DNA from: Mesostigma viride
Lineage: Eukaryota > Streptophyta > Mesostigmatophyceae > Mesostigmatales > Mesostigmataceae
Direction: 5' to 3'
DNA: 64,000 nt
Assembly (NCBI GenBank): GCA_009746045.1
Contig: RPFO01000313.1
Location: forward strand, 60,001 to 124,000
Made by a program: the position numbers and the translations under genes. The notes below the pieces were generated by a model. It saw only the letters and a list, made by a program, of their open reading frames with translations, searched no databases and had not been told where the DNA came from. Shown one piece after another: positions 1-64,000 of the stretch. The number at the start of each line of letters is the position of its first letter. The stretch's first letter is position 1.

Positions 1-140
1 TCGCGGCCTCATCCCACCCCCCTGCACGAACAGTTCCCAAACAAAAGAAAAGGCAAACAAAAGGAACAAGAGTAGCAAGCTGCATTGCAAGCACATATGC
101 CAGTTCTGGCGCACATGCCAGGCCGAAAGCAACTCATGAT

Positions 141-186
141 TGCCCCTGCCCCTGCCCCTGCCCCTGCCCCTGCTCCTGCCCCTGCC
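141..186. repeat. (TGCCCC)n hexamer microsatellite
   Basis: About seven tandem copies of a CCCCTG-type hexamer, with one CCCTGCT variant near the end. It gives spurious Pro-Ala and Gly-Ala ORFs on the two strands. Confidence 0.9.
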
Positions 187-670
187 ATCACCATTCTAAC
201 CACCACACAATACGAAAAGCAAGAAGAACTAATAATAAACAAGCACAAAGTTGACTGCACATGCGACTGTACCAGTAGGCACGTAGCAAATTTTAGCTGC
301 AGCTTCAATTTCAACTTCATTGCAATTGCAAGTGTGACGGCATGTGTAATTGCACTACCAATGCCTAATGCCCACTGCATGTGCCCAGTGCGAATGCAAT
401 TCAAAAGCAACATGCAATCGCAATTACAGCTGAAGCCGGCTATTAACAAAGATATTTAAAGCAGTTGTTAACTGCAGAGACCCAATGAAAATGCAAATGC
501 AATGAAAAAGCAACAGAAGTTGAAGCCACTGCCACTCTACCTGCCGACAGTAACACCACCGCCAGCACCCACTCATATCCCAACGACAAGGAAATAGAAT
601 TGCCCAAAGCCAGACATACATTGGGACGCATAAGCAAACGGCAACGCAAGCGCACATGCAAATGTATACG

Positions 671-811
671 CAAAGGCAAAGGCAAAGGCAAAGGCAAACG
701 CAAACGCAAACGCAAACGCAAACGCAAACGCAAACGCAAACGCAAACGCAAATGCAAATGCAAACGCAAACGCAAACGCAAACGCAAACGCAAACGCAAA
801 CGCAAACGCAA
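671..811. repeat. (CGCAAA)n hexamer array
   Basis: About 23 hexamers, mostly CGCAAA, with GGCAAA variants at the left end and TGCAAA variants in the middle. It yields artefactual Lys-Arg, Thr-Gln and Leu-Arg ORFs in different frames. The unit is not a known telomere repeat. Confidence 0.9.
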
Positions 812-1409
812 GCTTGTCATGTACCTACGCTTAACTGCAAACGCAAACTGTGCACGAAGCAAAAAGATTGGATGGCCAAGATCATGGCAAATACGAGGGC
901 CGAAAACAATCCAACTTCATCTAAATGTCCGAAATCCTCACGATGTTTCGATGCGCGCTTGAATGTCGAAGGCCTGCGCCGATTATCGATCATAAGTCGA
1001 ATGTGTAATCGTCGGCTTATGAGAACTGCTTTGCGACAGTATCACGTCAGGCCGTTCCTGTGCAGCCATTTTCCCTATGCAGCGGGTGGACAACGTTCAC
1101 TTTCCGCATTATTCATGGCTATCGAAGTTAATTCTTACCGACCCCGGCTGCCATGGCCACTGGCCACGCATATCAAGTTCAGGTATTCCCGACCTGTAGC
1201 GCAGCAGATTTCTGTCGGAAGGCATCCTAAGCACCGTGATAAAAGAAATCCGAACAATAGACATTCATGCTGCATCTAAGGACATTATGGCATTTGTATA
1301 TACTGCAAGTACATGTATCGACATTGCCGTGATTGCTAACCCCGACTCACCATGAACAGGAACTTTCCCTCTGCCTCCATGAAATGTACTTCGTGAAACG
1401 TACTGTAAT

Positions 1410-1841
1410 CGTGGTTCTCTGAACATAGTTTCTTTATAGTGAGATGGAAGGGTAGCCGCTATAGCTAGGTTATTGGGTTCACGTGACAAACCTTTTGAGG
1501 CCGGTGCGGCCTGATCCGGATCAGTCGTGGCCAAAGCTTTGGCCAGTTTTTTCTTGGCCAGGTGGCAGGAGCTACGTTGAGATATAAACCTGCCACTGTC
1601 TAGGTTTCTTGGCTCATGGCGTAGTGATTAACTAGATCTAGATTCTTTCTCTCACGCAATATGTGACCTAATAGCCCCGGCAGCCTTACGTAAGCTGCCG
1701 GCAATTAGAACGCCACATTGCGTCATTTGTTCAGACGCAACATTTGCGTGGCGAAAAAATGCCGTCCGGGCCAAGGCCGCATGACACGCAAAAAAGGACA
1801 AAAACAAACCCACCTAGCTAAGGTCGGCCTCTTTTCTTTTC
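1410..1841 (+). repeat. Split direct repeat A1 of the DIRS element
   Basis: Matches A2 (6316-6745) from CGTGGTTCTCTGAAC through GGCCTCTTTTCTTTTC, then diverges. It contains the palindromes TGATCCGGATCA (1512-1523), TGGCCAAAGCTTTGGCCA (1528-1545) and a near-palindrome at 1677-1701. It probably holds the promoter and one arm of the recombination substrate. Confidence 0.85.
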
Positions 1842-1928
1842 ACGAGGGCGGCGACAGCAAGCCAGGGGAAACGAACCTCTGGTTTGACGAACCTGTACTG
1901 TCGGAGCCATTTTTGGCCCTGAGCAGCA

Positions 1929-2975
1929 ATGCCGAAGGGGCGCAAAGCTACAGGAGGGCAGGCAGCGCGCGGGGAGGACGGGACGCCCACACCGCGGGCT
2001 GCTGCCGCCAGTCACGCGCCAGTCGCCTTCAGCGCCAAAAAGAAGCAGCTCGCCACTCTGCTCGCCAAGTGCATCAGCCCCGCAGAGGCGGTGGGGGCAG
2101 TCGAGCAGGTCTTCGGTGCCGAGGACTGGGTGACGGACGCCAGCTCGTGGAGCTCGAGCCAGCTGAAGTCTGTCGTGCAGTTGCTGGCCGATCACGTTGA
2201 TGTTGGCGACGTGTTGGACGCACGTGACCCAAACGGAACGTTGGTGGCAAAACTGCTGGCCGTGGCAGATCTCGCGGCGGACGAGGAGGAGGATCAGGCG
2301 CTGCCACCAACGACACCTGCGCAGCGAAAAATGGCCAAGCCGAAAGGCGCGGCCAAGGTTTCGGCAGGTGGGGGGGCTGTCGGAAAGGAAATGAGGGCGA
2401 GGTTGGCGACATTCGTTGGGGCACCTCCGGAAACCGAAAATCAGGACGACGAGGAGGACGAGGAGGGGGAGGTCGCAGCCGAGAAATTCATGCAAGGTTT
2501 GAAGGCAGCGCTGGGAGGAATGGAGGGGGCGGGAAGCCACTTCAAGGCCTCGAAAGGGGTGGCGCTGCCAAGCCGAGCCAAGAGCGTGAAATATCGGGTT
2601 TCGGAGCGGGTGCTGCCGGGGGTGTTGGAGGACGCCAGCGACAATGGGATGGGAATCCGGTCGTGGGTCATGACGGTAAAGCCTGGAAATTGGCGGAACA
2701 TGGAGAACAGGAAAATTGTCATGAACATTGCATTGGCCATGGACACCCTTCTCAAGGAGCTGGGCTCAGCAGCCGGGGAGCTTGTGGGCATGGAGTACCT
2801 AATGAGGGTGGTGGCGGCCTTGCTGCAGGTGGAAGGGCAAGGAGGGGGGGGTGGAAGGTGGCCAGCCACCTCCTGCCATTGGGGGAGGAGGCTGCACTGT
2901 CAGCCACCCCGGCTGTCAAGGCAGCTCTCCAAACTGCCATCCTCTTGGACAAGCTCAGCAAGGCTCAACAAGTAG
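1929..2975 (+). CDS. DIRS element ORF1, putative Gag
   Basis: 348 codons from an ATG placed 88 bases after A1. The N-terminal part is rich in Ala, Lys and Pro; the middle has a helical segment (about residues 40-120) and an acidic stretch (about 175-190, EDEE-type). No zinc knuckle is seen. Gag identity rests on position before pol. After a run of eight G (2844-2851) this frame becomes Pro/Ser/Arg-rich and unprotein-like. The +2 frame (to a stop ending at 2983) gives a smooth helical C-terminus (...LLDKLSKAQQVGK), so the G run probably carries a 1-base indel and the true Gag ends at 2983, overlapping pol. Confidence 0.6.
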   Translation: MPKGRKATGGQAARGEDGTPTPRAAAASHAPVAFSAKKKQLATLLAKCISPAEAVGAVEQVFGAEDWVTDASSWSSSQLKSVVQLLADHVDVGDVLDARDPNGTLVAKLLAVADLAADEEEDQALPPTTPAQRKMAKPKGAAKVSAGGGAVGKEMRARLATFVGAPPETENQDDEEDEEGEVAAEKFMQGLKAALGGMEGAGSHFKASKGVALPSRAKSVKYRVSERVLPGVLEDASDNGMGIRSWVMTVKPGNWRNMENRKIVMNIALAMDTLLKELGSAAGELVGMEYLMRVVAALLQVEGQGGGGGRWPATSCHWGRRLHCQPPRLSRQLSKLPSSWTSSARLNK

Positions 2976-5900
2976 GGAAATAGAATCCCAGCGGGACCGC
3001 TCCCTTTTCCCGCTGCCATACCCACTTAGGCCAGCGTACACCGCGTGGGGCAGGGTGAGATCGGCACGCCGGCGACAGCGTGCCACGCGCCGCCACCGCG
3101 AGTACACACTGCAATGCAAGGTAGTGCGTTGGCTTAATTGGCTGTGGGGAGGGGGGCAAGACCCTCCTCCTAACCCTAGAGGGGCGTGCTCTAAGGGGAG
3201 GGAGGAGGCCCTTGCGAGGGTCAAGAGGCACTGCACCTGGCACAGTCGCCGCGTAGGGGGCGTTGCGACAGGCCAGGAGCAAGAAGGTGCTGATGCAATA
3301 TATGGGAAGCAGAATAAGTATGAACAACTGCGCGCGGACGCGGTGAGTCTACCAAAGGCGGAGGTGGCGGGGAAGGCACGGCTGCTCGACCTGTTGGCTA
3401 TGCGGCCGAGCTGGCGGGAGATATATGCCAGCGAAGAGAACTGCATCAAGCCAGCGGTCGTGGCGAGCGCAAAGTATTGGAATGTGCCCAAGCCCAGCCG
3501 GGGATGCTCCATGGCTGAATGGGGCAAGCTCATGAGCCGGGCAGCGGGCGTGGGCATGGTGGCGTTCCGGGAGAGGCGGCCCAAGTGGGTGGATGGCTGC
3601 TTTGGAGTGGCCAAGGGGGTGGGTGAGCTTCGGTTCATCGTCAACAGGAAGCTGGGCAACCTGCTGTGGGTGGACCCCCCCAAGATCCTGCTACCCCACC
3701 TGGGCATCCTCGTGGAGGTCTACATCAAAGGCTGGTGCTACTGCGCCAAGAGCGACCTCGTGTCATACTACTATTCCATCGAGGTGCCCGAGTGGTGGTG
3801 GGACTACCAAGGGCTTCCTAGTGTGTGGTCGACTAGCGTAGGTCTGGCAGGGCCCAGGCGGAAGGTGTGGCCCGTGCTCAAGGTGCTGGCCATGGGACAT
3901 TCCCATGCGGTGGCGCTGGGGGAGGCCATCCATGAGATGGTGCTCTACATGACCGGTGCCCTGGATCCGAGGCGCCAGGTCAACTACCTCTCAAGCGCAG
4001 GTGAGCTCACCTTGGTGCGCGACGAGTGTGGCCAGCCACTGCGCTTGGCCATCGAGTACAAGGAGGAGCGCGCCGGGGAGCTTCAGATTGACCTGGAAAA
4101 CCCCCCTGCCCCCATGCTGTCCATCACTATTGATGACTTGGTGGCCAGCAACGGGCGGACCTGCGAGGCGGTGAACCAGCTCATCACGCGCGCTATTGAG
4201 GAAGGCTACCTCCCTAACAACCTTGTGCCGTCTAAGGAGAAGACTAAGATGGCGAGCCTGGAAGGGGACGAGCTAGAAGCCCTAGGGGTGGTGCACCGAC
4301 GGAACGGCGTGCTGGAACCAACGGTCAAGCAGCTCAACCTTGTGATCGCCCACACGCAGGCTATACTCACTCGAGGCCGAGCTACGGCCGAGGGGCTGGC
4401 TGCCGTCTTGGGGCGGTGGTTGTGGCTGCAGATGTTAAGCCGCAGCTGCTTGTCCATTTGGCAGCAATGTTTCAAATTCATCAGCCTGCAAGGGTGGGGG
4501 CAGCGATCCTGGGTGCTGTGGGCCGGGGTGCGGGAGGAGTTAGAGTGTGCCCTGGCCTTGGCTCCCATGCTAAGGGTTGACCGAAGCGCACCTTTGGCCC
4601 GTGAGGTGGTTGCATCTGACGCGTCCACCTACGGGCAAGGTGTCGTGTACGCAACCATGGAGCCGGGCGATGTGACGGAGCTGGCGAGGGCACGAGAGGT
4701 GCGGGGGTACCCGACTTTGCTCATACCAAGTGAGGTGGCCTACGCTGGCCCTAGGCCACTGAGCGCGCGGGCGCAACAAGCAATCACTAGCCAGCAATGG
4801 CGGGTTGGGGTCCGGAGTCGTTGGCGGGATCCGGGGATGCACATCAACGAGAAGGAGGTGCGGGCTGCAGTGAAGGGCGTGGAGAGGAGTGCGCGCAGCT
4901 TGGCAAACCGAGGCAAGCGGGTGGTGAGGTTGGTGGACTCCACCGCGGCGTTGGGCTGCTTGGCTAAGGGGCGGTCCTCATCCCACAAGCTCAACAAGCA
5001 GTGCCGCCGCTTGTGCGCGCTGACCCTCGCCACGGGGAGTCGTTCCCAGTGGGTGTGGACGCCGAGTGCACTTCAACCAGCCGATGGCGTTTCTCGCGGC
5101 CAATCCATGGCGACTTTCTTGGCAGGCTGGGTGCGCGACCTGACCGCGGAAGGCATCCATCCTAACCCGGGGCCCCCTGCACCTGTTAGCTACCTTCCAT
5201 TGCTAGAGGGGAAAGTAAAGCCGGCTACTTTGCTGGCCTACCGTCGTGGTCTTGATTCCCTCTTGACTTGGTGGGAGGCTGGTGGGCGGGCGGACGGGTC
5301 ATCGTCACGAGCTGACACCCTTGAGGAGACATTTTGTGCGTATGTCGCCTGGGCTCATTTTCGGGGGTACAGCCGCCAAGTGTGTGTCAATGCCTTGATG
5401 GGGTTGCAACTTTATTATCCCGGTATGGTGAAGCGGTGGGACTTGGCCCGTGGCGTCCTCGCTGGGTGGAAAACACTTGTGCCCCCCCGTGCCCCTCCTC
5501 CCATTCCATGGGAGGCGGCGTTTGCACTTGCCAGCACGATGGTCATGCAAGGTCAGCGCCTTGCGGGCCTGCTGGTTGTCATCGTGTTCCGCCATTACCT
5601 GCGAATCTCGGAGGCGCTGAACCTCCGTGTTGGCCATGTGCGCCTCCAGCCTGACGTTCGGCTTGGGCCGGCTCAACGGGGCGCCCTACTGCTGAGGTCT
5701 ACCAAGACCTCTAAGGGCAAGACTCAGTCAGTGGTGGTAGAAGATGTGATGTCTGAAACCATCCTCCGTCACTGCATCGCGGGTAAGCACGCTTGGGAGG
5801 CCGTGTTCCCTTTCACCTACCCGCAATTCCGGCGCATTTGGCAGGCTGCGAGTCAGGCCTTGGGGGTCGCCCAGATTTTCACCATTCACGGGCTGCGGCA

Positions 5901-6105
5901 TGGAGGTGCCACTCACGATTTCCTCGCGGGTCGCAGCATGGGGGACATCCAGGGCCGGGGGCGCTGGCTTAGCAGCTCCACGGTTGCCCATTATGTGGGC
6001 TTGCACCGCAGTTTGGAGGTGCAGCTGCCTGAGGTTATTCTTCGGGCCATGGCCGCCTGCCCCCCTCGGGCCTGGCGGGCTATTTTGAAATTGCCCTCCA
6101 CCTAA
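2851..6105 (+). CDS. DIRS element Pol: reverse transcriptase, RNase H, tyrosine recombinase
   Basis: Open frame of 1084 codons; the nominal start is GTG and the true start is unclear, because the first ~150 residues overlap Gag and are low in quality. Numbering from 2851: RT motif A Asp in KSDLVSYYY (D302) and the catalytic pair in ITIDDLVAS (D428-D429, replacing YxDD). RNase H follows: D590 in ASDAS, then INEKEV, a VDSTAALG Asp and QPADGVSR. Tyrosine recombinase at the C-terminus: Arg in LRISEALNL (R918), Lys in TKTSKGKT, His and Arg in HGLRH (H1013, R1016), Tyr in VAHYVGL (Y1048). The full R-K-HxxR-Y set is present, so the recombinase looks intact. Between RNase H and YR sits GIHPNPGP (NPGP at 772-775), resembling a 2A-type motif. 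Confidence 0.88.
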   Translation: MEGGQPPPAIGGGGCTVSHPGCQGSSPNCHPLGQAQQGSTSREIESQRDRSLFPLPYPLRPAYTAWGRVRSARRRQRATRRHREYTLQCKVVRWLNWLWGGGQDPPPNPRGACSKGREEALARVKRHCTWHSRRVGGVATGQEQEGADAIYGKQNKYEQLRADAVSLPKAEVAGKARLLDLLAMRPSWREIYASEENCIKPAVVASAKYWNVPKPSRGCSMAEWGKLMSRAAGVGMVAFRERRPKWVDGCFGVAKGVGELRFIVNRKLGNLLWVDPPKILLPHLGILVEVYIKGWCYCAKSDLVSYYYSIEVPEWWWDYQGLPSVWSTSVGLAGPRRKVWPVLKVLAMGHSHAVALGEAIHEMVLYMTGALDPRRQVNYLSSAGELTLVRDECGQPLRLAIEYKEERAGELQIDLENPPAPMLSITIDDLVASNGRTCEAVNQLITRAIEEGYLPNNLVPSKEKTKMASLEGDELEALGVVHRRNGVLEPTVKQLNLVIAHTQAILTRGRATAEGLAAVLGRWLWLQMLSRSCLSIWQQCFKFISLQGWGQRSWVLWAGVREELECALALAPMLRVDRSAPLAREVVASDASTYGQGVVYATMEPGDVTELARAREVRGYPTLLIPSEVAYAGPRPLSARAQQAITSQQWRVGVRSRWRDPGMHINEKEVRAAVKGVERSARSLANRGKRVVRLVDSTAALGCLAKGRSSSHKLNKQCRRLCALTLATGSRSQWVWTPSALQPADGVSRGQSMATFLAGWVRDLTAEGIHPNPGPPAPVSYLPLLEGKVKPATLLAYRRGLDSLLTWWEAGGRADGSSSRADTLEETFCAYVAWAHFRGYSRQVCVNALMGLQLYYPGMVKRWDLARGVLAGWKTLVPPRAPPPIPWEAAFALASTMVMQGQRLAGLLVVIVFRHYLRISEALNLRVGHVRLQPDVRLGPAQRGALLLRSTKTSKGKTQSVVVEDVMSETILRHCIAGKHAWEAVFPFTYPQFRRIWQAASQALGVAQIFTIHGLRHGGATHDFLAGRSMGDIQGRGRWLSSSTVAHYVGLHRSLEVQLPEVILRAMAACPPRAWRAILKLPST

Positions 6106-6177
6106 TTTGGTTGTTCATTTCTCTGTCATTATGCTAGGTTCTTTGCCCCTGGCATGGATCGCCAGGGAGGGATATAA

Positions 6178-6315
6178 GGGTAAGGCTAGCCTTTGCCAAG
6201 CAATAAGTGTTCCCATGAGCATCGGCGGCCGGGATGTGGCCTGCCTTTTGTATGTGCTCCACTCATTGTTTTAATAAAGAGTCTGGTTACCCTGGAGTTC
6301 CACGGTTAATAGAAT
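6178..6315 (+). repeat. Split direct repeat B1 of the DIRS element
   Basis: 138 bases, identical by eye to B2 (6771-6908), ending in GGTTAATAGAAT. Contains AATAAAG (about 6273), a plausible polyadenylation signal. B1-A2 together mimic the B2-A1 joint expected in a circular intermediate. Confidence 0.85.
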
Positions 6316-6745
6316 CGTGGTTCTCTGAACATAGTTTCTTTATAGTGAGATGGAAGGGTAGCCGCTATAGCTAGGTTATTGGGTTCACGTGACAACCTTT
6401 TGAGGCCGGTGCGGCCTGATCCGGATCAGTCGTGGCCAAAGCTTTGGCCAGTTTTTCTTGGCCAGGTGGCAGGAGCTACGTTGAGATATAAACCTGCCAC
6501 TGTCTAGGTTTCTTGGCTCATGGCGTAGTGATTAACTAGATCTAGATTCTTTCTCTCACGCAATATGTGACCTAATAGCCCCGGCAGCCTTACGTAAGCT
6601 GCCGGCAATTAGAACGCCACATTGCGTCATTTGTTCAGACGCAACATTTGCGTGGCGAAAAAATGCCGTCCGGGCCAAGGCCGCATGACACGCAAAAAAG
6701 GACAAAAACAAACCCACCTAGCTAAGGTCGGCCTCTTTTCTTTTC
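6316..6745 (+). repeat. Split direct repeat A2 of the DIRS element
   Basis: Second copy of the left-end sequence, with one base less in each of two homopolymers than A1. It carries the same three palindromes. After 6745 it runs into a C tract and a ~25-base spacer before B2. Confidence 0.85.
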
Positions 6746-6770
6746 CCCCCCCCCCTCCCTGCGTGTTTGG

Positions 6771-6908
6771 GGGTAAGGCTAGCCTTTGCCAAGCAATAAG
6801 TGTTCCCATGAGCATCGGCGGCCGGGATGTGGCCTGCCTTTTGTATGTGCTCCACTCATTGTTTTAATAAAGAGTCTGGTTACCCTGGAGTTCCACGGTT
6901 AATAGAAT
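6771..6908 (+). repeat. Split direct repeat B2, right end of the DIRS element
   Basis: Copy of B1 ending in AGAAT; the flank continues ACATATGATG. AAT is the last shared triplet. Confidence 0.85.
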
Positions 6909-6935
6909 ACATATGATGTACTACGATGATAATCA

Positions 6936-7550
6936 TCCCAGCAAAGCCATAGCACACCTTCCGTTTCGACCGCCATGTCGGCCACTAGTCCGGATAGCTC
7001 AATGTGCACCTGACCTTGACACTAATTGCACAAACAGCCACAATTTTGCAAGCAAGAAGACATGGCTACTTCGGCATTTCATGAAATGTACTTCGTGAAA
7101 TGCACTCCGTGAAATGTACTAAGGAACGTGATTGGCCGGCGTTCGCTCGCCAAATCTCGCAAAATGTACTAAGGCACGTGTTTGGTCTCGCAAAATGTAC
7201 TAAGGAACGTGATTGGCCGGCGTTGATTCTGTAGGGAATTTTAATTGCAGCAAACAGAATCGATTCTGACCAATCACGTTCCTTAGTACATTTTGCGAGA
7301 CAAATCACGTGCCTTAGTACATTTTGCGAGATTTGGCGAGCGAACGCCGGCCAATCACGTTCCTTAGTACATTTCACGGAGTGCATTTCACGAAGTACAT
7401 TTCATGAAATGCCGAGGTAGCCATGTCTTCTTGCTTGCAAAATTGTGGCTGTTTGTGCGATTAGTGTCAAGGTCAGGTGCACATTGAGCTATCCGGACTA
7501 GTGGCCGACATGGCGGTCGAAACGGAAGGTGTGCTATCGCTTTGCTGGGA
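6936..7550. repeat. Long foldback (inverted repeat) of ~290-bp arms
   Basis: 6936-7232 is repeated in inverted orientation at about 7256-7550 with few mismatches. The spacer is ~23 bases (TAGGGAATTTTAATTGCAGC...). Inside each arm the motif TCGCAAAATGTACTAAGG and the box ACGTGATTGGCCGGCG recur. The right arm runs into the ORF at 7510, so the 5' end of that ORF is duplicated, inverted, in the left arm. It may be a foldback element or a hairpin formed by inverted duplication. Confidence 0.8.
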
Positions 7551-8019
7551 CATAATCGTGGCTATCTGCTTCCTGGCTTTCGCTATCATGGTGATGGGAC
7601 ACCATGGGAAGCGCAAGTTCGCAGCCATAGTGCTAAGCGGCAGCACCCATGCCGGCAGCCTAGTGACCGACGAGACGTTCGACTGTAAGTGCGGCCACGA
7701 GTGCATGAAGCCCATTACAATATCACATCTCCAGGCACTGCGAAGCGCCTGGTTTTTGCCCGGGCGGAAGCAAGAGGACAGGAAGGCGGCGATAAAGCAG
7801 CAGCTGCACCAGGGGGGGTACGACGCCATAACCACGATGTCGTCATCTACTCGTCACAAGGTCGTTCATGGCGCTGGTTTTCGGTTCGTTCTCGACGGGG
7901 GAGTCAAGGATATGAACACAGGGTTTGTGACCCCTTTTCACTTTCGCGTTTGCGAGGCGGCCTTCAGGCACTGCCTGAAAATTAGCAACCACGTTTGGAA
8001 CTCGTCGGACCACCTGTGA
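7510..8019 (+). CDS. Uncharacterised ORF with CxC-x3-C cluster, possibly transposon-derived
   Basis: 169 codons from the first in-frame ATG; the frame is open from 7477. The N-terminus has one hydrophobic segment (about IIVAICFLAFAIMVMG). A Cys cluster (CKCGHEC) is followed by a helical ALRSAWF...RKAAIKQQL stretch and, near the end, FRVCEAAFRHCLKIS. This pattern (Cys cluster, charged helix, 'VC...F...L.IS') resembles an N-terminal module I associate with proteins of DNA transposons, but I cannot name the family. The next open stretch, 7984-8128 (...LITFDDVLAGLGIAFEHYFEQG...), looks like protein in another frame, so an intron or frameshift near 7983 is likely. Confidence 0.4.
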   Translation: MAVETEGVLSLCWDIIVAICFLAFAIMVMGHHGKRKFAAIVLSGSTHAGSLVTDETFDCKCGHECMKPITISHLQALRSAWFLPGRKQEDRKAAIKQQLHQGGYDAITTMSSSTRHKVVHGAGFRFVLDGGVKDMNTGFVTPFHFRVCEAAFRHCLKISNHVWNSSDHL

Positions 8020-8373
8020 AACTAATCACATTTGATGATGTGCTGGCGGGCCTGGGCATCGCATTTGAGCATTACTTCGAGCAGGGCTCAACAAGCTCGA
8101 TGCGCCAACTCAACCCGAAGAAGCCCTAAGCTGCGGTAAGACATATATTTGTGTGGATGGCTCTTGATATCACGCTGAATTTCTAGTCTTCTCTAGGTGG
8201 ACAGTTCATGTGCAGCCATACAGGTCATCCATGTGTGTTTTAACCATGTTGCATGTGCCACAGATATTATGAGCAGTATTTACTAAGTGTGCTGGAGTCG
8301 TTGTTGCATGCTTGTTGTATTTCACGGGTTCACGCCTGCATGAACGCATCGTTGATACTAATGATTATTCATA

Positions 8374-9627
8374 TTGCATGACTGTTCTATTGGGGACGCC
8401 GCGCTTGATGTCACAACGTGGCTGAAAGGGTGCATCCACCGCGACTTTGGCCGGTGGGTGAAATCGATGGACGCATTTCCGAAGAAGCCAGCCGCGGGCC
8501 ACACCCATGGCGCGGGCATGGGCGTGGGCGCGGGCGGGGGCGGGGGCGGGGGAGAAGGCGCGGGTGCGGGCGCGGGCGCCACCCAAGGCGCGGGCGCGGG
8601 CGCGGGCCCGGGCGGGCGGGGGCGGGGGCGCGGGCGCGGGCGCGGGCCCGGGCGGGGGCGGGGGCGGGGGCGCAGGCGCCGGCGCGGGTGCGGGCGCGGG
8701 CGCCACCCAAGGCGCGGGCGCGGGCGCGGGCCCGGGCGGGGCGGGGGCGGGGGCGCGGGCGCGGGCCCAGGCGGGGGCGGGGGCGGGGGCGCAGGCGCGG
8801 GCGCGGGTGCGCGCGCGGGCGCGGGCGGGGGTGGGGGCGCAGGCGCCGGCGCGGGTGCGGGCGCGGGCGCCACCGCCGACTTGGATGATGAGCCAGCAAC
8901 CGAAGCCGAGAGGGAGAGGCGCCGCTCTTCGAAGGTGTTCGATCTCGAAGTGTTTTGGGGGCTGGATATGACCGTGTATGTCCGCTGGCGCCTAGCCGCA
9001 TCGGAGACGTTGGTAAATGCACCGGTGAACAAGTGGCAGCCCACAGGGCCTAATGGCGAGGCTTGTGACGGGGTCACGCCCATTGGGTACACCCCGCAGG
9101 GAGATCCTGTCTATGGGTGCCTCCTCATAGAGCGTGGCAAGGCCCCCAAAGGAAGTCCTGGTCTAGTGCCGCTTTTTGAATGGGACGAGGGCGGTGCCAG
9201 GAGATGTACATGCGCTAGCCTTCACAGCCTTTTTCCCGACATCGTCGCCGCTGAGAAGCAGCAGTTGCTGGACGGATGGATTGAGCAGGTGCCAAAGTCC
9301 GTGGAGGATGTGCGTGCCAACAACGAGAATCTGTTCGACATCATGGAGCAAAAGCTCAAAGAGAAGCGTGAACTGCAAGCGAACAAGGCGGTACCCATAC
9401 CGATGCGATCTGCAGGCGACCAGTCAGCTGCGCGGGCAACACGAGCACTGAGGCTGCCCATAAAACAAGTCATCTCACACGTCGCTCGCCCTGCCCGCGA
9501 GATTCAAGCGCAGATCAACCGCGCATGTGCGCCCGCTGCGCGAGGGAGCACATCAACGGCAACGCCCGCTTTGCGCACACTGATTTCCGGCAGGCACACC
9601 TTCAAGGTGAATGGAAGCCTCATATGA
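8374..9627 (+). CDS. Uncharacterised ORF with long Gly-Ala repeat
   Basis: Frame open for 417 codons; the first in-frame ATG is at 8467, but the preceding residues (DVTTWLKGCIHRDFGRWVKS) look like real protein, so an upstream exon is likely. Residues from about 46 to 167 are a Gly-Ala repeat encoded by GGGCGC-type DNA. The C-terminal ~250 residues are ordinary: a Trp/Tyr-rich segment (FWGLDMTVYVRWRL), a Cys pair (RRCTCASL), and a charged helix (about NENLFDIMEQKLKEKRELQ). No known domain is recognised. It may belong with the ORF at 7510 as parts of one gene or element, but no splice sites were proven. Confidence 0.4.
   Translation: MHDCSIGDAALDVTTWLKGCIHRDFGRWVKSMDAFPKKPAAGHTHGAGMGVGAGGGGGGGEGAGAGAGATQGAGAGAGPGGRGRGRGRGRGPGRGRGRGRRRRRGCGRGRHPRRGRGRGPGRGGGGGAGAGPGGGGGGGAGAGAGARAGAGGGGGAGAGAGAGAGATADLDDEPATEAERERRRSSKVFDLEVFWGLDMTVYVRWRLAASETLVNAPVNKWQPTGPNGEACDGVTPIGYTPQGDPVYGCLLIERGKAPKGSPGLVPLFEWDEGGARRCTCASLHSLFPDIVAAEKQQLLDGWIEQVPKSVEDVRANNENLFDIMEQKLKEKRELQANKAVPIPMRSAGDQSAARATRALRLPIKQVISHVARPAREIQAQINRACAPAARGSTSTATPALRTLISGRHTFKVNGSLI
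8512..8878. repeat. GGGCGC-type GC-rich repeat
   Basis: About 365 bases that are almost wholly G and C, built from GGGCGC and GGGGGC units, with two longer internal duplications (GGCGCCACCCAAGGCGCGGG at about 8575 and 8697, and again near its end). Open in several frames on both strands. Confidence 0.9.
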
Positions 9628-9769
9628 CGCGGCGACCTTCTCGTTGTTAAGCGGCCAGCCGTCACCTGCGGGCAGGGAATGCCGTGGGCACCACACATGC
9701 TGGTGAAGGTCCTTGATCTGGAAGTTCGATCGCACGGAGCGTGACAGCATTGTCGCCTCTCCTTACTAC

Positions 9770-9909
9770 GAGTTGTGCTCCCGATTAGCATCTAAGTTGT
9801 GCCTGGGCACCGACTAGCATCTAGACACCAATCTTTGATGCCCACCTGACTAGGCGCCCAGGCCGGCGACTACCGGCCAGCGGATAGATGCCACTCGGGA
9901 GCACAACTC
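9770..9909. mobile_element. 140-bp MITE with TAC target duplication
   Basis: Starts GAGTTGTGCTCCCGA and ends with its inverse (TCGGGAGCACAACTC). TAC flanks both sides (9767-9769 and 9910-9912). Inner parts (CTAGCATCTAGAC and others) extend the inverted repeat imperfectly. A 3-bp duplication suits the PIF/Harbinger superfamily, but the target is not the usual TWA. Confidence 0.65.
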
Positions 9910-9924
9910 TACGCACCGTCGTGG

Positions 9925-10122
9925 ATGGGCCAGTTTTCTAGAGTGACATTAGGTGGCGGCAGCGCAGGGATGACGGTCCCCATTTCTGATGTACACCTGC
10001 AGCACTGGACAGTGGGCGGTACGGCAGAGGTGCACCAGCCTGAGCTGATCAGTACCGGCAAACTGTCAGCTGCCACGGTGGCGGCGTTGAAAGAGCACAT
10101 TGGCGTTGAAAGCGCAGATTGA
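9925..10122 (+). CDS. Short uncharacterised ORF right of the MITE
   Basis: 65 codons (MGQFSRVTLGGGSAG...ATVAALKEHIG), protein-like with a mixed composition. No family is recognised. It may be an exon of the same gene as the neighbouring ORFs. Confidence 0.25.
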   Translation: MGQFSRVTLGGGSAGMTVPISDVHLQHWTVGGTAEVHQPELISTGKLSAATVAALKEHIGVESAD

Positions 10123-10221
10123 CTTTGAGAATTACAAGACTGCCATCGCCGCCAGGGCAGCAGCAAAGGATGACTGCAACATGCCTACTTTGCCGAGCAT
10201 GGAGCACGTGCGCTTATCGGG

Positions 10222-10698
10222 ATGCGCCTGTGTGCCCTGTTTCCGGGGACAGCGAGGAAGAGGGAGCGCTTCCATGGCTGGGTCACTAAGGTTCAGGAAA
10301 GGGGAGGTCACCTGCTCATCGAGGCGATGTGGGCTGATGGGCAGTATGAGGACTATCATGCCCTGGCGGAGGTGACGCAGTTCGTGTGCGGCTGCCCACA
10401 CCCAGTCGAGGCATTTGGCCGCGCTCGCTTCTTTCCACAGGAGGCTGGCACCGTGAACGCAGGTGATGGCACCCACATGGACGATGCCGTCCCTGCTGTG
10501 CACAGTGACAGTGAAGGCGGGGAGGAGGAGGAAGAGGGAGAGGAAGAGGGGGAGGAAGAGGGGGAGGAGGAGCGGGAGGAGGAGGGAGAGGGGGAGGGAG
10601 AGGGGGAGGGAGAATGGGAGGGGGAGGGGGAGGAGGAAGAGGGAGAGGGAGAGGGAGAGGAGGATGCGGAATGGGAGCCGGGGATGACTGGTAGATGA
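10222..10698 (+). CDS. Uncharacterised ORF with acidic Glu-Gly tail
   Basis: 158 codons from an ATG. Residues 1-95 are ordinary (GWVTKVQERGGHLLIEAMWADGQYEDYHALAEV reads like a small beta-rich Tudor- or chromo-like fold, though this is only an impression). Residues from about 98 to 150 are Glu/Gly runs encoded by the homopurine tract. Such acidic tails also end the likely transposase genes at 17691 and 54026. Function unknown. Confidence 0.35.
   Translation: MRLCALFPGTARKRERFHGWVTKVQERGGHLLIEAMWADGQYEDYHALAEVTQFVCGCPHPVEAFGRARFFPQEAGTVNAGDGTHMDDAVPAVHSDSEGGEEEEEGEEEGEEEGEEEREEEGEGEGEGEGEWEGEGEEEEGEGEGEEDAEWEPGMTGR
10516..10668. repeat. Homopurine (GGGAGGA-type) tract
   Basis: About 150 bases of nearly uninterrupted A/G on the + strand, made of GGGAGGA and GAGGAAGAG units. 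Confidence 0.9.
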
Positions 10699-11120
10699 GA
10701 CAGTGCCATCTACCGGCGCATGGAATGAAGTGGTACACAAGTTTACTCATGGTTATCGGCAAGTAGAGCATGCACGCCTGGCCTAGTTGCATTTAAATCA
10801 ATGAGTTGAGTTTGGAGAGGCTGCATTTTGCTTGGATGAAGAATGTGTTAGCATGGCCAAACGTTTATGGCTTGTAGCCAAATCCTCTTGGGGTATGCAG
10901 TGTACTAGCGGTGTGCAATTGCGAGGATTCCTGTCTTGTAGCGATGTACATGGCCTCTCACCCTGCAGCCTGGTGGATGTGTTGGCATGCAGCCACCCAT
11001 CATTGGTCATCCGATCTGGTGTGATTTGCATTTGCACACCTTGTTGGCCGTGATTTAATATTGTCTTGTTATTTTTAATGTGTATATGCGAAAAGAGGCA
11101 TAATAATATGCTCATATATA
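10699..11120. other. No feature recognised
   Basis: AT-richer DNA than its left neighbour. ORFs are under 110 codons and unprotein-like. Confidence 0.5.
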
Positions 11121-11686
11121 GTGCTAGCAAATGTCACTACCTTTACCTATGCCTGACCTTACAAGTTGAGGATGGTCTAATATAGTGGCAAACAGGTTAT
11201 TTACAACAATTCACAGTTTTCTGACATAGTTTGAGGCAACTATACTTACCGAAATGCTTGAAAAAGGCAAAAATTGCACCATTTATTCTAGCAAACGTCA
11301 CTATTTTGAGATCAAACTGGGCCCAAACTTGGCCCATGGTCTAATCTAGTGGTGTTTAGGTTGCTTCCAACATTTCATAGCTTTCTGACATAGTTTGATA
11401 TTGTTTAGTAGCTTGCACTGAGCAAAATGCTTGAAAATGGCAAAAAATGCAGTATTTATGCTAGCAAACGTCACTATTTTGAGTTCAGATTGACCCCAAA
11501 CTTTGTGCATGGTCTATTCTAGTGGTAATTAGGTTGCTTGCAAATATCCATGATGGTTTGACGTGATTTAGTACTGTTTCCTATGTATTACTATTTAATT
11601 TAATTAAAAATGACAAAAATGTACCTTTATTGCTAGCAAATGTCACCAAGATGACGTCCGATCGATACCAAACTTTGTACGAGGTC
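11121..11686. repeat. ~172-bp tandem repeat, about 3.3 copies
   Basis: The phrase GCTAGCAAAYGTCACTA recurs at about 11122, 11289, 11461 and 11633, followed each time by CAAACTT...GGTCTA-type sequence and a CTGACATAGTTTGA-like block. Copies are diverged. The array stops exactly where the LTR element at 11687 begins, so that element was probably inserted into it. Confidence 0.75.
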
Positions 11687-12472
11687 TGTCAGAGTATGTT
11701 TATACCTGGCTGCCCTACCTAGCTTTTAGGCCCTTGCCTGAATTGAGGGGGGAGAGACTGTTTGCCCTACCTGCGTAGTGTCTTCACTTTAGGCATTGTG
11801 CAAGGGGGGTGTCAGAGGTGAATTTCACCCTGTGTGCCCAACTGCCTGTTTACATTTGTAGTGTCTGGCCATCATGTTGTAAACGGAGGTATTAGGGTTG
11901 CGTCCCTAACAATCGCACCCGCCTGCCGTCTTTCTGGCCGATAATTAAATAGGCTTGGTAGGGCCCGCCGTGAGCTTTCCGGCACAACTTACAGCACTGA
12001 ATATAGTGCAGTATAGCAAAAGTTATGCAGTGCCGAAGTTGTAATTCCGGCACAATACTTTGCGTACCTTAGGTGCCGACGGTACTATCCTCGGCCGAAT
12101 ATTCCGTGTTGGATATTTCGTATGACTGAATCCAGTTCTAGATGCATTGTATGCCGTGTTAGTTGCTTGACGTCTGGCGTTCTCCTAATCGTCAATTGTA
12201 TAATCGACAGCTGGCAACTTGTGCAGAATATTCTAGAACGTGCACCGCTGCCCCAATGTGCCTTGATAAGGAAGTGACACACCTACGTTGCACTTACCTT
12301 GCAGTCCGAGCCCAGTGTGGCTATGGATGCTATGGTCCCCACCCGGGAACCGCACCATGGCTTTGGCGGTGAAACGGTGGCAGTCCGTAACCTAAATATG
12401 CAATGAATAAACTGATTATCAATTGTCTCAATCAGTCTTGACGACCAAGGAATTATATGAAAATTTCTGACA
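11687..12472 (+). repeat. 5' LTR of the short LTR element
   Basis: 786 bp. Inside it, at about 11804-11820, lies a second CAAGGGGGG-TGTCAGAGG, i.e. an internal polypurine-tract/LTR-start motif, suggesting the LTR grew by a tandem event at its 5' edge. Confidence 0.85.
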
Positions 12473-13243
12473 CAAAGCCACTACAGAATTCACCCTATGG
12501 ACGTCAATTAGCGAGACCCGCCTGAAAATGGCGAGAGACGTAATGTATTTCATGCATTATTATGGTTCGGAAGTTCGCGGCCGTGAGTCGCGTAATATTT
12601 GCTGGTCAGGCGTCTTGTTAAAGTCCTGCTGGCCAGCGCGTTTCCTGGAACCAGTCGCGGCTGGAGTCGCGGAAGTTTATATAAAACAATTTCCAGACTA
12701 TTTCACATGTCGTCAGGCGTCGTTGGTTGAAGCCGGAGCCATATAATGAGCTCAGGTTCAAATCCTGCGGCCGGCGATGTCGCGAGCTAATTTTTTGTTT
12801 TTTTTTTCGGGCAACGCAGCGTGGAGCTGCGAATTTTTGTGCCGGAACCTGTCACTGGCCTATGCCAGTATGGGGAGTATGTGGTCGGTTGACCGGACGT
12901 TCATCGCGGGATTAATAAGACGTGCATAGTCCACGCAGATGCCCAATGCGAAAACGAGGGGATCAGACCGAGAGTAGGCGTTCAGGCCGGGAGCAACTTT
13001 TTGCACCGAGTATCGCCGCCATTACCACCTGCACGATCAAAGTGCTATACTCCACCAAGACCAAGAATTCTTTGCTGCTTCATCGAGCCAAGTTCAGCAA
13101 TGCATCCAAGACGACATCAACTTTTATGCTGCGTTTTTTCCAGGAATGGTTTGGCCGTGGCCCTTGCCACGAGCAATGTGTTTTCTTCCCCGTGCTGAAA
13201 GCAATGGTAGCACTGTTTTGACGGGCTAGCCACGTAAGGGGGG
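12473..13243. other. Interior of the short LTR element
   Basis: ORFs of up to 99 codons (12922-13221) lack known motifs. There is no zinc knuckle, protease, RT or integrase motif. No clear primer-binding site follows the 5' LTR. Confidence 0.55.
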
Positions 13244-14029
13244 TGTCAGAGTATGTTTATACCTGGCTGCCCTACCTAGCTTTTAGGCCCTTGCCTGAAT
13301 TGAGGGGGGAGAGACTGTTTGCCCTACCTGCGTAGTGTCTTCACTTTAGGCATTGTGCAAGGGGGGTGTCAGAGGTGAATTTCACCCTGTGTGCCCAACT
13401 GCCTGTTTACATTTGTAGTGTCTGGCCATCATGTTGTAAACGGAGGTATTAGGGTTGCGTCCCTAACAATCGCACCCGCCTGCCGTCTTTCTGGCCGATA
13501 ATTAAATAGGCTTGGTAGGGCCCGCCGTGAGCTTTCCGGCACAACTTACAGCACTGAATATAGTGCAGTATAGCAAAAGTTATGCAGTGCCGAAGTTGTA
13601 ATTCCGGCACAATACTTTGCGTACCTTAGGTGCCGACGGTACTATCCTCGGCCGAATATTCCGTGTTGGATATTTCGTATGACTGAATCCAGTTCTAGAT
13701 GCATTGTATGCCGTGTTAGTTGCTTGACGTCTGGCGTTCTCCTAATCGTCAATTGTATAATCGACAGCTGGCAACTTGTGCAGAATATTCTAGAACGTGC
13801 ACCGCTGCCCCAATGTGCCTTGATAAGGAAGTGACACACCTACGTTGCACTTACCTTGCAGTCCGAGCCCAGTGTGGCTATGGATGCTATGGTCCCCACC
13901 CGGGAACCGCACCATGGCTTTGGCGGTGAAACGGTGGCAGTCCGTAACCTAAATATGCAATGAATAAACTGATTATCAATTGTCTCGATCAGTCTTGACG
14001 ACCAAGGAATTATATGAAAATTTCTGACA
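13244..14029 (+). repeat. 3' LTR of the short LTR element
   Basis: Near-identical to 11687-12472. It ends CTGACA and is followed directly by the truncated inverted copia gag. Confidence 0.85.
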
Positions 14030-14425
14030 AAAAGTGGTCCTTAAAAGGGATCCACAGCGTCCAATCTGAGCCGGTAAAAACCTTAACCCCACGAACCTCC
14101 TTCAAGAGCTCCTTGCCAGCCACAAAGGAGGCGCGGGCAGGGCGCTCCCCCGCCGTACCGCGGCTCAAACCACCACCAGCAACAGCCAGAACCTCAGCGT
14201 CGGGAGCACCGAGGGCGACGTCTTCGTCACCACCAGGCGGGTGCAAGGCCAGGGCAGCCAGCCCAGCTGCGGCGTCAAAAAATACTTCGCCTGGGAGAAT
14301 CGAATCGGTAAGGGAGACGGACGATGCAGTCAAAGCGGCCAGACCGGTGGCGTCGTCGGCATCAAAATTGTTGCTGCCAGCAGCGCGATTCGCGGAGGCG
14401 ACCTGGCTGCGAGTGCCGGAAGCCA
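14030..14425 (-). pseudogene. Truncated copia gag, N-terminal part
   Basis: Reads from the ATG (codon 14423-14425) MASGTRSQVASANRAAG... and is colinear with C's gag up to TLWIPFKDHF, then ends in LTR sequence of the neighbour. No capsid core, protease or pol remains. Confidence 0.8.
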
Positions 14426-14673
14426 TTCCAGCAAAAAAACAGCAGAAAACTCCTAAAAACAAGGTAACGTTGATCAAGAGACTCCGGCCAGGAATCGAAC
14501 AGAGCACCTTTCGTATATCGCGCCAGACGGGAATCAAACCTCCGCCTACGCTGTCGTCATGCAAATCTTGCCGAAATACACAACTCTAAAGTCGTACGCG
14601 AGCAGAGCCTCGGGAAACGACTTTTACCAGCGGTTAGCAGGTCAAAAGGCGTGCGAACCGCACTCCGATGCCA

Positions 14674-15105
14674 TGTTAGGAGTGAGAAAACAATGTTTGC
14701 CACAAAGTTTTACTTTACTTCACTCGGATAAAAAATAAGTCTCAGTCGGCAGCTGGCCGGCTGCTAGTTACACCACAGGAGTGTGTGAGGTGTGAGGTAA
14801 TGAGAGAGCAAACAAGGTGCGTAGCTTCGCCTTTTAAACAATTCCAGGCTCAGCTACTGGGTAACAGTTATGATCTACCTACAACGTGGCCACACCAAAA
14901 CCGGGTCTTTTCTGACTGTGTGGCAGTTACAATCATAACGTGATCTCAAGCCAACCATTCATGACCAAAGTTCAAGGTCAGTCACAGAATGACTGGGTCA
15001 CTTGGAACAGAACTTAAACATGCGGCACATGCCCGTCCATGCAGTCCAGAGCTAGCACTAAACTATAAGTACTAGTTTCAGGCAGGTGTGTCGATACTTC
15101 TGACA
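14674..15105 (-). repeat. LTR of the inverted copia fragment
   Basis: 432 bp, inverse-oriented match to 15309-15742 and 49242-49676, with more differences than those two show to each other. Confidence 0.85.
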
Positions 15106-15308
15106 GTATATAAGGTGCTATAGTTAGACTCTGGGCTATTTTCAATGTAATTAAAATTATAAGAGCAATTTTTATAATACTATCGATGATTTTAGACTCT
15201 AGCTCGAAATTTAGAGGAACAAGACAGACAGCTGCTTTACACACTTTAAGCCCAGCTACATATTTTTTATTGCTTAGAAACGTTAAATCCCCACTACCTG
15301 CATCTTAT
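15106..15308. other. 203-bp spacer between two head-to-head copia LTRs
   Basis: AT-rich unique sequence (GTATATAAGG...CTGCATCTTAT). Both LTRs start at its edges and point away from it. Confidence 0.7.
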
Positions 15309-15742
15309 TGTCAGAAGTATCGACACACCTGCCTGAAACTAGTACTTATAGTTTAGTGCTAGCTCTGGACTGCATGGACGGGCATGTGCCGCATGTTTAA
15401 GTTCTGTTCCATAAGTGACCCAGTCAATTCTGTGACTGACCTTGAACTTTGGTTGTGAATGGTTGGCTTGAGATCACGTTATGATTGTAACTGCCACACA
15501 GTCAGAAAAGACCCGGTTTTGGTGTGGCCACGTTGTAGGGAGATCATAACTGCTACCCAGTAGCTGAGCCTGGAATTGTTTAAAAGGCGAAGCTACGCAC
15601 AATGTTTGCTCTCTCAGTACCTCACACCTCACACACTCCTGTGGTGGAACTAGCAGCCGGCCAGCTGCCGACTGAGACTTATTTTTATCTGAGTGAAATA
15701 AAGTAAAACTTTGTGGCAAACATTGTTTTCTCACTACTAACA
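15309..15742 (+). repeat. 5' LTR of copia C
   Basis: 434 bp, TG...CA. Contains TTTAAAAGGCGAAG (about 15580, TATA-like) and AAATAAAG (about 15698, polyadenylation-like). Confidence 0.9.
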
Positions 15743-15758
15743 TGGCATCGGAGTGCGG
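15743..15758 (+). promoter_or_regulatory. Primer-binding site of copia C
   Basis: TGGCATCGGAGTGCGG directly follows the LTR. It resembles the TGGTATCAGAGC site used with initiator Met-tRNA in many plant copia elements, with changes. Confidence 0.6.
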
Positions 15759-15993
15759 TTCGCACGCCTTTCGACCTGCTTACCGCTGGTAAAAGTCGTT
15801 TCCCGAGGCTCTGCTCGCGGTTGACTTTAGATTTGTGTATTTCGGCGAGATTTGCATGACGACAGCGTAGGCGGAGGTTTGATTCCCGTCTGGCGCGGAA
15901 TACAAAAGGTGCTTGGTTCCAGTCGATTCCTGGCCGGAATCTCTTGGTCAACGTTACCTTTTTTTCGGAGTTTTCTGCTGTTTTTTTGCTGGA

Positions 15994-16742
15994 ATGGCTT
16001 CCGGCACTCGCAGCCAGGTCGCTTCAGCGGGTCGCGCTCCTGGCAGTAACGATTTTGATGCCGACGACGCTGCCGGTCTTGCCGCTTTGACTGCATCATC
16101 CGTAATTCTTACGGATTCGGGTCTCCCAGGCGAAGTATTTTTTGACGCAGCAGCTGGGCTGGCTGCCCTGGCTTTGCACCCGCCAGGTGGTGACGAGGAC
16201 GCCGCCCTCGGTGCTCCCGACGGTGAGAATCCGGCGGTTGACGGTGGTGGTTTGAGCCGCGGTACGGCGGGGGGGGGGCCCGCCCGAGCCTCCTTTGTGG
16301 CTTGCAAGGAGCTTTTGAAGGATGTTCGTGGGGTCAAGGTTTTTACCGGCTCAGATTGGACGCTGTGGATCCCTTTTAAGGACCACTTTTTGGGCCTTGT
16401 TTCCCTTTATGCTGGCCTCCTTGGAGTGCTGGCAGGTGTTGTCCAGCACGTGCAACTGGATCGGCTCCTTTACGTTGCCTTGTTGGCCGTCGTCGATGGG
16501 CCTGCGCGTGCCTTGATGCAGACGCTCCCCCTGGATCGTCGCCTGGGCAGTCTGGCCATCACCAAGCTCATCCAGGTCTATGAGCATGGCAAGCTCACCA
16601 AGTCCATGCGTCTGGACTTGTGGAAACAAATGGCCCAACTTCGTCAAACTGCTCGCGAGACTGTGGAGCCGTATGTAAACCGCTCGGAACTGCTGTACGC
16701 CAAGCTCCAGGCTGCAGGCATTACGTTCCCAGTCGCTGCCTT
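15994..16742 (+). pseudogene. Copia C gag, N-terminal part
   Basis: Starts at ATG (MASGTRSQVAS...). The N-terminus is Ala/Gly/Asp-rich to about residue 110. A copia-type capsid region follows (VKVFTGSDWTLWIPFKDHF, then LARAL-like helices, VYEHGKLTKSMRLDLWKQMAQLRQ and a YVNRSELLYAKLQAAG helix), matching the UBN2/'gag-polypeptide of LTR copia-type' pattern. The frame is cut after codon GCC by the DNA transposon starting at 16743 and resumes at 23587 (FIASVLSGL...). Insert plus duplication is 6846 bp, a multiple of three, and the sense frame is regained only beyond the insert. Confidence 0.85.
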
Positions 16743-17000
16743 CACCGGGAAGGGGTCTGTGACATTTTGTGATATTTTTTTATCACAAAATGTCACTTTT
16801 GTGACATTTTGTGATAAAAAAATGATAAAACGTGACAAAATGTGACAAAATGTGATAAAACTGTGACAAATTGTGATCGAGACATGTCATGATTGTGACA
16901 AAACGTGACAAACGTGATAAAACCAGCATATTTTGTGATAACGTCACTATCACAAAATGTCAAAGTGTCACAAAATGTCACAAACTCACAGAAAAACAAA
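16743..17000. repeat. Left subterminal repeat array of the 6.8-kb transposon
   Basis: About a dozen direct and inverted copies of TGTGACAAAATGTGATAAAA-like units. Likely transposase-binding array. Confidence 0.75.
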
Positions 17001-17690
17001 ATGTGACAAGGTGATAAATCACAACCACTCAGGGGAAGTGATATATCACAAAGCACGCATAATGCACATCCGCAGCAAGGAAGTGCGTGCCGCAGCAGAG
17101 ACGGAGAAGGAAAAGGCCAAGGTGGGACACGACAAGGTGGCAATGCCAGGAGAGACAACACGTGCAGCGGTACGGGGCAAGCGTACTGAAAGGAACTGAC
17201 AAAACAAGCTGGAAACACTCTCAGGTGCATGATAAAATGCACCACAATGTCATGAGCCGTGGGAGACATGGTTTATTGCAAAAATATCGACTGGGATGTT
17301 AAGAAAAACACCAATATTGAACATTCAGGGCAATGATCATCACGGTCATCAAGTGTCAACCTCCGACCCATCGCTGGCCAAGCATCCATCATGCTGATCA
17401 AAGGTAAAATCGTCAATATCTACACTGAATCACAACACTGCATCATGCATCCATTGCTCTGAGCTCACAACACTAGTATGATAAAATGGCAACGGGGAGT
17501 GAACATATTCAGATGGCATGCAACAACCCGATGAAATGGCACAACTGATCAAATACGAACACAAACTGTATTGATACACACACAAGGAACGGTGCACTCA
17601 AGCATGGCTGTGGGTGGTGTGCAAAATGGACACCCACAATCATCTCACAAATGCAATATAAAATCTGTTGACCGAGAAGTACAACGGGGC

Positions 17691-17783
17691 TCAACAGTCC
17701 TCGTCATCAAAGTCATCATCCTCATCATCACCGAAACCATCACGAGGGCTGTCCCAGCCACCATTGCTGAAGTAACTGGATGA
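17691..17783 (-). CDS. Putative last exon of a transposon gene, acidic C-terminus
   Basis: On the minus strand, 31 codons including the stop read SSSYFSNGGWDSPRDG followed by an Asp/Glu run ending in EDC-stop. It is preceded by a TTGTTTCTAGAGAG acceptor-like sequence. Composition matches the acidic end of the ORF at 54026-55114. Splice choice is inferred. Confidence 0.4.
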   Translation of the reverse strand, partial: SSSYFSNGGWDSPRDGFGDDEDDDFDDEDC

Positions 17784-17853
17784 CTCTCTAGAAACAATCA
17801 CAGGACACTGTCGAGTGCTACGGCAATGTGACCATTGAAGGCTCAGAGCCTAC

Positions 17854-17931
17854 AAAATCTGCATCCGCATGTGGCCTCTCGCCGTGTTGGACTGACGGAT
17901 GTGCCCGGCCCGACTGTGTTAGGTATATTGC
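17854..17931 (-). CDS. Putative internal exon of the same transposon gene
   Basis: 78 bp bounded by a TTGCATGCAG acceptor and a GTAGGC donor. A ~70-bp GT-AG intron separates it from the exon at 17691-17783, and phases agree if the intron ends at 17784. Encodes AIYLTQSGRAHPSVQHG-type sequence without a known motif. Confidence 0.3.
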
Positions 17932-18031
17932 CTGCATGCAAGACAAAAATACATCATCCGGCAAAGCACGCATCGGTACACACAAAAATTTGTTAGTGAG
18001 ATGAACGCTACGCGCTGGACGTGCCAACAAC

Positions 18032-21000
18032 TTTGCATGACTTCAGTTCACTTGTATGTAAGGATGCGGGGGAGATCGCAGCAGTTGCGTGGCTATCTAT
18101 GAGTACCGGCCTAATTTTAGGACAAAGAAAGGTGAGATACTGGGCCAAGAGAGAGACAGGGGTGCTCGAGAAAAAAAATTGGCCATAGATGTTCACCTAA
18201 ATTGTATCTACATGCCTCACAAGTTGTAGGGAACTGCACACCCAGAAATCCTGGAGTCGCAAAGGTTCCCTAACATGCCAAGAGGCCTCACAATCTACTT
18301 CATTGCAATCTCTGTATGGTTAATACGGCAATAAGAAAGAAACGCCTGAATAGTGCCAAGAAAATGCAAGGCCAATCAACCAACAATATGCCCCGTTACA
18401 GGTAGGATGAACTCTAACGAGGCTGAAGGCTCTACGTCTGCAGTTGACACTAGCAGGAGTCGTTCAGGGTGGGGAGCGGGGGGGAGGGAATGACAAAAAG
18501 CTGTGATCTGAGCAAAAAGGATAAATATGCAAAGATGCTACCCATGCAAGGAAGCGAGATATAGTCCAGCAATGCCACGAATGTCAACCAAGGCTACTGG
18601 ATTGCAAAGAAGATTCTACCGACAGCGAAGGAATTGGTACAAATAATGCAAACTATTTGTAGCTCAGAGCATCACCAGCGGGCTACAAAAAAATCATGCA
18701 CGGAAGCTGGAAGAACAAGGCCAATGGTGGCTGACACGCACAGCACGTTGATAATTTGAGGAATGAGCACTACATAAAGAATGATCACCGTTGCTCACCA
18801 TCAAGAATTCGCCGCGCTGGACAGGCGACCAAGAGCTTGTCGCTGCCACATGCGATGGGGCCGCGTGCAAGTCCAACGGTATCAGGCATCACAAGTACAC
18901 GCGCAAAATTGACACCACAATGGCAACACAGATGCACACATACGAATGTATAACGACCGAAAGCATAAACAGAGAATCAGTAGGTTAAGACAAGGAAAGT
19001 GGCGCAAGAGCAGCCCATGTCATGCAACTCTCAATCTGAACAAGGTTATGCCCTTCATGAAAACTAAATCGGATGTCGTTTGCATAGTCTATTGACCTTG
19101 TACGAATGAGATAGTGAAACTGCTGCAGCATTCATGGCAAGCACGGCTAACTTGGCATGAAACCGAGCGGCCCATAGCAGCCTTGGCCCTAGGGCGATAC
19201 GTGAGAATGCCACGTGCGTACGGCATGCATGTTAAAGTCGATGCAAACTTATTAGAATTTCAGGCGAGGAATTCCTTGCTCACCTCAACTGGTAAAGAGT
19301 GGGCAGCTTCTGGATGTCCGAATGTGCTGTGCCTACCACTGAGCGAACAGATCGATTAAAGCTTTATTCCAGACCATGCCTATGTTTCTCCCCCGATGGC
19401 TGCTTGTAGCCTTGTCCGAGCTCGCTCCTGAATTCATTTAAGACGACGCCCTAATGGCTACATAAATCACGACGGTCATCAGTGAGCCTATGCTCCTATT
19501 CCAACCACCACGTGCGTTCATACAGAAGCGACATTGCTGGAAATCAAAAGGCACATAATCCCGCCTTGGCTGCGAGCCGATCGCAGCTCCCTTCCACCTT
19601 TCCCACCTGTGCAGCGTGGATAGATGTTCAAGTCAAGTTTTTTTTTTTCGCGTCGTCTTAACTTCAACTTCAACGGTAACACCCGCGCAACCACTGGAAT
19701 GAGGGCTCGCAATTCGCTAAGTCTCATCAACGTCGCAAAGTCTGGTAACTTGGGGTCATCGCTCTTCCTGTCATCACTCATCAGTGCCAAATACTATCGT
19801 CATCACTGTCGTCATTAGAGGCCCTTTACTATCGTCAGTCACTCGCTTTGTGACGATAACTAACGTACGGTATATTGCATCAGTCGTACTTCCCGCCCCC
19901 CCCCTGCCCACGTCCCCTTCCGATTTCGCCGCTACTACATATCTCTCCAAGTAGAAGTAGTTTGACATACATGAGGAATAACTGACTGACGAAACCAGTA
20001 AAAAGACGACTGACATGACTCTCTAGTATCGCTTGGTTTTGACCGCTTGCTGCTGGCCTGGCATCGTAACTGTTAGCCGTACCGTTCAGACTACAGTCGA
20101 CGGCGGCCCCTAGCTTGGGAGTCTGGAATGAATGGACAAAAATCAATCTTTCGCAACAAGCGCAAGTCTGGAATCAACCCGTCAGGATCCTTGCGCAAAA
20201 TTCAAATATTGCGCCGAAACCGATGGCGAACGACTAGGTGCATGGACTGAGGCGCACGCAAATCCATTTGGCTACTGTAAGGCTAGGCAGTATATCCCAT
20301 GGAAAGCGGGAAAATTTTTTAAATGGCGGCTATGGCGGATTTACGATTTTCACCCGCCTAATCTTCGAGGACTGAGAAAAATTTTAGCCTATCGAAACCT
20401 CCTGCGCGAGACCTTCCTAATGAGCTCTCATTGCGCCACCCATGCGCAGCTTTGACAGACTTATCGTCGCCCTGCCAACTGAGCCGACGCCTCGACTCCT
20501 TCTGAGGCCCAGCACTGTAAACAGGCCTTCTTTCCTCAACCGCTGGCGCAATGTTTCCCTCTTTTACCTTGCCTGCCCATGCCCGCGATTCGAGCTTTCT
20601 TGGGTCAATTCTGTGCAGTTACCAGAATTCTAGCCCCACCGCCAATGCAGCCGCCCCTTTGGCTGTTGAGTGATGTCCAACTGGCACGATGGAAAGGCCT
20701 CCATCACATTGGCGCCCTCCCAGTGGCCCACATGTACCGACGAGACCTGCATCTCGAGCTCCTCGGCCCACACGCTGCAGCTGTCACCACGCGAGACGCC
20801 CTGAGACTCTCGGCATCATTTTCCCATGCAATATCACGCCCTCGATTCGCAGCAAGGTCTTCACCTACCGGCTACCACCATACCGGCCATGAGCCCTTGC
20901 TGCACCACTGCACCACACGAAGTGTGCGGCCCTGAATTAAGTTAAGTACACGGCAGGACTAGGAACCCCCCGAAATTACATCAGGATCTCCAATGGCCTT

Positions 21001-21100
21001 GGCGTCACATCTTGCGAACGTTGTCACTGTTGGCAGTTGCCGGTTGCTGTTGGTTGTTGCATGGTGAGGGTTGCAGATGTTCTCGGAACAGCTGGTCCCA
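18032..21100. other. Interior of the 6.8-kb transposon, no gene recognised
   Basis: Only short ORFs on both strands and no recognised domain. An intron-rich gene could be hidden here. A GC-poor to GC-balanced stretch without tandem arrays. Confidence 0.4.
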
Positions 21101-21129
21101 TGTTGCTATGCATGCAGTTACTCTTGCCA

Positions 21130-22090
21130 TTATGTGTGTCCATGTGCCTCCAACCATCCCGCCACAATGCCAGCACCCTCCACCCTGCTAATCCCCACTC
21201 GCCCCACTCCCCTGCCTGTTCCATACCCACCCCACCCACAAAGATACATTACGGACATCCACATGCCGCTATCCATCCCCCCCTGACTACGGACCACTCT
21301 CGCCCCCACCCTGAGGTCCCCCACAACACCGTAACACCGCCCTCCTCCCCAAACCATACACTGCCCTCCTCCCCAAACCATACGCTGACCCACCCGACCA
21401 TCCACCTTGAGTCCCCCTAGCCAACCTATGTGACTACCACCCTTCCGTATTACCTCCACCACATTCCACACCAACATCGCAAACCATCCACTAAACCACC
21501 CTACCGCCCCACAACGAGGTTCCCCTACACCACTGCACCCCGCCCAGTGACCCCACCCCCCGCTGCCCTAATATACGATGACTCCACCCCACCATCCACG
21601 TGAACCATAACCAACCCCGCCCACCCCGGCCTCCGGGGCAACCAACCCCTTGTCCACTCAACCATAACTGACCCTGCTGCATAGACCATCGCCAAGCCCG
21701 CCTACGTACCATTAATTAATTAATTAATTAATTAGGAACATAACTCCGTTGGGAGTATATGTAGCACATAGCCCTGAGAAGGGGCATATGGCCTTTAATA
21801 CACTCTTGGCTACTTCTTGCAGGTGGGGGAATGTAAACTGCCACCTGCTCTGGGTGCACGAAGTGCACCTGCCCACCACTGTATTCAGGCACCTACGTAC
21901 CATAGGCAAGCCACCACGGCAACCCAAGCATCCCCACCCCTCACACGAACCTGTGACCTACGCACGAGCTACCCACATTTACAACTGCGTTCCACAACTA
22001 CTAAATCATCAACCCCTACCAATGTCCCCCTTGACACCCGCCAAAGGAGGGGGGAACCCCCCCCCCCTTCCCCCCCCCCCCCCACCCACC
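21130..22090. repeat. C-rich low-complexity stretch with (TTAA)n
   Basis: CCAC/CCCAC-rich + strand (21130-21710), then (ATTA)n at 21711-21734, then more C runs to 22090. No coding signal. Confidence 0.7.
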
Positions 22091-22204
22091 CCACTACACT
22101 ACATCGGACCGGTATTGTAATCTAGCGCCGCACCGGCTGTGACTGACCTGACTGACCCCAGGTTGCGCGGTCTCAGGTGACTGTGGGAAACTGGGCTTAT
22201 TCAT

Positions 22205-22385
22205 GAGAGGGGGTGTCTAAACTGGGGTGGTTAATGTCAGAGTGGGCTGAGTGGGGGCTGTGGGAAACTGGGATAGTGTATGAGTGGGGGGGTCTAAACT
22301 GGGTTGTTCATGAGTGGGCTGAGCGGGGGCTGTCAGAAACTGGGATTATTTATGAGTGGGCAGTGTGTGAAACTGGGATTTTTTT
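22205..22385. repeat. Tandem GTGGGCTGAGTGGGGGCTG repeat
   Basis: Three to four copies of a ~50-60-bp unit containing TGAGTGGGCTGAG and GAAACTGGGAT. Followed by a T run. Confidence 0.75.
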
Positions 22386-23094
22386 TTTTTTTTAATGACT
22401 GATTGCAATTTTACAACCCCCTCATGAGGGGGTTGTAAACACTGGGATTATGAGTTTGCGGGCGGGGAGGCCGCCTTGCTGTTCTTGAAACCCATTCAAG
22501 GATGTTCTAGGCAACACATTGATTTTGATGTGCATTTCTATTGATCGAGGCTGTGAAAGGCTATGACAAATCTTGAGTGTTCAAACTTGCCTTTTTTTTT
22601 CTGCTCACAGGGAGACAAGGTGCCGGCCTCCTCGTCGTCGTCCACTTAACATCGTCATCTAGGCGCCACGGCTGCGCAGGTTTGTTTTTGTTTTCTTGAT
22701 CTATATCGAGCGCTTTCTTGTTCATGAATTGGTTTTCTAGGGTGCGGTGGCAGATGAGACAACTGACACCAACCATCCGTTAATGTTTCTTGCGCATGTG
22801 CGTTTTTTAATGCATTCCAGGAACATTCTGAGATTTCTGTCACGCAACGACAAGCGCCAAGCCGGCGTTTGCAAATTGTCACTGATCGATAATCACTGTT
22901 GAAGAATGAAGAATCAAGAATGAAGAATGAAGATCTGTTACATTTATCTTTATATTTGTAATAAAGAAATCGCGAGCTGTGCTTTTCATCCGTTTTGCTT
23001 TGGAATGTGTTCTGATATATCTGTGTGATATGTCACGATATATCTGTGTGATATGTCATGATCGCCCGTGGTTTTATGTCACTGTTTTCTCCCT

Positions 23095-23352
23095 AGATTT
23101 ATCAGTGACATTGTCACGGCTTTGTCACCCTTTTTTTCCTGATATATCAGTGACAATGTCACGGATTTCGTCACCCTTTTTTTCCTGATATATCAGTGAT
23201 AATGTCACGGATTTGTCACCCTTTTTTCGTGATATATCAGTGATAATGTCACGGATTTGTCACCCTTTTTTTCGTGATATATCAGTGATAATGTCACGGA
23301 TTTGTCACCCTTTTTTTCGTGATGTATCAGTGATAATGTCACGGATTTTGTC
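23095..23352. repeat. ~44-bp tandem array near the right end of the 6.8-kb transposon
   Basis: Six copies of a unit containing GATATATCAGTGATAATGTC and TTGTCACCCTTTTTT. It passes into the right subterminal array of TGTCACAAAA-type motifs (23353-23572). Confidence 0.85.
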
Positions 23353-23586
23353 AGTGCGTTTTGTCAAGTCGTGACATTGATATTTTGTGATAATTTCCTT
23401 GTTTTTGTCACAAAGATAATCACAGAATATGCTGGTTTTATCACATGATTTGTCACGAAATGTCACAGAATATCACAGTTTTGTCACAAAAAATCACAAA
23501 GTGTCACATTTTGTCACATCCACATCACAAAATGTCACGTGATATGTCACAAAATATCACAAAATGTCACACCCCCCTTCCCGGTG

Positions 23587-23846
23587 TTTATTGCCAGCGT
23601 CCTCAGCGGTCTGCGCGCCGAGTACCGGCCTGCGCTAATCTCCCTCCGTCTTGACGAGGTCGAGACTGTTCCGGTCCTGCGGCAGCGCCTGATGGAAGTT
23701 GAAGATCTGCTGACGGGTGGCCTCCCGTCCCCTGCAGATTCTGGCTCTGCCTCCAACCACGCGTACCATACCCCTGGCCGGGGGCGTGGCCCACGGAATG
23801 GCGGTGCCCGCGGCAACGGCAACGGCAACAGCAACGGCACCGGAAG

Positions 23847-23879
<33 letters not shown>

Positions 23880-26025
23880 AAGCGGCAACGGCAACGGCAA
23901 CGGCAACGGCCACGGCAACGGCAACGGCCGCGCCCACGGCAATGGCCACGGCAACGGCCACGGCCATGGCGGCAGCAGCGGGGGGCGCGGCGGGCGCGGT
24001 GGTGGTCGCGGTGGTGGCGCAGGGGTCGGGCGTGGTCGCGGGCCGCCCTGCTCCGTCTGCGCCAAGCCTGGACATGACGCCGCCACCTGCTGGACTGCCC
24101 ATCCCGCCCGGCGCCCTGCTCACCTCCGCGGTGACGGCGCCGGGCACGCCCATCACACCGACGCAGGCCTGCCTCCCTTGGAGACGACGTACGCGTTCCA
24201 CGTGGGTCGAGGCCCTTTGTGTGCTTCCCTGCGCGCCAACCCTTTAGGTGCTTCCCTGCGCGACGGTGTGCAGCCTCACGGGCAGGCCTCGCTTCGTCCA
24301 GGGCACGGCCTTGCGCCTTCCCCGTCCCGCTCGGGCAGTCGTCTCTCGGCACCCCGCCCCAGCACCTCCTCGGACTCGACGGCTGGTTCCTCAACCACCG
24401 CTCCTTCTGTGCTTCACACGGCCGCAACGGCCTCGGCTAGGTGTGCCCCGGAGTGGGTGGTTGACAGGGGTGCCACGTACCACATGACGCCTCACCGGGC
24501 GGACTTTGGCGATGGATTTGATCCCGCCTTCCGGCTGCGCATCACCGGCTCGGGCGGCAATCTGCATGCGGGCGGCAGGGGCCCTCTGCTTCTCCGGCTC
24601 GGCACCCCGGACGTGCGCCTCGGCCCAGCTTTGTATGTCCCAGGCCTTCAGGCCCGCCTACTCTCGGTGAGCCAGCTCTTTAAAGCCGGCCATGATGTGG
24701 ACTTTAAGCACCTGCGCCTCACTTTCGGGGACCCGCACGTTCCCCCTCGTGGAGTGTGACGGCATTTACTTGCTCCGCGGGGTGGCGCCCCATGCCCTCG
24801 CCACATCAGCCGCCCCCGTGGACCTGATGCAGTGGCACCTGCGCCTCGGACACGCTGGCGCGGATCGTATTGCTCGGCTAGCCGCCGACCCCGCCTCAAA
24901 CATGGTGACCCACGGTCCCAAGGCTCCCACGTGTCCTTCCTGCCCTGCCGGTCACTTGCGGCGGAGCAGCTTTCCCCCCAGCACGACGCCACGCTGCGCG
25001 ACCCCTCGCCATCGCCTGCACTGCGACCTGCTAGGTCCCATGCGGACCCCTGCCGTGTTGGGGGACTGGCGGTATGTCCTGGGCATCACGGATGAAGCCA
25101 CTCGTTTTCACTGGGTTTACTTCTTGAAGACGAAGGACGCTGCCGTTGGGAGCCTGCGTCACTTCCTGGCCACGGAGATCAAGCCGTTCCGGGCGTCCGC
25201 GGCCACGGCGCCTGTGGAGCTTCGCTCCGACCAAGACGCGGTTTTCACTGGCCAGGACTGGCGCGCCGTCTGCGCTGAGTATGGCGTGCGGCAAGAGTTC
25301 TCGTCCCCCTATACGCCGGAGCAGAACGGCGTGGCGGAGCGATTCTGGGGCGTCGCAGTTAGCATGACCAGGAGCATGCTGGCGCATGCTGGACTCGGCA
25401 AGGAGTTCTGGGCTCTAGCCTTTGCATGCGCCATCTACATCATCAACAGGCTGCCCTGCCGCAGCAACCCGGAGCACGCAACGCCCTACTTCCTCATGTA
25501 TGGGCGCCCTGCGGATTTATCCGGCATGCGTGTCTTTGGCTGCCCATCACACGTCTTGGTTGAGGGGGCAGCCCGTGAGAAGTTTGATTCTCGCGCTGAG
25601 GATGGCCTCTTCGTGGGATACAAGCTTGACTCCCCGGCCTACCTCGTGTGGGTGCCCGACAAGGCGACGGGCGGCGGGCGTGTCATCGAGCGCAAGCACG
25701 TGCAGTTCGACGAGACGTGGCGCAACCGGGCCCCGCAGGCTGCGCAGTGGCTCCCGGCGGCCCCCTTTGCGGAGGCCGACCTCTTTCCCGCCGACATGCT
25801 GACTCCTGCCCCTTGGCAGTTACCCTCTGCCTCTGCCGAGGACTCTGGGGGGCCGGCAACGCCCTCCACTGCCTTGCCAGCAGGCCGTGAGGACAGCTAT
25901 GTCAGCATCGGGGGGACTCCTGAGCGTTTCGTTCTCCCCCCGGCCGCCGCTGCGGCCATCCAGGCACTTGTGCGGAACGGCCCTGCTCCGACGGCCCCGG
26001 CTCCTGCCTCTGCCCCGACATCTTA
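23587..26025 (+). pseudogene. Copia C Gag C-terminus, protease and integrase
   Basis: Continues gag (FIASVLSGLRAEYRPAL...) through an Asn-Gly repeat (about 23810-23945) to a CCHC knuckle (CSVCAKPGHDAATCW). The protease motif is WVVDRGATYHMTPH, where the usual D-S-G-A has Arg for Ser. Around 24742-24746 (C5) an extra base shifts the frame; downstream the frame from 24692 is correct. Integrase then follows: zinc motif WHLRLGHAG...CPSC, catalytic Asp in HCDLLGP, Asp in RSDQDAVF, Glu in NGVAERFW, then the copia C-terminal core (GLFVGYKLDSPAYLVW). Interrupted at 26026 by the CAGGG element; the reading continues at 32061. Confidence 0.85.
23803..23990. repeat. (GGCAAC)n repeat inside copia gag
   Basis: Hexamer-based array coding Gly-Asn repeats, with GGCCAC (Gly-His) variants at the 3' side. 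Confidence 0.85.
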
Positions 26026-26399
26026 CAGGGTCGGTTCACTTCCTTAGTGATTTCACTAATTCGGTAGATTAGTGATTCGATTTCACTAACGATTCGAGAT
26101 TGCGATCGGGTACTCGTACGGGTCCGATCGGATACTCGTACTAATCTGCCGAATTTGGGGGGTTTCGACTTCGTTGACTTCAGTCAGACCCGAGTCATTA
26201 GTGGAAGTAACGTACTAACGATTCGCATGATTAGCACATTGAATGATGTCAGACTAACGAGCCGAATTCATTGTACTAATGAAGCGAATTCACACTAAAG
26301 AAGCGATTCTGGCACTAACGAAGCGATTTCTGGCACTAACGAAGCGAACTCCAGCGTCGCTAGCCTACATGCGTCCTTTCGTGCTGCGTGCAGCGATGG

Positions 26400-29390
26400 C
26401 CACCGCGAGCGAGTCCTTTTAAGGGGACAGGACATGCCCGAATATCTTGGCGCCGAAAAATTCGCCGTCCGAGGTGCCGTCCCTACTCTGAAAAGTGGGT
26501 GCACGGTGCGCGCACCCCTAGCGGAAGTGGCCATGGCGACTGCGTTCAGGCGAAATTACCACAATAGGGCAAGCGAAATGCACAATATTTACTCGAATGT
26601 TAAAGACGATGATTTTATGATGTTGGTTTGTGGCGGGAATCAGCTGGTTTACAATATCGCTGATGTTTTTATATGCCATCGGCATGGGGGGTAATCTGAA
26701 TTTTTTGGTCGCGCGGAATGAAATAGAATTCATGATAGCGGCAGTAAAATCGTGGTTTTGGTGGTTGTTCTGACCGTGAAGCAGGCATTAATATCGGCAG
26801 CATCGAATTCTTAACCGAGCGGGTGCTTTTTGCCACATTTTTGGCCATTATCGGTAAGTAATTGTTCAGGCCTGCACAGTGCGTGTCTGACCTGTCCATG
26901 GAAGAACGCCTGTTGTTGCGCGCCTGGGCGAGGGATTTCCGAGGGCAAGGTACAGATTTGTCGCGAATGTTATCTGCTATCAGTGCTTTCTTCTATGAGC
27001 TCTTCGTTCGAAGGTTTTTGCGTTCTTTTTGGGCAGTTTCCGCCAGCTAGCTCGCCGTGGCTTGCCGTTGTGTTGTCGAATACCTGGCAGCTTTAGATTG
27101 TTTTCGTTGATTTTGTGGTCAGGGCCGCTTCAGTCGCAGCCTATAGCTTCTCGGGAAGGTTGAAGGCATTTCATGAAACGTGTTCTGGCAAGGATGTTGT
27201 GTGTATGGACGCTTCTTGTTGTGTGAGAGTGACGCACCCTCTCTTCGCAGCGGTGCATGCGCTGAAGGGCCGCCAATGGTTTCGTTGCATTTTATGGTGC
27301 AGGGATGGAAGTGTTATGGTGATGATAATATGGAGATATTGCATTTGTGTGACTCCATGTAGATAGCTGCCACTAATAGTTTATTTGAGCTTTCCCTTGT
27401 TATGATGATGTGACAAGACTACGTTGTGCTGAGCCAACCATGGTTGACATGGTTGGCTGCATGCAAGCTATGCATACCATGATCCTACTTGGTTCCTTGC
27501 CCTCCATAGTCCTGCTTGTTGCCCATGCCGGTTAGGGCAGTTTAGGAAGTGTTATAGTGTTGATGTGCTTGGTTGGCATCAACCTTACACTCTAACATGG
27601 GAGAAACATAGAAAATGCTGGTTAGGCATGTTAGTGCTACCATCATTATTGCTATGCACATAGATACAAGGCTGGCCACGCTCGAGGGTGGTGAAGGCGT
27701 ATGAGGTGCGTGGCCACCCCATTGTACTTTCTAAACATATTCAGCATGGTTTTGGTGTCTCCTTGATATTCAGCATGGTTTTGGTGCATGTTGGATGGCA
27801 TATGAAGTGTCATTGTGCTTACCTGCTTACTTAGTGGTCCTTAGCGCCTTGTCAGGTGGTCACATATGAAGCCCATCAACCTGAGCAGTTCTTGTCACAA
27901 TGACCCCCAACCTTGAGCATGCGTTGTTGTCAGCATGCAAGAACTAACTATATGTGATTTGGTCAGTTTGCAGATATCTTTGATGAAGGAGGTGCTAGTG
28001 TGGCTAAATGGTTACTAAAACCTCCTTGTACCGTCTTCGTGGGTGGCCGTCTTGGAATGGTGAAAACTTAAGCTTCTTGTCAGAATGGCGTCAAACCTTT
28101 AACATAGGAGGTACCATATGTGCAGAGGATGGTAGCATGTGGTTTGGCCAGTTTTCACATGGCTTGGATGGATAAAGATGTGTTAGTGTGGTTGAATACT
28201 AGCTAAAACCTCCGTGCAACTGCATGTGCAGGTTTTATGACGGGGAAATCACAGTCCTGGTCGATCAGACGAAGGATAAATACCTCAAGTCTTGGGTCGT
28301 GTACGCGTAAAACCCCTTTTCAAGCTCCTGCACGCATTTGGTGGTCTCTTACGCTCCCCCCCCCCCTCAACATGAGACTGTCCTTCATGTAGGACTTGAC
28401 GGGTTTGTAAGGATTTGACTTTCAAACGGAGGTGCATGTCTTATTCACCAACATACGTCATTCAGAATTACGCACCCTGGAGACAAAATACATGAGCTGG
28501 TGCCTGCATGGCCGAATGTTGTGCACTCCCCTTGTATTATGCTGTGTAAGGGAATCAAGCAATTTAATTGACATGGGCTGCACATGCTAAGACCAAGGTA
28601 ACACACATATATGGCCCAATATATCAAGGAGACAACCCAATATATGTCTTGATATATGTCCCAATGATTGATATATGTCCCAATGAATGAAGGTTCCTTT
28701 ATTGGTACCCGCATGACTTAGTCTACGTGATAATCAATTTATTAGTTAATTAATTTGTCCCAGTGATGATCAAAGTGTGACATTGTTATCCATTCCCACA
28801 CAAGGCGTCCCCCTGCCCCTTATTCTCTTTGTGTAACGACGTAAGATAGGGATACAAAGCACGATGCTTACTGTGCTCAATGTCTTCCCAACGGCAGCAT
28901 CCTTATGCATTAATTAATTAATTAATTATAGACACCTGACTGCGTCCTTATACATATATTAATTAATTTACCATTGCCACAGTGCCGTTACCATTGCCAC
29001 TATTTGTATATCAAAGAGAAAACCAGATTACTTGTATTATTTGATGTGTCAAGGAGAAAACCATCTACCTACATAGTTAATCAATTAGTTAATTAAACCT
29101 ACCTAGTTAATCAATTAGTAAATTAAACGTAGCTATTTATCAACCGGCGGTAGTCATGCGTCCAACGGATTTCAGAATGGTGTTTGACATGAATCACGGC
29201 CCACGGGCTTGAAGGTGTCTTCAATGGTACCTTCAAAGAACAGCTAGTAGAGGACATGGGGGGCCTAGGCCTCTCCGTGATTTGGAACAAGATGATGGAC
29301 AAGGCCAAGTGGGCCCAGGTCATAGAGGACAACGAACCCCCTCCCGTGGGGAAGCGCCCGCGTTTGCAAACATGTGGGAAGCGCGCTAGA
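26400..29390. other. Interior of the CAGGG element, no gene recognised
   Basis: ORFs are at most 103 codons. Patches of (TTAA)n (28912-28930) and repeated phrases (AATTAGTTAATTAAACCTACC at 29070-29120). If it had a transposase it is decayed or split by introns I cannot resolve. Confidence 0.4.
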
Positions 29391-29397
29391 CAATTCG

Positions 29398-29442
29398 TCC
29401 ATCCATCCATCCATCCATCCATCCATCCATCCATCCATCCAT
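29398..29442. repeat. (ATCC)n microsatellite
   Basis: About eleven copies of CCAT. Confidence 0.95.
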
Positions 29443-29626
29443 CGGGGTTAATGCTCCGTGACTCCCCAACGGGAGCACGAGTCTAATTAATTAATTAATT
29501 AATGGTACCAAAGTGGGGATCCATACCTAGGTCCTCAAAATTGACTTAGTTTGGCATGGTGTTTGGCTAATGGTGTTTGGCAGGAATGGTGTTTGGCTAA
29601 TGATAGTAAATAGCACACCTTATCCT

Positions 29627-29868
29627 CCCACCCACCCACCCACCCCCACCCACCCACCCACCACCACCCACCCACCCACCCACCCACCCACCCACCGACC
29701 CACCCACCCACCCACCCACCCACCCACCCACCCACCACCCACCCACCCACCCACCCACCCACCCACCCACCACCCACCCACCACCCCCACCCACCCACCC
29801 ACCACCACCCACCCACCCACCCACCCACCCACCCACCCACCCACCCACCCACCCACCCACCCACCCAT
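29627..29868. repeat. (CCCA)n microsatellite
   Basis: About 240 bases of CCCA units with occasional CCA, giving artefact Pro-Thr-His and Gly-Trp-Val ORFs. Confidence 0.95.
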
Positions 29869-29956
29869 ACAACCACACACAATGCACCAAATTGGTGCAT
29901 TAGGTATTAGGTATTATACCCACACCCACCCGAACACGTGCCCACCCACCCAGGCA

Positions 29957-30220
<264 letters not shown>

Positions 30221-30227
30221 GTCATGC

Positions 30228-30737
30228 CCTCCCTTCCTCCCTCCCTCCTCCCTCCCTCCCTCCCTCCCTCCCTCCCTCCCTCCCTCCCTCCCTCCCTCCC
30301 TCCCTCCCTCCCCCTCCCTCCCTCCCTCCCTCCTCCCTCCCTCCCTCCCTCCCTCCCTCCCTCCCTCCCTCCCTCCCTCCTCCCTCCCTCCCTCCCTCCC
30401 TCCCTCCCTCCCTCCCTCCCTCCCTCCCTCCTCCCTCCCTCCCTCCCTCCCTCCCTCCCTCCCTCCCTCCCTCCCTCCCTCCCTCCTCCCTCCCTCCCTC
30501 CCTCCCTCCCTCCCTCCCTCCCTCCCTCCCTCCCTCCCTCCCTCCTCCCTCCCTCCCTCCCTCCCTCCCTCCCTCCCTCCCTCCCTCCCTCCCTCCCTCC
30601 TCCCTCCCTCCCTCCCTCCCTCCCTCCCTCCCTCCCTCCCTCCCTCCTCCCTCCCTCCCTCCCTCCCTCCCTCCCTCCCTCCTCCCTCCCTCCCTCCCTC
30701 CCTCCCTCCCTCCCTCCCTCCCTCCCTCCCTCCCTCC
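30228..30737. repeat. (CCCT)n microsatellite with CCT phase breaks
   Basis: About 510 bases of CCCT interrupted every ~40-70 bases by a single CCT, so a higher-order repeat may exist. Confidence 0.97.
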
Positions 30738-32025
30738 CCACCACACCATCCAAGGCTGCCTGCCTCCTGTGTGTCTTCCAGGTCCAGACCAGCCTGACCT
30801 GGTAGTGTCGTCAGCTTGCGAGCGTTCCCACGTGCCTACCTATGTGGCTGGCAACATGCGTAAACCCATTCATGCATGCGTGCATGCACGCATGCGACCA
30901 TATTTGAACATATCTGTCCAGGCCTGCCAAAACATGACCATGCAAAGATACACGCAAACTAGCGTACCAGCGGCAAGCATGTGTGCAAATATAAACTGTT
31001 CGCCTGCCCCTCTGCCTGCACTTCATCCTGCCTGTCAGTATGTCTGCCGACACAGGATGCAGGAGGGAGGCCGCCTTCCACAGGCTAATCCCACCAAGGA
31101 AATGAAATAAAGCGCATAAAAGCAAAGCAACCAACAGCAAGAGGCAAAAGGTTACATAGATGAATGCCATATGCAAGACGTATGGACAACATGACACTCA
31201 AGGCGCCATAATACCCTGAGCATCCATAACATTGACGCAGTCAGGTGCGGCAATTTATCAATGCAGGTGTTTGCGGCCGTCGAATCCACGGCAGCGGTGC
31301 CAGACGGAAGGACAGCACACATCCTAGGTCCCGCAAAGAATTTCTTCAGCGGCCGCCGACAGCACCGGAAAATAAAATTCCAGCAAGAAACGCAACAAAC
31401 AATAACAAACCCTGACTAGACCTCCATTTTCAACCACCCTATCACCCTAAACCAGAACTGCGGCTCACCAGATGCACCGGAGGTCAAGCAGTATCCAGTT
31501 TTCACTTACGCACGTTTCCGCAGTATTCTCACGGCATTCCCACCGGCAGCTACCTCGGTCCGCCCCAAAAATTCTGTACGATGGAGCCCATGGATGTATC
31601 CCGCATTCGACGCCTTTTCGAAGTGATCGCGTCACGTAGGCAGCTGTAGGCACACGATTCACACGATTCCGGATAGCACAGTTTTTCATTCTTTGATCAT
31701 CGCAATCGGTCGCTATATGCATGACTCCAACCTCAGCGTGGAGCGCTGCAGACTGAGAAATGTAGCAATTATACACATAAGCACGAGATTTTTCACAGAT
31801 TTCTTTCTGAAACGATTGTTTTCGCAGCAAGAATGGGAAATGCCGTCTCCATAGCTCCACGAGCTGACGACCTCGCACTAATGAAGTGAGTTGCATGTAC
31901 TAATTATTCGCGTCGTTAGTGCTTTCGGATCGGATTTGGTCGGGTACGATTTGTCACTAATCAGTATCCGATCAGATTTCTCGGGTAAACCGTACTAATG
32001 AACCGAATTTTGTCACTAATTGAGG
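30738..32025. other. Right interior of the CAGGG element
   Basis: No domain-bearing ORF; the longest (31465-31896, minus, 143 codons) looks random. From about 31895, GCACTAATGAAGTGAGTTGC-like subterminal repeats lead into the terminal inverted repeat. Confidence 0.4.
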
Positions 32026-32058
32026 TGCCGAAATCACTAAGGAAGTGAACCGACCCTG

Positions 32059-33369
32059 TACCTCACCGTGTCAGATGCTCGACAGCATGCCCCTCTGTTG
32101 CGCGGGCAGGCCTCTGGCCACTCGCGTTCTGCGGCGTCATATGCACACGCCGGGGCGGGGATGCCTCCGCCGCATTTGAGTACCTCGGTTGACCTGGAGA
32201 GCACGGCTGACAGCACCGGCTATTCTCCTCCGGCGTCCCCTGGTGCCTCTGCAGGTCTCCTCCCCGTGTGGGGTTCCCGTGGTGCTGCCTTGTGTGGCGA
32301 CCTTTCTCATGGCAGTAACACCCCTGCTCCCCCTGGTTTCGGGGGCGATGATGTATTGGATGACGCGCTTTCTTCCTGGCCGGATCAACCTGTCACCAAG
32401 GCTGCACGGATCCACGCCCATCACTCACTTGTCGCCGACCTGTGCTTCGCTGCTGCTTTTCATAGACAGCCTGCGTCCGTGCCCTCCTCTCCCGCTGCCG
32501 CCCTTGCCTCGCCGGAATGGCGCACGGCCATGGAGAGTGAGCTGGCCAGCCTCCAGGAGCACCAGGTTTACGAGCTTCTGCATGTGCGTGATCTTCCGCG
32601 CGGTGCCAAGCTCCTGCCCACCAAGTGGGTCTTCGCCCAGAAAGCTGATGGGCGGTGCAAGGCCCGGTTCGTGTGCAAGGGGTTTGCACAGCGCGAGGGC
32701 ATTGATTTCGGTGAGACTTTCGCTCCCACCGTCCGTGCTGCCACCGTGCGCCTGGGCTTGGCTCGTGCTGGCACTGCTGGCCACCCCATCCGGCAGCTGG
32801 ATGTCCGCACCGCGTTCCTCTATGCTGAGTTGGAGGAGGACGTGTATGTCCTTCCCCCCAAGGGCTTTGAGGAGCGCGACCCCACTGGCCAAACGTACCT
32901 CTGGCGCCTCCGGCGGAGCCTCTATGGGCTCAAACAGGCGCCCCGGAACTGGCACCACACGCTCCGGGACTACCTCATCCATGAGACTGGCGCTGTCCAG
33001 AGCACCACGGACACGTGTCTGTTCCTGTATGTTGGTGGTTTTGCCTTCGTCCATGTCGACGATCTCCTGGTCTCCCACTCCTCGGCGGAGTGGCTATCGC
33101 AGTGGACCCAACGGGTGTCCCAGCGCTTCCAGATCACCGAGACGGATGCCCCCTCCCTCTTTCTGGGGGTCTCCCTGGTCCTCGACCCGCCGGCGCGCAC
33201 AGTTTTTCTGCACCAAGGCCCGTACCTGGAGGCCCTCGCTGAGCGCTTTGGGGTCTCCCCACGGGCGGTGAAGACGCCCATCGTCCCCAACACCCCCCGT
33301 GGTGAGGGGGGGCTTCTCAACGCGGACGACACTCGCGTCTACCAAGCGATCACCGGGGCACTCCTGTAT
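32059..33369 (+). pseudogene. Copia C reverse transcriptase
   Basis: After a Ser/Pro linker the RT reads MESELASLQEHQVYEL, TKWVFAQKADG and KARFVCKGFAQREGIDF. Motif A is LDVRTAFLYAELEEDVYV; then SLYGLKQAPRNWH; the catalytic box is FVHVDDLLVS (HVDD for YVDD); then NTPRGEGG and ITGALLYA. The frame is cut at about 33370 by the MITE-like insert; the RNase H side resumes at 34157. Motifs look intact, but the gene cannot be read through. Confidence 0.88.
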
Positions 33370-33537
33370 GCATTACAATTCGTTCAAGTGGCCCGCCGGA
33401 GCGGCTGTACAATTTTTCCCAGTGAGCGCGCTGCCAAGTGTACTTGTGGGCAAATTTTTAGGTGCCCCGTCACTTCGAGGTACTAAAAATTAGGCTACGG
33501 TACGAATTCAGCGAATTTCAGCGAATTTTCAGTCGAA

Positions 33538-33730
33538 CCAAAGGAAGTGACGGCAACTACCAAAAAGTTTCCGTTACGAATTTTCAGCCCAACACTCGCG
33601 CAAAATGAAGTGACGGCAACTACCAAAAAGTTTCCGTTACGAATTTTCACTCCCACACGTTTGCACAAGAGGAAGTGACGGCAACTACCAAAAAGTTTCC
33701 GTTACGAATTTTCAGTCCCACACTTTGCGC
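33538..33730. repeat. ~65-bp tandem repeat, three copies
   Basis: Unit contains GAAGTGACGGCAACTACCAA and GTTTCCGTTACGAATTTTCA. Confidence 0.85.
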
Positions 33731-34047
33731 AAATTTTAGTAGGGCTGCACGCAAGCTACCTTTCAAAATTTTGCGCTAGTATGGAACGCATTTCATTCGT
33801 CTGGAGGAACGCTGCCCGCCAACTACCCCCGTTCAGAATGTTCCGCCAAAATTTACTTGAGATTTGGAAATCTGAACGTGCGCGCAAATTTTAGTAGGGC
33901 TGCACGCAAGCTACCTTTCAAAATTTTGCGCAAGTATGGAACGCAATTCATTCGTCCGGAGGAATGCTGCTCGTCAACTGCCCCCGTTCAGAAAGTTGCG
34001 CCGAACTTTACTTGAGATTTGGAAATCTGAACGTGCGGTTGGAGTTT
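33725..34047. repeat. ~160-bp tandem duplication
   Basis: Two copies of a unit starting GCGCAAATTTTAGTAGGGCT and ending GAAATCTGAACGTGCG. Confidence 0.85.
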
Positions 34048-34156
34048 CGCGGGGAAACCCAAGTTCCCGAGTAATTCACCAATGACGCGCTTCGAACACT
34101 TGCCCGCTAAAACCTAAGCAGCCGCTCCGGCTGGCCACTTAAACGAAACGGGATGC

Positions 34157-34775
34157 GATGGGATGCACTCGGCCTGACCTGGCATTCGCAGTCAACCTGC
34201 TGACTCAGAATATGAAAAACCCTACTGTAAGCGACCTTGGGCTGGCACGCCGGGTGCTTCAGTACGCGGTACACACCAAGGACCTGGGTCTGTCCTACTC
34301 GGGGCAGGGGGGGCTGGTGGCCTACTCGGATGCCGACTGGGCAAACGATCCTGTGGACCGCAAGTCAATCACTGGCAACGTGGTCATGTACCGCGGTGCT
34401 GCGGTGGAGTGGACCAGTCGCAAGCAGCCCACTCCAGCCCTGTCCACCTGTGAGGCCGAGTACATGGCCCTGTGCGGTGTCACGCAGCAGGTGGTTCCCC
34501 TTCTCACCATCACCAAGGAGTTGGGTGACCCGGCCTCAGGGCCAATTCAGGTGTTTTGCGACAACACTGGTGCTGTGGCTCTGTCACGAGACCCTGTTCA
34601 CCCTCGGCGTACCAAGCACATCGACGTCAAGTACCACTACATTTGCGCGAAGGTCGCGGATGGCACCGTTCAGGTGTCTCACCTTCCTGGGGCAGCGATG
34701 ATCGCCGACATGCTCACCAAGGCACTACCCGAGCCACGTTTTGTGGAGCTCAGACACAAGTTGTTGGGTATTTGA
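34157..34775 (+). pseudogene. Copia C RT C-terminus and RNase H
   Basis: Reads MGCTRPDLAFAVNLL, then RNase H: first Asp in AYSDADWAND, Glu in STCEAEYMAL, Asp in VFCDNTGAVAL, His/Asp in HIDVKYHYI, and the usual LPGAAMIADMLTKALP tail, stop at 34773. All expected residues are present. Continuous with 32059-33369 in the original element. Confidence 0.88.
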
Positions 34776-34910
34776 GTTACTGGCAATTCGTGATGAGACA
34801 ACATAAGGACACACTTGCTAGCCTGTGACAGTGGTCCCATGCTACAGTTCTTTTAAATAGTGAACATTTGTTCTGGCTTGCTCAGTTGAGTTTGTTTTCC
34901 GGCCTGTGTG

Positions 34911-35558
34911 AGTTAGCATTTTGGGCAACCAATATGCTAAGTGGATGCAGTTTGGAAAGACCTTTCCAACGCCGTGCTGACCGCCTGAAACAGACAAGGG
35001 ACGAGAAAGATATGAGGTCCCGAAGTCCTAGCCGTCCGTGGCCGACTAGGGTACAGTCCTCTGGTATAGTGGACAGGACACGTGGCAGGCCGTGCCTGCG
35101 CAGGCTTAGCCTGACTATCACGTGACTGTGGTCCACGTAGGCCAGAGGAGCAGCAGCCTGTGGCTGGTGGAATACAGGACTGGCACAGGTCTGCAAGGAT
35201 ACTAGGCCTTGCAGGCTTGTGACAGGTCCTGTACTTCCTAGGTTGCAGAGTCTAGGCAAATCCAGTTCGTCCTGGCTCTGCACTGATGCCAGTGGACGTT
35301 GTGGATTTGCTTGCATGCCTGCACGTGCCTCGTCACGCCGATGGGAACGAGGAACAACGCAAAGGATATAGCTTGGTCATGGGGGATGACCAGCTATCTT
35401 GGCAAGCACGAACCGAGGCTCCCACATTGGACGTGGAACCGCTCACCGTGGTCGTGGCTTGGTGCACGGGTTAAAAGGTTGCTGCCTTTGCAACTTTGGC
35501 TCATCCCGTTGTGTGGCGCGAGAGACCAGGAACTCACAGTTCTGGCTGTTCGCTAACT
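34911..35558 (+). repeat. 5' LTR of element A
   Basis: Starts AGTTAGCATTTTGGGC, ends TGTTCGCTAACT. Contains TTAAAAGG (about 35471), TATA-like. The 33-base leader begins CGTACTATTGC, with no TGG-type primer site. Confidence 0.9.
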
Positions 35559-35591
35559 CGTACTATTGCATTTCTGTTGTGCAAGGTTTTC

Positions 35592-36740
35592 ATGTCGGCC
35601 GAGGCTCGGGTCGAGACACCTGAGTCATCCCCCGGGCACGAAGCAGTTCCCGAGTTGCCAGCGCGCGAGAACGCGTTTTTCCCCTATTCCCACCCATCCA
35701 ACGCTTCTACGTTTGTGCAGGCCGCCTACGTTGCGAGGGGTCTTGCGGAAGGAGGTTGGGTTGCTGTGTTTGGAAACGCAGCAGGGCCGTCGGCAAACGA
35801 CCCAGTGGTGATGAGGATAAGGGCGACGACGTCGCCAGGGGAGACGGGTCGGGTCTGCACGGAGCGGCTTGTCGCTATTCGCGACGAAATAGCTTCGTTG
35901 ATCTACAGTTTGGAGGTCGCGTACCAGGGCGGGCACGTCACCATTCAGGCGCTGGACTTAGCGCGTGAAACGCTGGGCCAGCTGGTGGCCATTTGTTTAG
36001 GTGGTACCAGATTGTATAACCACTGGGTGGCGACAAGCTCGCTGGGGGAGGGGACCGACGCGTCACATATTATACGGGACGCGCAGACGCGTGAAGCCGA
36101 CAGTCCGTGGGATTCGGCTGAAGTGGTGGCTCAGACGTGTGAGCACCTGGTCAATATCTTGACCCAAGAGGCACGTGGTCACGCCGACCACTGGGTAATC
36201 ACAACACGGCCAGCCGGCATTTGGTCGACCTTGGATACACCGAGGTTGCAAAGCAGGCCGGGGGCGTGTGGGCCAACGGTGACCGTCATCACCGGTCGGG
36301 ACGTCACCGACGAGGATTTTCACAGCGAGTTCGTGGATCGCCCCACGGGCATCATAGCTCGTTCGTCACAGCAGATTGACGAAGGGGACGGCACCAACGA
36401 AGGCTACTCAGCTCGGCGTAGGGCGGAGTTGCATATCCCGTTTGAGCCGGAGCACGACTTCGCTGAGATTGGTCGGGGGTCACGGAACGACAGGCGGGGT
36501 GGTGGCAGTCGGTGGGTCAGGAACCTGCAGTGGTATCGCCGTGGTAGTGCGCCTAGGCTGCCGGTGGAGCAGACACCAGCCGGGAGGCCGGTGAGCCGGG
36601 TATTAGGTCCTTACAACGCGGAGGAGGTCCGCTCAGTTCCGCGCGTGGGGACACCGGTGGCGCGCACAGCGCAGGAGCGTGAGGAGGAGGCCATAGCTGA
36701 GGAACGGCCAGCGGCTTCCTCAGGCAGCACCAGCGCTTGA
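35592..36740 (+). CDS. Element A ORF1, unknown function
   Basis: 382 codons from the first ATG after the LTR. Mixed helical middle (about residues 40-140: FVQAAYVARGLAEGGWVAVFG, ERLVAIRDEIASLIYSLEVAY), Arg-rich near 300-330, acidic/Ser tail. No zinc knuckle or enzyme motif. It takes the same place as the 236-codon ORF0 of element B. It could be a capsid-like or accessory protein. Stop at 36738 lies just before the Gag start in another frame. Confidence 0.6.
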   Translation: MSAEARVETPESSPGHEAVPELPARENAFFPYSHPSNASTFVQAAYVARGLAEGGWVAVFGNAAGPSANDPVVMRIRATTSPGETGRVCTERLVAIRDEIASLIYSLEVAYQGGHVTIQALDLARETLGQLVAICLGGTRLYNHWVATSSLGEGTDASHIIRDAQTREADSPWDSAEVVAQTCEHLVNILTQEARGHADHWVITTRPAGIWSTLDTPRLQSRPGACGPTVTVITGRDVTDEDFHSEFVDRPTGIIARSSQQIDEGDGTNEGYSARRRAELHIPFEPEHDFAEIGRGSRNDRRGGGSRWVRNLQWYRRGSAPRLPVEQTPAGRPVSRVLGPYNAEEVRSVPRVGTPVARTAQEREEEAIAEERPAASSGSTSA

Positions 36741-36793
36741 GCCAGTTTTGCCTTGTCTGTCGCCTGTTTTGTTTTGTCATCCCACTGTATATA

Positions 36794-38149
36794 ATGCCTC
36801 GTGGCAAACCGGGAGACGGCGGCAAGGGCGAAATGGAGGCACCGGCTGGAGCAAGCCAGGAGCCTCGGCAAGGCAAGGAGCAGCTGGTGGGAGAGGCGAT
36901 CCCAGCCAGCGACGGCGATGGGGGAAAGAGACCAGGCGGCAAGAGACGGCATGAAGACGCGGTGGAGGAGGCGCGCAAGGTGCGGGCAACAGGGCCAACG
37001 GACGCGATAACGGTGGCAAATGGGCAACCTGCCGTGGAGAAGCGTAAGAGGGACCCCTCCGCTGACGGCAATGGTAAGAGGCCTCACGTGGATGTGCTCT
37101 CCCCTGTGCCTGCTGGACCAAGTGGTGTTGTTGTTGTGACACCCGCTGTGGTGGAGCCAGTGAAGGCGCTGCCAGGGTCGAGACCTCACATGAGTGCTGT
37201 CACTGTTATGAATGGTCAAAAGCCTCTTAACCCACCACTAGCACAGGAAGCTTTGGACAAGTGGCTTGAGGACATGGAGCTTGTTGTGTGCTCCGTGGAC
37301 CCCACTGTCAACCTAGTGCAAGTGTTTCACTCGTCCACGTGCAACAGGGACTCATCAGAGCGTGTCAGGGAGAAGGCTAGGACTGCTGTCAAGGATAAGC
37401 TAACCTGGGCACAGTTCCTGGAAGGGTTGAGGGAGGAGTTCTCTGACAAAGTTCTCAACCTCACCAACTATTACAAGCATCAGTATGACACCTTTGAGAT
37501 AGTGGGCCCTGTAGCAGAGGAATGGGCTAGGCTCAACCGTATCAGAGACAAGGGGGCCAAGTATGGCTTCATGGTCACAGATAGGGCCTTGGCAGACTAT
37601 TTCCTGGACCGTATGGGTTTGAGTGTGGATGGGAGAAACGGTGCCCGCATGTTTCTTAACCAGACTGATGGCTCCTTGCGTGCTCTGGAGCTTGTAATCC
37701 TCAGCATAAGGAAGCCAGATCCTGCCTGCAAAGCTATCCAGTCCCATGGCAGCAATGCCACCTCCGCTGTGCAGGGCCAAGGTGATGTCCCCGGGTACCC
37801 AGCCCGTGATGGGGCAAGGCCCAACAAGCGTAAGCGCTTCAGGCGCCAGAGGCAGGGGGCTCAGGGTGGCAAGGGTGCAGGTTCCCAAGGAGGGGTTGGG
37901 AGCCAGCAAGCTGGTGGTCAGCAGGGTAAGGGTGGCCAAGGGCAAGGCAAGGGCCAAGCTCAAGGCAACCAGGGCAAGCAGGGTGGACAGTCTCAGGGAG
38001 GCCAGGGGAAGCCTGGCAAGGGTGGGGCTGGGTCTGGGAAGAAGGGTGGGCCATGCTTTGTGTGTGGCAAGGAAGGTCACTGGCGTCGTGAGTGTCCTGA
38101 CAGGAAGGCCAAGCCTGCTGGGGCAGGGGGCCAGTCTGGGCAGCAGTGA
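36794..38149 (+). CDS. Element A Gag with CCHC zinc knuckle
   Basis: 451 codons from ATG (MPRGKPGDGG). N-terminus Lys/Gly-rich and probably disordered to about residue 130. A helical capsid-like core follows (about 150-310: LDKWLEDMELVVCSVDP, VREKARTAVKDKLTWAQFLEGLREEFSD, EEWARLNRIRDKG). Then a Gln-Gly-Lys repeat tail and one knuckle, CFVCGKEGHWRREC. It ends CAG-CAG-TGA; the next codons CTA GCA TCA stay open in the same frame into the integrase ORF, so readthrough of UGA-CUA would make Gag-Pol. Confidence 0.8.
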   Translation: MPRGKPGDGGKGEMEAPAGASQEPRQGKEQLVGEAIPASDGDGGKRPGGKRRHEDAVEEARKVRATGPTDAITVANGQPAVEKRKRDPSADGNGKRPHVDVLSPVPAGPSGVVVVTPAVVEPVKALPGSRPHMSAVTVMNGQKPLNPPLAQEALDKWLEDMELVVCSVDPTVNLVQVFHSSTCNRDSSERVREKARTAVKDKLTWAQFLEGLREEFSDKVLNLTNYYKHQYDTFEIVGPVAEEWARLNRIRDKGAKYGFMVTDRALADYFLDRMGLSVDGRNGARMFLNQTDGSLRALELVILSIRKPDPACKAIQSHGSNATSAVQGQGDVPGYPARDGARPNKRKRFRRQRQGAQGGKGAGSQGGVGSQQAGGQQGKGGQGQGKGQAQGNQGKQGGQSQGGQGKPGKGGAGSGKKGGPCFVCGKEGHWRRECPDRKAKPAGAGGQSGQQ

Positions 38150-39756
38150 CTAGCATCATCCCCTGTAAATAGTCAATCACCCCTTGGGGAAGGTGTGCTG
38201 GATATACATAAGGATGGGGGTGTGCCCCTTGGGCAGCACCAAGGGTGTAAAGATGTTGTTCTTCCACTGGATTGCAATAACAATGCTGCAGCTGAATTCC
38301 CTATGCCTCATGCAGGTGGTGGGTCTCCAGCAGGTGCTGGCCTGGAGGGCCAAGGGACCTTGCTGGAAGGGCCTGGAGCGGTCCAGGGTGCAGGACCTGA
38401 CTTGGGGCGTCAGGACGGCCTGCAGGGAAGCCCTGGAACCTCAGGAGTGGATCATGTGTCCCCACACACGGTTCAGACGTCTCGCCAGGTCAGTACTGAC
38501 AGAGTGCTGAGCTATGCTGAGGCTGGCCATAAGTTGCATCACATGTTTGGGCATTCTGGGCAGGCAGCAATGTTTGCTTGGAAGCTAGGTAGGGAGCCTT
38601 TATGGGAGGCCTGCCAGGCTGCTGCTGAGAACTGTGGTTGCCAGGAGAATGCTGTTCACCCACCTCAGTCCCATGCTAGGGAGCCTGCTAGGGAGCGTGG
38701 CGACATCCAGATGGATATCCAGCATATCAGGGGCTTGTATATATTGGTGGGGGTGGACAGGTTCAGTAGATACAGGCTGATAGACGTTCTGCCTGGTATG
38801 CAGGAGCACCACTTGTTGTTGGGTATGAAGGCCCTGATCCCAGGCTTTGGGGTGTGCAAGAGTGTGCAGGCAGACTTGCAGTTTGACTGTTTGCTCAAGC
38901 ATCAGGACCAGCTGCCTTGTAAGCTGGTAGTAGTCCCCAGGGAGAGTCATGGGCAGCAAGGGGCTGTAGAGAGATCCATACGTGAAGTGAAGACAGTGGT
39001 GCTAGCAGCAGAGTCAGTGCCACTTGTGGCATCTGCCTTAGAGAGGGCAGCCTGGTGTAAGGGGATAGAAGAGCAGCTGAACCACAGGGTTAACTATTAC
39101 TTTGATGGTGTGGCTGTCTCTCCCCTGGCCCTGCAGTATAGCTTGTTGCCTGAGAACGTGGTGCAGGCCAGTCTGAGGAAGGCAGACAGGTTGTTTGCCC
39201 AGCTGAGACGTAAGGACAAGAACTGGAATGTGCTGAGGCCTCAGGTGGGGCTGAAGGTCAGGATGTGGAAGGAACCATCTATTCCAGGCAAGCGGGGGAA
39301 GTGGCAGGATGGGGTTGTCACTCGTGTGGAGGAAGCTAACAGATCTTGCCTGGTGGCTTTGGAAAAGGATCCAAGGCACGTGTACAGGTTGTCCTGGGCT
39401 CATGTCAAGGAGAGAAGGCCACATGCAATCTGGCCTGCAGACGGGCCAGGCCCTCCCAGCTGGGTTGAGGAGCCAGGCCAGAGCCAGGCAGCAGCAGCTA
39501 ACAATCCTCCTGTGGTGGATGATGGTCTGTCCCTACTGGAAGATGACGAGCAGGAGGCTGCTGAAGCAACTGTCACAAGGCCAGAGGGGACGGGGCAGCC
39601 ACCTAAGGCCCGGGGGCCTCTCATGGCGGACGTCATCCGAGCACTCATGCGCAGCAAACATGATCCCAAGATGCCCTCACCAAGCTGGAGGAGAAGGCGG
39701 AGAGGCAGTACCCCCTGCTCCGTGGGCTCATGGGCCCCTTACACGGGCGGCCATAG
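38150..39756 (+). CDS. Element A Pol remnant: integrase, with RNase H scrap
   Basis: Open in the Gag frame from the codon after the Gag UGA; the first codon usually called as start (38195) is GTG, so independent initiation is unlikely. Zinc motif HKLHHMFGH...CGC; catalytic Asp in QMDIQHIRG, Asp in VQADLQFD, Glu in GQQGAVERSIREVK; then a C-terminal domain (GKWQDGVVTRVEEANRSCLVAL). Near 39670 the sequence jumps: SKHDPK is followed out of frame by DALTKLEEKAERQY, homologous to the RNase H end of B (DALTKLVQKAAVQY), ending TAG at 39754. Protease, RT and most RNase H are deleted. In the integrase frame the ORF ends at 39802. Confidence 0.8.
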
Positions 39757-39861
39757 AGACCAGGCCTTGCTTCAGCTTGGGTGTCCCCAGTGGGCTGCTT
39801 GACCAAAGTACCAAGTGGTGACTGGTGCTTACTGGTTGACAGCCGGTCCTTCAGGGTTAGG

Positions 39862-40478
39862 AGTTGTGAGGGTAAGAATGCCACGAATTCCGCCATGGTT
39901 CTTGCAGGAAGTTGCCTTTATTAATAATCAGGAAACACAGACGTAAGTCACGTCACTTCCAAGACTGCACGCAGCACAGACGACAGGGTCGCAGTGCCAA
40001 GAGAACGTGCACGCAAGAACTAGCGTCCCGGTGTGACCAAGTCACTCATATAGCTTACTAGGGACGCGTCCAAGTATTCAGCTGCACTGTCACAGCTGAA
40101 CTGTCAATCAATTGATTACACAGACTCTGGCACGCCTTTGGCGCGCAGATCTATCAATTGTCCATACGGCTAGTCCTGTGGACCTATCCGTACACTAGTC
40201 AGCATCAATTGTCTCATAGGTCCTGGCGCGCTACAGTGCGCCTACCTATCAATTGACCATCAAGTCCTGTACAAGTCCTGTCAACGTCCTGCGGACTATC
40301 AAAGTGACACTTGTACATCCTGTGTCCGTACGCGCCCACAGTGGCGCGCCGGGTACTGTCGGCACAGCCTAGGAAACGTCATAACTTTTACGTTCCTTAA
40401 CCAAATGAGGCGTTCAAGGTGCCGTTGGAAAGAGCGTAACAATCTCTATCCATCTAACGTAAATCCTTTACGTTAACT
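39862..40478 (-). repeat. 3' LTR of element B
   Basis: Preceded in element sense by the purine-rich AAAGAAAAGAAGGGATTGG (RC of 40479-40498), nearly the same polypurine tract as A's AAAAGAAGAAAGGGTTGG (48557-48574). Confidence 0.9.
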
Positions 40479-41398
40479 CCAATCCCTTCTTTTCTTTAGG
40501 GGTCACATCCCCTGCCAGGGACCCTTGAAGTAGCTTGAAATGTCCTTCACTCCAGCTTGAAGCTTGAACAGATGTCTTTAATGGCCAATGCCATTCCCCC
40601 AGCCCTTTCTTTTAAGGAACTGGAAAAGAAACAGATCTGCCACAGGGAAAACCATTTCATGAGAAATGGAGAAAACCTATGGAAGTGGCATTACAGAGTA
40701 CCACCAGATATTAGAAGCACACAAAATTAAATACATACAGGTTAATTCTATGAGGTCTTCTCCAGGAATTAATCCCATCACCTCGGTAGAGCCTCCAGTA
40801 CAATGACCTTCTGGCGGTGAGTTACATTAATCCCAGATACTAATCCCATAAAACCCAGTACATATTCAATATAAGTACAATAAATCCATGACAATTAAAA
40901 TACCACTTGACAAAGTAAGGCGTATTACAATAGTTTGCCTGTCATTCTCTCAACAGGGGTCTATTGGCGCCCGTCTTACGGCGCCCGTCTACTTGCCAGA
41001 TGGTAAACTGCCACAGCAAACAAATGACAAAATGAAACACATAGGCAACAATTAAATCCTGCCCTGGGGAACTAGGGAAGTCTGAACAGGCAAACACCTG
41101 AACAGGCCAGCTTGTAGAAACATAATACCAGGGAATCGAACCCCGCCCTATAAACCCCAGAATAAAGGTTCCCAGACCATTGTGAGAAGTATGTACATGG
41201 TCTGTAATGGACCTGTCAACCTTGTGTAGTCAACAGCATGAACCCCAGCCAAAGCCTGGCTGTATCCTGATTAAGATCAGAGTGAGTGTACCATGGTCCA
41301 TGAGCCTTAGTACAGACTAAAATACAGGTATTATGCCAGTCACAATGCTGACACTACCACACAATCTGCTCTCCAATGCCCTATAACCAGACACCAGC
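40479..41398 (-). other. 3' untranslated region of element B
   Basis: No ORF. Contains a T-arm-like stem-loop on the minus strand (GGGGTTCGATTCCC, 41131-41144) and a duplicated GGCGCCCGTC motif (about 40968-40993), which has a counterpart in A's 3' region (about 48205-48225). Confidence 0.6.
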
Positions 41399-44300
41399 TT
41401 AGACAGCTTGCTGAGATGGGTCCATCAGAGACTGAAGAACCTTGTATTGCACTGCTGCCTTCTGCACTAGCTTGGTCAAAGCATCAGCAGGATTGTCAAC
41501 CCCAGGGATATGCTCAATATTGGCCAAGGAGGACAACTCCTTAAGAAGGAGATAATCCAAGTCCCTACTTCTGGCCATCTGCCTGTGCACAAACTGCACC
41601 ATCCCCATGGAGTCTGTTTTTAGAAGAGTGGTAACCTGAAGTGGCCAAGGAGTGTTAGAAGTCATCTGATGAAGCAACTCCTTCAGATAAAGGCTTGTGT
41701 GAATGCCTTCACAAATAGCCCTGCATTCTGCCACATCACTGCTGACAGCCACCCGTTTGTGCAGGCGACTAAACCAGCTCACCAAACTCCCCAGGCCTTC
41801 CTGTCTGAGCACAAAGAGCCCTGCAGCCCTGCCCCTGACCTTGGAGACCTGCCTGCTGTCCATTGAGCTATCCACATACAGCTCCATGCAAATGGGTTGT
41901 GATAAATCCACTGCAGACAACAGAATGCCAGATGAAGCCCTGACCTGATCAGCCACCTTGGCAGACCCTAGCTCCACCAGCATGTCATCAGGCAACCTGG
42001 CTATGACCATAAGGTCTGGCCTGGAAATGCCTGCCACCCAAGCAACCATGCCCCTCACCATGGGACACAGTGCCTGTGTGATGGTTGGAGGAAGCTTGCT
42101 AATGAGGGTCTCTTGATAGTCATTGCCCCCCACCAGCAGCATACGCCACTCCCCTCCCTTCTTCACCAGTGTGGCCTCCATGCCCACAAACAGCAGAGGC
42201 TCATTCTCCACCTGCCATTGCTCCCTACCCAGAGGAAACTTGGACTTAATGATGGAGATCAGCTCCTTAAGCCACGACGTGGGAGCTATCAGATGTAGGT
42301 CATCCCCGTGCAGCGAAGCATACACTGGCAGGCCTTCCCATTGCCCCAGAAACAGACAGGGGTCTACAGGAGAGACCTTCAAGTTGCAATGCTCCTTCAG
42401 GAAACGGTTGAGAGTCTCCCTCCAGATTATTGGACTTGACCTCAGGCCCTCCAGGCCCTTGAGGATTTTAAGGAACTCCGTGTGGATGTCCCTTTTCCAT
42501 ACAGCAGGCACCCTAACATAGAAAGGCGTCTTGCCCTCCCACTTTTCCTGTGCCACATCTGCATCACCCTCCAGAAATGCCCTCTTGAAGTCTATCACCA
42601 CTGAGCCATAGTCCAAGCCCTTGTTGAGAAGGCCTAGAAAGACACACAGCAGCAGCCTCCAAGTATCATGCAGCATGCCAGGGGTATACAACTCCTCAGC
42701 AGTGCACTCACCAGTACCCTTGAACTCATTCAGCACTGGCCTGACATGTGGTACCTTGACCCCGTCCACCTCCTTCATCTTGATGACAAACTTGAGCTTG
42801 AGTAGACGTCGTGCAGGAGGCAGGTCATTGACAGGTTCCACGCATTTCTTGGAGATCCAGTCCTCCCCAGATTTAATCAGACCCAGTGTGACCTGGGGAC
42901 ACATAATGGGAGAGGACATGAGCTTCACCAGGCCTTGGTAGTTGATAGGGCTGTGTCCAGCAAGTGAGTGAGGACCAATGCCCAAACTGCTTGGATGACT
43001 AGCAGCTGGCAGTATGAGGTCATCAACCAAGGGCTCCTGCCCCTGGCACACTTGCACACGCTTAACCGTCCTGGTTACTGCACGTGATAGGTGAGTGGTC
43101 CTGAAATTAATCAGTGGGACCTGACCAGCCCCTTCCTTAGTCAGGAGAGAGGACGTGATCACTACCCCATCCTGGCATAGGAAATTCTGCCCCAGAAGAG
43201 CAGGTCCTTGATAGCCCTCCAAGACACAAAAAGCAGTGTCCTGTCCAAGGATAGGAATGAATACCTCACCCAGTACCTTCACGTGTACCCCGCCACTGAA
43301 GTCAGACACAAACTGATAGCTGGGTTCAGACATGCTGTACCCTGCTGCAGCCCTGGTCCCAATAATGGAGACCTGAGAATTAGTGTCTACCTCTAAGGCA
43401 GTGTCCAGCCCCAGATTGCCATGCCACCTGAGCTTGGCTACCTTGGGCTGCTTCTTGGCCCTTTGTAGAGCCCCAATCAATCCAGCCAAACTTGTCCCCC
43501 TGGGCTTGGTTAGTGCCTTGGGCTTGACAGTTGACTCCCCAGCTGTTGACCTTGCAGCCTGTTCAACAAGTACCTCTGCAACCTGGCCAGGGCTGACAGA
43601 TTCCCCTGCAACAGATGTGGTCGTTGCGTCAGTGATGTCACCTGGGACCTGAAAATCCTGCAGATCCTGTGAGCCTTGTGCCTGACTGCCCTCATTCATC
43701 AGGTTAGGCTTGACATATGACCAACTCAGCCGGTGTACATGCTTTGGTTCGTCCTCCATGCTGACCAAGCATGCGTGGCTAGCTTCATCAACCTGGGTAA
43801 CCACCCCAGGACTCCAGCTACCACGTTTGCCATAAAGGCTAGGTTCCTTCCAAGCTAGGACCTTCTGACCCACTTGTGGCTCCAGCATCTTCCAACCCCG
43901 GTCCTTCTCCCTCAGCTTGGCAAAGGTGACATGTGCAGCATGTTTCCAGCCCTCCAGCACATGTGGTGGGCACAGGCCATGATATAGACCCATTGGGCTG
44001 ACAGCAACTCCATCATAGTAGAAGTTAACCCTGCTGTTCAGCTGCTGCTCCACGTTCCTCAGCCATGCACTCCTGACAAGTGCAGGTGCAGACAAGGGTA
44101 CCCAGTCTTCAGAGATGATCAATTTCTTGACCTCCTGGATTGCCCTCTCGATAGCACCCTGCTGCCCATGAGCCTCCCTAGGTGTAACCAGCAACTCAGG
44201 AAGGGTAGGATCACCCTTGAGATGCTGAAACTGCATGTCCACCTGGATCCTTGTGGTAGGAAACTTGGCTCTTACATTCTGCAGGGCAGCCAGCAAGTAC

Positions 44301-44884
44301 CTGTTCTTCATAGAAGGTAAATGCTCCAGCACCTTGTATTTCGTGTACCTGTCCACGCACACCAACAGTTGCATGCCCCTGATGTGTTGGATATCACACT
44401 GCAGATCACCAATGCTCTGAGGTAGAGCTTTGGCATGTGATTTCCTGGGCTTGTTGGAGGACAACTGGCACTTACACCGTGAGGCAGCTTGCTGACACGC
44501 CTTAAGAAGGGGTGCCCTGCCCATACGGAAGGCAAAGTTGTTTGACAGAGAAGTGGCATGCCCAAACATGTTGTGGATTCGGGCACCCAACTCCTGGTAC
44601 ACAGAGGAAGCAGTCCCTGGCACAGTCAGGACTGTGCTGTCAGGTTGTCCAGCATCACCATGCTGACTTCCATCCTGTTCTGACTCAGAGCCTGAGTCAC
44701 CCTGCTCATGCCCAACACCTGGACCGCCAGCAGGGACCACATGCATACCACCAGAGGCCTTCACACCCCTCTGTGGTTGTACATTGGTTTCTCTCAAAAT
44801 GAGAGGTCCACCCTCGTGCCCAGCACGAGGATGCATAGGGTCAGACATACTTACAGCTGCATCAGCTGTCAAGGACGTCTTCAT
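41399..44884 (-). CDS. Element B Pol: integrase, protease-like, RT, RNase H
   Basis: 1161 codons from the first ATG; the frame is open upstream to the Gag UGA at 45026. Order and residues: integrase zinc motif H104-x4-H109...C137-x-C139; catalytic D164 (CDIQHI), D216 (QVDMQF), E246 (GAIERAI); integrase C-terminal fold to about 395 (GSWSPGVVTQVDEA). Protease-like segment about 485-575: LEVDTNSQVSIIG (D500; D-T-N for D-S/T-G) and GPALLGQNFL. RT about 690-910: motif A VVIDFKRAFLEGD (D765), active box SLHGDDLHL (D861, D862). RNase H about 1000-1135: D1005 in YVDSSMD, E1053, D1091 in KTDSMGM, D1134 region in NPADALTKL. Integrase before protease is unlike copia or gypsy. Confidence 0.88.
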   Translation of the reverse strand: MKTSLTADAAVSMSDPMHPRAGHEGGPLILRETNVQPQRGVKASGGMHVVPAGGPGVGHEQGDSGSESEQDGSQHGDAGQPDSTVLTVPGTASSVYQELGARIHNMFGHATSLSNNFAFRMGRAPLLKACQQAASRCKCQLSSNKPRKSHAKALPQSIGDLQCDIQHIRGMQLLVCVDRYTKYKVLEHLPSMKNRYLLAALQNVRAKFPTTRIQVDMQFQHLKGDPTLPELLVTPREAHGQQGAIERAIQEVKKLIISEDWVPLSAPALVRSAWLRNVEQQLNSRVNFYYDGVAVSPMGLYHGLCPPHVLEGWKHAAHVTFAKLREKDRGWKMLEPQVGQKVLAWKEPSLYGKRGSWSPGVVTQVDEASHACLVSMEDEPKHVHRLSWSYVKPNLMNEGSQAQGSQDLQDFQVPGDITDATTTSVAGESVSPGQVAEVLVEQAARSTAGESTVKPKALTKPRGTSLAGLIGALQRAKKQPKVAKLRWHGNLGLDTALEVDTNSQVSIIGTRAAAGYSMSEPSYQFVSDFSGGVHVKVLGEVFIPILGQDTAFCVLEGYQGPALLGQNFLCQDGVVITSSLLTKEGAGQVPLINFRTTHLSRAVTRTVKRVQVCQGQEPLVDDLILPAASHPSSLGIGPHSLAGHSPINYQGLVKLMSSPIMCPQVTLGLIKSGEDWISKKCVEPVNDLPPARRLLKLKFVIKMKEVDGVKVPHVRPVLNEFKGTGECTAEELYTPGMLHDTWRLLLCVFLGLLNKGLDYGSVVIDFKRAFLEGDADVAQEKWEGKTPFYVRVPAVWKRDIHTEFLKILKGLEGLRSSPIIWRETLNRFLKEHCNLKVSPVDPCLFLGQWEGLPVYASLHGDDLHLIAPTSWLKELISIIKSKFPLGREQWQVENEPLLFVGMEATLVKKGGEWRMLLVGGNDYQETLISKLPPTITQALCPMVRGMVAWVAGISRPDLMVIARLPDDMLVELGSAKVADQVRASSGILLSAVDLSQPICMELYVDSSMDSRQVSKVRGRAAGLFVLRQEGLGSLVSWFSRLHKRVAVSSDVAECRAICEGIHTSLYLKELLHQMTSNTPWPLQVTTLLKTDSMGMVQFVHRQMARSRDLDYLLLKELSSLANIEHIPGVDNPADALTKLVQKAAVQYKVLQSLMDPSQQAV

Positions 44885-45025
44885 AGGAACCTGTACCTCT
44901 CCAGGTGACCTGGGGCCACACTGAACCTGGAGATCACCCTCTTGTTGCCCAGATATAAAATCTGCATTGGAGCACCTGGCCTCCCCCTTGGGTGAATTAA
45001 GGTGTGTAGGGGTTGCCTCAGACAG

Positions 45026-46141
45026 TCACTGCTCCTTGTTGTCTTCTTGCTGACTGCCCTTTGAAGGCTGGCCTGCCTGGGACTTGTTGTTGTTCTTCTT
45101 GTTGTTGTTGTTATTCTTGTTGCTGCCCTGGCCCTGGGACTTCTTGAAGCTGGGACACTCCTTCTTGATGTGCCCCCACCCCTTGCACAGGTAGCATTGT
45201 ATCTTGGACTTGCCCTGGCCACTGCCCCCATTGTCAGACGCGTTGCCCTGCTTGGGCTGACCACCCACCCGCCTGAACACCGACTTGGAGTGTGACCTCC
45301 TGTCAGAATCAGGTGAATGATCTCCCTTGCGCTTGTGATGGTTGCCCCTACGCCCTCCTTGGCTTCGGTCAGCCTCAGACGTCTTGGAGCCACCCTGGGT
45401 ACGCCCGCCTGCCTGGGTAGCCTTCACTGCTGGCACTCCACCCTCAAACAGCTCCTCTGCCTCGAGAGCTTGTTTAATGATGACCTTGTAGGCCTTCAGG
45501 GTAGAGTGTGGGGCACACATGACTTTTAAGGAGCCACGTGTCGCCTTATCCAGCCCAGAAACCTTGAGCCAGTTGGTTAGGGCTATGTTATCAGCGACAT
45601 TAAAGCCGTGAGCCCTGCCCTCCTCAACCATCTTACAATAGTTGAGAAAGTTCTGGATCAGGTCCCCCTTGACCTCCCACCCTTGATACTTGTCCTGCCA
45701 ATGGATGCCGACCTTCTTGCGTTGGTCCTCCAGCAGCTCCTTCAGCTCAGCCACGTACAGTGCCCAGGCCTTATTGGCCTTTTTGCACTCCCTGGTTAGG
45801 TCCTTAATCTGGTCAGTACACTTGCCAAAAGTGCTACTGCCTATCCAGATTTGATAGTAATTTGTACCACCGTACAAGCTAGGGAACCCTTCCAATCCCT
45901 CCACAAACTCTTCAGCCTGCTTAGGCTTGGAGTCTGAGGTTACAGGCTGCAACTGATTGACAATTAAAAGACCCTGTGTGGTAAGATCAAAGCCATGAAT
46001 AGCTTGTGCATTATTATTATTGTGAGGAAGGTTGGTAATCTCTCCGGTAAGCCCCACGTCATCTACGTGAGCGGTTCCACTACCAGCACCCCCATTATTA
46101 TTCCCACTGGCTGGACCCTTGCTACGGCGTCCCTCAGCCAT
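45026..46141 (-). CDS. Element B Gag with CCHC zinc knuckle
   Basis: 371 codons from ATG (MAEGRRSKGP). N-terminus Asn/Gly-rich; a helical core about 75-240 (EEFVEGLEGFPSLYGG, ELKELLEDQRKKVGIHW, IQNFLNYCKMVEEGRAHGFN, NWLKVSGLDKATRGSLK) that looks like a retroelement capsid; a basic region about 250-310; knuckle CYLCKGWGHIKKEC; Asn/Lys/Gln tail. The stop is CAG-TGA-CTG and the same frame stays open for 47 more codons to the Pol ATG, so Gag-Pol by readthrough is likely. Confidence 0.85.
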   Translation of the reverse strand: MAEGRRSKGPASGNNNGGAGSGTAHVDDVGLTGEITNLPHNNNNAQAIHGFDLTTQGLLIVNQLQPVTSDSKPKQAEEFVEGLEGFPSLYGGTNYYQIWIGSSTFGKCTDQIKDLTRECKKANKAWALYVAELKELLEDQRKKVGIHWQDKYQGWEVKGDLIQNFLNYCKMVEEGRAHGFNVADNIALTNWLKVSGLDKATRGSLKVMCAPHSTLKAYKVIIKQALEAEELFEGGVPAVKATQAGGRTQGGSKTSEADRSQGGRRGNHHKRKGDHSPDSDRRSHSKSVFRRVGGQPKQGNASDNGGSGQGKSKIQCYLCKGWGHIKKECPSFKKSQGQGSNKNNNNNKKNNNKSQAGQPSKGSQQEDNKEQ

Positions 46142-46311
46142 CCTGCACTACCAGCTATTCAAAGAACACCTTAACAAAGCAGCAGAAAATATGTACAAAA
46201 TTTTTGTGTCGCCACTGCCGCCTGCGCCGGTGTCGCTGCCGCCCCGCGAATTGCCGCTGAAAATTCGACAAAAAAAATGTCGACGAGTACTGCAGAAGAA
46301 AATTAGGCCGA

Positions 46312-47022
46312 CTAGTAGTCAAGGCCCCTGAAGTCGCAGTACGTGTATACGAACTCACGATCCTCCATATCCAGCTCCGGACCTGCACCGGTATGAATTA
46401 AAACCGGCGTGCTCCCCGCCGCGTAAGTTGCGACGCGCCGACGCGCGACGAGGCGCAGAGGATGTGTAAAGATCGTCAATAATTCCCACCCCGCGGGAAT
46501 CCACTCTCGCACAGAGGCGAGAAATGCCACCAGGTTAATTAAAACCTGGCGCTCGCGACTGCGTACGCCGCGAGTGAGCAGCGATAACAGCGCGAGATCC
46601 TGAAACAAATTTGTCGACACCGCCGGCGCGCCCCCCGTGCGTAGCGATGCCCAGTTTTGCAGGTTTCTCTGGTAACCGGTGAGTGAAGAGAGGACGTTGT
46701 CCAACTCCTCAATGGCAGTCGTGACTTCGGTCACCGACCGCAAACCTCCCCGCACCTGGACCGTAAATGTCGATAAAATGTTTCGAATCTGGTCCAACAG
46801 GTTGCGGATTGCCGGCACCAGTGCTGGCAAATCGGGGTCCTCGGGGTTATCCCCGAGCAATGCGTGAGCTGCACGCTGCTGACGATGAAGCTCGTCGAGC
46901 GAGACCGTTACTTCGTCGAGCAATTGCTGCCACGACGGCACCGTCGGTCTTGACGAAGAACCAGCCGGCGGAGCGGCTATTTCCTCATCGTCCGGAATCC
47001 GAAATTCTTCCGAATTTGGCAT
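46312..47022 (-). CDS. Element B ORF0, unknown function
   Basis: 236 codons; the ATG is 25 bases after the 5' LTR. Acidic N-terminus, helical middle with a heptad-like pattern (SWQQLLDEVTVSLDELHRQQ, AIEELDNVLSSLTGYQRNLQ), a hydrophobic/basic C-terminal part (QVLINLVAFLASVREWI, RLVARRRV). No known domain. Same place as A's ORF1, so a feature of the lineage. Ends 170 bases before Gag starts. Confidence 0.65.
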   Translation of the reverse strand: MPNSEEFRIPDDEEIAAPPAGSSSRPTVPSWQQLLDEVTVSLDELHRQQRAAHALLGDNPEDPDLPALVPAIRNLLDQIRNILSTFTVQVRGGLRSVTEVTTAIEELDNVLSSLTGYQRNLQNWASLRTGGAPAVSTNLFQDLALLSLLTRGVRSRERQVLINLVAFLASVREWIPAGWELLTIFTHPLRLVARRRVATYAAGSTPVLIHTGAGPELDMEDREFVYTYCDFRGLDY

Positions 47023-47046
47023 CTTTTTGACAGAGCGTGTAATACG

Positions 47047-47663
47047 AGTTGTGAGGGTAAGAATGCCACGAATTCCGCCATGGTTCTTGCAGGAAGTTGC
47101 CTTTATTAATAATCAGGAAACACAGACGTAAGTCACGTCACTTCCAAGACTGCACGCAGCACAGACGACAGGGTCGCAGTGCCAAGAGAACGTGCACGCA
47201 AGAACTAGCGTCCCGGTGTGACCAAGTCACTCATATAGCTTACTAGGGACGCGTCCAAGTATTCAGCTGCACTGTCACAGCTGAACTGTCAATCAATTGA
47301 TTACACAGACTCTGGCACGCCTTTGGCGCGCAGATCTATCAATTGTCCATACGGCTAGTCCTGTGGACCTATCCGTACACTAGTCAGCATCAATTGTCTC
47401 ATAGGTCCTGGCGCGCTACAGTGCGCCTACCTATCAATTGACCATCAAGTCCTGTACAAGTCCTGTCAACGTCCTGCGGACTATCAAAGTGACACTTGTA
47501 CATCCTGTGTCCGTACGCGCCCACAGTGGCGCGCCGGGTACTGTCGGCACAGCCTAGGAAACGTCATAACTTTTACGTTCCTTAACCAAATGAGGCGTTC
47601 AAGGTGCCGTTGGAAAGAGCGTAACAATCTCTATCCATCTAACGTAAATCCTTTACGTTAACT
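47047..47663 (-). repeat. 5' LTR of element B
   Basis: Identical by eye to 39862-40478. The leader after it reads CGTATTACACGCTCTGTC, with no TGG primer site; A's leader also starts CGTA. Confidence 0.9.
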
Positions 47664-47668
47664 TTAGG

Positions 47669-48574
47669 TACACCCTCCTGGACAGGAGTTGGTGTGGAAT
47701 GTCACTCCTACCAGCTGAGAATCTTGCCTGGCCCTCCCCATGGGGTTCAGAAGAGTCGCCAGGACTTAAGTCGACGCCTTTGGCCTCAAACAGTTAGGCC
47801 ATGCAAGGGCAACCCGAATGCTGGTTCTTACAGGTTGCTGTATATATGTTCTCTAGTGCCTGTTTCCAACCTGTTGCTAATAAAGAACCTGGTTGTGTGA
47901 CCATGTGGAACATGGTTGCCAGGGGGCCACATTCTGGGTTATATATTGCTTGAATAAAATATAATCATGTCATGTCATTCTCATGTTGTTCTCATGGTTG
48001 TAATGTTTCTCTTGTGTAAAGTTCCAGGTCACCTATAAACCTGGAGGTTGGGGTGGGGTTCAATTCCCCAGCAGAGCCACAGCCTGGCATGAGTGATTCC
48101 TGGGCTTAACACCCAGTGAAGACATGGGCTCCCCAATGAGGCAGTATTTGTACAGGTGCTACCTGAGTCTCTTTGAGCATAAAAGGGAAAGGCTGGCCAA
48201 GGCGGGCGCCATAAGAACGGGCGCCTGTGATAACTGTGAAAGATCAGGAACTCACAATAGTACGTTCTTGGCATCCTGTAATCCCAGCCATTGGACTAGG
48301 TAATGTGCCTTGACTTTAATCTAGCACCAAGTTCCCAAGGAAAGGTTGGGAGCTGACCAAGGGGTCAGGGGATAACCTGGGGTGACCTCTGATTCACTGG
48401 CCAGTATGCCTAGCCTGGTCCAAGGGCAGATAAGTTGTTACCCAAAGGAGGCAGGAACCTGGGCCCTCAAAGGTCTGATCAACCTCAAGGGACCAAGCGG
48501 TCTGTGGCTGAGTGGGCACAAGCAAGGTTAGGCTTGTTTCAAGCTGGCCCAGCTCCAAAAGAAGAAAGGGTTGG
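47669..48574 (+). other. 3' untranslated region of element A
   Basis: Continues A after B's insertion. No ORF. It holds a T-arm-like hairpin (TGGGGTTCAATTCCCCA, 48054-48070) and an AATAAAG-type site (about 47878), and ends in the polypurine tract before the 3' LTR. Confidence 0.6.
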
Positions 48575-49222
48575 AGTTAGCATTTTGGGCAACCAATATG
48601 CTAAGTGGATGCAGTTTGGAAAGACCTTTCCAACGCCGTGCTGACCGCCTGAAACAGACAAGGGACGAGAAAGATATGAGGTCCCGAAGTCCTAGCCGTC
48701 CGTGGCCGACTAGGGTACAGTCCTCTGGTATAGTGGACAGGACACGTGGCAGGCCGTGCCTGCGCAGGCTTAGCCTGACTATCACGTGACTGTGGTCCAC
48801 GTGGGCCAGAGGAGCAGCAGCCTGTGGCTGGTGGAATACAGGACTGGCACAGGTCTGCAAGGATACTAGGCCTTGCAGGCTTGTGACAGGTCCTGTACTT
48901 CCTAGGTTGCAGAGTCTAGGCAAATCCAGTTCGTCCTGGCTCTGCACTGATGCCAGTGGACGTTGTGGATTTGCTTGCATGCCTGCACGTGCCTCGTCAC
49001 GCCGATGGGAACGAGGAACAACGCAAAGGATATAGCTTGGTCATGGGGGATGACCAGCTATCTTGGCAAGCACGAACCGAGGCTCCCACATTGGACGTGG
49101 AACCGCTCACCGTGGTCGTGGCTTGGTGCACGGGTTAAAAGGTTGCTGCCTTTGCAACTTTGGCTCATCCCGTTGTGTGGCGCGAGAGACCAGGAACTCA
49201 CAGTTCTGGCTGTTCGCTAACT
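48575..49222 (+). repeat. 3' LTR of element A
   Basis: 648 bp, one substitution against the 5' LTR (CCACGTGGGCC for CCACGTAGGCC). Followed by GTGTG duplication and the rest of copia C. Confidence 0.92.
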
Positions 49223-49241
49223 GTGTGCCGAGTAAGGGGGG

Positions 49242-49676
49242 TGTCAGAAGTATCGACACACCTGCCTGAAACTAGTACTTATAGTTTAGTGCTAGCTCTG
49301 GACTGCATGGACGGGCATATGCCGCATGTTTAAGTTCTGTTCCATAAGTGTGACCCAGTCATTCTGTGACTGACCTTGAACTTTGGTTGTGAATGGTTGG
49401 CTTGAGATCACGTTATGATTGTAACTGCCACACAGTCAGAAAAGACCCGGTTTTGGTGTGGCCACGTTGTAGGGAGATCATAACTGCTACCCAGTAGCTG
49501 AGCCTGGAATTGTTTAAAAGGCGAAGCTACGCACAATGTTTGCTCTCTCAGTACCTCACACCTCACACACTCCTGTGGTGGAATTAGCAGCCGGCCAGCT
49601 GCCGACTGAGACTTATTTTTATCTGAGTGAAATAAAGTAAAACTTTGTGGCAAACATTGTTTTCTCACTACTAACA
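49242..49676 (+). repeat. 3' LTR of copia C
   Basis: 435 bp, preceded by polypurine tract AAGGGGGG. Differs from the 5' LTR at about four positions. Confidence 0.9.
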
Positions 49677-49907
49677 AGTATGCCCTGCTTCTCGCGCCAA
49701 ATCCGCCCTCTGGCCCAGCGCGGCGCGTCCGGACAAGTGCGGGTACCTCAGTGTCACCCGCACCTGCGGCATCCCGCACTTGTGTCACCTTCAAGTTTCG
49801 GATGTTGCTGCAAATAGTGGCTACCATGACAGTCTGTGCGGCGTGGGCCACAACAACAATGCTCATCTATCCCACCCATTTCTCCCCCACCGATTTACGA
49901 CCGTCAG
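49677..49907. other. 231-bp sequence between copia C and the gypsy LTR
   Basis: Unassigned. No gene recognised. Confidence 0.5.
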
Positions 49908-50476
49908 TGTTACGTCCTAAACTTCTACCTCCACCTCTACCTCTACTGGGCCTGATACTACCTAAATTGGTCAGGCTTCCTCTACTCAAACCCCTAGCGA
50001 AAGACGAACGAGACGGAGCTGATCTCAATGCATTCACGTATGTGTTGCTATAATACGCCATACAACCATTTACCCGAACCCGTTTATTCCAGGAATAGAG
50101 GAAGGAAACACACTACACTGCCATGACCCAAGCCTATATGTGTTAATTCATTTAACACACGCCGAGTGACCACACGAGGGGTGGAACGTGCATAAATGGT
50201 CACCAACGGTCCAACATGCTCGGGCCGACCTGGCCCTCGCATACAGATACACAGGCAGATGCACAGACAGATGCACGCTGGTCCACTACATTCTACCAAA
50301 GGATAAGGACCACTAATAAAGTACGCGGCGCGGCGCCCCAAAAGCACCCACTGTACCACAGTACTGTTACGAGGACAATAGTGTCCCAGTTGGAACTACA
50401 CGTAAACCTAGGAACAACCGAGGCAAAGGACCTAATTTACGTCCGTAACTACAACGAATTGTTACGTGACGTAACA
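49908..50476 (-). repeat. Probable 3' LTR of the gypsy element
   Basis: Defined by TGTTACGT...ACGTAACA ends and by a purine run (GGGGGGGAGG in element sense, RC of 50477-50487) just before it. Only one LTR lies in the window, so the left edge is a proposal. Confidence 0.5.
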
Positions 50477-50845
50477 CCTCCCCCCCCACAAAGGTAGGGA
50501 GCCCTCTCCCTACGCACAGGGAGGAAACCAAGGGGTAGGAAACCTAATGCACCCAACACACACCAACACAATCGGCAGGCCATCCAAGATACAAAGCACC
50601 AATCGTGTTACTCGGTTCCACCACCACGCCGGGTGGTATAGGGTTAGCCAGCACCAAGCCTGGTGGTAGGTTCCCCTAACTGCCTGGAACAGAGTCCTTG
50701 CCGGGGGGGACGGCACTGGGCAGGACACACAGAGTAAACAAACCAGTACTAAGGACCAAGAACGACCAGTCAACTGGCCAGAATATGTGGGCGACTCTAT
50801 ATACCGGAGGGACAACACCCTCAGGTCGGGCCTAAGGCCCTCTAT
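50477..50845 (-). other. Gypsy 3' non-coding stretch
   Basis: Between the extra ORF and the probable LTR. No coding signal. Confidence 0.45.
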
Positions 50846-52298
50846 CTAGTTGCCATCCGTCTGGTAAGTGCCACGAGAGGCCAGCAGAACATCCAGGTAC
50901 GCCTGGTAGTGAGCCACATCATCGGCGTTGTCATGCCTATCTACAGTGAGGAAAACATCGGCCCACACGCCATCAGGAAACAGGCCCAGAAAGGCCCATG
51001 CAGTAATACCTATGCTGCGTAAGGACGACCTGGCCACGGGCCCAGTCCAGGAAACCACAGGCAAAGAGGCGTAGGAAAGGCTCGACCGCGATCAAACAGA
51101 GAGCCCGCAGGAGTAGGCGATGGTACCGGATCCGAGGGCGCAAACCCGTCGGGAAGAACAGATCCACCAGGGGCTCCACGTTAGACGGCCACATCCGGAT
51201 GTGCCGAACCTCACGGGAGCGCCACCGACGAGCACACTGTCGCGACCCGAACGTCTCTAGGTAGTCGCTAGCCCGAGGAGAAGGATGGCCACGGGAGTCC
51301 AGACCCTGGCCCGGGATGGGCGCTGGACGACGGGCATCCCACTCCAGGATGGGCTGGAGAACCGTGCTGTACGTGGCACTCGGCACCGCAGGAAACTCTA
51401 CCGTAAGGGCATCTGAGGCCATAATGCCCAGAGGCGGAGGGTAAGCCCATTGGAACCCACCGTAGGTGTCCAAGTCGTTGTGACGCCTAGCCCAGCGATA
51501 CAGAACACGCCGAACCAGGATCTCGCCCTGGAACACAGGATCAGCTAAAATAACCATGTCGAAAGGAGGCCGATCAGTCTCAATGGGTAGGCCACGGTCC
51601 CGCGGCGCCCGACACACCTGGGAGAACCCGTAGGACATGGACGAAATGGCAAGCTCGGCGGAGGCGCGCGGCAGGTCACACTGTCGGCAGGCGAGCGCAG
51701 ACATACCGTACCCAGGGACGGGCGTGTCGCGCGACTCCGGCGTCGCATGCACCACAGAAGGGGCCCGGTCCCGATCGCCCTGGGACAACTCCCGGAGGGA
51801 ATCAGCAGCGCGGGTGGTGCGAGGATCAGGGCCGCTGGCCCGAACAACCGCAGCCAAAGACCGCGAGGACGATGGGGCAGGGGCCGAAGCAGGGGTAGGA
51901 ACCGGCACAGACGCAGACGGCGCCGGTACAACAGGAGGTCGCGCCGGACCCGCTGCCGAAGGGGGTCGCGACGGACCCGCCACCGCAGCTGGCGCTCCGG
52001 TCTCCGGTGGCGGCGCACCCTCAGGCCACATGTTGAAAACAGGGCCCGTAGGGACAGGCAATCCGGCATAAGACTGGTTACCGTCCAAGCTCCAGTCGGG
52101 CACCGGAATCCTCTGCGGGGGACCACCCTCCCAAAGCCTGGGAAGACCGCCCGTGTCGCTGAAGAAACCCCGCGTTGGCTGCGATGGCGCTGCGGGCGGC
52201 CCGGAAGCGGCGACGGCGGGCGCGGCCGCTGGGGTGGGCGACTCGCGCAAAGGCGTAGGTACGTCGGTCGCGGGCGCAGAGGCAGCCGGAGGCGTAGG
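50846..52298 (-). CDS. Gypsy downstream ORF, C-terminal part
   Basis: A Pro/Ala/Ser-rich linker, then a folded-looking region: ACRQCDLPRASAELAISS, PPFDMVILADPVFQGEILVRRVLYRWARRHNDLDTYGGFQWAYPPPLGIM, RYHRLLLRALCLIAVEPFLRLFACGFLDW. One hydrophobic stretch could span a membrane, but no signal peptide or furin-like site is evident. A frameshift between about 51064 and 50975 moves the likely C-terminus (FPDGVWADVFLTVDRHDNAD...) into another frame, ending at 50846. Position downstream of pol is that of env or accessory genes. No known family is recognised. Confidence 0.5.
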
Positions 52299-52528
52299 AG
52301 TTATATACATCGATTCCTGCGGAATCGATACTAAGCGCTTAGTATCGATTCCGCAGGAATCGATGTATATAACTAAAACTTTTGCTTGCGCCGGCAAGGC
52401 TAAGGCCGATACTAGTCGGGTCATCGAATTGGCTATTCGATTATCGAAGTTGCCTATTCGACCATCGAACTTTCCTATATCGAACTTTCCTATATGTATC
52501 GATTCCGCAGGAATCGATGTATATAACT
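52299..52528. mobile_element. 230-bp palindromic MITE
   Basis: Ends AGTTATATACATCGATTCCT and its inverse. GTAGG is duplicated at 52294-52298 and 52529-52533. 52299-52374 is a perfect 76-bp palindrome, and the right end carries a third copy of the 36-bp half. Insertion plus duplication is 235 bp, which explains the frame change between the two halves of the host ORF. Confidence 0.85.
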
Positions 52529-52533
52529 GTAGG

Positions 52534-53413
52534 AGCCGCAGCAACAGTGGAAACCGCAGCTACCGAGGGCTCGCACAGCGCAGGCGAAACCGTAGGCGCC
52601 GAGGCAACCGAAGGGGTAGGGGGCACAGATACAACAGACACCCCACCTGGCGTGGCTGGAGCCTGCGCCTGGGCCGCCAAGAAAGCCCCGAATGGCGAGG
52701 TCAGGGACTGGATCTGGGCCTGCATCGCAGAAACAGTCGCCGAGAGATGATCAGGCTCGCGATCCAAGCCCAAAGGGGTAGGCTCCACAGACACGTGCCG
52801 GGTGGACCGTGGTGAAGACGGGACAGGGGAAGGAGCCGACACGGAGGAGGAGGTCGCTGCACTTGAGGCAGAATACTCTGGCGTGTACTGCGCCTCGACT
52901 GGTGCGTCCGTAGGGGAAGGGTCGCCAACTGCTACCCCAGCTGACTGGTCCGCGATTTCCATGTACTCGACCGCCCGTAGGAGGTCACAGGGGTGTTCAT
53001 CTACATCTGCCTCGCCCTCGCCTGGGAGCCAAGGGAACACCTCCCGTAGGCAGGAGCGGCCCACAGGGGTAGACAGGTAGGAAAACACCCGGGGGCACTG
53101 AAGGACAGCGGCTATCTGCCCCAAGGCGGGACAGCGGGAGCCGCATCCTAAAAGACAATGCCCGGCATCGTCGAACCCATGCACGACTAGCTTTTGCGGA
53201 TCGTCGGGGTCCGGGCCGAACCACGAGACCCCAAAGAGGGCAGCCCTGACTAAAGCCGCATGATGAGCCTGGAGGGCAGGCTGAACGAGGCCATGCACCC
53301 GGATAACTGGAACGTGACACCCAGCGGCCCGGAAGGGCCTCGAAGTAGAGCTCTGGGTCCGGTGGTGGAGGGGAAGGCGGCCGGCTCTCCGACGGAGGGG
53401 TAGGATCAGCCAT
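52534..53413 (-). CDS. Gypsy downstream ORF, N-terminal part
   Basis: Starts at ATG MADPTPPSESRPPSPPPPDPE. After ELYFEA the frame must shift by one base (near 53340) to continue as GCHVPVIRVHGLVQPALQAHHAALVRAALFGVSWFG..., which contains several Cys/His (HCLLGCGSRC). Then a Ser/Pro/Ala-rich linker up to the MITE. Removal of the MITE joins it in frame with 50846-52298. Not recognised as any family. Confidence 0.45.
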
Positions 53414-53529
53414 GATGGCTGCGGAGGGGAGGGGACAACCAACCACCCACCAACAGCAGGAATACGATAAGGGAGGGGCAGGTTGCCAGCTAGAGCTGGT
53501 GTAGGGTTTTGTAGTCCACTAGGAACTCA

Positions 53530-53870
53530 GATTCTGAGAATTTTCTCAAAACCCTCAATTTTCTCACCTTTTGTGAGAATTTTTTGAGAAAATTGAGAAA
53601 AATCTCAATTTTTTTCCGCAAACGCTAGGCAAAAAATCTCACCAGGGTGAGATTTTGGTGAGAAAAAGGGGGTTTTGGTGAGATTGGGGTGAGAAAAAAC
53701 CCTAAAGTGAGAAAAAAGGTGAGAATGGGTGAGAAAAAGTGAGAAAATTTGAGAAAATTGAGAAAATTGAGAAGTTTCTCACCAACACGAGAAAAATCAC
53801 TAACACGAGAAAAATCACAAGTCAACGTGGTGAGAAATTTCTCACCAAGAGTGTAACACGAGAAAAATCA
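53530..53870. repeat. Left subterminal GTGAGAAA array of the CACTA element
   Basis: About 20 copies of GTGAGAAA, GAGAAAATT and similar, direct and inverted. Confidence 0.85.
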
Positions 53871-54025
53871 TGAGCTTTATTTCATTAAGTCCTTAACGTG
53901 AAAAAAAACTCAACACCACTTTGATATGCATTATAGGGTGCACAAAGGTGCAATTAATATAGGGTTGTCATACAATATAAAACAGCACATCATTCCATAA
54001 ACAATGCTGTCATGCCCAAATTAAA

Positions 54026-55114
54026 TCAATAGTCATCTTCTTCAGAACTGCTGTCCGAGGGGTTGCTTGCATCAACATCATCTTCTGATGACATAGTGTC
54101 ATCCCCACTAGTGTCGCAATAGTTCACAGCTTTACGCTGCCTTCCACTGGCCCTCTTTGCCATAGGGACCTCCTCAATTACAACGGTGGGCTGGCTAGGT
54201 CCAGCATCTGTGGGAGCACCACGCTTGCGGCTGCGCCCTCGAGCAGGTGCCTTGCCAGCGCGGCGCACCACGTCGCCATCACCTAGGTCTGCCGCTGCCA
54301 CCTTCTTCTTCTTGGACCCCTTCTTCTTGCCTTTCTTCTTGCCACTAGGCGGTGGCGGTGGCATCGGCTCACCCTCCTCAATCACTTCAAACTGCGGCAT
54401 GGTGGGGAAATCTGCTGCCACGCTGTGATACACATGGTTACTGAGGGCAGATTGCGCCTGATGTGCCATGCTCCATGGCAGTTTGGCAGGGATTACCACC
54501 ATTTCGGGAGCATAGCATTCATCGACGACATACCCAACTGAGCTCACTGCACCTGGCAACACAAGGCACGACGACCTGGGGGCCTGTGCGCTGCTGATGA
54601 CCACCAACCTCTCGTGGGGCAGGTGAGCGACATGAAGGCGATCAAAAAGCTCCACCTTCAACAACAGCTGCCATTCCCAGCCCCCTCGTGGGTACTCTAA
54701 CCTGGCCTTCAGAATGTGTGTAATGAAACCAAAGTCTACACCGCCCGGGCCATGCACCGCAACTCCCGCATTCTTGTGCCGCTTTCCCTGGGATTGGTCC
54801 GCAGCCTCCGTGCGGTAGTTGAACCTGTGTATCCTGACTTTGTGGAAAGAATCCGCGTAGCGCTTCACGCCCCCACACGCCGCTACAATGCCTTGCGGCA
54901 CAAGCGGCGTCAGGTTTAATGATGCCCATGCAAGCACGTTGAACGTTGTGTCAGCACAGCGATCTCGCCTGCATTCAAACAAACGCACACCGATAACCCA
55001 GCAAAGAGTATTATTATTGCAAGTATTGGTTATTAAAAAAAATAGAACAGATACAACACAGGACGCTTTTACTGGCGGCAAGATCATGGCACCCGGATGG
55101 GTAAAACCAAACAA
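54026..55114 (-). CDS. CACTA transposase-associated protein, C-terminal part (DUF4216-like)
   Basis: Open for 362 codons; the start is probably a splice junction, not the first Met. About residues 50-215 (ACGGVKRYADSFHKVRIH..., NAGVAVHGPGGVDFGFITHILKARLEYPRGGWEWQLLLKVELFD, SSVGYVVDECYAPEMVVIP) match the order of elements in the beta-rich domain after the TNP2 transposase of plant CACTA elements ('FG.I..I....Y..G....LFK...F', 'V.YV.D'). The C-terminus is Lys-rich (GKKKGKKKGSKKKK, a likely nuclear signal), then Arg- and Ser/Asp/Glu-rich. The catalytic TNP2 part is not seen in the element, so it may be non-autonomous or lie in undetected exons. Confidence 0.55.
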   Translation of the reverse strand: MFGFTHPGAMILPPVKASCVVSVLFFLITNTCNNNTLCWVIGVRLFECRRDRCADTTFNVLAWASLNLTPLVPQGIVAACGGVKRYADSFHKVRIHRFNYRTEAADQSQGKRHKNAGVAVHGPGGVDFGFITHILKARLEYPRGGWEWQLLLKVELFDRLHVAHLPHERLVVISSAQAPRSSCLVLPGAVSSVGYVVDECYAPEMVVIPAKLPWSMAHQAQSALSNHVYHSVAADFPTMPQFEVIEEGEPMPPPPPSGKKKGKKKGSKKKKVAAADLGDGDVVRRAGKAPARGRSRKRGAPTDAGPSQPTVVIEEVPMAKRASGRQRKAVNYCDTSGDDTMSSEDDVDASNPSDSSSEEDDY

Positions 55115-57569
55115 ACTAGATATTAATTACTAGGGCTGGCTTTGTGACAGTAAAACATGATTGCATGGCTAATCCCAAGGCGCCTTTCAATAGGACTGAA
55201 TTAAAATAACCAAAGCAGACGGCGTAAGTAGCATTTGCAAAAAACAAGGCTCACCAGTAGGCCTCGTCGCCATTCGCAGGGTCGCTGTAATCAGCCTTGG
55301 GAAGGGCATCTTCTACCAGCAAATCCCTTGCCGCGTTGTGTCAGCACAGCGATCCCCCCTGCATCCAAACAAAGGCACACCGATAACCAAGCAAAGAGTA
55401 TGCAAATGTGTAGCCTTGTTCATTGAAATTATGGCTGGCTTACGCAAAGAGCGACTGTAAGATGACCTATACAGTGGGGCCGGAAACAGCTTGCTTGATC
55501 AGGGCGTGTTTTTCGAGCTTCACTGGCCGGGAGTGTCTAGTGGTGAGAACCATTGCTGCGATCGCTTTCCCACCATTTACGAGGAAATACCCGCAAATGA
55601 AAAACCACTGAAACGGTCTAGCTAGTCAGTCATTACATTAGCCACATGCCATCATGCATGTTTCCAAACGTCCAGGAACTGCACACGGTGCAAATGCCAT
55701 TTGCAGTGCAAAAATCCAGAGGACACGACCTCATTGCTTCATATTTGTATGCAGAAGACTAAAAAAGTAACATGCATTAATGGCCCGCATGCATAAAGGG
55801 CCTGAATTCTGATGCGGGCCCAACGGCAGCACCGCCAAAGCAGATAAGGGCCCGCAGTCTGATGCGGGCCCCACGGCACCACCGCCATAGCAGAGCTCGA
55901 AGGTCGTGGTGCGCGTGAAACGTACGTATGCCCTTTGTCGGTAGGTGCCGTTGGGGTCAAATTGGGTGCCGCCAAAATCGGGCCGACGCGTCAATAGACT
56001 GAGGCCGTCGATGAGAGCCATCATGCGGCTTGGGGAACTTCAGCTAAGTTAACTTAACGCAAACCACTGGTCGCCCGCGTCGGGAACCGGCCCAACGGCT
56101 CTCCCGCAACAGAAAATTACGCGGCATACTGCATAAGTCGTCGGATTGTTAGATTTCGACGGTCAAGATTTCATGATGAGGTTTGCGTTCAATTTGCCGC
56201 AGTTTGCCGCCCAGAGAAAGTAGTTGTTGGACTCGTTGCCCACGATGAAACACAATCAAGCAAGCCGTTTCCGGCCCCACCGTGTAGGTCATGTAGTCGC
56301 TCTTCACGTCAGCCAGCCGTAATTTCAATGCACAAGGCTACACATTTCCATCTCCATTCATATTCATAATCCTGCACGACTCGAAAACGCGGACAAGATA
56401 ACGGCAGGCTCGAGCTACCATGGTCCGGATTCTCCCGATTTCTGGCCTGCGCTGGTTGTCTCCTTGATATTGGCAACTCTCTCCGGTAAGAGATTTTCCG
56501 CAGTTTGGCTGTTTCGAAACGTTAATTAAGTGAGATGCCTTCGGATCAGGAGACTCACACAGCCGCGAAATCATGCCAAAGGTCATATGTTCGATCCCTT
56601 GCTGGTAGCTTCTGAGCTTTCTTATTTTCTGTGTTCCGCGGAATCTCAGATTTGGGCCGCTAGCGTTTTCACGTTTGTTGCTTTCTGATCCGACGACAAC
56701 GTTGTGCCTTGCTCGTGTGACATCTGGCGCATGGTGTGATTCATGTGTATGGTGCTGCCTTGCCACATGGGGCTGCTTTGCCATAAGAGTGAGTGTTGGG
56801 TTCTACACATTTGCTGCATGGACCGTTAGGTGCTGGTGAGCTCTTCCTTGTAGAATGGTGATGTCTATGTCAAGGATCTGATGTCTTTTTTGTCTCTTGC
56901 ACTGCTTTCATTTTAGGGGGAATTATAGGTGTCATTATTTTGGCATTTGAAGGTATAGATGTTTATCTGCAAGGGCCTGTTTTTTTTCCCCCGGCCTCTT
57001 GCATGCATGGATGTGTAGAATTGTATGTTGATGGAATTATGATTTGCCATACACATTTGCTGAGCTCAAGATCCTTGTAGAACGCTTACATCTATGTCAA
57101 GGATCTGATTTCTTTTCCTCTTGCGTATATTGTGTCGGTTTGCTTTATTTCTTGCAGGGACCACGAGAGTAAAATGCAAGCGGTTCCACTTTCAAGTCAG
57201 CATGTGACGCCCTGTCGACCGGCCCGCTTTGTTAGCTAGCTACCATATAGTATTTGATGATAGGCATTGAATGCGAAAGATGTCATAACGCCATAACAGA
57301 CTGTGTTGAACAGGCATTGAATGCCGAAGATGTCATAACGCCATAACAGACTGTGTTGAAAAGGCATATTTGAATGCCGAAGATGTACATAACGCCATAA
57401 CAGTGTTGAATAGTTGAATCAACGGGTTCTTGCAGCTGTAAACATTAAAATTATTCAAACATTTAATGAAAAAATCATTATTGTTCGTGCTGTTTTGAAC
57501 AGCGGTTGTTACTGGCACTGCATGCATGTGTCTGCTGCCAGCATATTGCATTATGGGTGTGTTTTTCAG
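55115..57569. other. CACTA interior, fragments only
   Basis: No long ORF. A ~65-bp block (GTTGTGTCAGCACAGCGATC...) occurs at 54948-55012 and 55335-55400. 55398-55505 is repeated inverted at about 56240-56345. A tandem GATGCGGGCCC block is at 55795-55890. A GTCAAGGATCTGAT block is at about 56870 and 57098. Confidence 0.5.
57255..57412. repeat. ~50-bp tandem repeat, three copies
   Basis: Unit AGGCATTGAATGCCGAAGAT...CATAACGCCATAACAG. Confidence 0.9.
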
Positions 57570-57895
57570 CGCTGTGTTTTCTCACTTTTCTCACGTCCTG
57601 TTTTTCTCACTTTTCTCACTTTTCTCACGTCCTGATTTTCTCACTTTTCTCACGTTTCACACCTCCCGTTTTTCTCACTTATCTCACGTCCTGTTTTTTG
57701 AGATTTTTCTCACGTTTTTCCCCTTTTTTCACCTTTTTGGGGCAATCTCACCCGGGTGAGAAACGTGTTTTCTCACCCATTCTCACCCCATTCTCACCCT
57801 TTTTTCTCACCTTTCTCACCCATTCTCACCCATTTCTCACCCTTTTTCTCACCTTTCTCACCCTTTTTCTCACCATTTCTCACCCATTCTCAAAG
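57570..57895. repeat. Right subterminal TTTCTCAC array of the CACTA element
   Basis: Over 25 copies of TTTCTCAC/CATTCTCACC, mirror of the left array. Confidence 0.88.
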
Positions 57896-57911
57896 CCGAG
57901 TTCCTAGTGTC

Positions 57912-58385
57912 CTGCAACAAGCGGCTACAACCATCTAACTCACTCTCCGTGTACCATACTTTATCTACCTCACTACGAGCATACATCCATTTCACCTTAT
58001 ACTGGCGCTGGGTACCGCGGCCCTTTTTAATATCTCTATGGGCCACGATACCCCCTACCTCGTCTTCTACCTCACCAGTGTCAGGGTTATGCTCTAAAGG
58101 GGCAGGAGCTAGTTCTCTACCAGCGAACGTGCTTTGGTGATAAAGCTTCAGCTGGCTTCTATGGAAGGTGTTAGAATGTGTCTGCCAAGAGGTGGGGATA
58201 TCTATTTTATATAAGAAATTACCTACTCTAGACAACACACGGAAGGGTCCTAAGAAGGCGGGCCTAAGTTTCACTTTAAGTTCAGCTTCGAACTTGTGAG
58301 CAAAACGGCCAACACGGGGGCCTTCTACTAAGACTAAATCTCCTATATCTATTTCAGGCGCTCTTCTATCTAAGGAGGCACGCAA
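57912..58385 (-). CDS. Gypsy integrase C-terminus and chromodomain
   Basis: Reads the post-integrase module (DIGDLVLVEGPRVGRFAHKFEAELKVKLRPAFLGPFRVLSRVGNFLYKIDIP, HRSQLKLYH) then a chromodomain-like segment (GGIVAHRDIKKGRGTQRQYKVKWMYARSEVDKVWYTESEL). Such domains guide integration to chromatin. Cut at the very end by the CACTA element. A frameshift of the pol chain lies between 58385 and 58518. Confidence 0.85.
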
Positions 58386-58517
58386 CCTAGCAAGGTACTT
58401 GGCCTGAGCTTTTGGTACCCTGAAATTGCGTGATCATGTGCATTTTTCATTTTATCTAGCAAGGCCTGCACACCTTCTACGGTATCCCGGGACACATCGT
58501 CCCTATCCCGTAAAGGA

Positions 58518-59408
58518 CTAGCTAAGAGGGGTAGGAGTAAGAGGCTGTCTACCAGTATCTAGGAAGAAAGGCGTATAGCCATGCGCAGCCTGAGGGCAAT
58601 TGTTAAGGGAGAACTCTACCAAGCATAGATAATCCTCCCAATCACTACCAGAGCCGTTAACATAGTGCCTCAGCGCTTCTTCCACTACCCTATTAAGACG
58701 TTCTACTAGATGAGAGGAGGAGGAGTGATAGGCAGTACCGAACGTAACCTTGGTACCAATAGCAGCGAAGAACTGCTGCCAAAAGTCAGAGGTAAATAGC
58801 TTATCTTTATCACTAATAAACTGCCTACTCAAACCATGATATCTATAGACGTTATTAAGGTATAGGCGTGCGCAATCGCGTGCGGTGAGTTCTAAGGGAC
58901 ACGGCACGAGATGACACATACGAGTAAAACGATCTACGAAAACAAGGATCTGGGCGTTACCTCTATCATTCTTCCTAAAAGGTCCTACAAAATCCATCAT
59001 AATAGAGTCCCACGGCATGATGGGATCAGGTAGAGTCCTAGGTTCTGCTATCTGTCCTACATTGTTGGGTTTCATCTCCTGGCAAGATTGACAGGTTCTA
59101 ACATACTCATCTACATCCTTCAAAAGGGAAGGCCAGTAGTAAGAGCGGGCTACTAGGTCCCGTACCCGTTTACCACCCTGATGAGCAGCTAAGTCATGCA
59201 ACTCAAAGAGCAAGGAGGAGCGACAGATAGGAGGGACATACAGGCGCCATTGAGGGGGAGAATCTGCTATCTGCACATATAAAAACCCACCTACAAATTT
59301 ACAAGGGTGCTTGCCTAATTGTTGGGGATGGGCAGCAATGGCAGCTAAAGCTTCCGGCTCAGTGGCCGTAAATCTACTAATAAGGCGTTCAAGATCAGAG
59401 GTAGGCAT
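58518..59408 (-). CDS. Gypsy integrase core
   Basis: Zinc motif HDLAAHQGGKRVRDLVARSYYW...CQSCQ; catalytic Asp in MMDFVGPF, Asp in FISDKDKLF, Glu in HLVERLNRVVEEALRHY. The usual YHPQTDGQ before the Glu is YHSSSSHL here. In frame with 57912-58385 but separated by a stop or indel region. Confidence 0.87.
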   Translation of the reverse strand: MPTSDLERLISRFTATEPEALAAIAAHPQQLGKHPCKFVGGFLYVQIADSPPQWRLYVPPICRSSLLFELHDLAAHQGGKRVRDLVARSYYWPSLLKDVDEYVRTCQSCQEMKPNNVGQIAEPRTLPDPIMPWDSIMMDFVGPFRKNDRGNAQILVFVDRFTRMCHLVPCPLELTARDCARLYLNNVYRYHGLSRQFISDKDKLFTSDFWQQFFAAIGTKVTFGTAYHSSSSHLVERLNRVVEEALRHYVNGSGSDWEDYLCLVEFSLNNCPQAAHGYTPFFLDTGRQPLTPTPLS

Positions 59409-59518
59409 CGCTACAGAGGTATCCAGAACAGGTTTAAAGAGGTCTCCTACCGCCTTGCCAAAGAGAAGGGGAGGTCCTAGAGGGACTATGTTATCATAAG
59501 ACTTTCCTGACCTAGTCG

Positions 59519-59848
59519 CTATATGGCTAAGCGGTATAGAAATTTTATTTTTCCCCTCCCCCCCACCGAGACCACAGGAAGGGCCTCACACGGGAGAGAG
59601 AGTCCTACGTGAGAAAGGAGATCAGGCATGCGAACAGCTGTATGAAAGAGATAGGCATAGGATTCATCATCAGGTAGTTCACCATAAGGGGTTACACCCA
59701 TAGTAGTAGGAACTAGAGTAGTATTGAGAACATCCAAGTCCTCGAAAAAGGAGTAATCTGCGCGACGGGAGAGTGCATCTGGTACTATGTTATCTACACC
59801 CTTAACATACTGAAGTTTAAAAGGGGAAAACTGTGCTAAAAACTCCAT
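59519..59848 (-). CDS. Gypsy RNase H end and connection
   Basis: Starts MEFLAQFSPFKLQYVKGVDNIVPDALSRRADY, the conserved end of gypsy RNase H (N-x-VPDALSR). Frameshifted relative to 59836-60522. Confidence 0.85.
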   Translation of the reverse strand: MEFLAQFSPFKLQYVKGVDNIVPDALSRRADYSFFEDLDVLNTTLVPTTMGVTPYGELPDDESYAYLFHTAVRMPDLLSHVGLSLPCEALPVVSVGGRGKIKFLYRLAI

Positions 59849-60522
59849 CCAGCGCGCTTGACGAGGGGTAAGGTTGGGTTGGAGAGAAGATGGGTAAGGG
59901 GACGGTGATCCGTCTGGATAACTAATCTATAAGGATCTATCTCACAGGGTTCATTCAGGCAAACATCAAATTGGGCACCTTTAAGAAAGTGCTGCCACGC
60001 GTGGCAACAATACACCACCGCTAAGAGTTCCTGCTGGTGTACGGGATAGTTACGCTCCGCAGGGAGCATTGTCCTAGAGATATACTCAATTGGCTGTAAG
60101 CCCTGACCCTGATCCTGGAGAAGGACGCCCCCTATAGCTACCTTACTAGCGTCTGTAGCTACCACAAAGGGTTTAGTAGTATCAGGTAGGATGAGTACGG
60201 GAGGAGAGAGGAGTAGGGATTTTAGACACTGAAAAGCCGACTGACACTCACTACTCCAAACAAAGGGGATATCTTTCTTTAATAAATGATTGATAGGGGC
60301 TGCTATAGTTGCGAAACGCGGGATAAAACGCCTATAGTAAGAGGCAATCCCTAGGAAACTACGTACACCTTTAACGTCGGTAGGGGTAGGCCATTCCTGA
60401 ATTGACTTAGTTTTATCCGGGTCGGTAGCGACCCCGGCATCTGACAAGACGTGTCCTAAAAATGGTACACTCCTACCAGAACGAACTTTAGCACGGCGAG
60501 CCCACAAAGAATTTTCAGCCAT
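59836..60522 (-). CDS. Gypsy RT thumb and RNase H
   Basis: Contains FLGHVLSDAGVATDPDKTKSIQEWP, VRSFLGIASYYRRFIPRFATIAAPI, then RNase H with Asp in FVVATDASKVAIGGVLLQ, Glu in HQQELLAVVY, Asp in VIQTDHRPLTHLL. A 1-base shift at about 60570 separates it from the RT palm. Confidence 0.87.
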   Translation of the reverse strand: MAENSLWARRAKVRSGRSVPFLGHVLSDAGVATDPDKTKSIQEWPTPTDVKGVRSFLGIASYYRRFIPRFATIAAPINHLLKKDIPFVWSSECQSAFQCLKSLLLSPPVLILPDTTKPFVVATDASKVAIGGVLLQDQGQGLQPIEYISRTMLPAERNYPVHQQELLAVVYCCHAWQHFLKGAQFDVCLNEPCEIDPYRLVIQTDHRPLTHLLSNPTLPLVKRAGWSF

Positions 60523-60539
60523 TATTTCTAAGACTTTCT

Positions 60540-61352
60540 TTAAATCACGTAGGTGCGTTTCAAAATCAGGGAGTAAATAAGGATATCATCTAAGTAAGCT
60601 TGAGCACAAGAACGATCGTGCTCAGATAAAGAAACAGAGGAGAAGGAAGGATCCTTTAAATCAGATGACACTTGAGGAAGGTGAGAATTACCCATAACAG
60701 GTCTAAGCACTTCATTCATTAACATTTGAAAAGAGGCAGGAGAGTTACAGAGTCCCATAGCCGCTACTCTAAACTGGTAATGACCAAAAGGGGTAGCAAA
60801 GGCGGTTTTATGGCAATCCTCAGGCGCTATACGCAGCTGCCAAAAACCATCCGCACAATCCAGTACCGTGAAACAGGTGGAACCTTTAACCTTATTAAAT
60901 ATATCATCAATACGAGGTAGAGGGTATTTAGACTTCACAGTAATATCATTTAACTTCCTATAATCAGTAACTAGGCGAAACTTGCCATTTGGCTTAGGAA
61001 CTAACAGGACACCAGCTGAGTAGGGGGAGTTACTAGGCTCTATCAATCCTGCTTCTAATAGTGACACTAAAATCTGTTTTAGTTCCTTTAATTCGGTAGG
61101 GCCCATTCTATACATCGGAGAGTGCGTAGGAACTGCACCGTCCTTGATAACTACACGGTGTAAAACAGAACGAGGAGGAGGATAAGAAGGAGTCTTTTCT
61201 TCAAAAACTTTTGAGGAATCTATCACAGCCATGTATCTTACTATTTCATTTTCAGTAAATCCCACTCCTATTGTATCCACTGTGTTTACATCTATATCCA
61301 CACTATTATTAGGATAGGTATCTCCTGTACTTCTAACTGAAGGAACATACAT
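60540..61352 (-). CDS. Gypsy reverse transcriptase palm
   Basis: Conserved blocks: LVPKPNGKFRLVTDYRKLNDITVKSKYPLPRIDD, motif A FTVLDCADGFWQL, GHYQFRVAAMGLCNSPASFQMLMNEVLRPVMG, and active box AYLDDILIYS. About 29 residues (SHLPQVSSD...RSCAQ) sit between the MNEVLRPVMGN helix and YLDD, longer than the usual ~8. Confidence 0.88.
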   Translation of the reverse strand: MYVPSVRSTGDTYPNNSVDIDVNTVDTIGVGFTENEIVRYMAVIDSSKVFEEKTPSYPPPRSVLHRVVIKDGAVPTHSPMYRMGPTELKELKQILVSLLEAGLIEPSNSPYSAGVLLVPKPNGKFRLVTDYRKLNDITVKSKYPLPRIDDIFNKVKGSTCFTVLDCADGFWQLRIAPEDCHKTAFATPFGHYQFRVAAMGLCNSPASFQMLMNEVLRPVMGNSHLPQVSSDLKDPSFSSVSLSEHDRSCAQAYLDDILIYSLILKRTYVI

Positions 61353-61885
61353 AATAGGTATCCATATTCCTTTAGTTCAGATCGCAATTCATCATTGGAC
61401 ATTAATACTTCAGGTATAGGTCTTACAGGAGGATCAACAGGTGTAGGAGGAGTAATGTCTACCAAGGATAAATTTTCTAATCTATAATGACGTTCCGGTA
61501 CCCAGTAAGAGCTATCTGGAAACCAAATGACCATGGTATCATAATTAATAGTAATCTTATTATCCTGGTGCCAATCTAATCCTAGTAATACATCAGCTGT
61601 AGTGATAGGGCCTATAGTGGCCGTCAGGTTGACAGTACGTCCTTGTATGACCAGGGGAAGGGACACCGTACCCGGGGAATGACTGGTGCGACCGTCAGCA
61701 TAATGGACAGTGACAGTTTTGGTGTGAGGGATAGGGACTAGTCCTAAACGCCTAACTAGGGCCTCGCTCACAAAGGAGCTAGCCGCACCGCTATCCACTA
61801 ACACAGAGACATTCAAAAGTTCATCAGCATGCAAGAAGGGGTCTACAACAGTATGGGGAACGGTTAAGCCACCATTCAAAAACAT
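61292..61885 (-). CDS. Gypsy protease region
   Basis: Retropepsin-like: VSVLVDSGAASSFVSEALVRRLGL (catalytic D-S-G-A), then TADVLLGLDWHQDNKITINY. Overlaps the RT ORF in another frame. Confidence 0.83.
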   Translation of the reverse strand: MFLNGGLTVPHTVVDPFLHADELLNVSVLVDSGAASSFVSEALVRRLGLVPIPHTKTVTVHYADGRTSHSPGTVSLPLVIQGRTVNLTATIGPITTADVLLGLDWHQDNKITINYDTMVIWFPDSSYWVPERHYRLENLSLVDITPPTPVDPPVRPIPEVLMSNDELRSELKEYGYLLCMFLQLEVQEIPILIIVWI

Positions 61886-61991
61886 AAGAGGACGGACACG
61901 TAGTGGTAGGGATGATTCAGCTCCTACAGAGGTTATAAAAACAGGCAGGCAAAAATTATTATCTGGGGTACTATCTAAGGACCTGTCCAGG

Positions 61992-63020
61992 TTACCCCCG
62001 GCTGACAGGCCTACTGTTCCCCCTCCCCCCCAAATCCATAGGAACTAACCCCGAAGAAGACCCTGGCGAAAAAGCCACTGCTGGAGGGTCACGAGGGAGC
62101 GAAGAGGGTGCGGGAGCCTGATTATCATAGGGGAACCCTGGGGGTCCTGTCTGCACAGCATTCAGCCTACTAGGGGTAGCTGAGGGAATGCGTCCTGGAG
62201 TGGGACGAATAGGAGCACGCTGAGGGGTACGAGGAGGGCGAGCGTCGGGATGAGGGGGAGCACCCGAAAGGAACTTGGGGCACTCACGTTTAAGATGACC
62301 TACTTCCTTACAATGATAGCATGTGATATGAGAGACATCCAGAGCTGAAAGGTCAGTAACGCAAATATCTAATTCTTCTACATAGGAGTTCTCCTCCTCA
62401 GGGGTAAGGCTAATATTATTAATACGGGAACGGGTAGGAAGAGAAGGAGTGGTGAAGAAATCTGCTACTCGTAAGAGATGCTGACGCACATGCTTGAGGG
62501 GTAGATCAGTAAAACGGTAGGCAGAGAACTGGCGCTTTACTTCACGTAATAAGGGTCTACTGAGGCCTTGTAGGAAGCGAGCACGTACTTCTGCGCCCGA
62601 CAAATCCCTAATTCGTACCATCTGTGCATCAAATTCTTTCATATACTCCTTAAACGATTTAGTACCCTGCTGCAAGGTACCAAAGGCTAATCTATCCTGC
62701 CAATCTGCATCAGGAGGGACTAAATGGTTCTCTAAACGCTTAAACAATTCTGCTACTGAGTTAGGGTAGGCATGAGAGGCCAAAGACTCACACTGGATGA
62801 GGTTAGCAAGCTCAGGAGTAATACAGGTAGTAAGATAGTGAGGGACTAGTACAGCATCAGAGAGACGCCATCTATTATGATTTTGCCACGACTCTGTATT
62901 CTGGGTAAGCAACATAATAAAAGTGAAAAACTGTTGAGGGGTAGACTTAACATCCAACTTGGGTAGGTTAGCAAAGAGGGGAAGAGCAGGGGGCTTAGGG
63001 GGATTAGAAGGGTCAGTCAT
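61992..63020 (-). CDS. Gypsy Gag with CCHC zinc knuckle
   Basis: 342 codons from ATG MTDPSNPPKPPALPLFANLP. Retrotrans_gag-like core (WRLSDAVLVPHYLTTCITPELANLIQ, WQDRLAFGTLQQGTKSFKEYMKEFDAQMVRIRDLSGAEVRARFLQGLSRPL). Knuckle CYHCKEVGHLKREC. Pro/Gly-rich tail. Confidence 0.85.
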   Translation of the reverse strand: MTDPSNPPKPPALPLFANLPKLDVKSTPQQFFTFIMLLTQNTESWQNHNRWRLSDAVLVPHYLTTCITPELANLIQCESLASHAYPNSVAELFKRLENHLVPPDADWQDRLAFGTLQQGTKSFKEYMKEFDAQMVRIRDLSGAEVRARFLQGLSRPLLREVKRQFSAYRFTDLPLKHVRQHLLRVADFFTTPSLPTRSRINNISLTPEEENSYVEELDICVTDLSALDVSHITCYHCKEVGHLKRECPKFLSGAPPHPDARPPRTPQRAPIRPTPGRIPSATPSRLNAVQTGPPGFPYDNQAPAPSSLPRDPPAVAFSPGSSSGLVPMDLGGRGNSRPVSRG

Positions 63021-63197
63021 TTACCCATAGGGCCACTGTCTTCCACTGCTACATACGAGGGATAGAAAGAAGGAAGAGGAAAGGTTTTGGATAGGGGTCT
63101 AGAGGGGCCACCGTTTCAGGATGGTGCCCATAGGAGAAGGGAACAGTATATTGCTCACGAAGGGAGGAGTAGGCAAAATGATCATAGTTTCTGTCAT

Positions 63198-63731
63198 CTA
63201 GGGCATGGTGCTGAAATCACTATTAACTTCTAAATCAGCCACACGGGTAGGGACCTGGGCAGCCTCGTAGGCCGTATCAGGGTAGGACCAAGAAGCAGGG
63301 GGATAAAAGGGAACTGCACTAGGGCGACCAGAAGGGCCGACAGGGGCAGAGGTACGACCCGTGTTAAAAGCAGGGATGGAAGGCACAGGGTGGGGAGGAG
63401 GCCTAGAAGCATTGTCAGGGAGTGAGGACCTAATTGAAGGTTGAGCCAAGGTTGCAGGAGGGGCAGGGGCCTGGTTCATAGCAAAAGAGGGTTCATCACT
63501 AAATCTGACACGTTGTTCAAAGGTAGGTGGGGTAATTGGGGGACGACGGCGACCACCAGCAACAGGAGAAGGAGGTGAGGTACGCAGATTACCTTGAGGA
63601 GTGAGATGGTGCACCGTTTCCAAGGAGTCCCGTCGGTTACCACGAGTATTGTTATTGTTATTAGTAGTATTATTATTAGTAGTAGTAGTATTGGTAGGTA
63701 TAGGCGACATATCTCCACCCACTGGATCCAT
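63198..63731 (-). CDS. Gypsy Pro-rich N-terminal ORF
   Basis: 177 codons from ATG MDPVGGDMSPIPTN. Asn/Thr run, then Pro/Ser/Ala-rich, probably disordered; no domain. Same frame as Gag, with stops in between (63198-63020), so either a separate leader ORF or a broken Gag extension. Confidence 0.5.
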   Translation of the reverse strand: MDPVGGDMSPIPTNTTTTNNNTTNNNNNTRGNRRDSLETVHHLTPQGNLRTSPPSPVAGGRRRPPITPPTFEQRVRFSDEPSFAMNQAPAPPATLAQPSIRSSLPDNASRPPPHPVPSIPAFNTGRTSAPVGPSGRPSAVPFYPPASWSYPDTAYEAAQVPTRVADLEVNSDFSTMP

Positions 63732-64000
63732 CTTTAATTAAGTAAAGGAAAGAAAACAACAAACGTTGCCTTAAGAAAGGAATAGGAATCTGAATGGAAG
63801 CAATAAAGGAAAAAGGAAAAACCTTGAATGTCTTAAGCAAAGAAACAATTAAAATCAGTCCTTTTTAACCACAGTAATGGATAGGGAACCAAACTCTGAG
63901 GTGAGAGGAGTATCTGAGCTAGATGAGGATGCAGCCCGTTTAGGGGGAGAAGAAGGAGGAGTAGCAAAGACTAGAGATTCCACTGGAGGACGACCATGAG
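63732..64000 (-). other. Gypsy leader region at the window edge
   Basis: Purine-rich on the + strand with no ORF. Probable leader or the start of the 5' LTR region. The LTR end cannot be placed inside the window. Confidence 0.4.

Follow-up and report, generated by a model that had tools for sequence, protein, structure and literature searches.

The position of the integrase (INT) relative to protease (PR) and reverse transcriptase (RT) is a feature used to tell families of LTR elements apart, and a Pol frame in Mesostigma viride raises the question of whether a protease can be located behind the integrase and in front of the reverse transcriptase. The frame lies in a 64,000-nucleotide stretch of contig RPFO01000313.1 (hereafter 'the window'), and the original prediction assigned to it the order INT, PR, RT, RNase H (RH). 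Our analysis leads us to conclude, with fair confidence, that the element, named B, is a copia-like LTR retrotransposon, young and intact-looking, and that this is indeed the Pol order of its lineage.

Element B and the element hosting it

Element B occupies 39862-47663 of the window (minus strand, as all features of B below) and is therefore larger than the stretch 41399-44884 initially assigned to it. Its LTRs (5' at 47047-47663, 3' at 39862-40478) comprise 617 bp each, exhibit no mismatch between the two copies, and terminate in AGTT..AACT. They are flanked by the target site duplication CCTAA on the upstream (47664-47668) and the downstream side (39857-39861), and an empty counterpart of the insertion site is present in a locus of family E (L054). 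Along with identical direct LTRs, target duplication, gag and pol, B possesses a polypurine-tract-like stretch, AAAGAAAAGAAGGGATTGG, adjoining the 3' LTR (40479-40497), as expected for an LTR retrotransposon. When the ends of 11 B copies were checked, four had an unreadable end; AGTT..AACT termini were found in five copies with duplications, and a matching duplication was absent in two of the seven with readable ends. Neither B nor element A (see below), which likewise carries AGTT..AACT, has TG..CA, the usual but not universal end pair among LTR elements. The expected primer site following the 5' LTR (47029-47046) does not contain, directly after the LTR, the TGG complementary to the CCA end of a tRNA. 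The complement of the first 16 bases matches the genome 333 times (169 + 164), and no presumptive tRNA primer could be named among the matches listed, which are not separable from matches to the element itself.

An identical B Pol protein is encoded at at least 40 places in the genome, and 28 of 30 fetched copies (window copy included) are identical across all 3483 nt, with 1 and 3 differences in the remaining two, so that B is not a single odd copy. B appears to be a recently active, many-copy element, very probably of Mesostigma viride itself.

In the window, B is nested inside element A (plus strand), the LTRs of which are located at 34911-35558 (5'; 648 bp, AGTT..AACT) and 48575-49222 (3'; one mismatch to the former), with a GTGTG duplication on both sides. 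The Gag of A (36737-38149) ends with CAG UGA CUA and is in frame with the integrase part of its Pol (38150-39802), while PR-RT-RH is lacking due to a deletion at 39669/39670 relative to family E. Element A also contains a polypurine-tract-like stretch similar to that of B.

Frames and domain order

Upstream of Pol, element B encodes ORF0 (46312-47022; 236 aa; best family match at E 0.11) and Gag (45026-46141; 371 aa), which has a zinc knuckle of the CCHC type around residues 315-331 (E 0.0052, under the cut-off). Gag ends at an in-frame UGA (45026-45028; CAG UGA CUG) present in all 30 fetched copies, and the open frame of Pol (41399-45025) starts directly thereafter; from its first ATG (44884), Pol comprises 1161 aa in one frame (41399-44884). 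The same arrangement, with Gag and Pol in one frame and a single UGA-CU stop between them, is found in families D and E, and the UGA-CU junction recurs in element A. Since Gag and Pol share a frame broken by this stop only, Pol is probably produced by readthrough of the candidate site.

Four families were aligned, that is, B, D (L053) and E (L054) from the same genome and P0001, a protein from another source. The proteins of D, E and P0001 are 49-51% identical to B, and all four families exhibit the order integrase, protease-like segment, RT, RNase H and retain the motifs DTN(S/A)QVS...LGQNFL and HGDD. Further copies are present on many contigs (family D at at least 38 places, family E with at least 101 RT matches); for family D, the fetched stretches revealed no LTR termini. 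Related-locus searches yielded no relatives in viral contigs (queries A1 and A2), where ordinary host copia RT was likewise unmatched, or in genome contigs (query A2), and a single-sequence PDB search with B Pol returned no matches.

The integrase (43706-44590; Pol residues 99-393) comes first, as had been claimed from D164, D216 and E246: these candidate catalytic residues and H104, H109, C137 and C139 of the N-terminal H-x4-H..C-x-C motif are invariant in all four families. The Pfam rve match of B is weak (E 0.036); the best PDB matches of the integrase profile are retroviral integrases (best E 0.013), and the C-terminal part of the integrase yields faint Tudor/Agenet-like matches only. Neither gag_pre-integrs nor SH3_retrovirus is matched by Pfam in any of the four families, in contrast to copia element C of the window (3.2e-6, just under the cut-off, and 5.9e-18, respectively), which displays the usual order Pol_BBD, gag_pre-integrs, rve, SH3_retrovirus, RVT_2 (1.2e-43).

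The copia-like RT (42080-42829; residues 686-935) with its HGDD box (42299-42310; residues 859-862) and the RNase H (41450-41902; residues 995-1145) are likewise present in B Pol. RVT_2 is the only RT family that the lineage matches, in each case under the cut-off of 31.6 bits (B 3.9e-6, 27.1 bits; E 1.6e-4; P0001 0.014); Pfam gives no RVT_2 match in D and no RVT_1 match in any of the four, while a gypsy element of the window matches RVT_1 at 1.1e-23. When compared with a small number of copia references, the RTs of the lineage are 19-25% identical to these and form a clade with support 100/99, whose branch is 3.79 changes per column long. The RNase H is presumably of copia type, judging from its motifs, and its D1005, E1053, D1091 and D1134, which we take to be the catalytic residues, are invariant in the four families. 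As for the suggestion of an undescribed lineage near copia, the shared order and the distance of the RT clade from the few references speak in its favor; the HGDD box, in contrast, has lost much of its value as a sign of novelty and was rejected as a mark of the lineage on its own, since HVDD occurs in all 10 fetched host copia loci (several of them near-identical) and in copia C.

The segment between integrase and reverse transcriptase

The retropepsin-like segment (43145-43417; residues 490-580) begins its motifs with D500-T-N and closes them with GPALLGQNFL at residue 569. The occurrence of these motifs between INT and RT was predicted correctly, and they recur in D, E and P0001: D500, T501, N502, Q504, V505, S506 and L564-L569 (LGQNFL) are invariant, and the loop motif reads (I/L)LGQNFL in all four families. 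The LG motif of retropepsins is present, while the triplet is uniformly D-T-N rather than D-T/S-G. Pfam matches to gag-asp_proteas remain under the cut-off for the pieces from P0001 (E 0.0021, with Asp_protease_2 at 0.11), E (0.044) and D (0.13, with DUF6898 just above at 0.12); no Pfam family is matched by the corresponding piece of B, and full-length Pol of D and E has no protease match.

In profile comparisons at E≤10, the four-family profile matches only three sequences in the PDB, all proteases (E 0.4-0.96), one of them named HIV-1 Protease and two named 'protease, tethered dimer', which presumably are also from HIV-1. When the segment profile was compared by hhalign with 13 gypsy proteases from this genome, it attained a score of 18.70, which none of 200 column shuffles reached (highest 18.63, a margin of 0.07), hhalign's own probability being 2.5% and E 0.018. 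The resulting alignment pairs DTN with DTG, and LGQNFL with the LG-D-W motif. When 57 slices of the Pol alignment were scored against the gypsy proteases, each of the top-ranking six covered part of columns 582-651, which belong to the segment, and a slice from the RNase H (column 1121) reached 18.25. The sole structure model has a pLDDT of 48, too low for its matches to mean anything; those listed (50 of 212 and 50 of 252) include unrelated β-proteins and chymotrypsin-like proteases, and no retropepsin.

No protease match was seen in ORF0, in Gag or upstream of INT with Pfam or hhalign, and a location in ORF0 or Gag was rejected, bearing in mind that hhalign with single gypsy or copia proteases is insensitive: it found nothing above shuffles and missed the central segment too. 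Taken together, conserved position, motifs and sub-cut-off matches suggest that the segment is probably a retropepsin, with the curated cut-offs, none of which is reached, and the triplet speaking against it. Given that all four families have DTN and not DTG or DSG, the protease activity is putative.

It may be asked whether the segment is a clan-AA fold devoid of protease activity, serving as a spacer or for dimerization, with the polyprotein either remaining uncut or being processed by a protease of the host. Such a role would be in accordance with the DTN triplet and with the lack of a Pfam match for B's own piece. However, D500, T501, N502, Q504-S506 and LGQNFL are invariant while overall identity is ∼50%, which suggests an active-site region under constraint, and B contains no other protease visible to Pfam or to hhalign (insensitive with single proteases), so that we regard this role as unlikely. 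Even less probable is that B represents an ordinary copia element having a protease upstream of INT that diverged beyond detection, the DTN segment being a chance look-alike: while all protease matches are under the cut-off, the hhalign probability is low and the structure model is uninformative, the first 98 residues of Pol, preceding INT, do not align between B and P0001 and match no family, the slices scoring highest with the gypsy proteases of the host coincide at least in part with the central segment, and the ordinary copia C of the same window displays its domains in the usual order. Finally, since B is nested in element A, one might suspect that the order arose artificially, through nesting, misassembly or a local rearrangement confined to one copy; the occurrence of B, D and E in many copies on many contigs and of the same order in P0001 refutes this.

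A probable displaced protease in a copia-like lineage

With the central segment read as a protease, B would function as follows. The LTR would drive a single RNA, from which ribosomes would make Gag and, by sometimes reading through the single UGA (UGA-CU), a Gag-INT-PR-RT-RH polyprotein. In the particle, the clan-AA protease would dimerize and, at putative cleavage sites, release its two neighbors, INT and RT-RH. The latter would then copy the RNA, and the DDE integrase would insert the AGTT..AACT-ended DNA via a 5-bp staggered cut.

According to a 2009 survey (PMC2774666), every known Ty1/Copia genome has INT downstream of PR, and LLS is the copia protease motif with very few exceptions. The lineage resembles Ty1/Copia in having INT upstream of RT-RH, and RVT_2 is the only RT family matched, albeit under the cut-off. 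If the segment is the protease, however, it differs in that PR is behind INT and in having (I/L)LG in place of LLS, which is present in copia C; further differences are the missing gag_pre-integrs and SH3_retrovirus matches, the AGTT..AACT ends and an RT only 20-25% identical to host copia. Ty3/Gypsy elements have an RVT_1-type RT and INT downstream of RH, neither of which is found here. INT upstream of RT is shared with Gmr1-like elements, a Ty3/Gypsy lineage for which the same survey places INT downstream of PR (PMC2774666); their order PR-INT-RT-RH differs from that of B, again if the segment is PR, and B has no RVT_1 match. A single UGA separating Gag and Pol, as in B, is also known from the copia-type element Tca2. 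A study of this Candida albicans element reports one such UGA and that, in yeast, the sequence around it failed to direct readthrough (PMC2194720). Ends other than TG..CA are shared with Troyka, for which its author describes CG..CG ends and 3-bp duplications, as opposed to AGTT..AACT and 5 bp in B, and proposes a superfamily of its own near Metaviridae/Gypsy and retroviruses (PMC12440569).

In the open-licence PMC literature we found no paper describing an INT-PR-RT order. As a protease in the middle of Pol is not described for copia-like elements, the lineage is probably an unrecognized branch: an undescribed copia-like lineage, in which the protease was probably displaced and perhaps replaced. 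The N-terminal copia protease of the LLS type was probably lost, with one of the (I/L)LG type now residing between INT and RT. It is tempting to speculate further that the lineage stands beside Ty1/Copia at the level of a superfamily, having lost an N-terminal LLS-type PR and gained an ILG-type PR with a working DTN site between INT and RT, with readthrough at UGA-CU yielding Gag-Pol and with AGTT..AACT ends used by its integrase; this fuller proposal may well hold, and we advance it tentatively, stopping just short of favoring it.

Since the Pfam matches are sub-threshold, annotation tools that depend on TG..CA ends and Pfam cut-offs would likely overlook such elements or classify them wrongly. 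If the proposed order is correct, a many-copy and apparently active lineage breaks the copia rule, the protease would be movable or replaceable inside Pol, and the lineage would offer a test bed for Asn in place of Gly in the retropepsin triplet.

Domain order and relationship to Copia

Pol of the LTR element under study, B, is encoded at window positions 41399-44884 (minus strand) and lies within a complete element (39862-47663, minus strand) whose 617-bp LTRs (47047-47663 and 39862-40478) show 0 mismatches between them, have the ends AGTT..AACT and are flanked on either side by CCTAA. The element encodes, all on one strand, an ORF0 of 236 aa, a Gag of 371 aa in which a zinc knuckle is weakly matched, and Pol. 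Upstream of the 3' LTR lies a purine-rich tract, and inspection of the expected primer site revealed no TGG directly after the 5' LTR. ORF0 precedes Gag alike in B (46312-47022) and in A (35496-36740), the element into which B is nested; the two ORF0 products are almost unrelated (E 0.001 at best, for a local match of 66 residues with composition correction switched off), and Pfam gave nothing better than 0.11 for either.

The original prediction of an order integrase (INT), protease-like segment, reverse transcriptase (RT), RNase H (RH) is confirmed for B and extends to D and E, two further families of the same genome, and to P0001, a protein found by search. In the alignment of these four, in which D, E and P0001 are 49-50% identical to B, (i) the INT residues H104, H109, C137, C139, D164, D216 and E246, (ii) the central segment's DTN-x-QVS and LGQNFL, and (iii) HGDD and the RNase H acids are invariant in all rows. 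Within the open-licence literature searched, this order appears to be undescribed.

The only RT family matched is RVT_2, below cut-off (B 3.9e-6, E 1.6e-4, P0001 0.014) and in D not at all in the Pfam scan, whereas the ordinary copia C of the same window exhibits the usual order and matches (RVT_2 1.2e-43, SH3_retrovirus 5.9e-18, rve 2.8e-10, Pol_BBD 5.9e-10, gag_pre-integrs 3.2e-6). A repeat array with a spacing of mostly 8 bp (29588-30262) lies between the INT and RT parts of this interrupted copia. An RT tree of 13 rows without outgroup, comprising six rows of the lineage, copia C, five of ten fetched host copia loci and P0006, places the lineage in one clade (support 100/99; branch of 3.79 changes per column), with its RT 19-25% identical to the remaining rows; P0006 is a long row of unsure place, and the truncated window gypsy, three near-identical host copia rows and two more host loci were left out.

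According to a 2009 survey, PR lies upstream of INT in all known Ty1/Copia genomes, and copia proteases keep LLS with very few exceptions while ILG predominates in others (PMC2774666). Since the order here, if the central segment is PR, departs from the former, and since B, D, E and P0001 carry (I/L)LG where copia C has LLS, we call the lineage copia-like rather than assigning it to Copia. Among the few references compared, the suggested undescribed lineage near copia has good support. All five relatives of the lineage retrieved by protein search (P0001-P0005), as well as D and E, carry the HGDD box. Its proposed value as a mark of novelty is nevertheless weakened, because all ten fetched host copia loci (L055-L064) and copia C (32068-33486) have HVDD instead of YVDD, which leaves the Gly as the one residue of the box peculiar to the lineage.

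The segment between integrase and reverse transcriptase

When the central segment (B Pol residues 490-580) was scanned as four pieces against Pfam gag-asp_proteas (cut-off 28.2 bits), those of P0001 (0.0021), E (0.044) and D (0.13; DUF6898 ranking just ahead) gave matches below cut-off that span most of the model, but B's own piece gave none. Searched against the PDB with E up to 10, the four-family profile matched three sequences only (E 0.4-0.96), one named HIV-1 Protease and two named 'protease, tethered dimer', which we take to be HIV-1 as well. Compared with 13 gypsy proteases (12 fetched from among 150 places listed, plus the window's gypsy; several near-identical), the profile scored 18.70, a small margin above the maximum of 18.63 over 200 column shuffles, with DTN aligned to DTG and LGQNFL to the LG motif. 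When the Pol alignment was cut into 57 slices, the six best-scoring ones each overlapped the segment (columns 582-651); next came one in RNase H at 18.25. Against the retropepsin-like reading, hhalign assigned the same comparison a probability of 2.5% (E 0.018), and single-sequence hhalign tests of the segment gave nothing above shuffles. An AlphaFold model of residues 470-610, built from two sequences, had a mean pLDDT of 48 and no usable fold match. The segment is probably a clan-AA protease by descent, and a putatively active one.

Copies, relatives and Gag-Pol expression

In the 439.9-Mb assembly (40 scored among 10,070 candidates), an identical Pol is encoded at at least 40 places, the window copy included. 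Of 30 fetched copies, again counting the window's, 28 are identical to it over 3483 nt and two carry 1 and 3 differences; the LTR-junction 16-mer occurs 333 times in the genome. Family D is represented by 38 or more copies, with 63-64% identity to P0001; for family E at least 101 RT matches were counted, many of them lying in shorter frames. P0001 was the one full-length Pol relative among 7,996 proteins scored (51% identity over 91% of Pol). The RT-RH search returned six of 7,998 at E<=10: P0002, P0003 and P0005 at 58-60%, P0004 at 98% covering 46% of the query, and the remote copia-type proteins P0006 (E 4.1e-4) and P0007 (E 8.1). P0003, whose source label jgi/Mesvir1 points to Mesostigma viride as the likely host, matches the assembly at 100% over all 414 residues. 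The RT of P0005, labelled Prorocentrum lima, is 84% identical to that of family E, and its presence in that dataset may reflect contamination or horizontal transfer.

Gag and Pol share one frame, separated by a single UGA that is kept in all 30 fetched B copies and is followed by CUG in B, by CUU in D and by CUA in both E and A; readthrough is known for the context UGA-CUA. The downstream folds differ, and no shared structure was seen by eye. The D and E copies inspected have intact Pol frames (1196 and 1190 aa), but frame changes split their Gag frame upstream, so that we call these copies intact for Pol only. Tca2 of Candida likewise has a gag-UGA-pol junction, but its flanks failed to promote readthrough in yeast (PMC2194720); hence we do no more than infer that Pol is made by UGA readthrough.

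Insertion and nesting

Target duplications were examined in 11 B copies including the window's, of which seven are readable at both ends; in the other four one end is unreadable (in one case masked as N). Perfect 5-bp duplications flank five of the seven (CCTAA, CGTAC, CGCGG, CAAAC and GGTAT), and the flanks of two are unmatched. In two copies on contig C998 (L043-L046) the duplication is without match, and the 3' LTR is followed by CATATTACAACT / CGTATTACAACT, resembling the stretch after the 5' LTR; these are perhaps tandem or recombined elements.

Elsewhere in the window, within 1548-6908, a tyrosine-recombinase gene (Phage_integrase 6.5e-7 in 2851-6105) is flanked by split direct repeats (1548-1841/6452-6745 and 6178-6315/6771-6908), presumably a DIRS/Ngaro/PAT-like layout; two frames scanned there gave no RT match at E<=1. 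A near-perfect inverted repeat (6936-7550) has 297-nt arms, 97% identical and 21 nt apart.

Element A (34911-49222), which contains B as a nested insertion, has 648-bp LTRs with one mismatch, also ending AGTT..AACT, and the duplication GTGTG. Family E, from which A derives, shows the empty site of B, where TTAGG is directly followed by TACACCC. Over 2786 bp A and E share 97.6% identity; A retains Gag and INT, but lacks PR, RT and most of RH (about 2785-4742 of the family E locus L054), with a few bases repeated at the join. A is a non-autonomous deletion derivative of family E with near-identical LTRs, the mobility of which would need enzymes from an intact relative.
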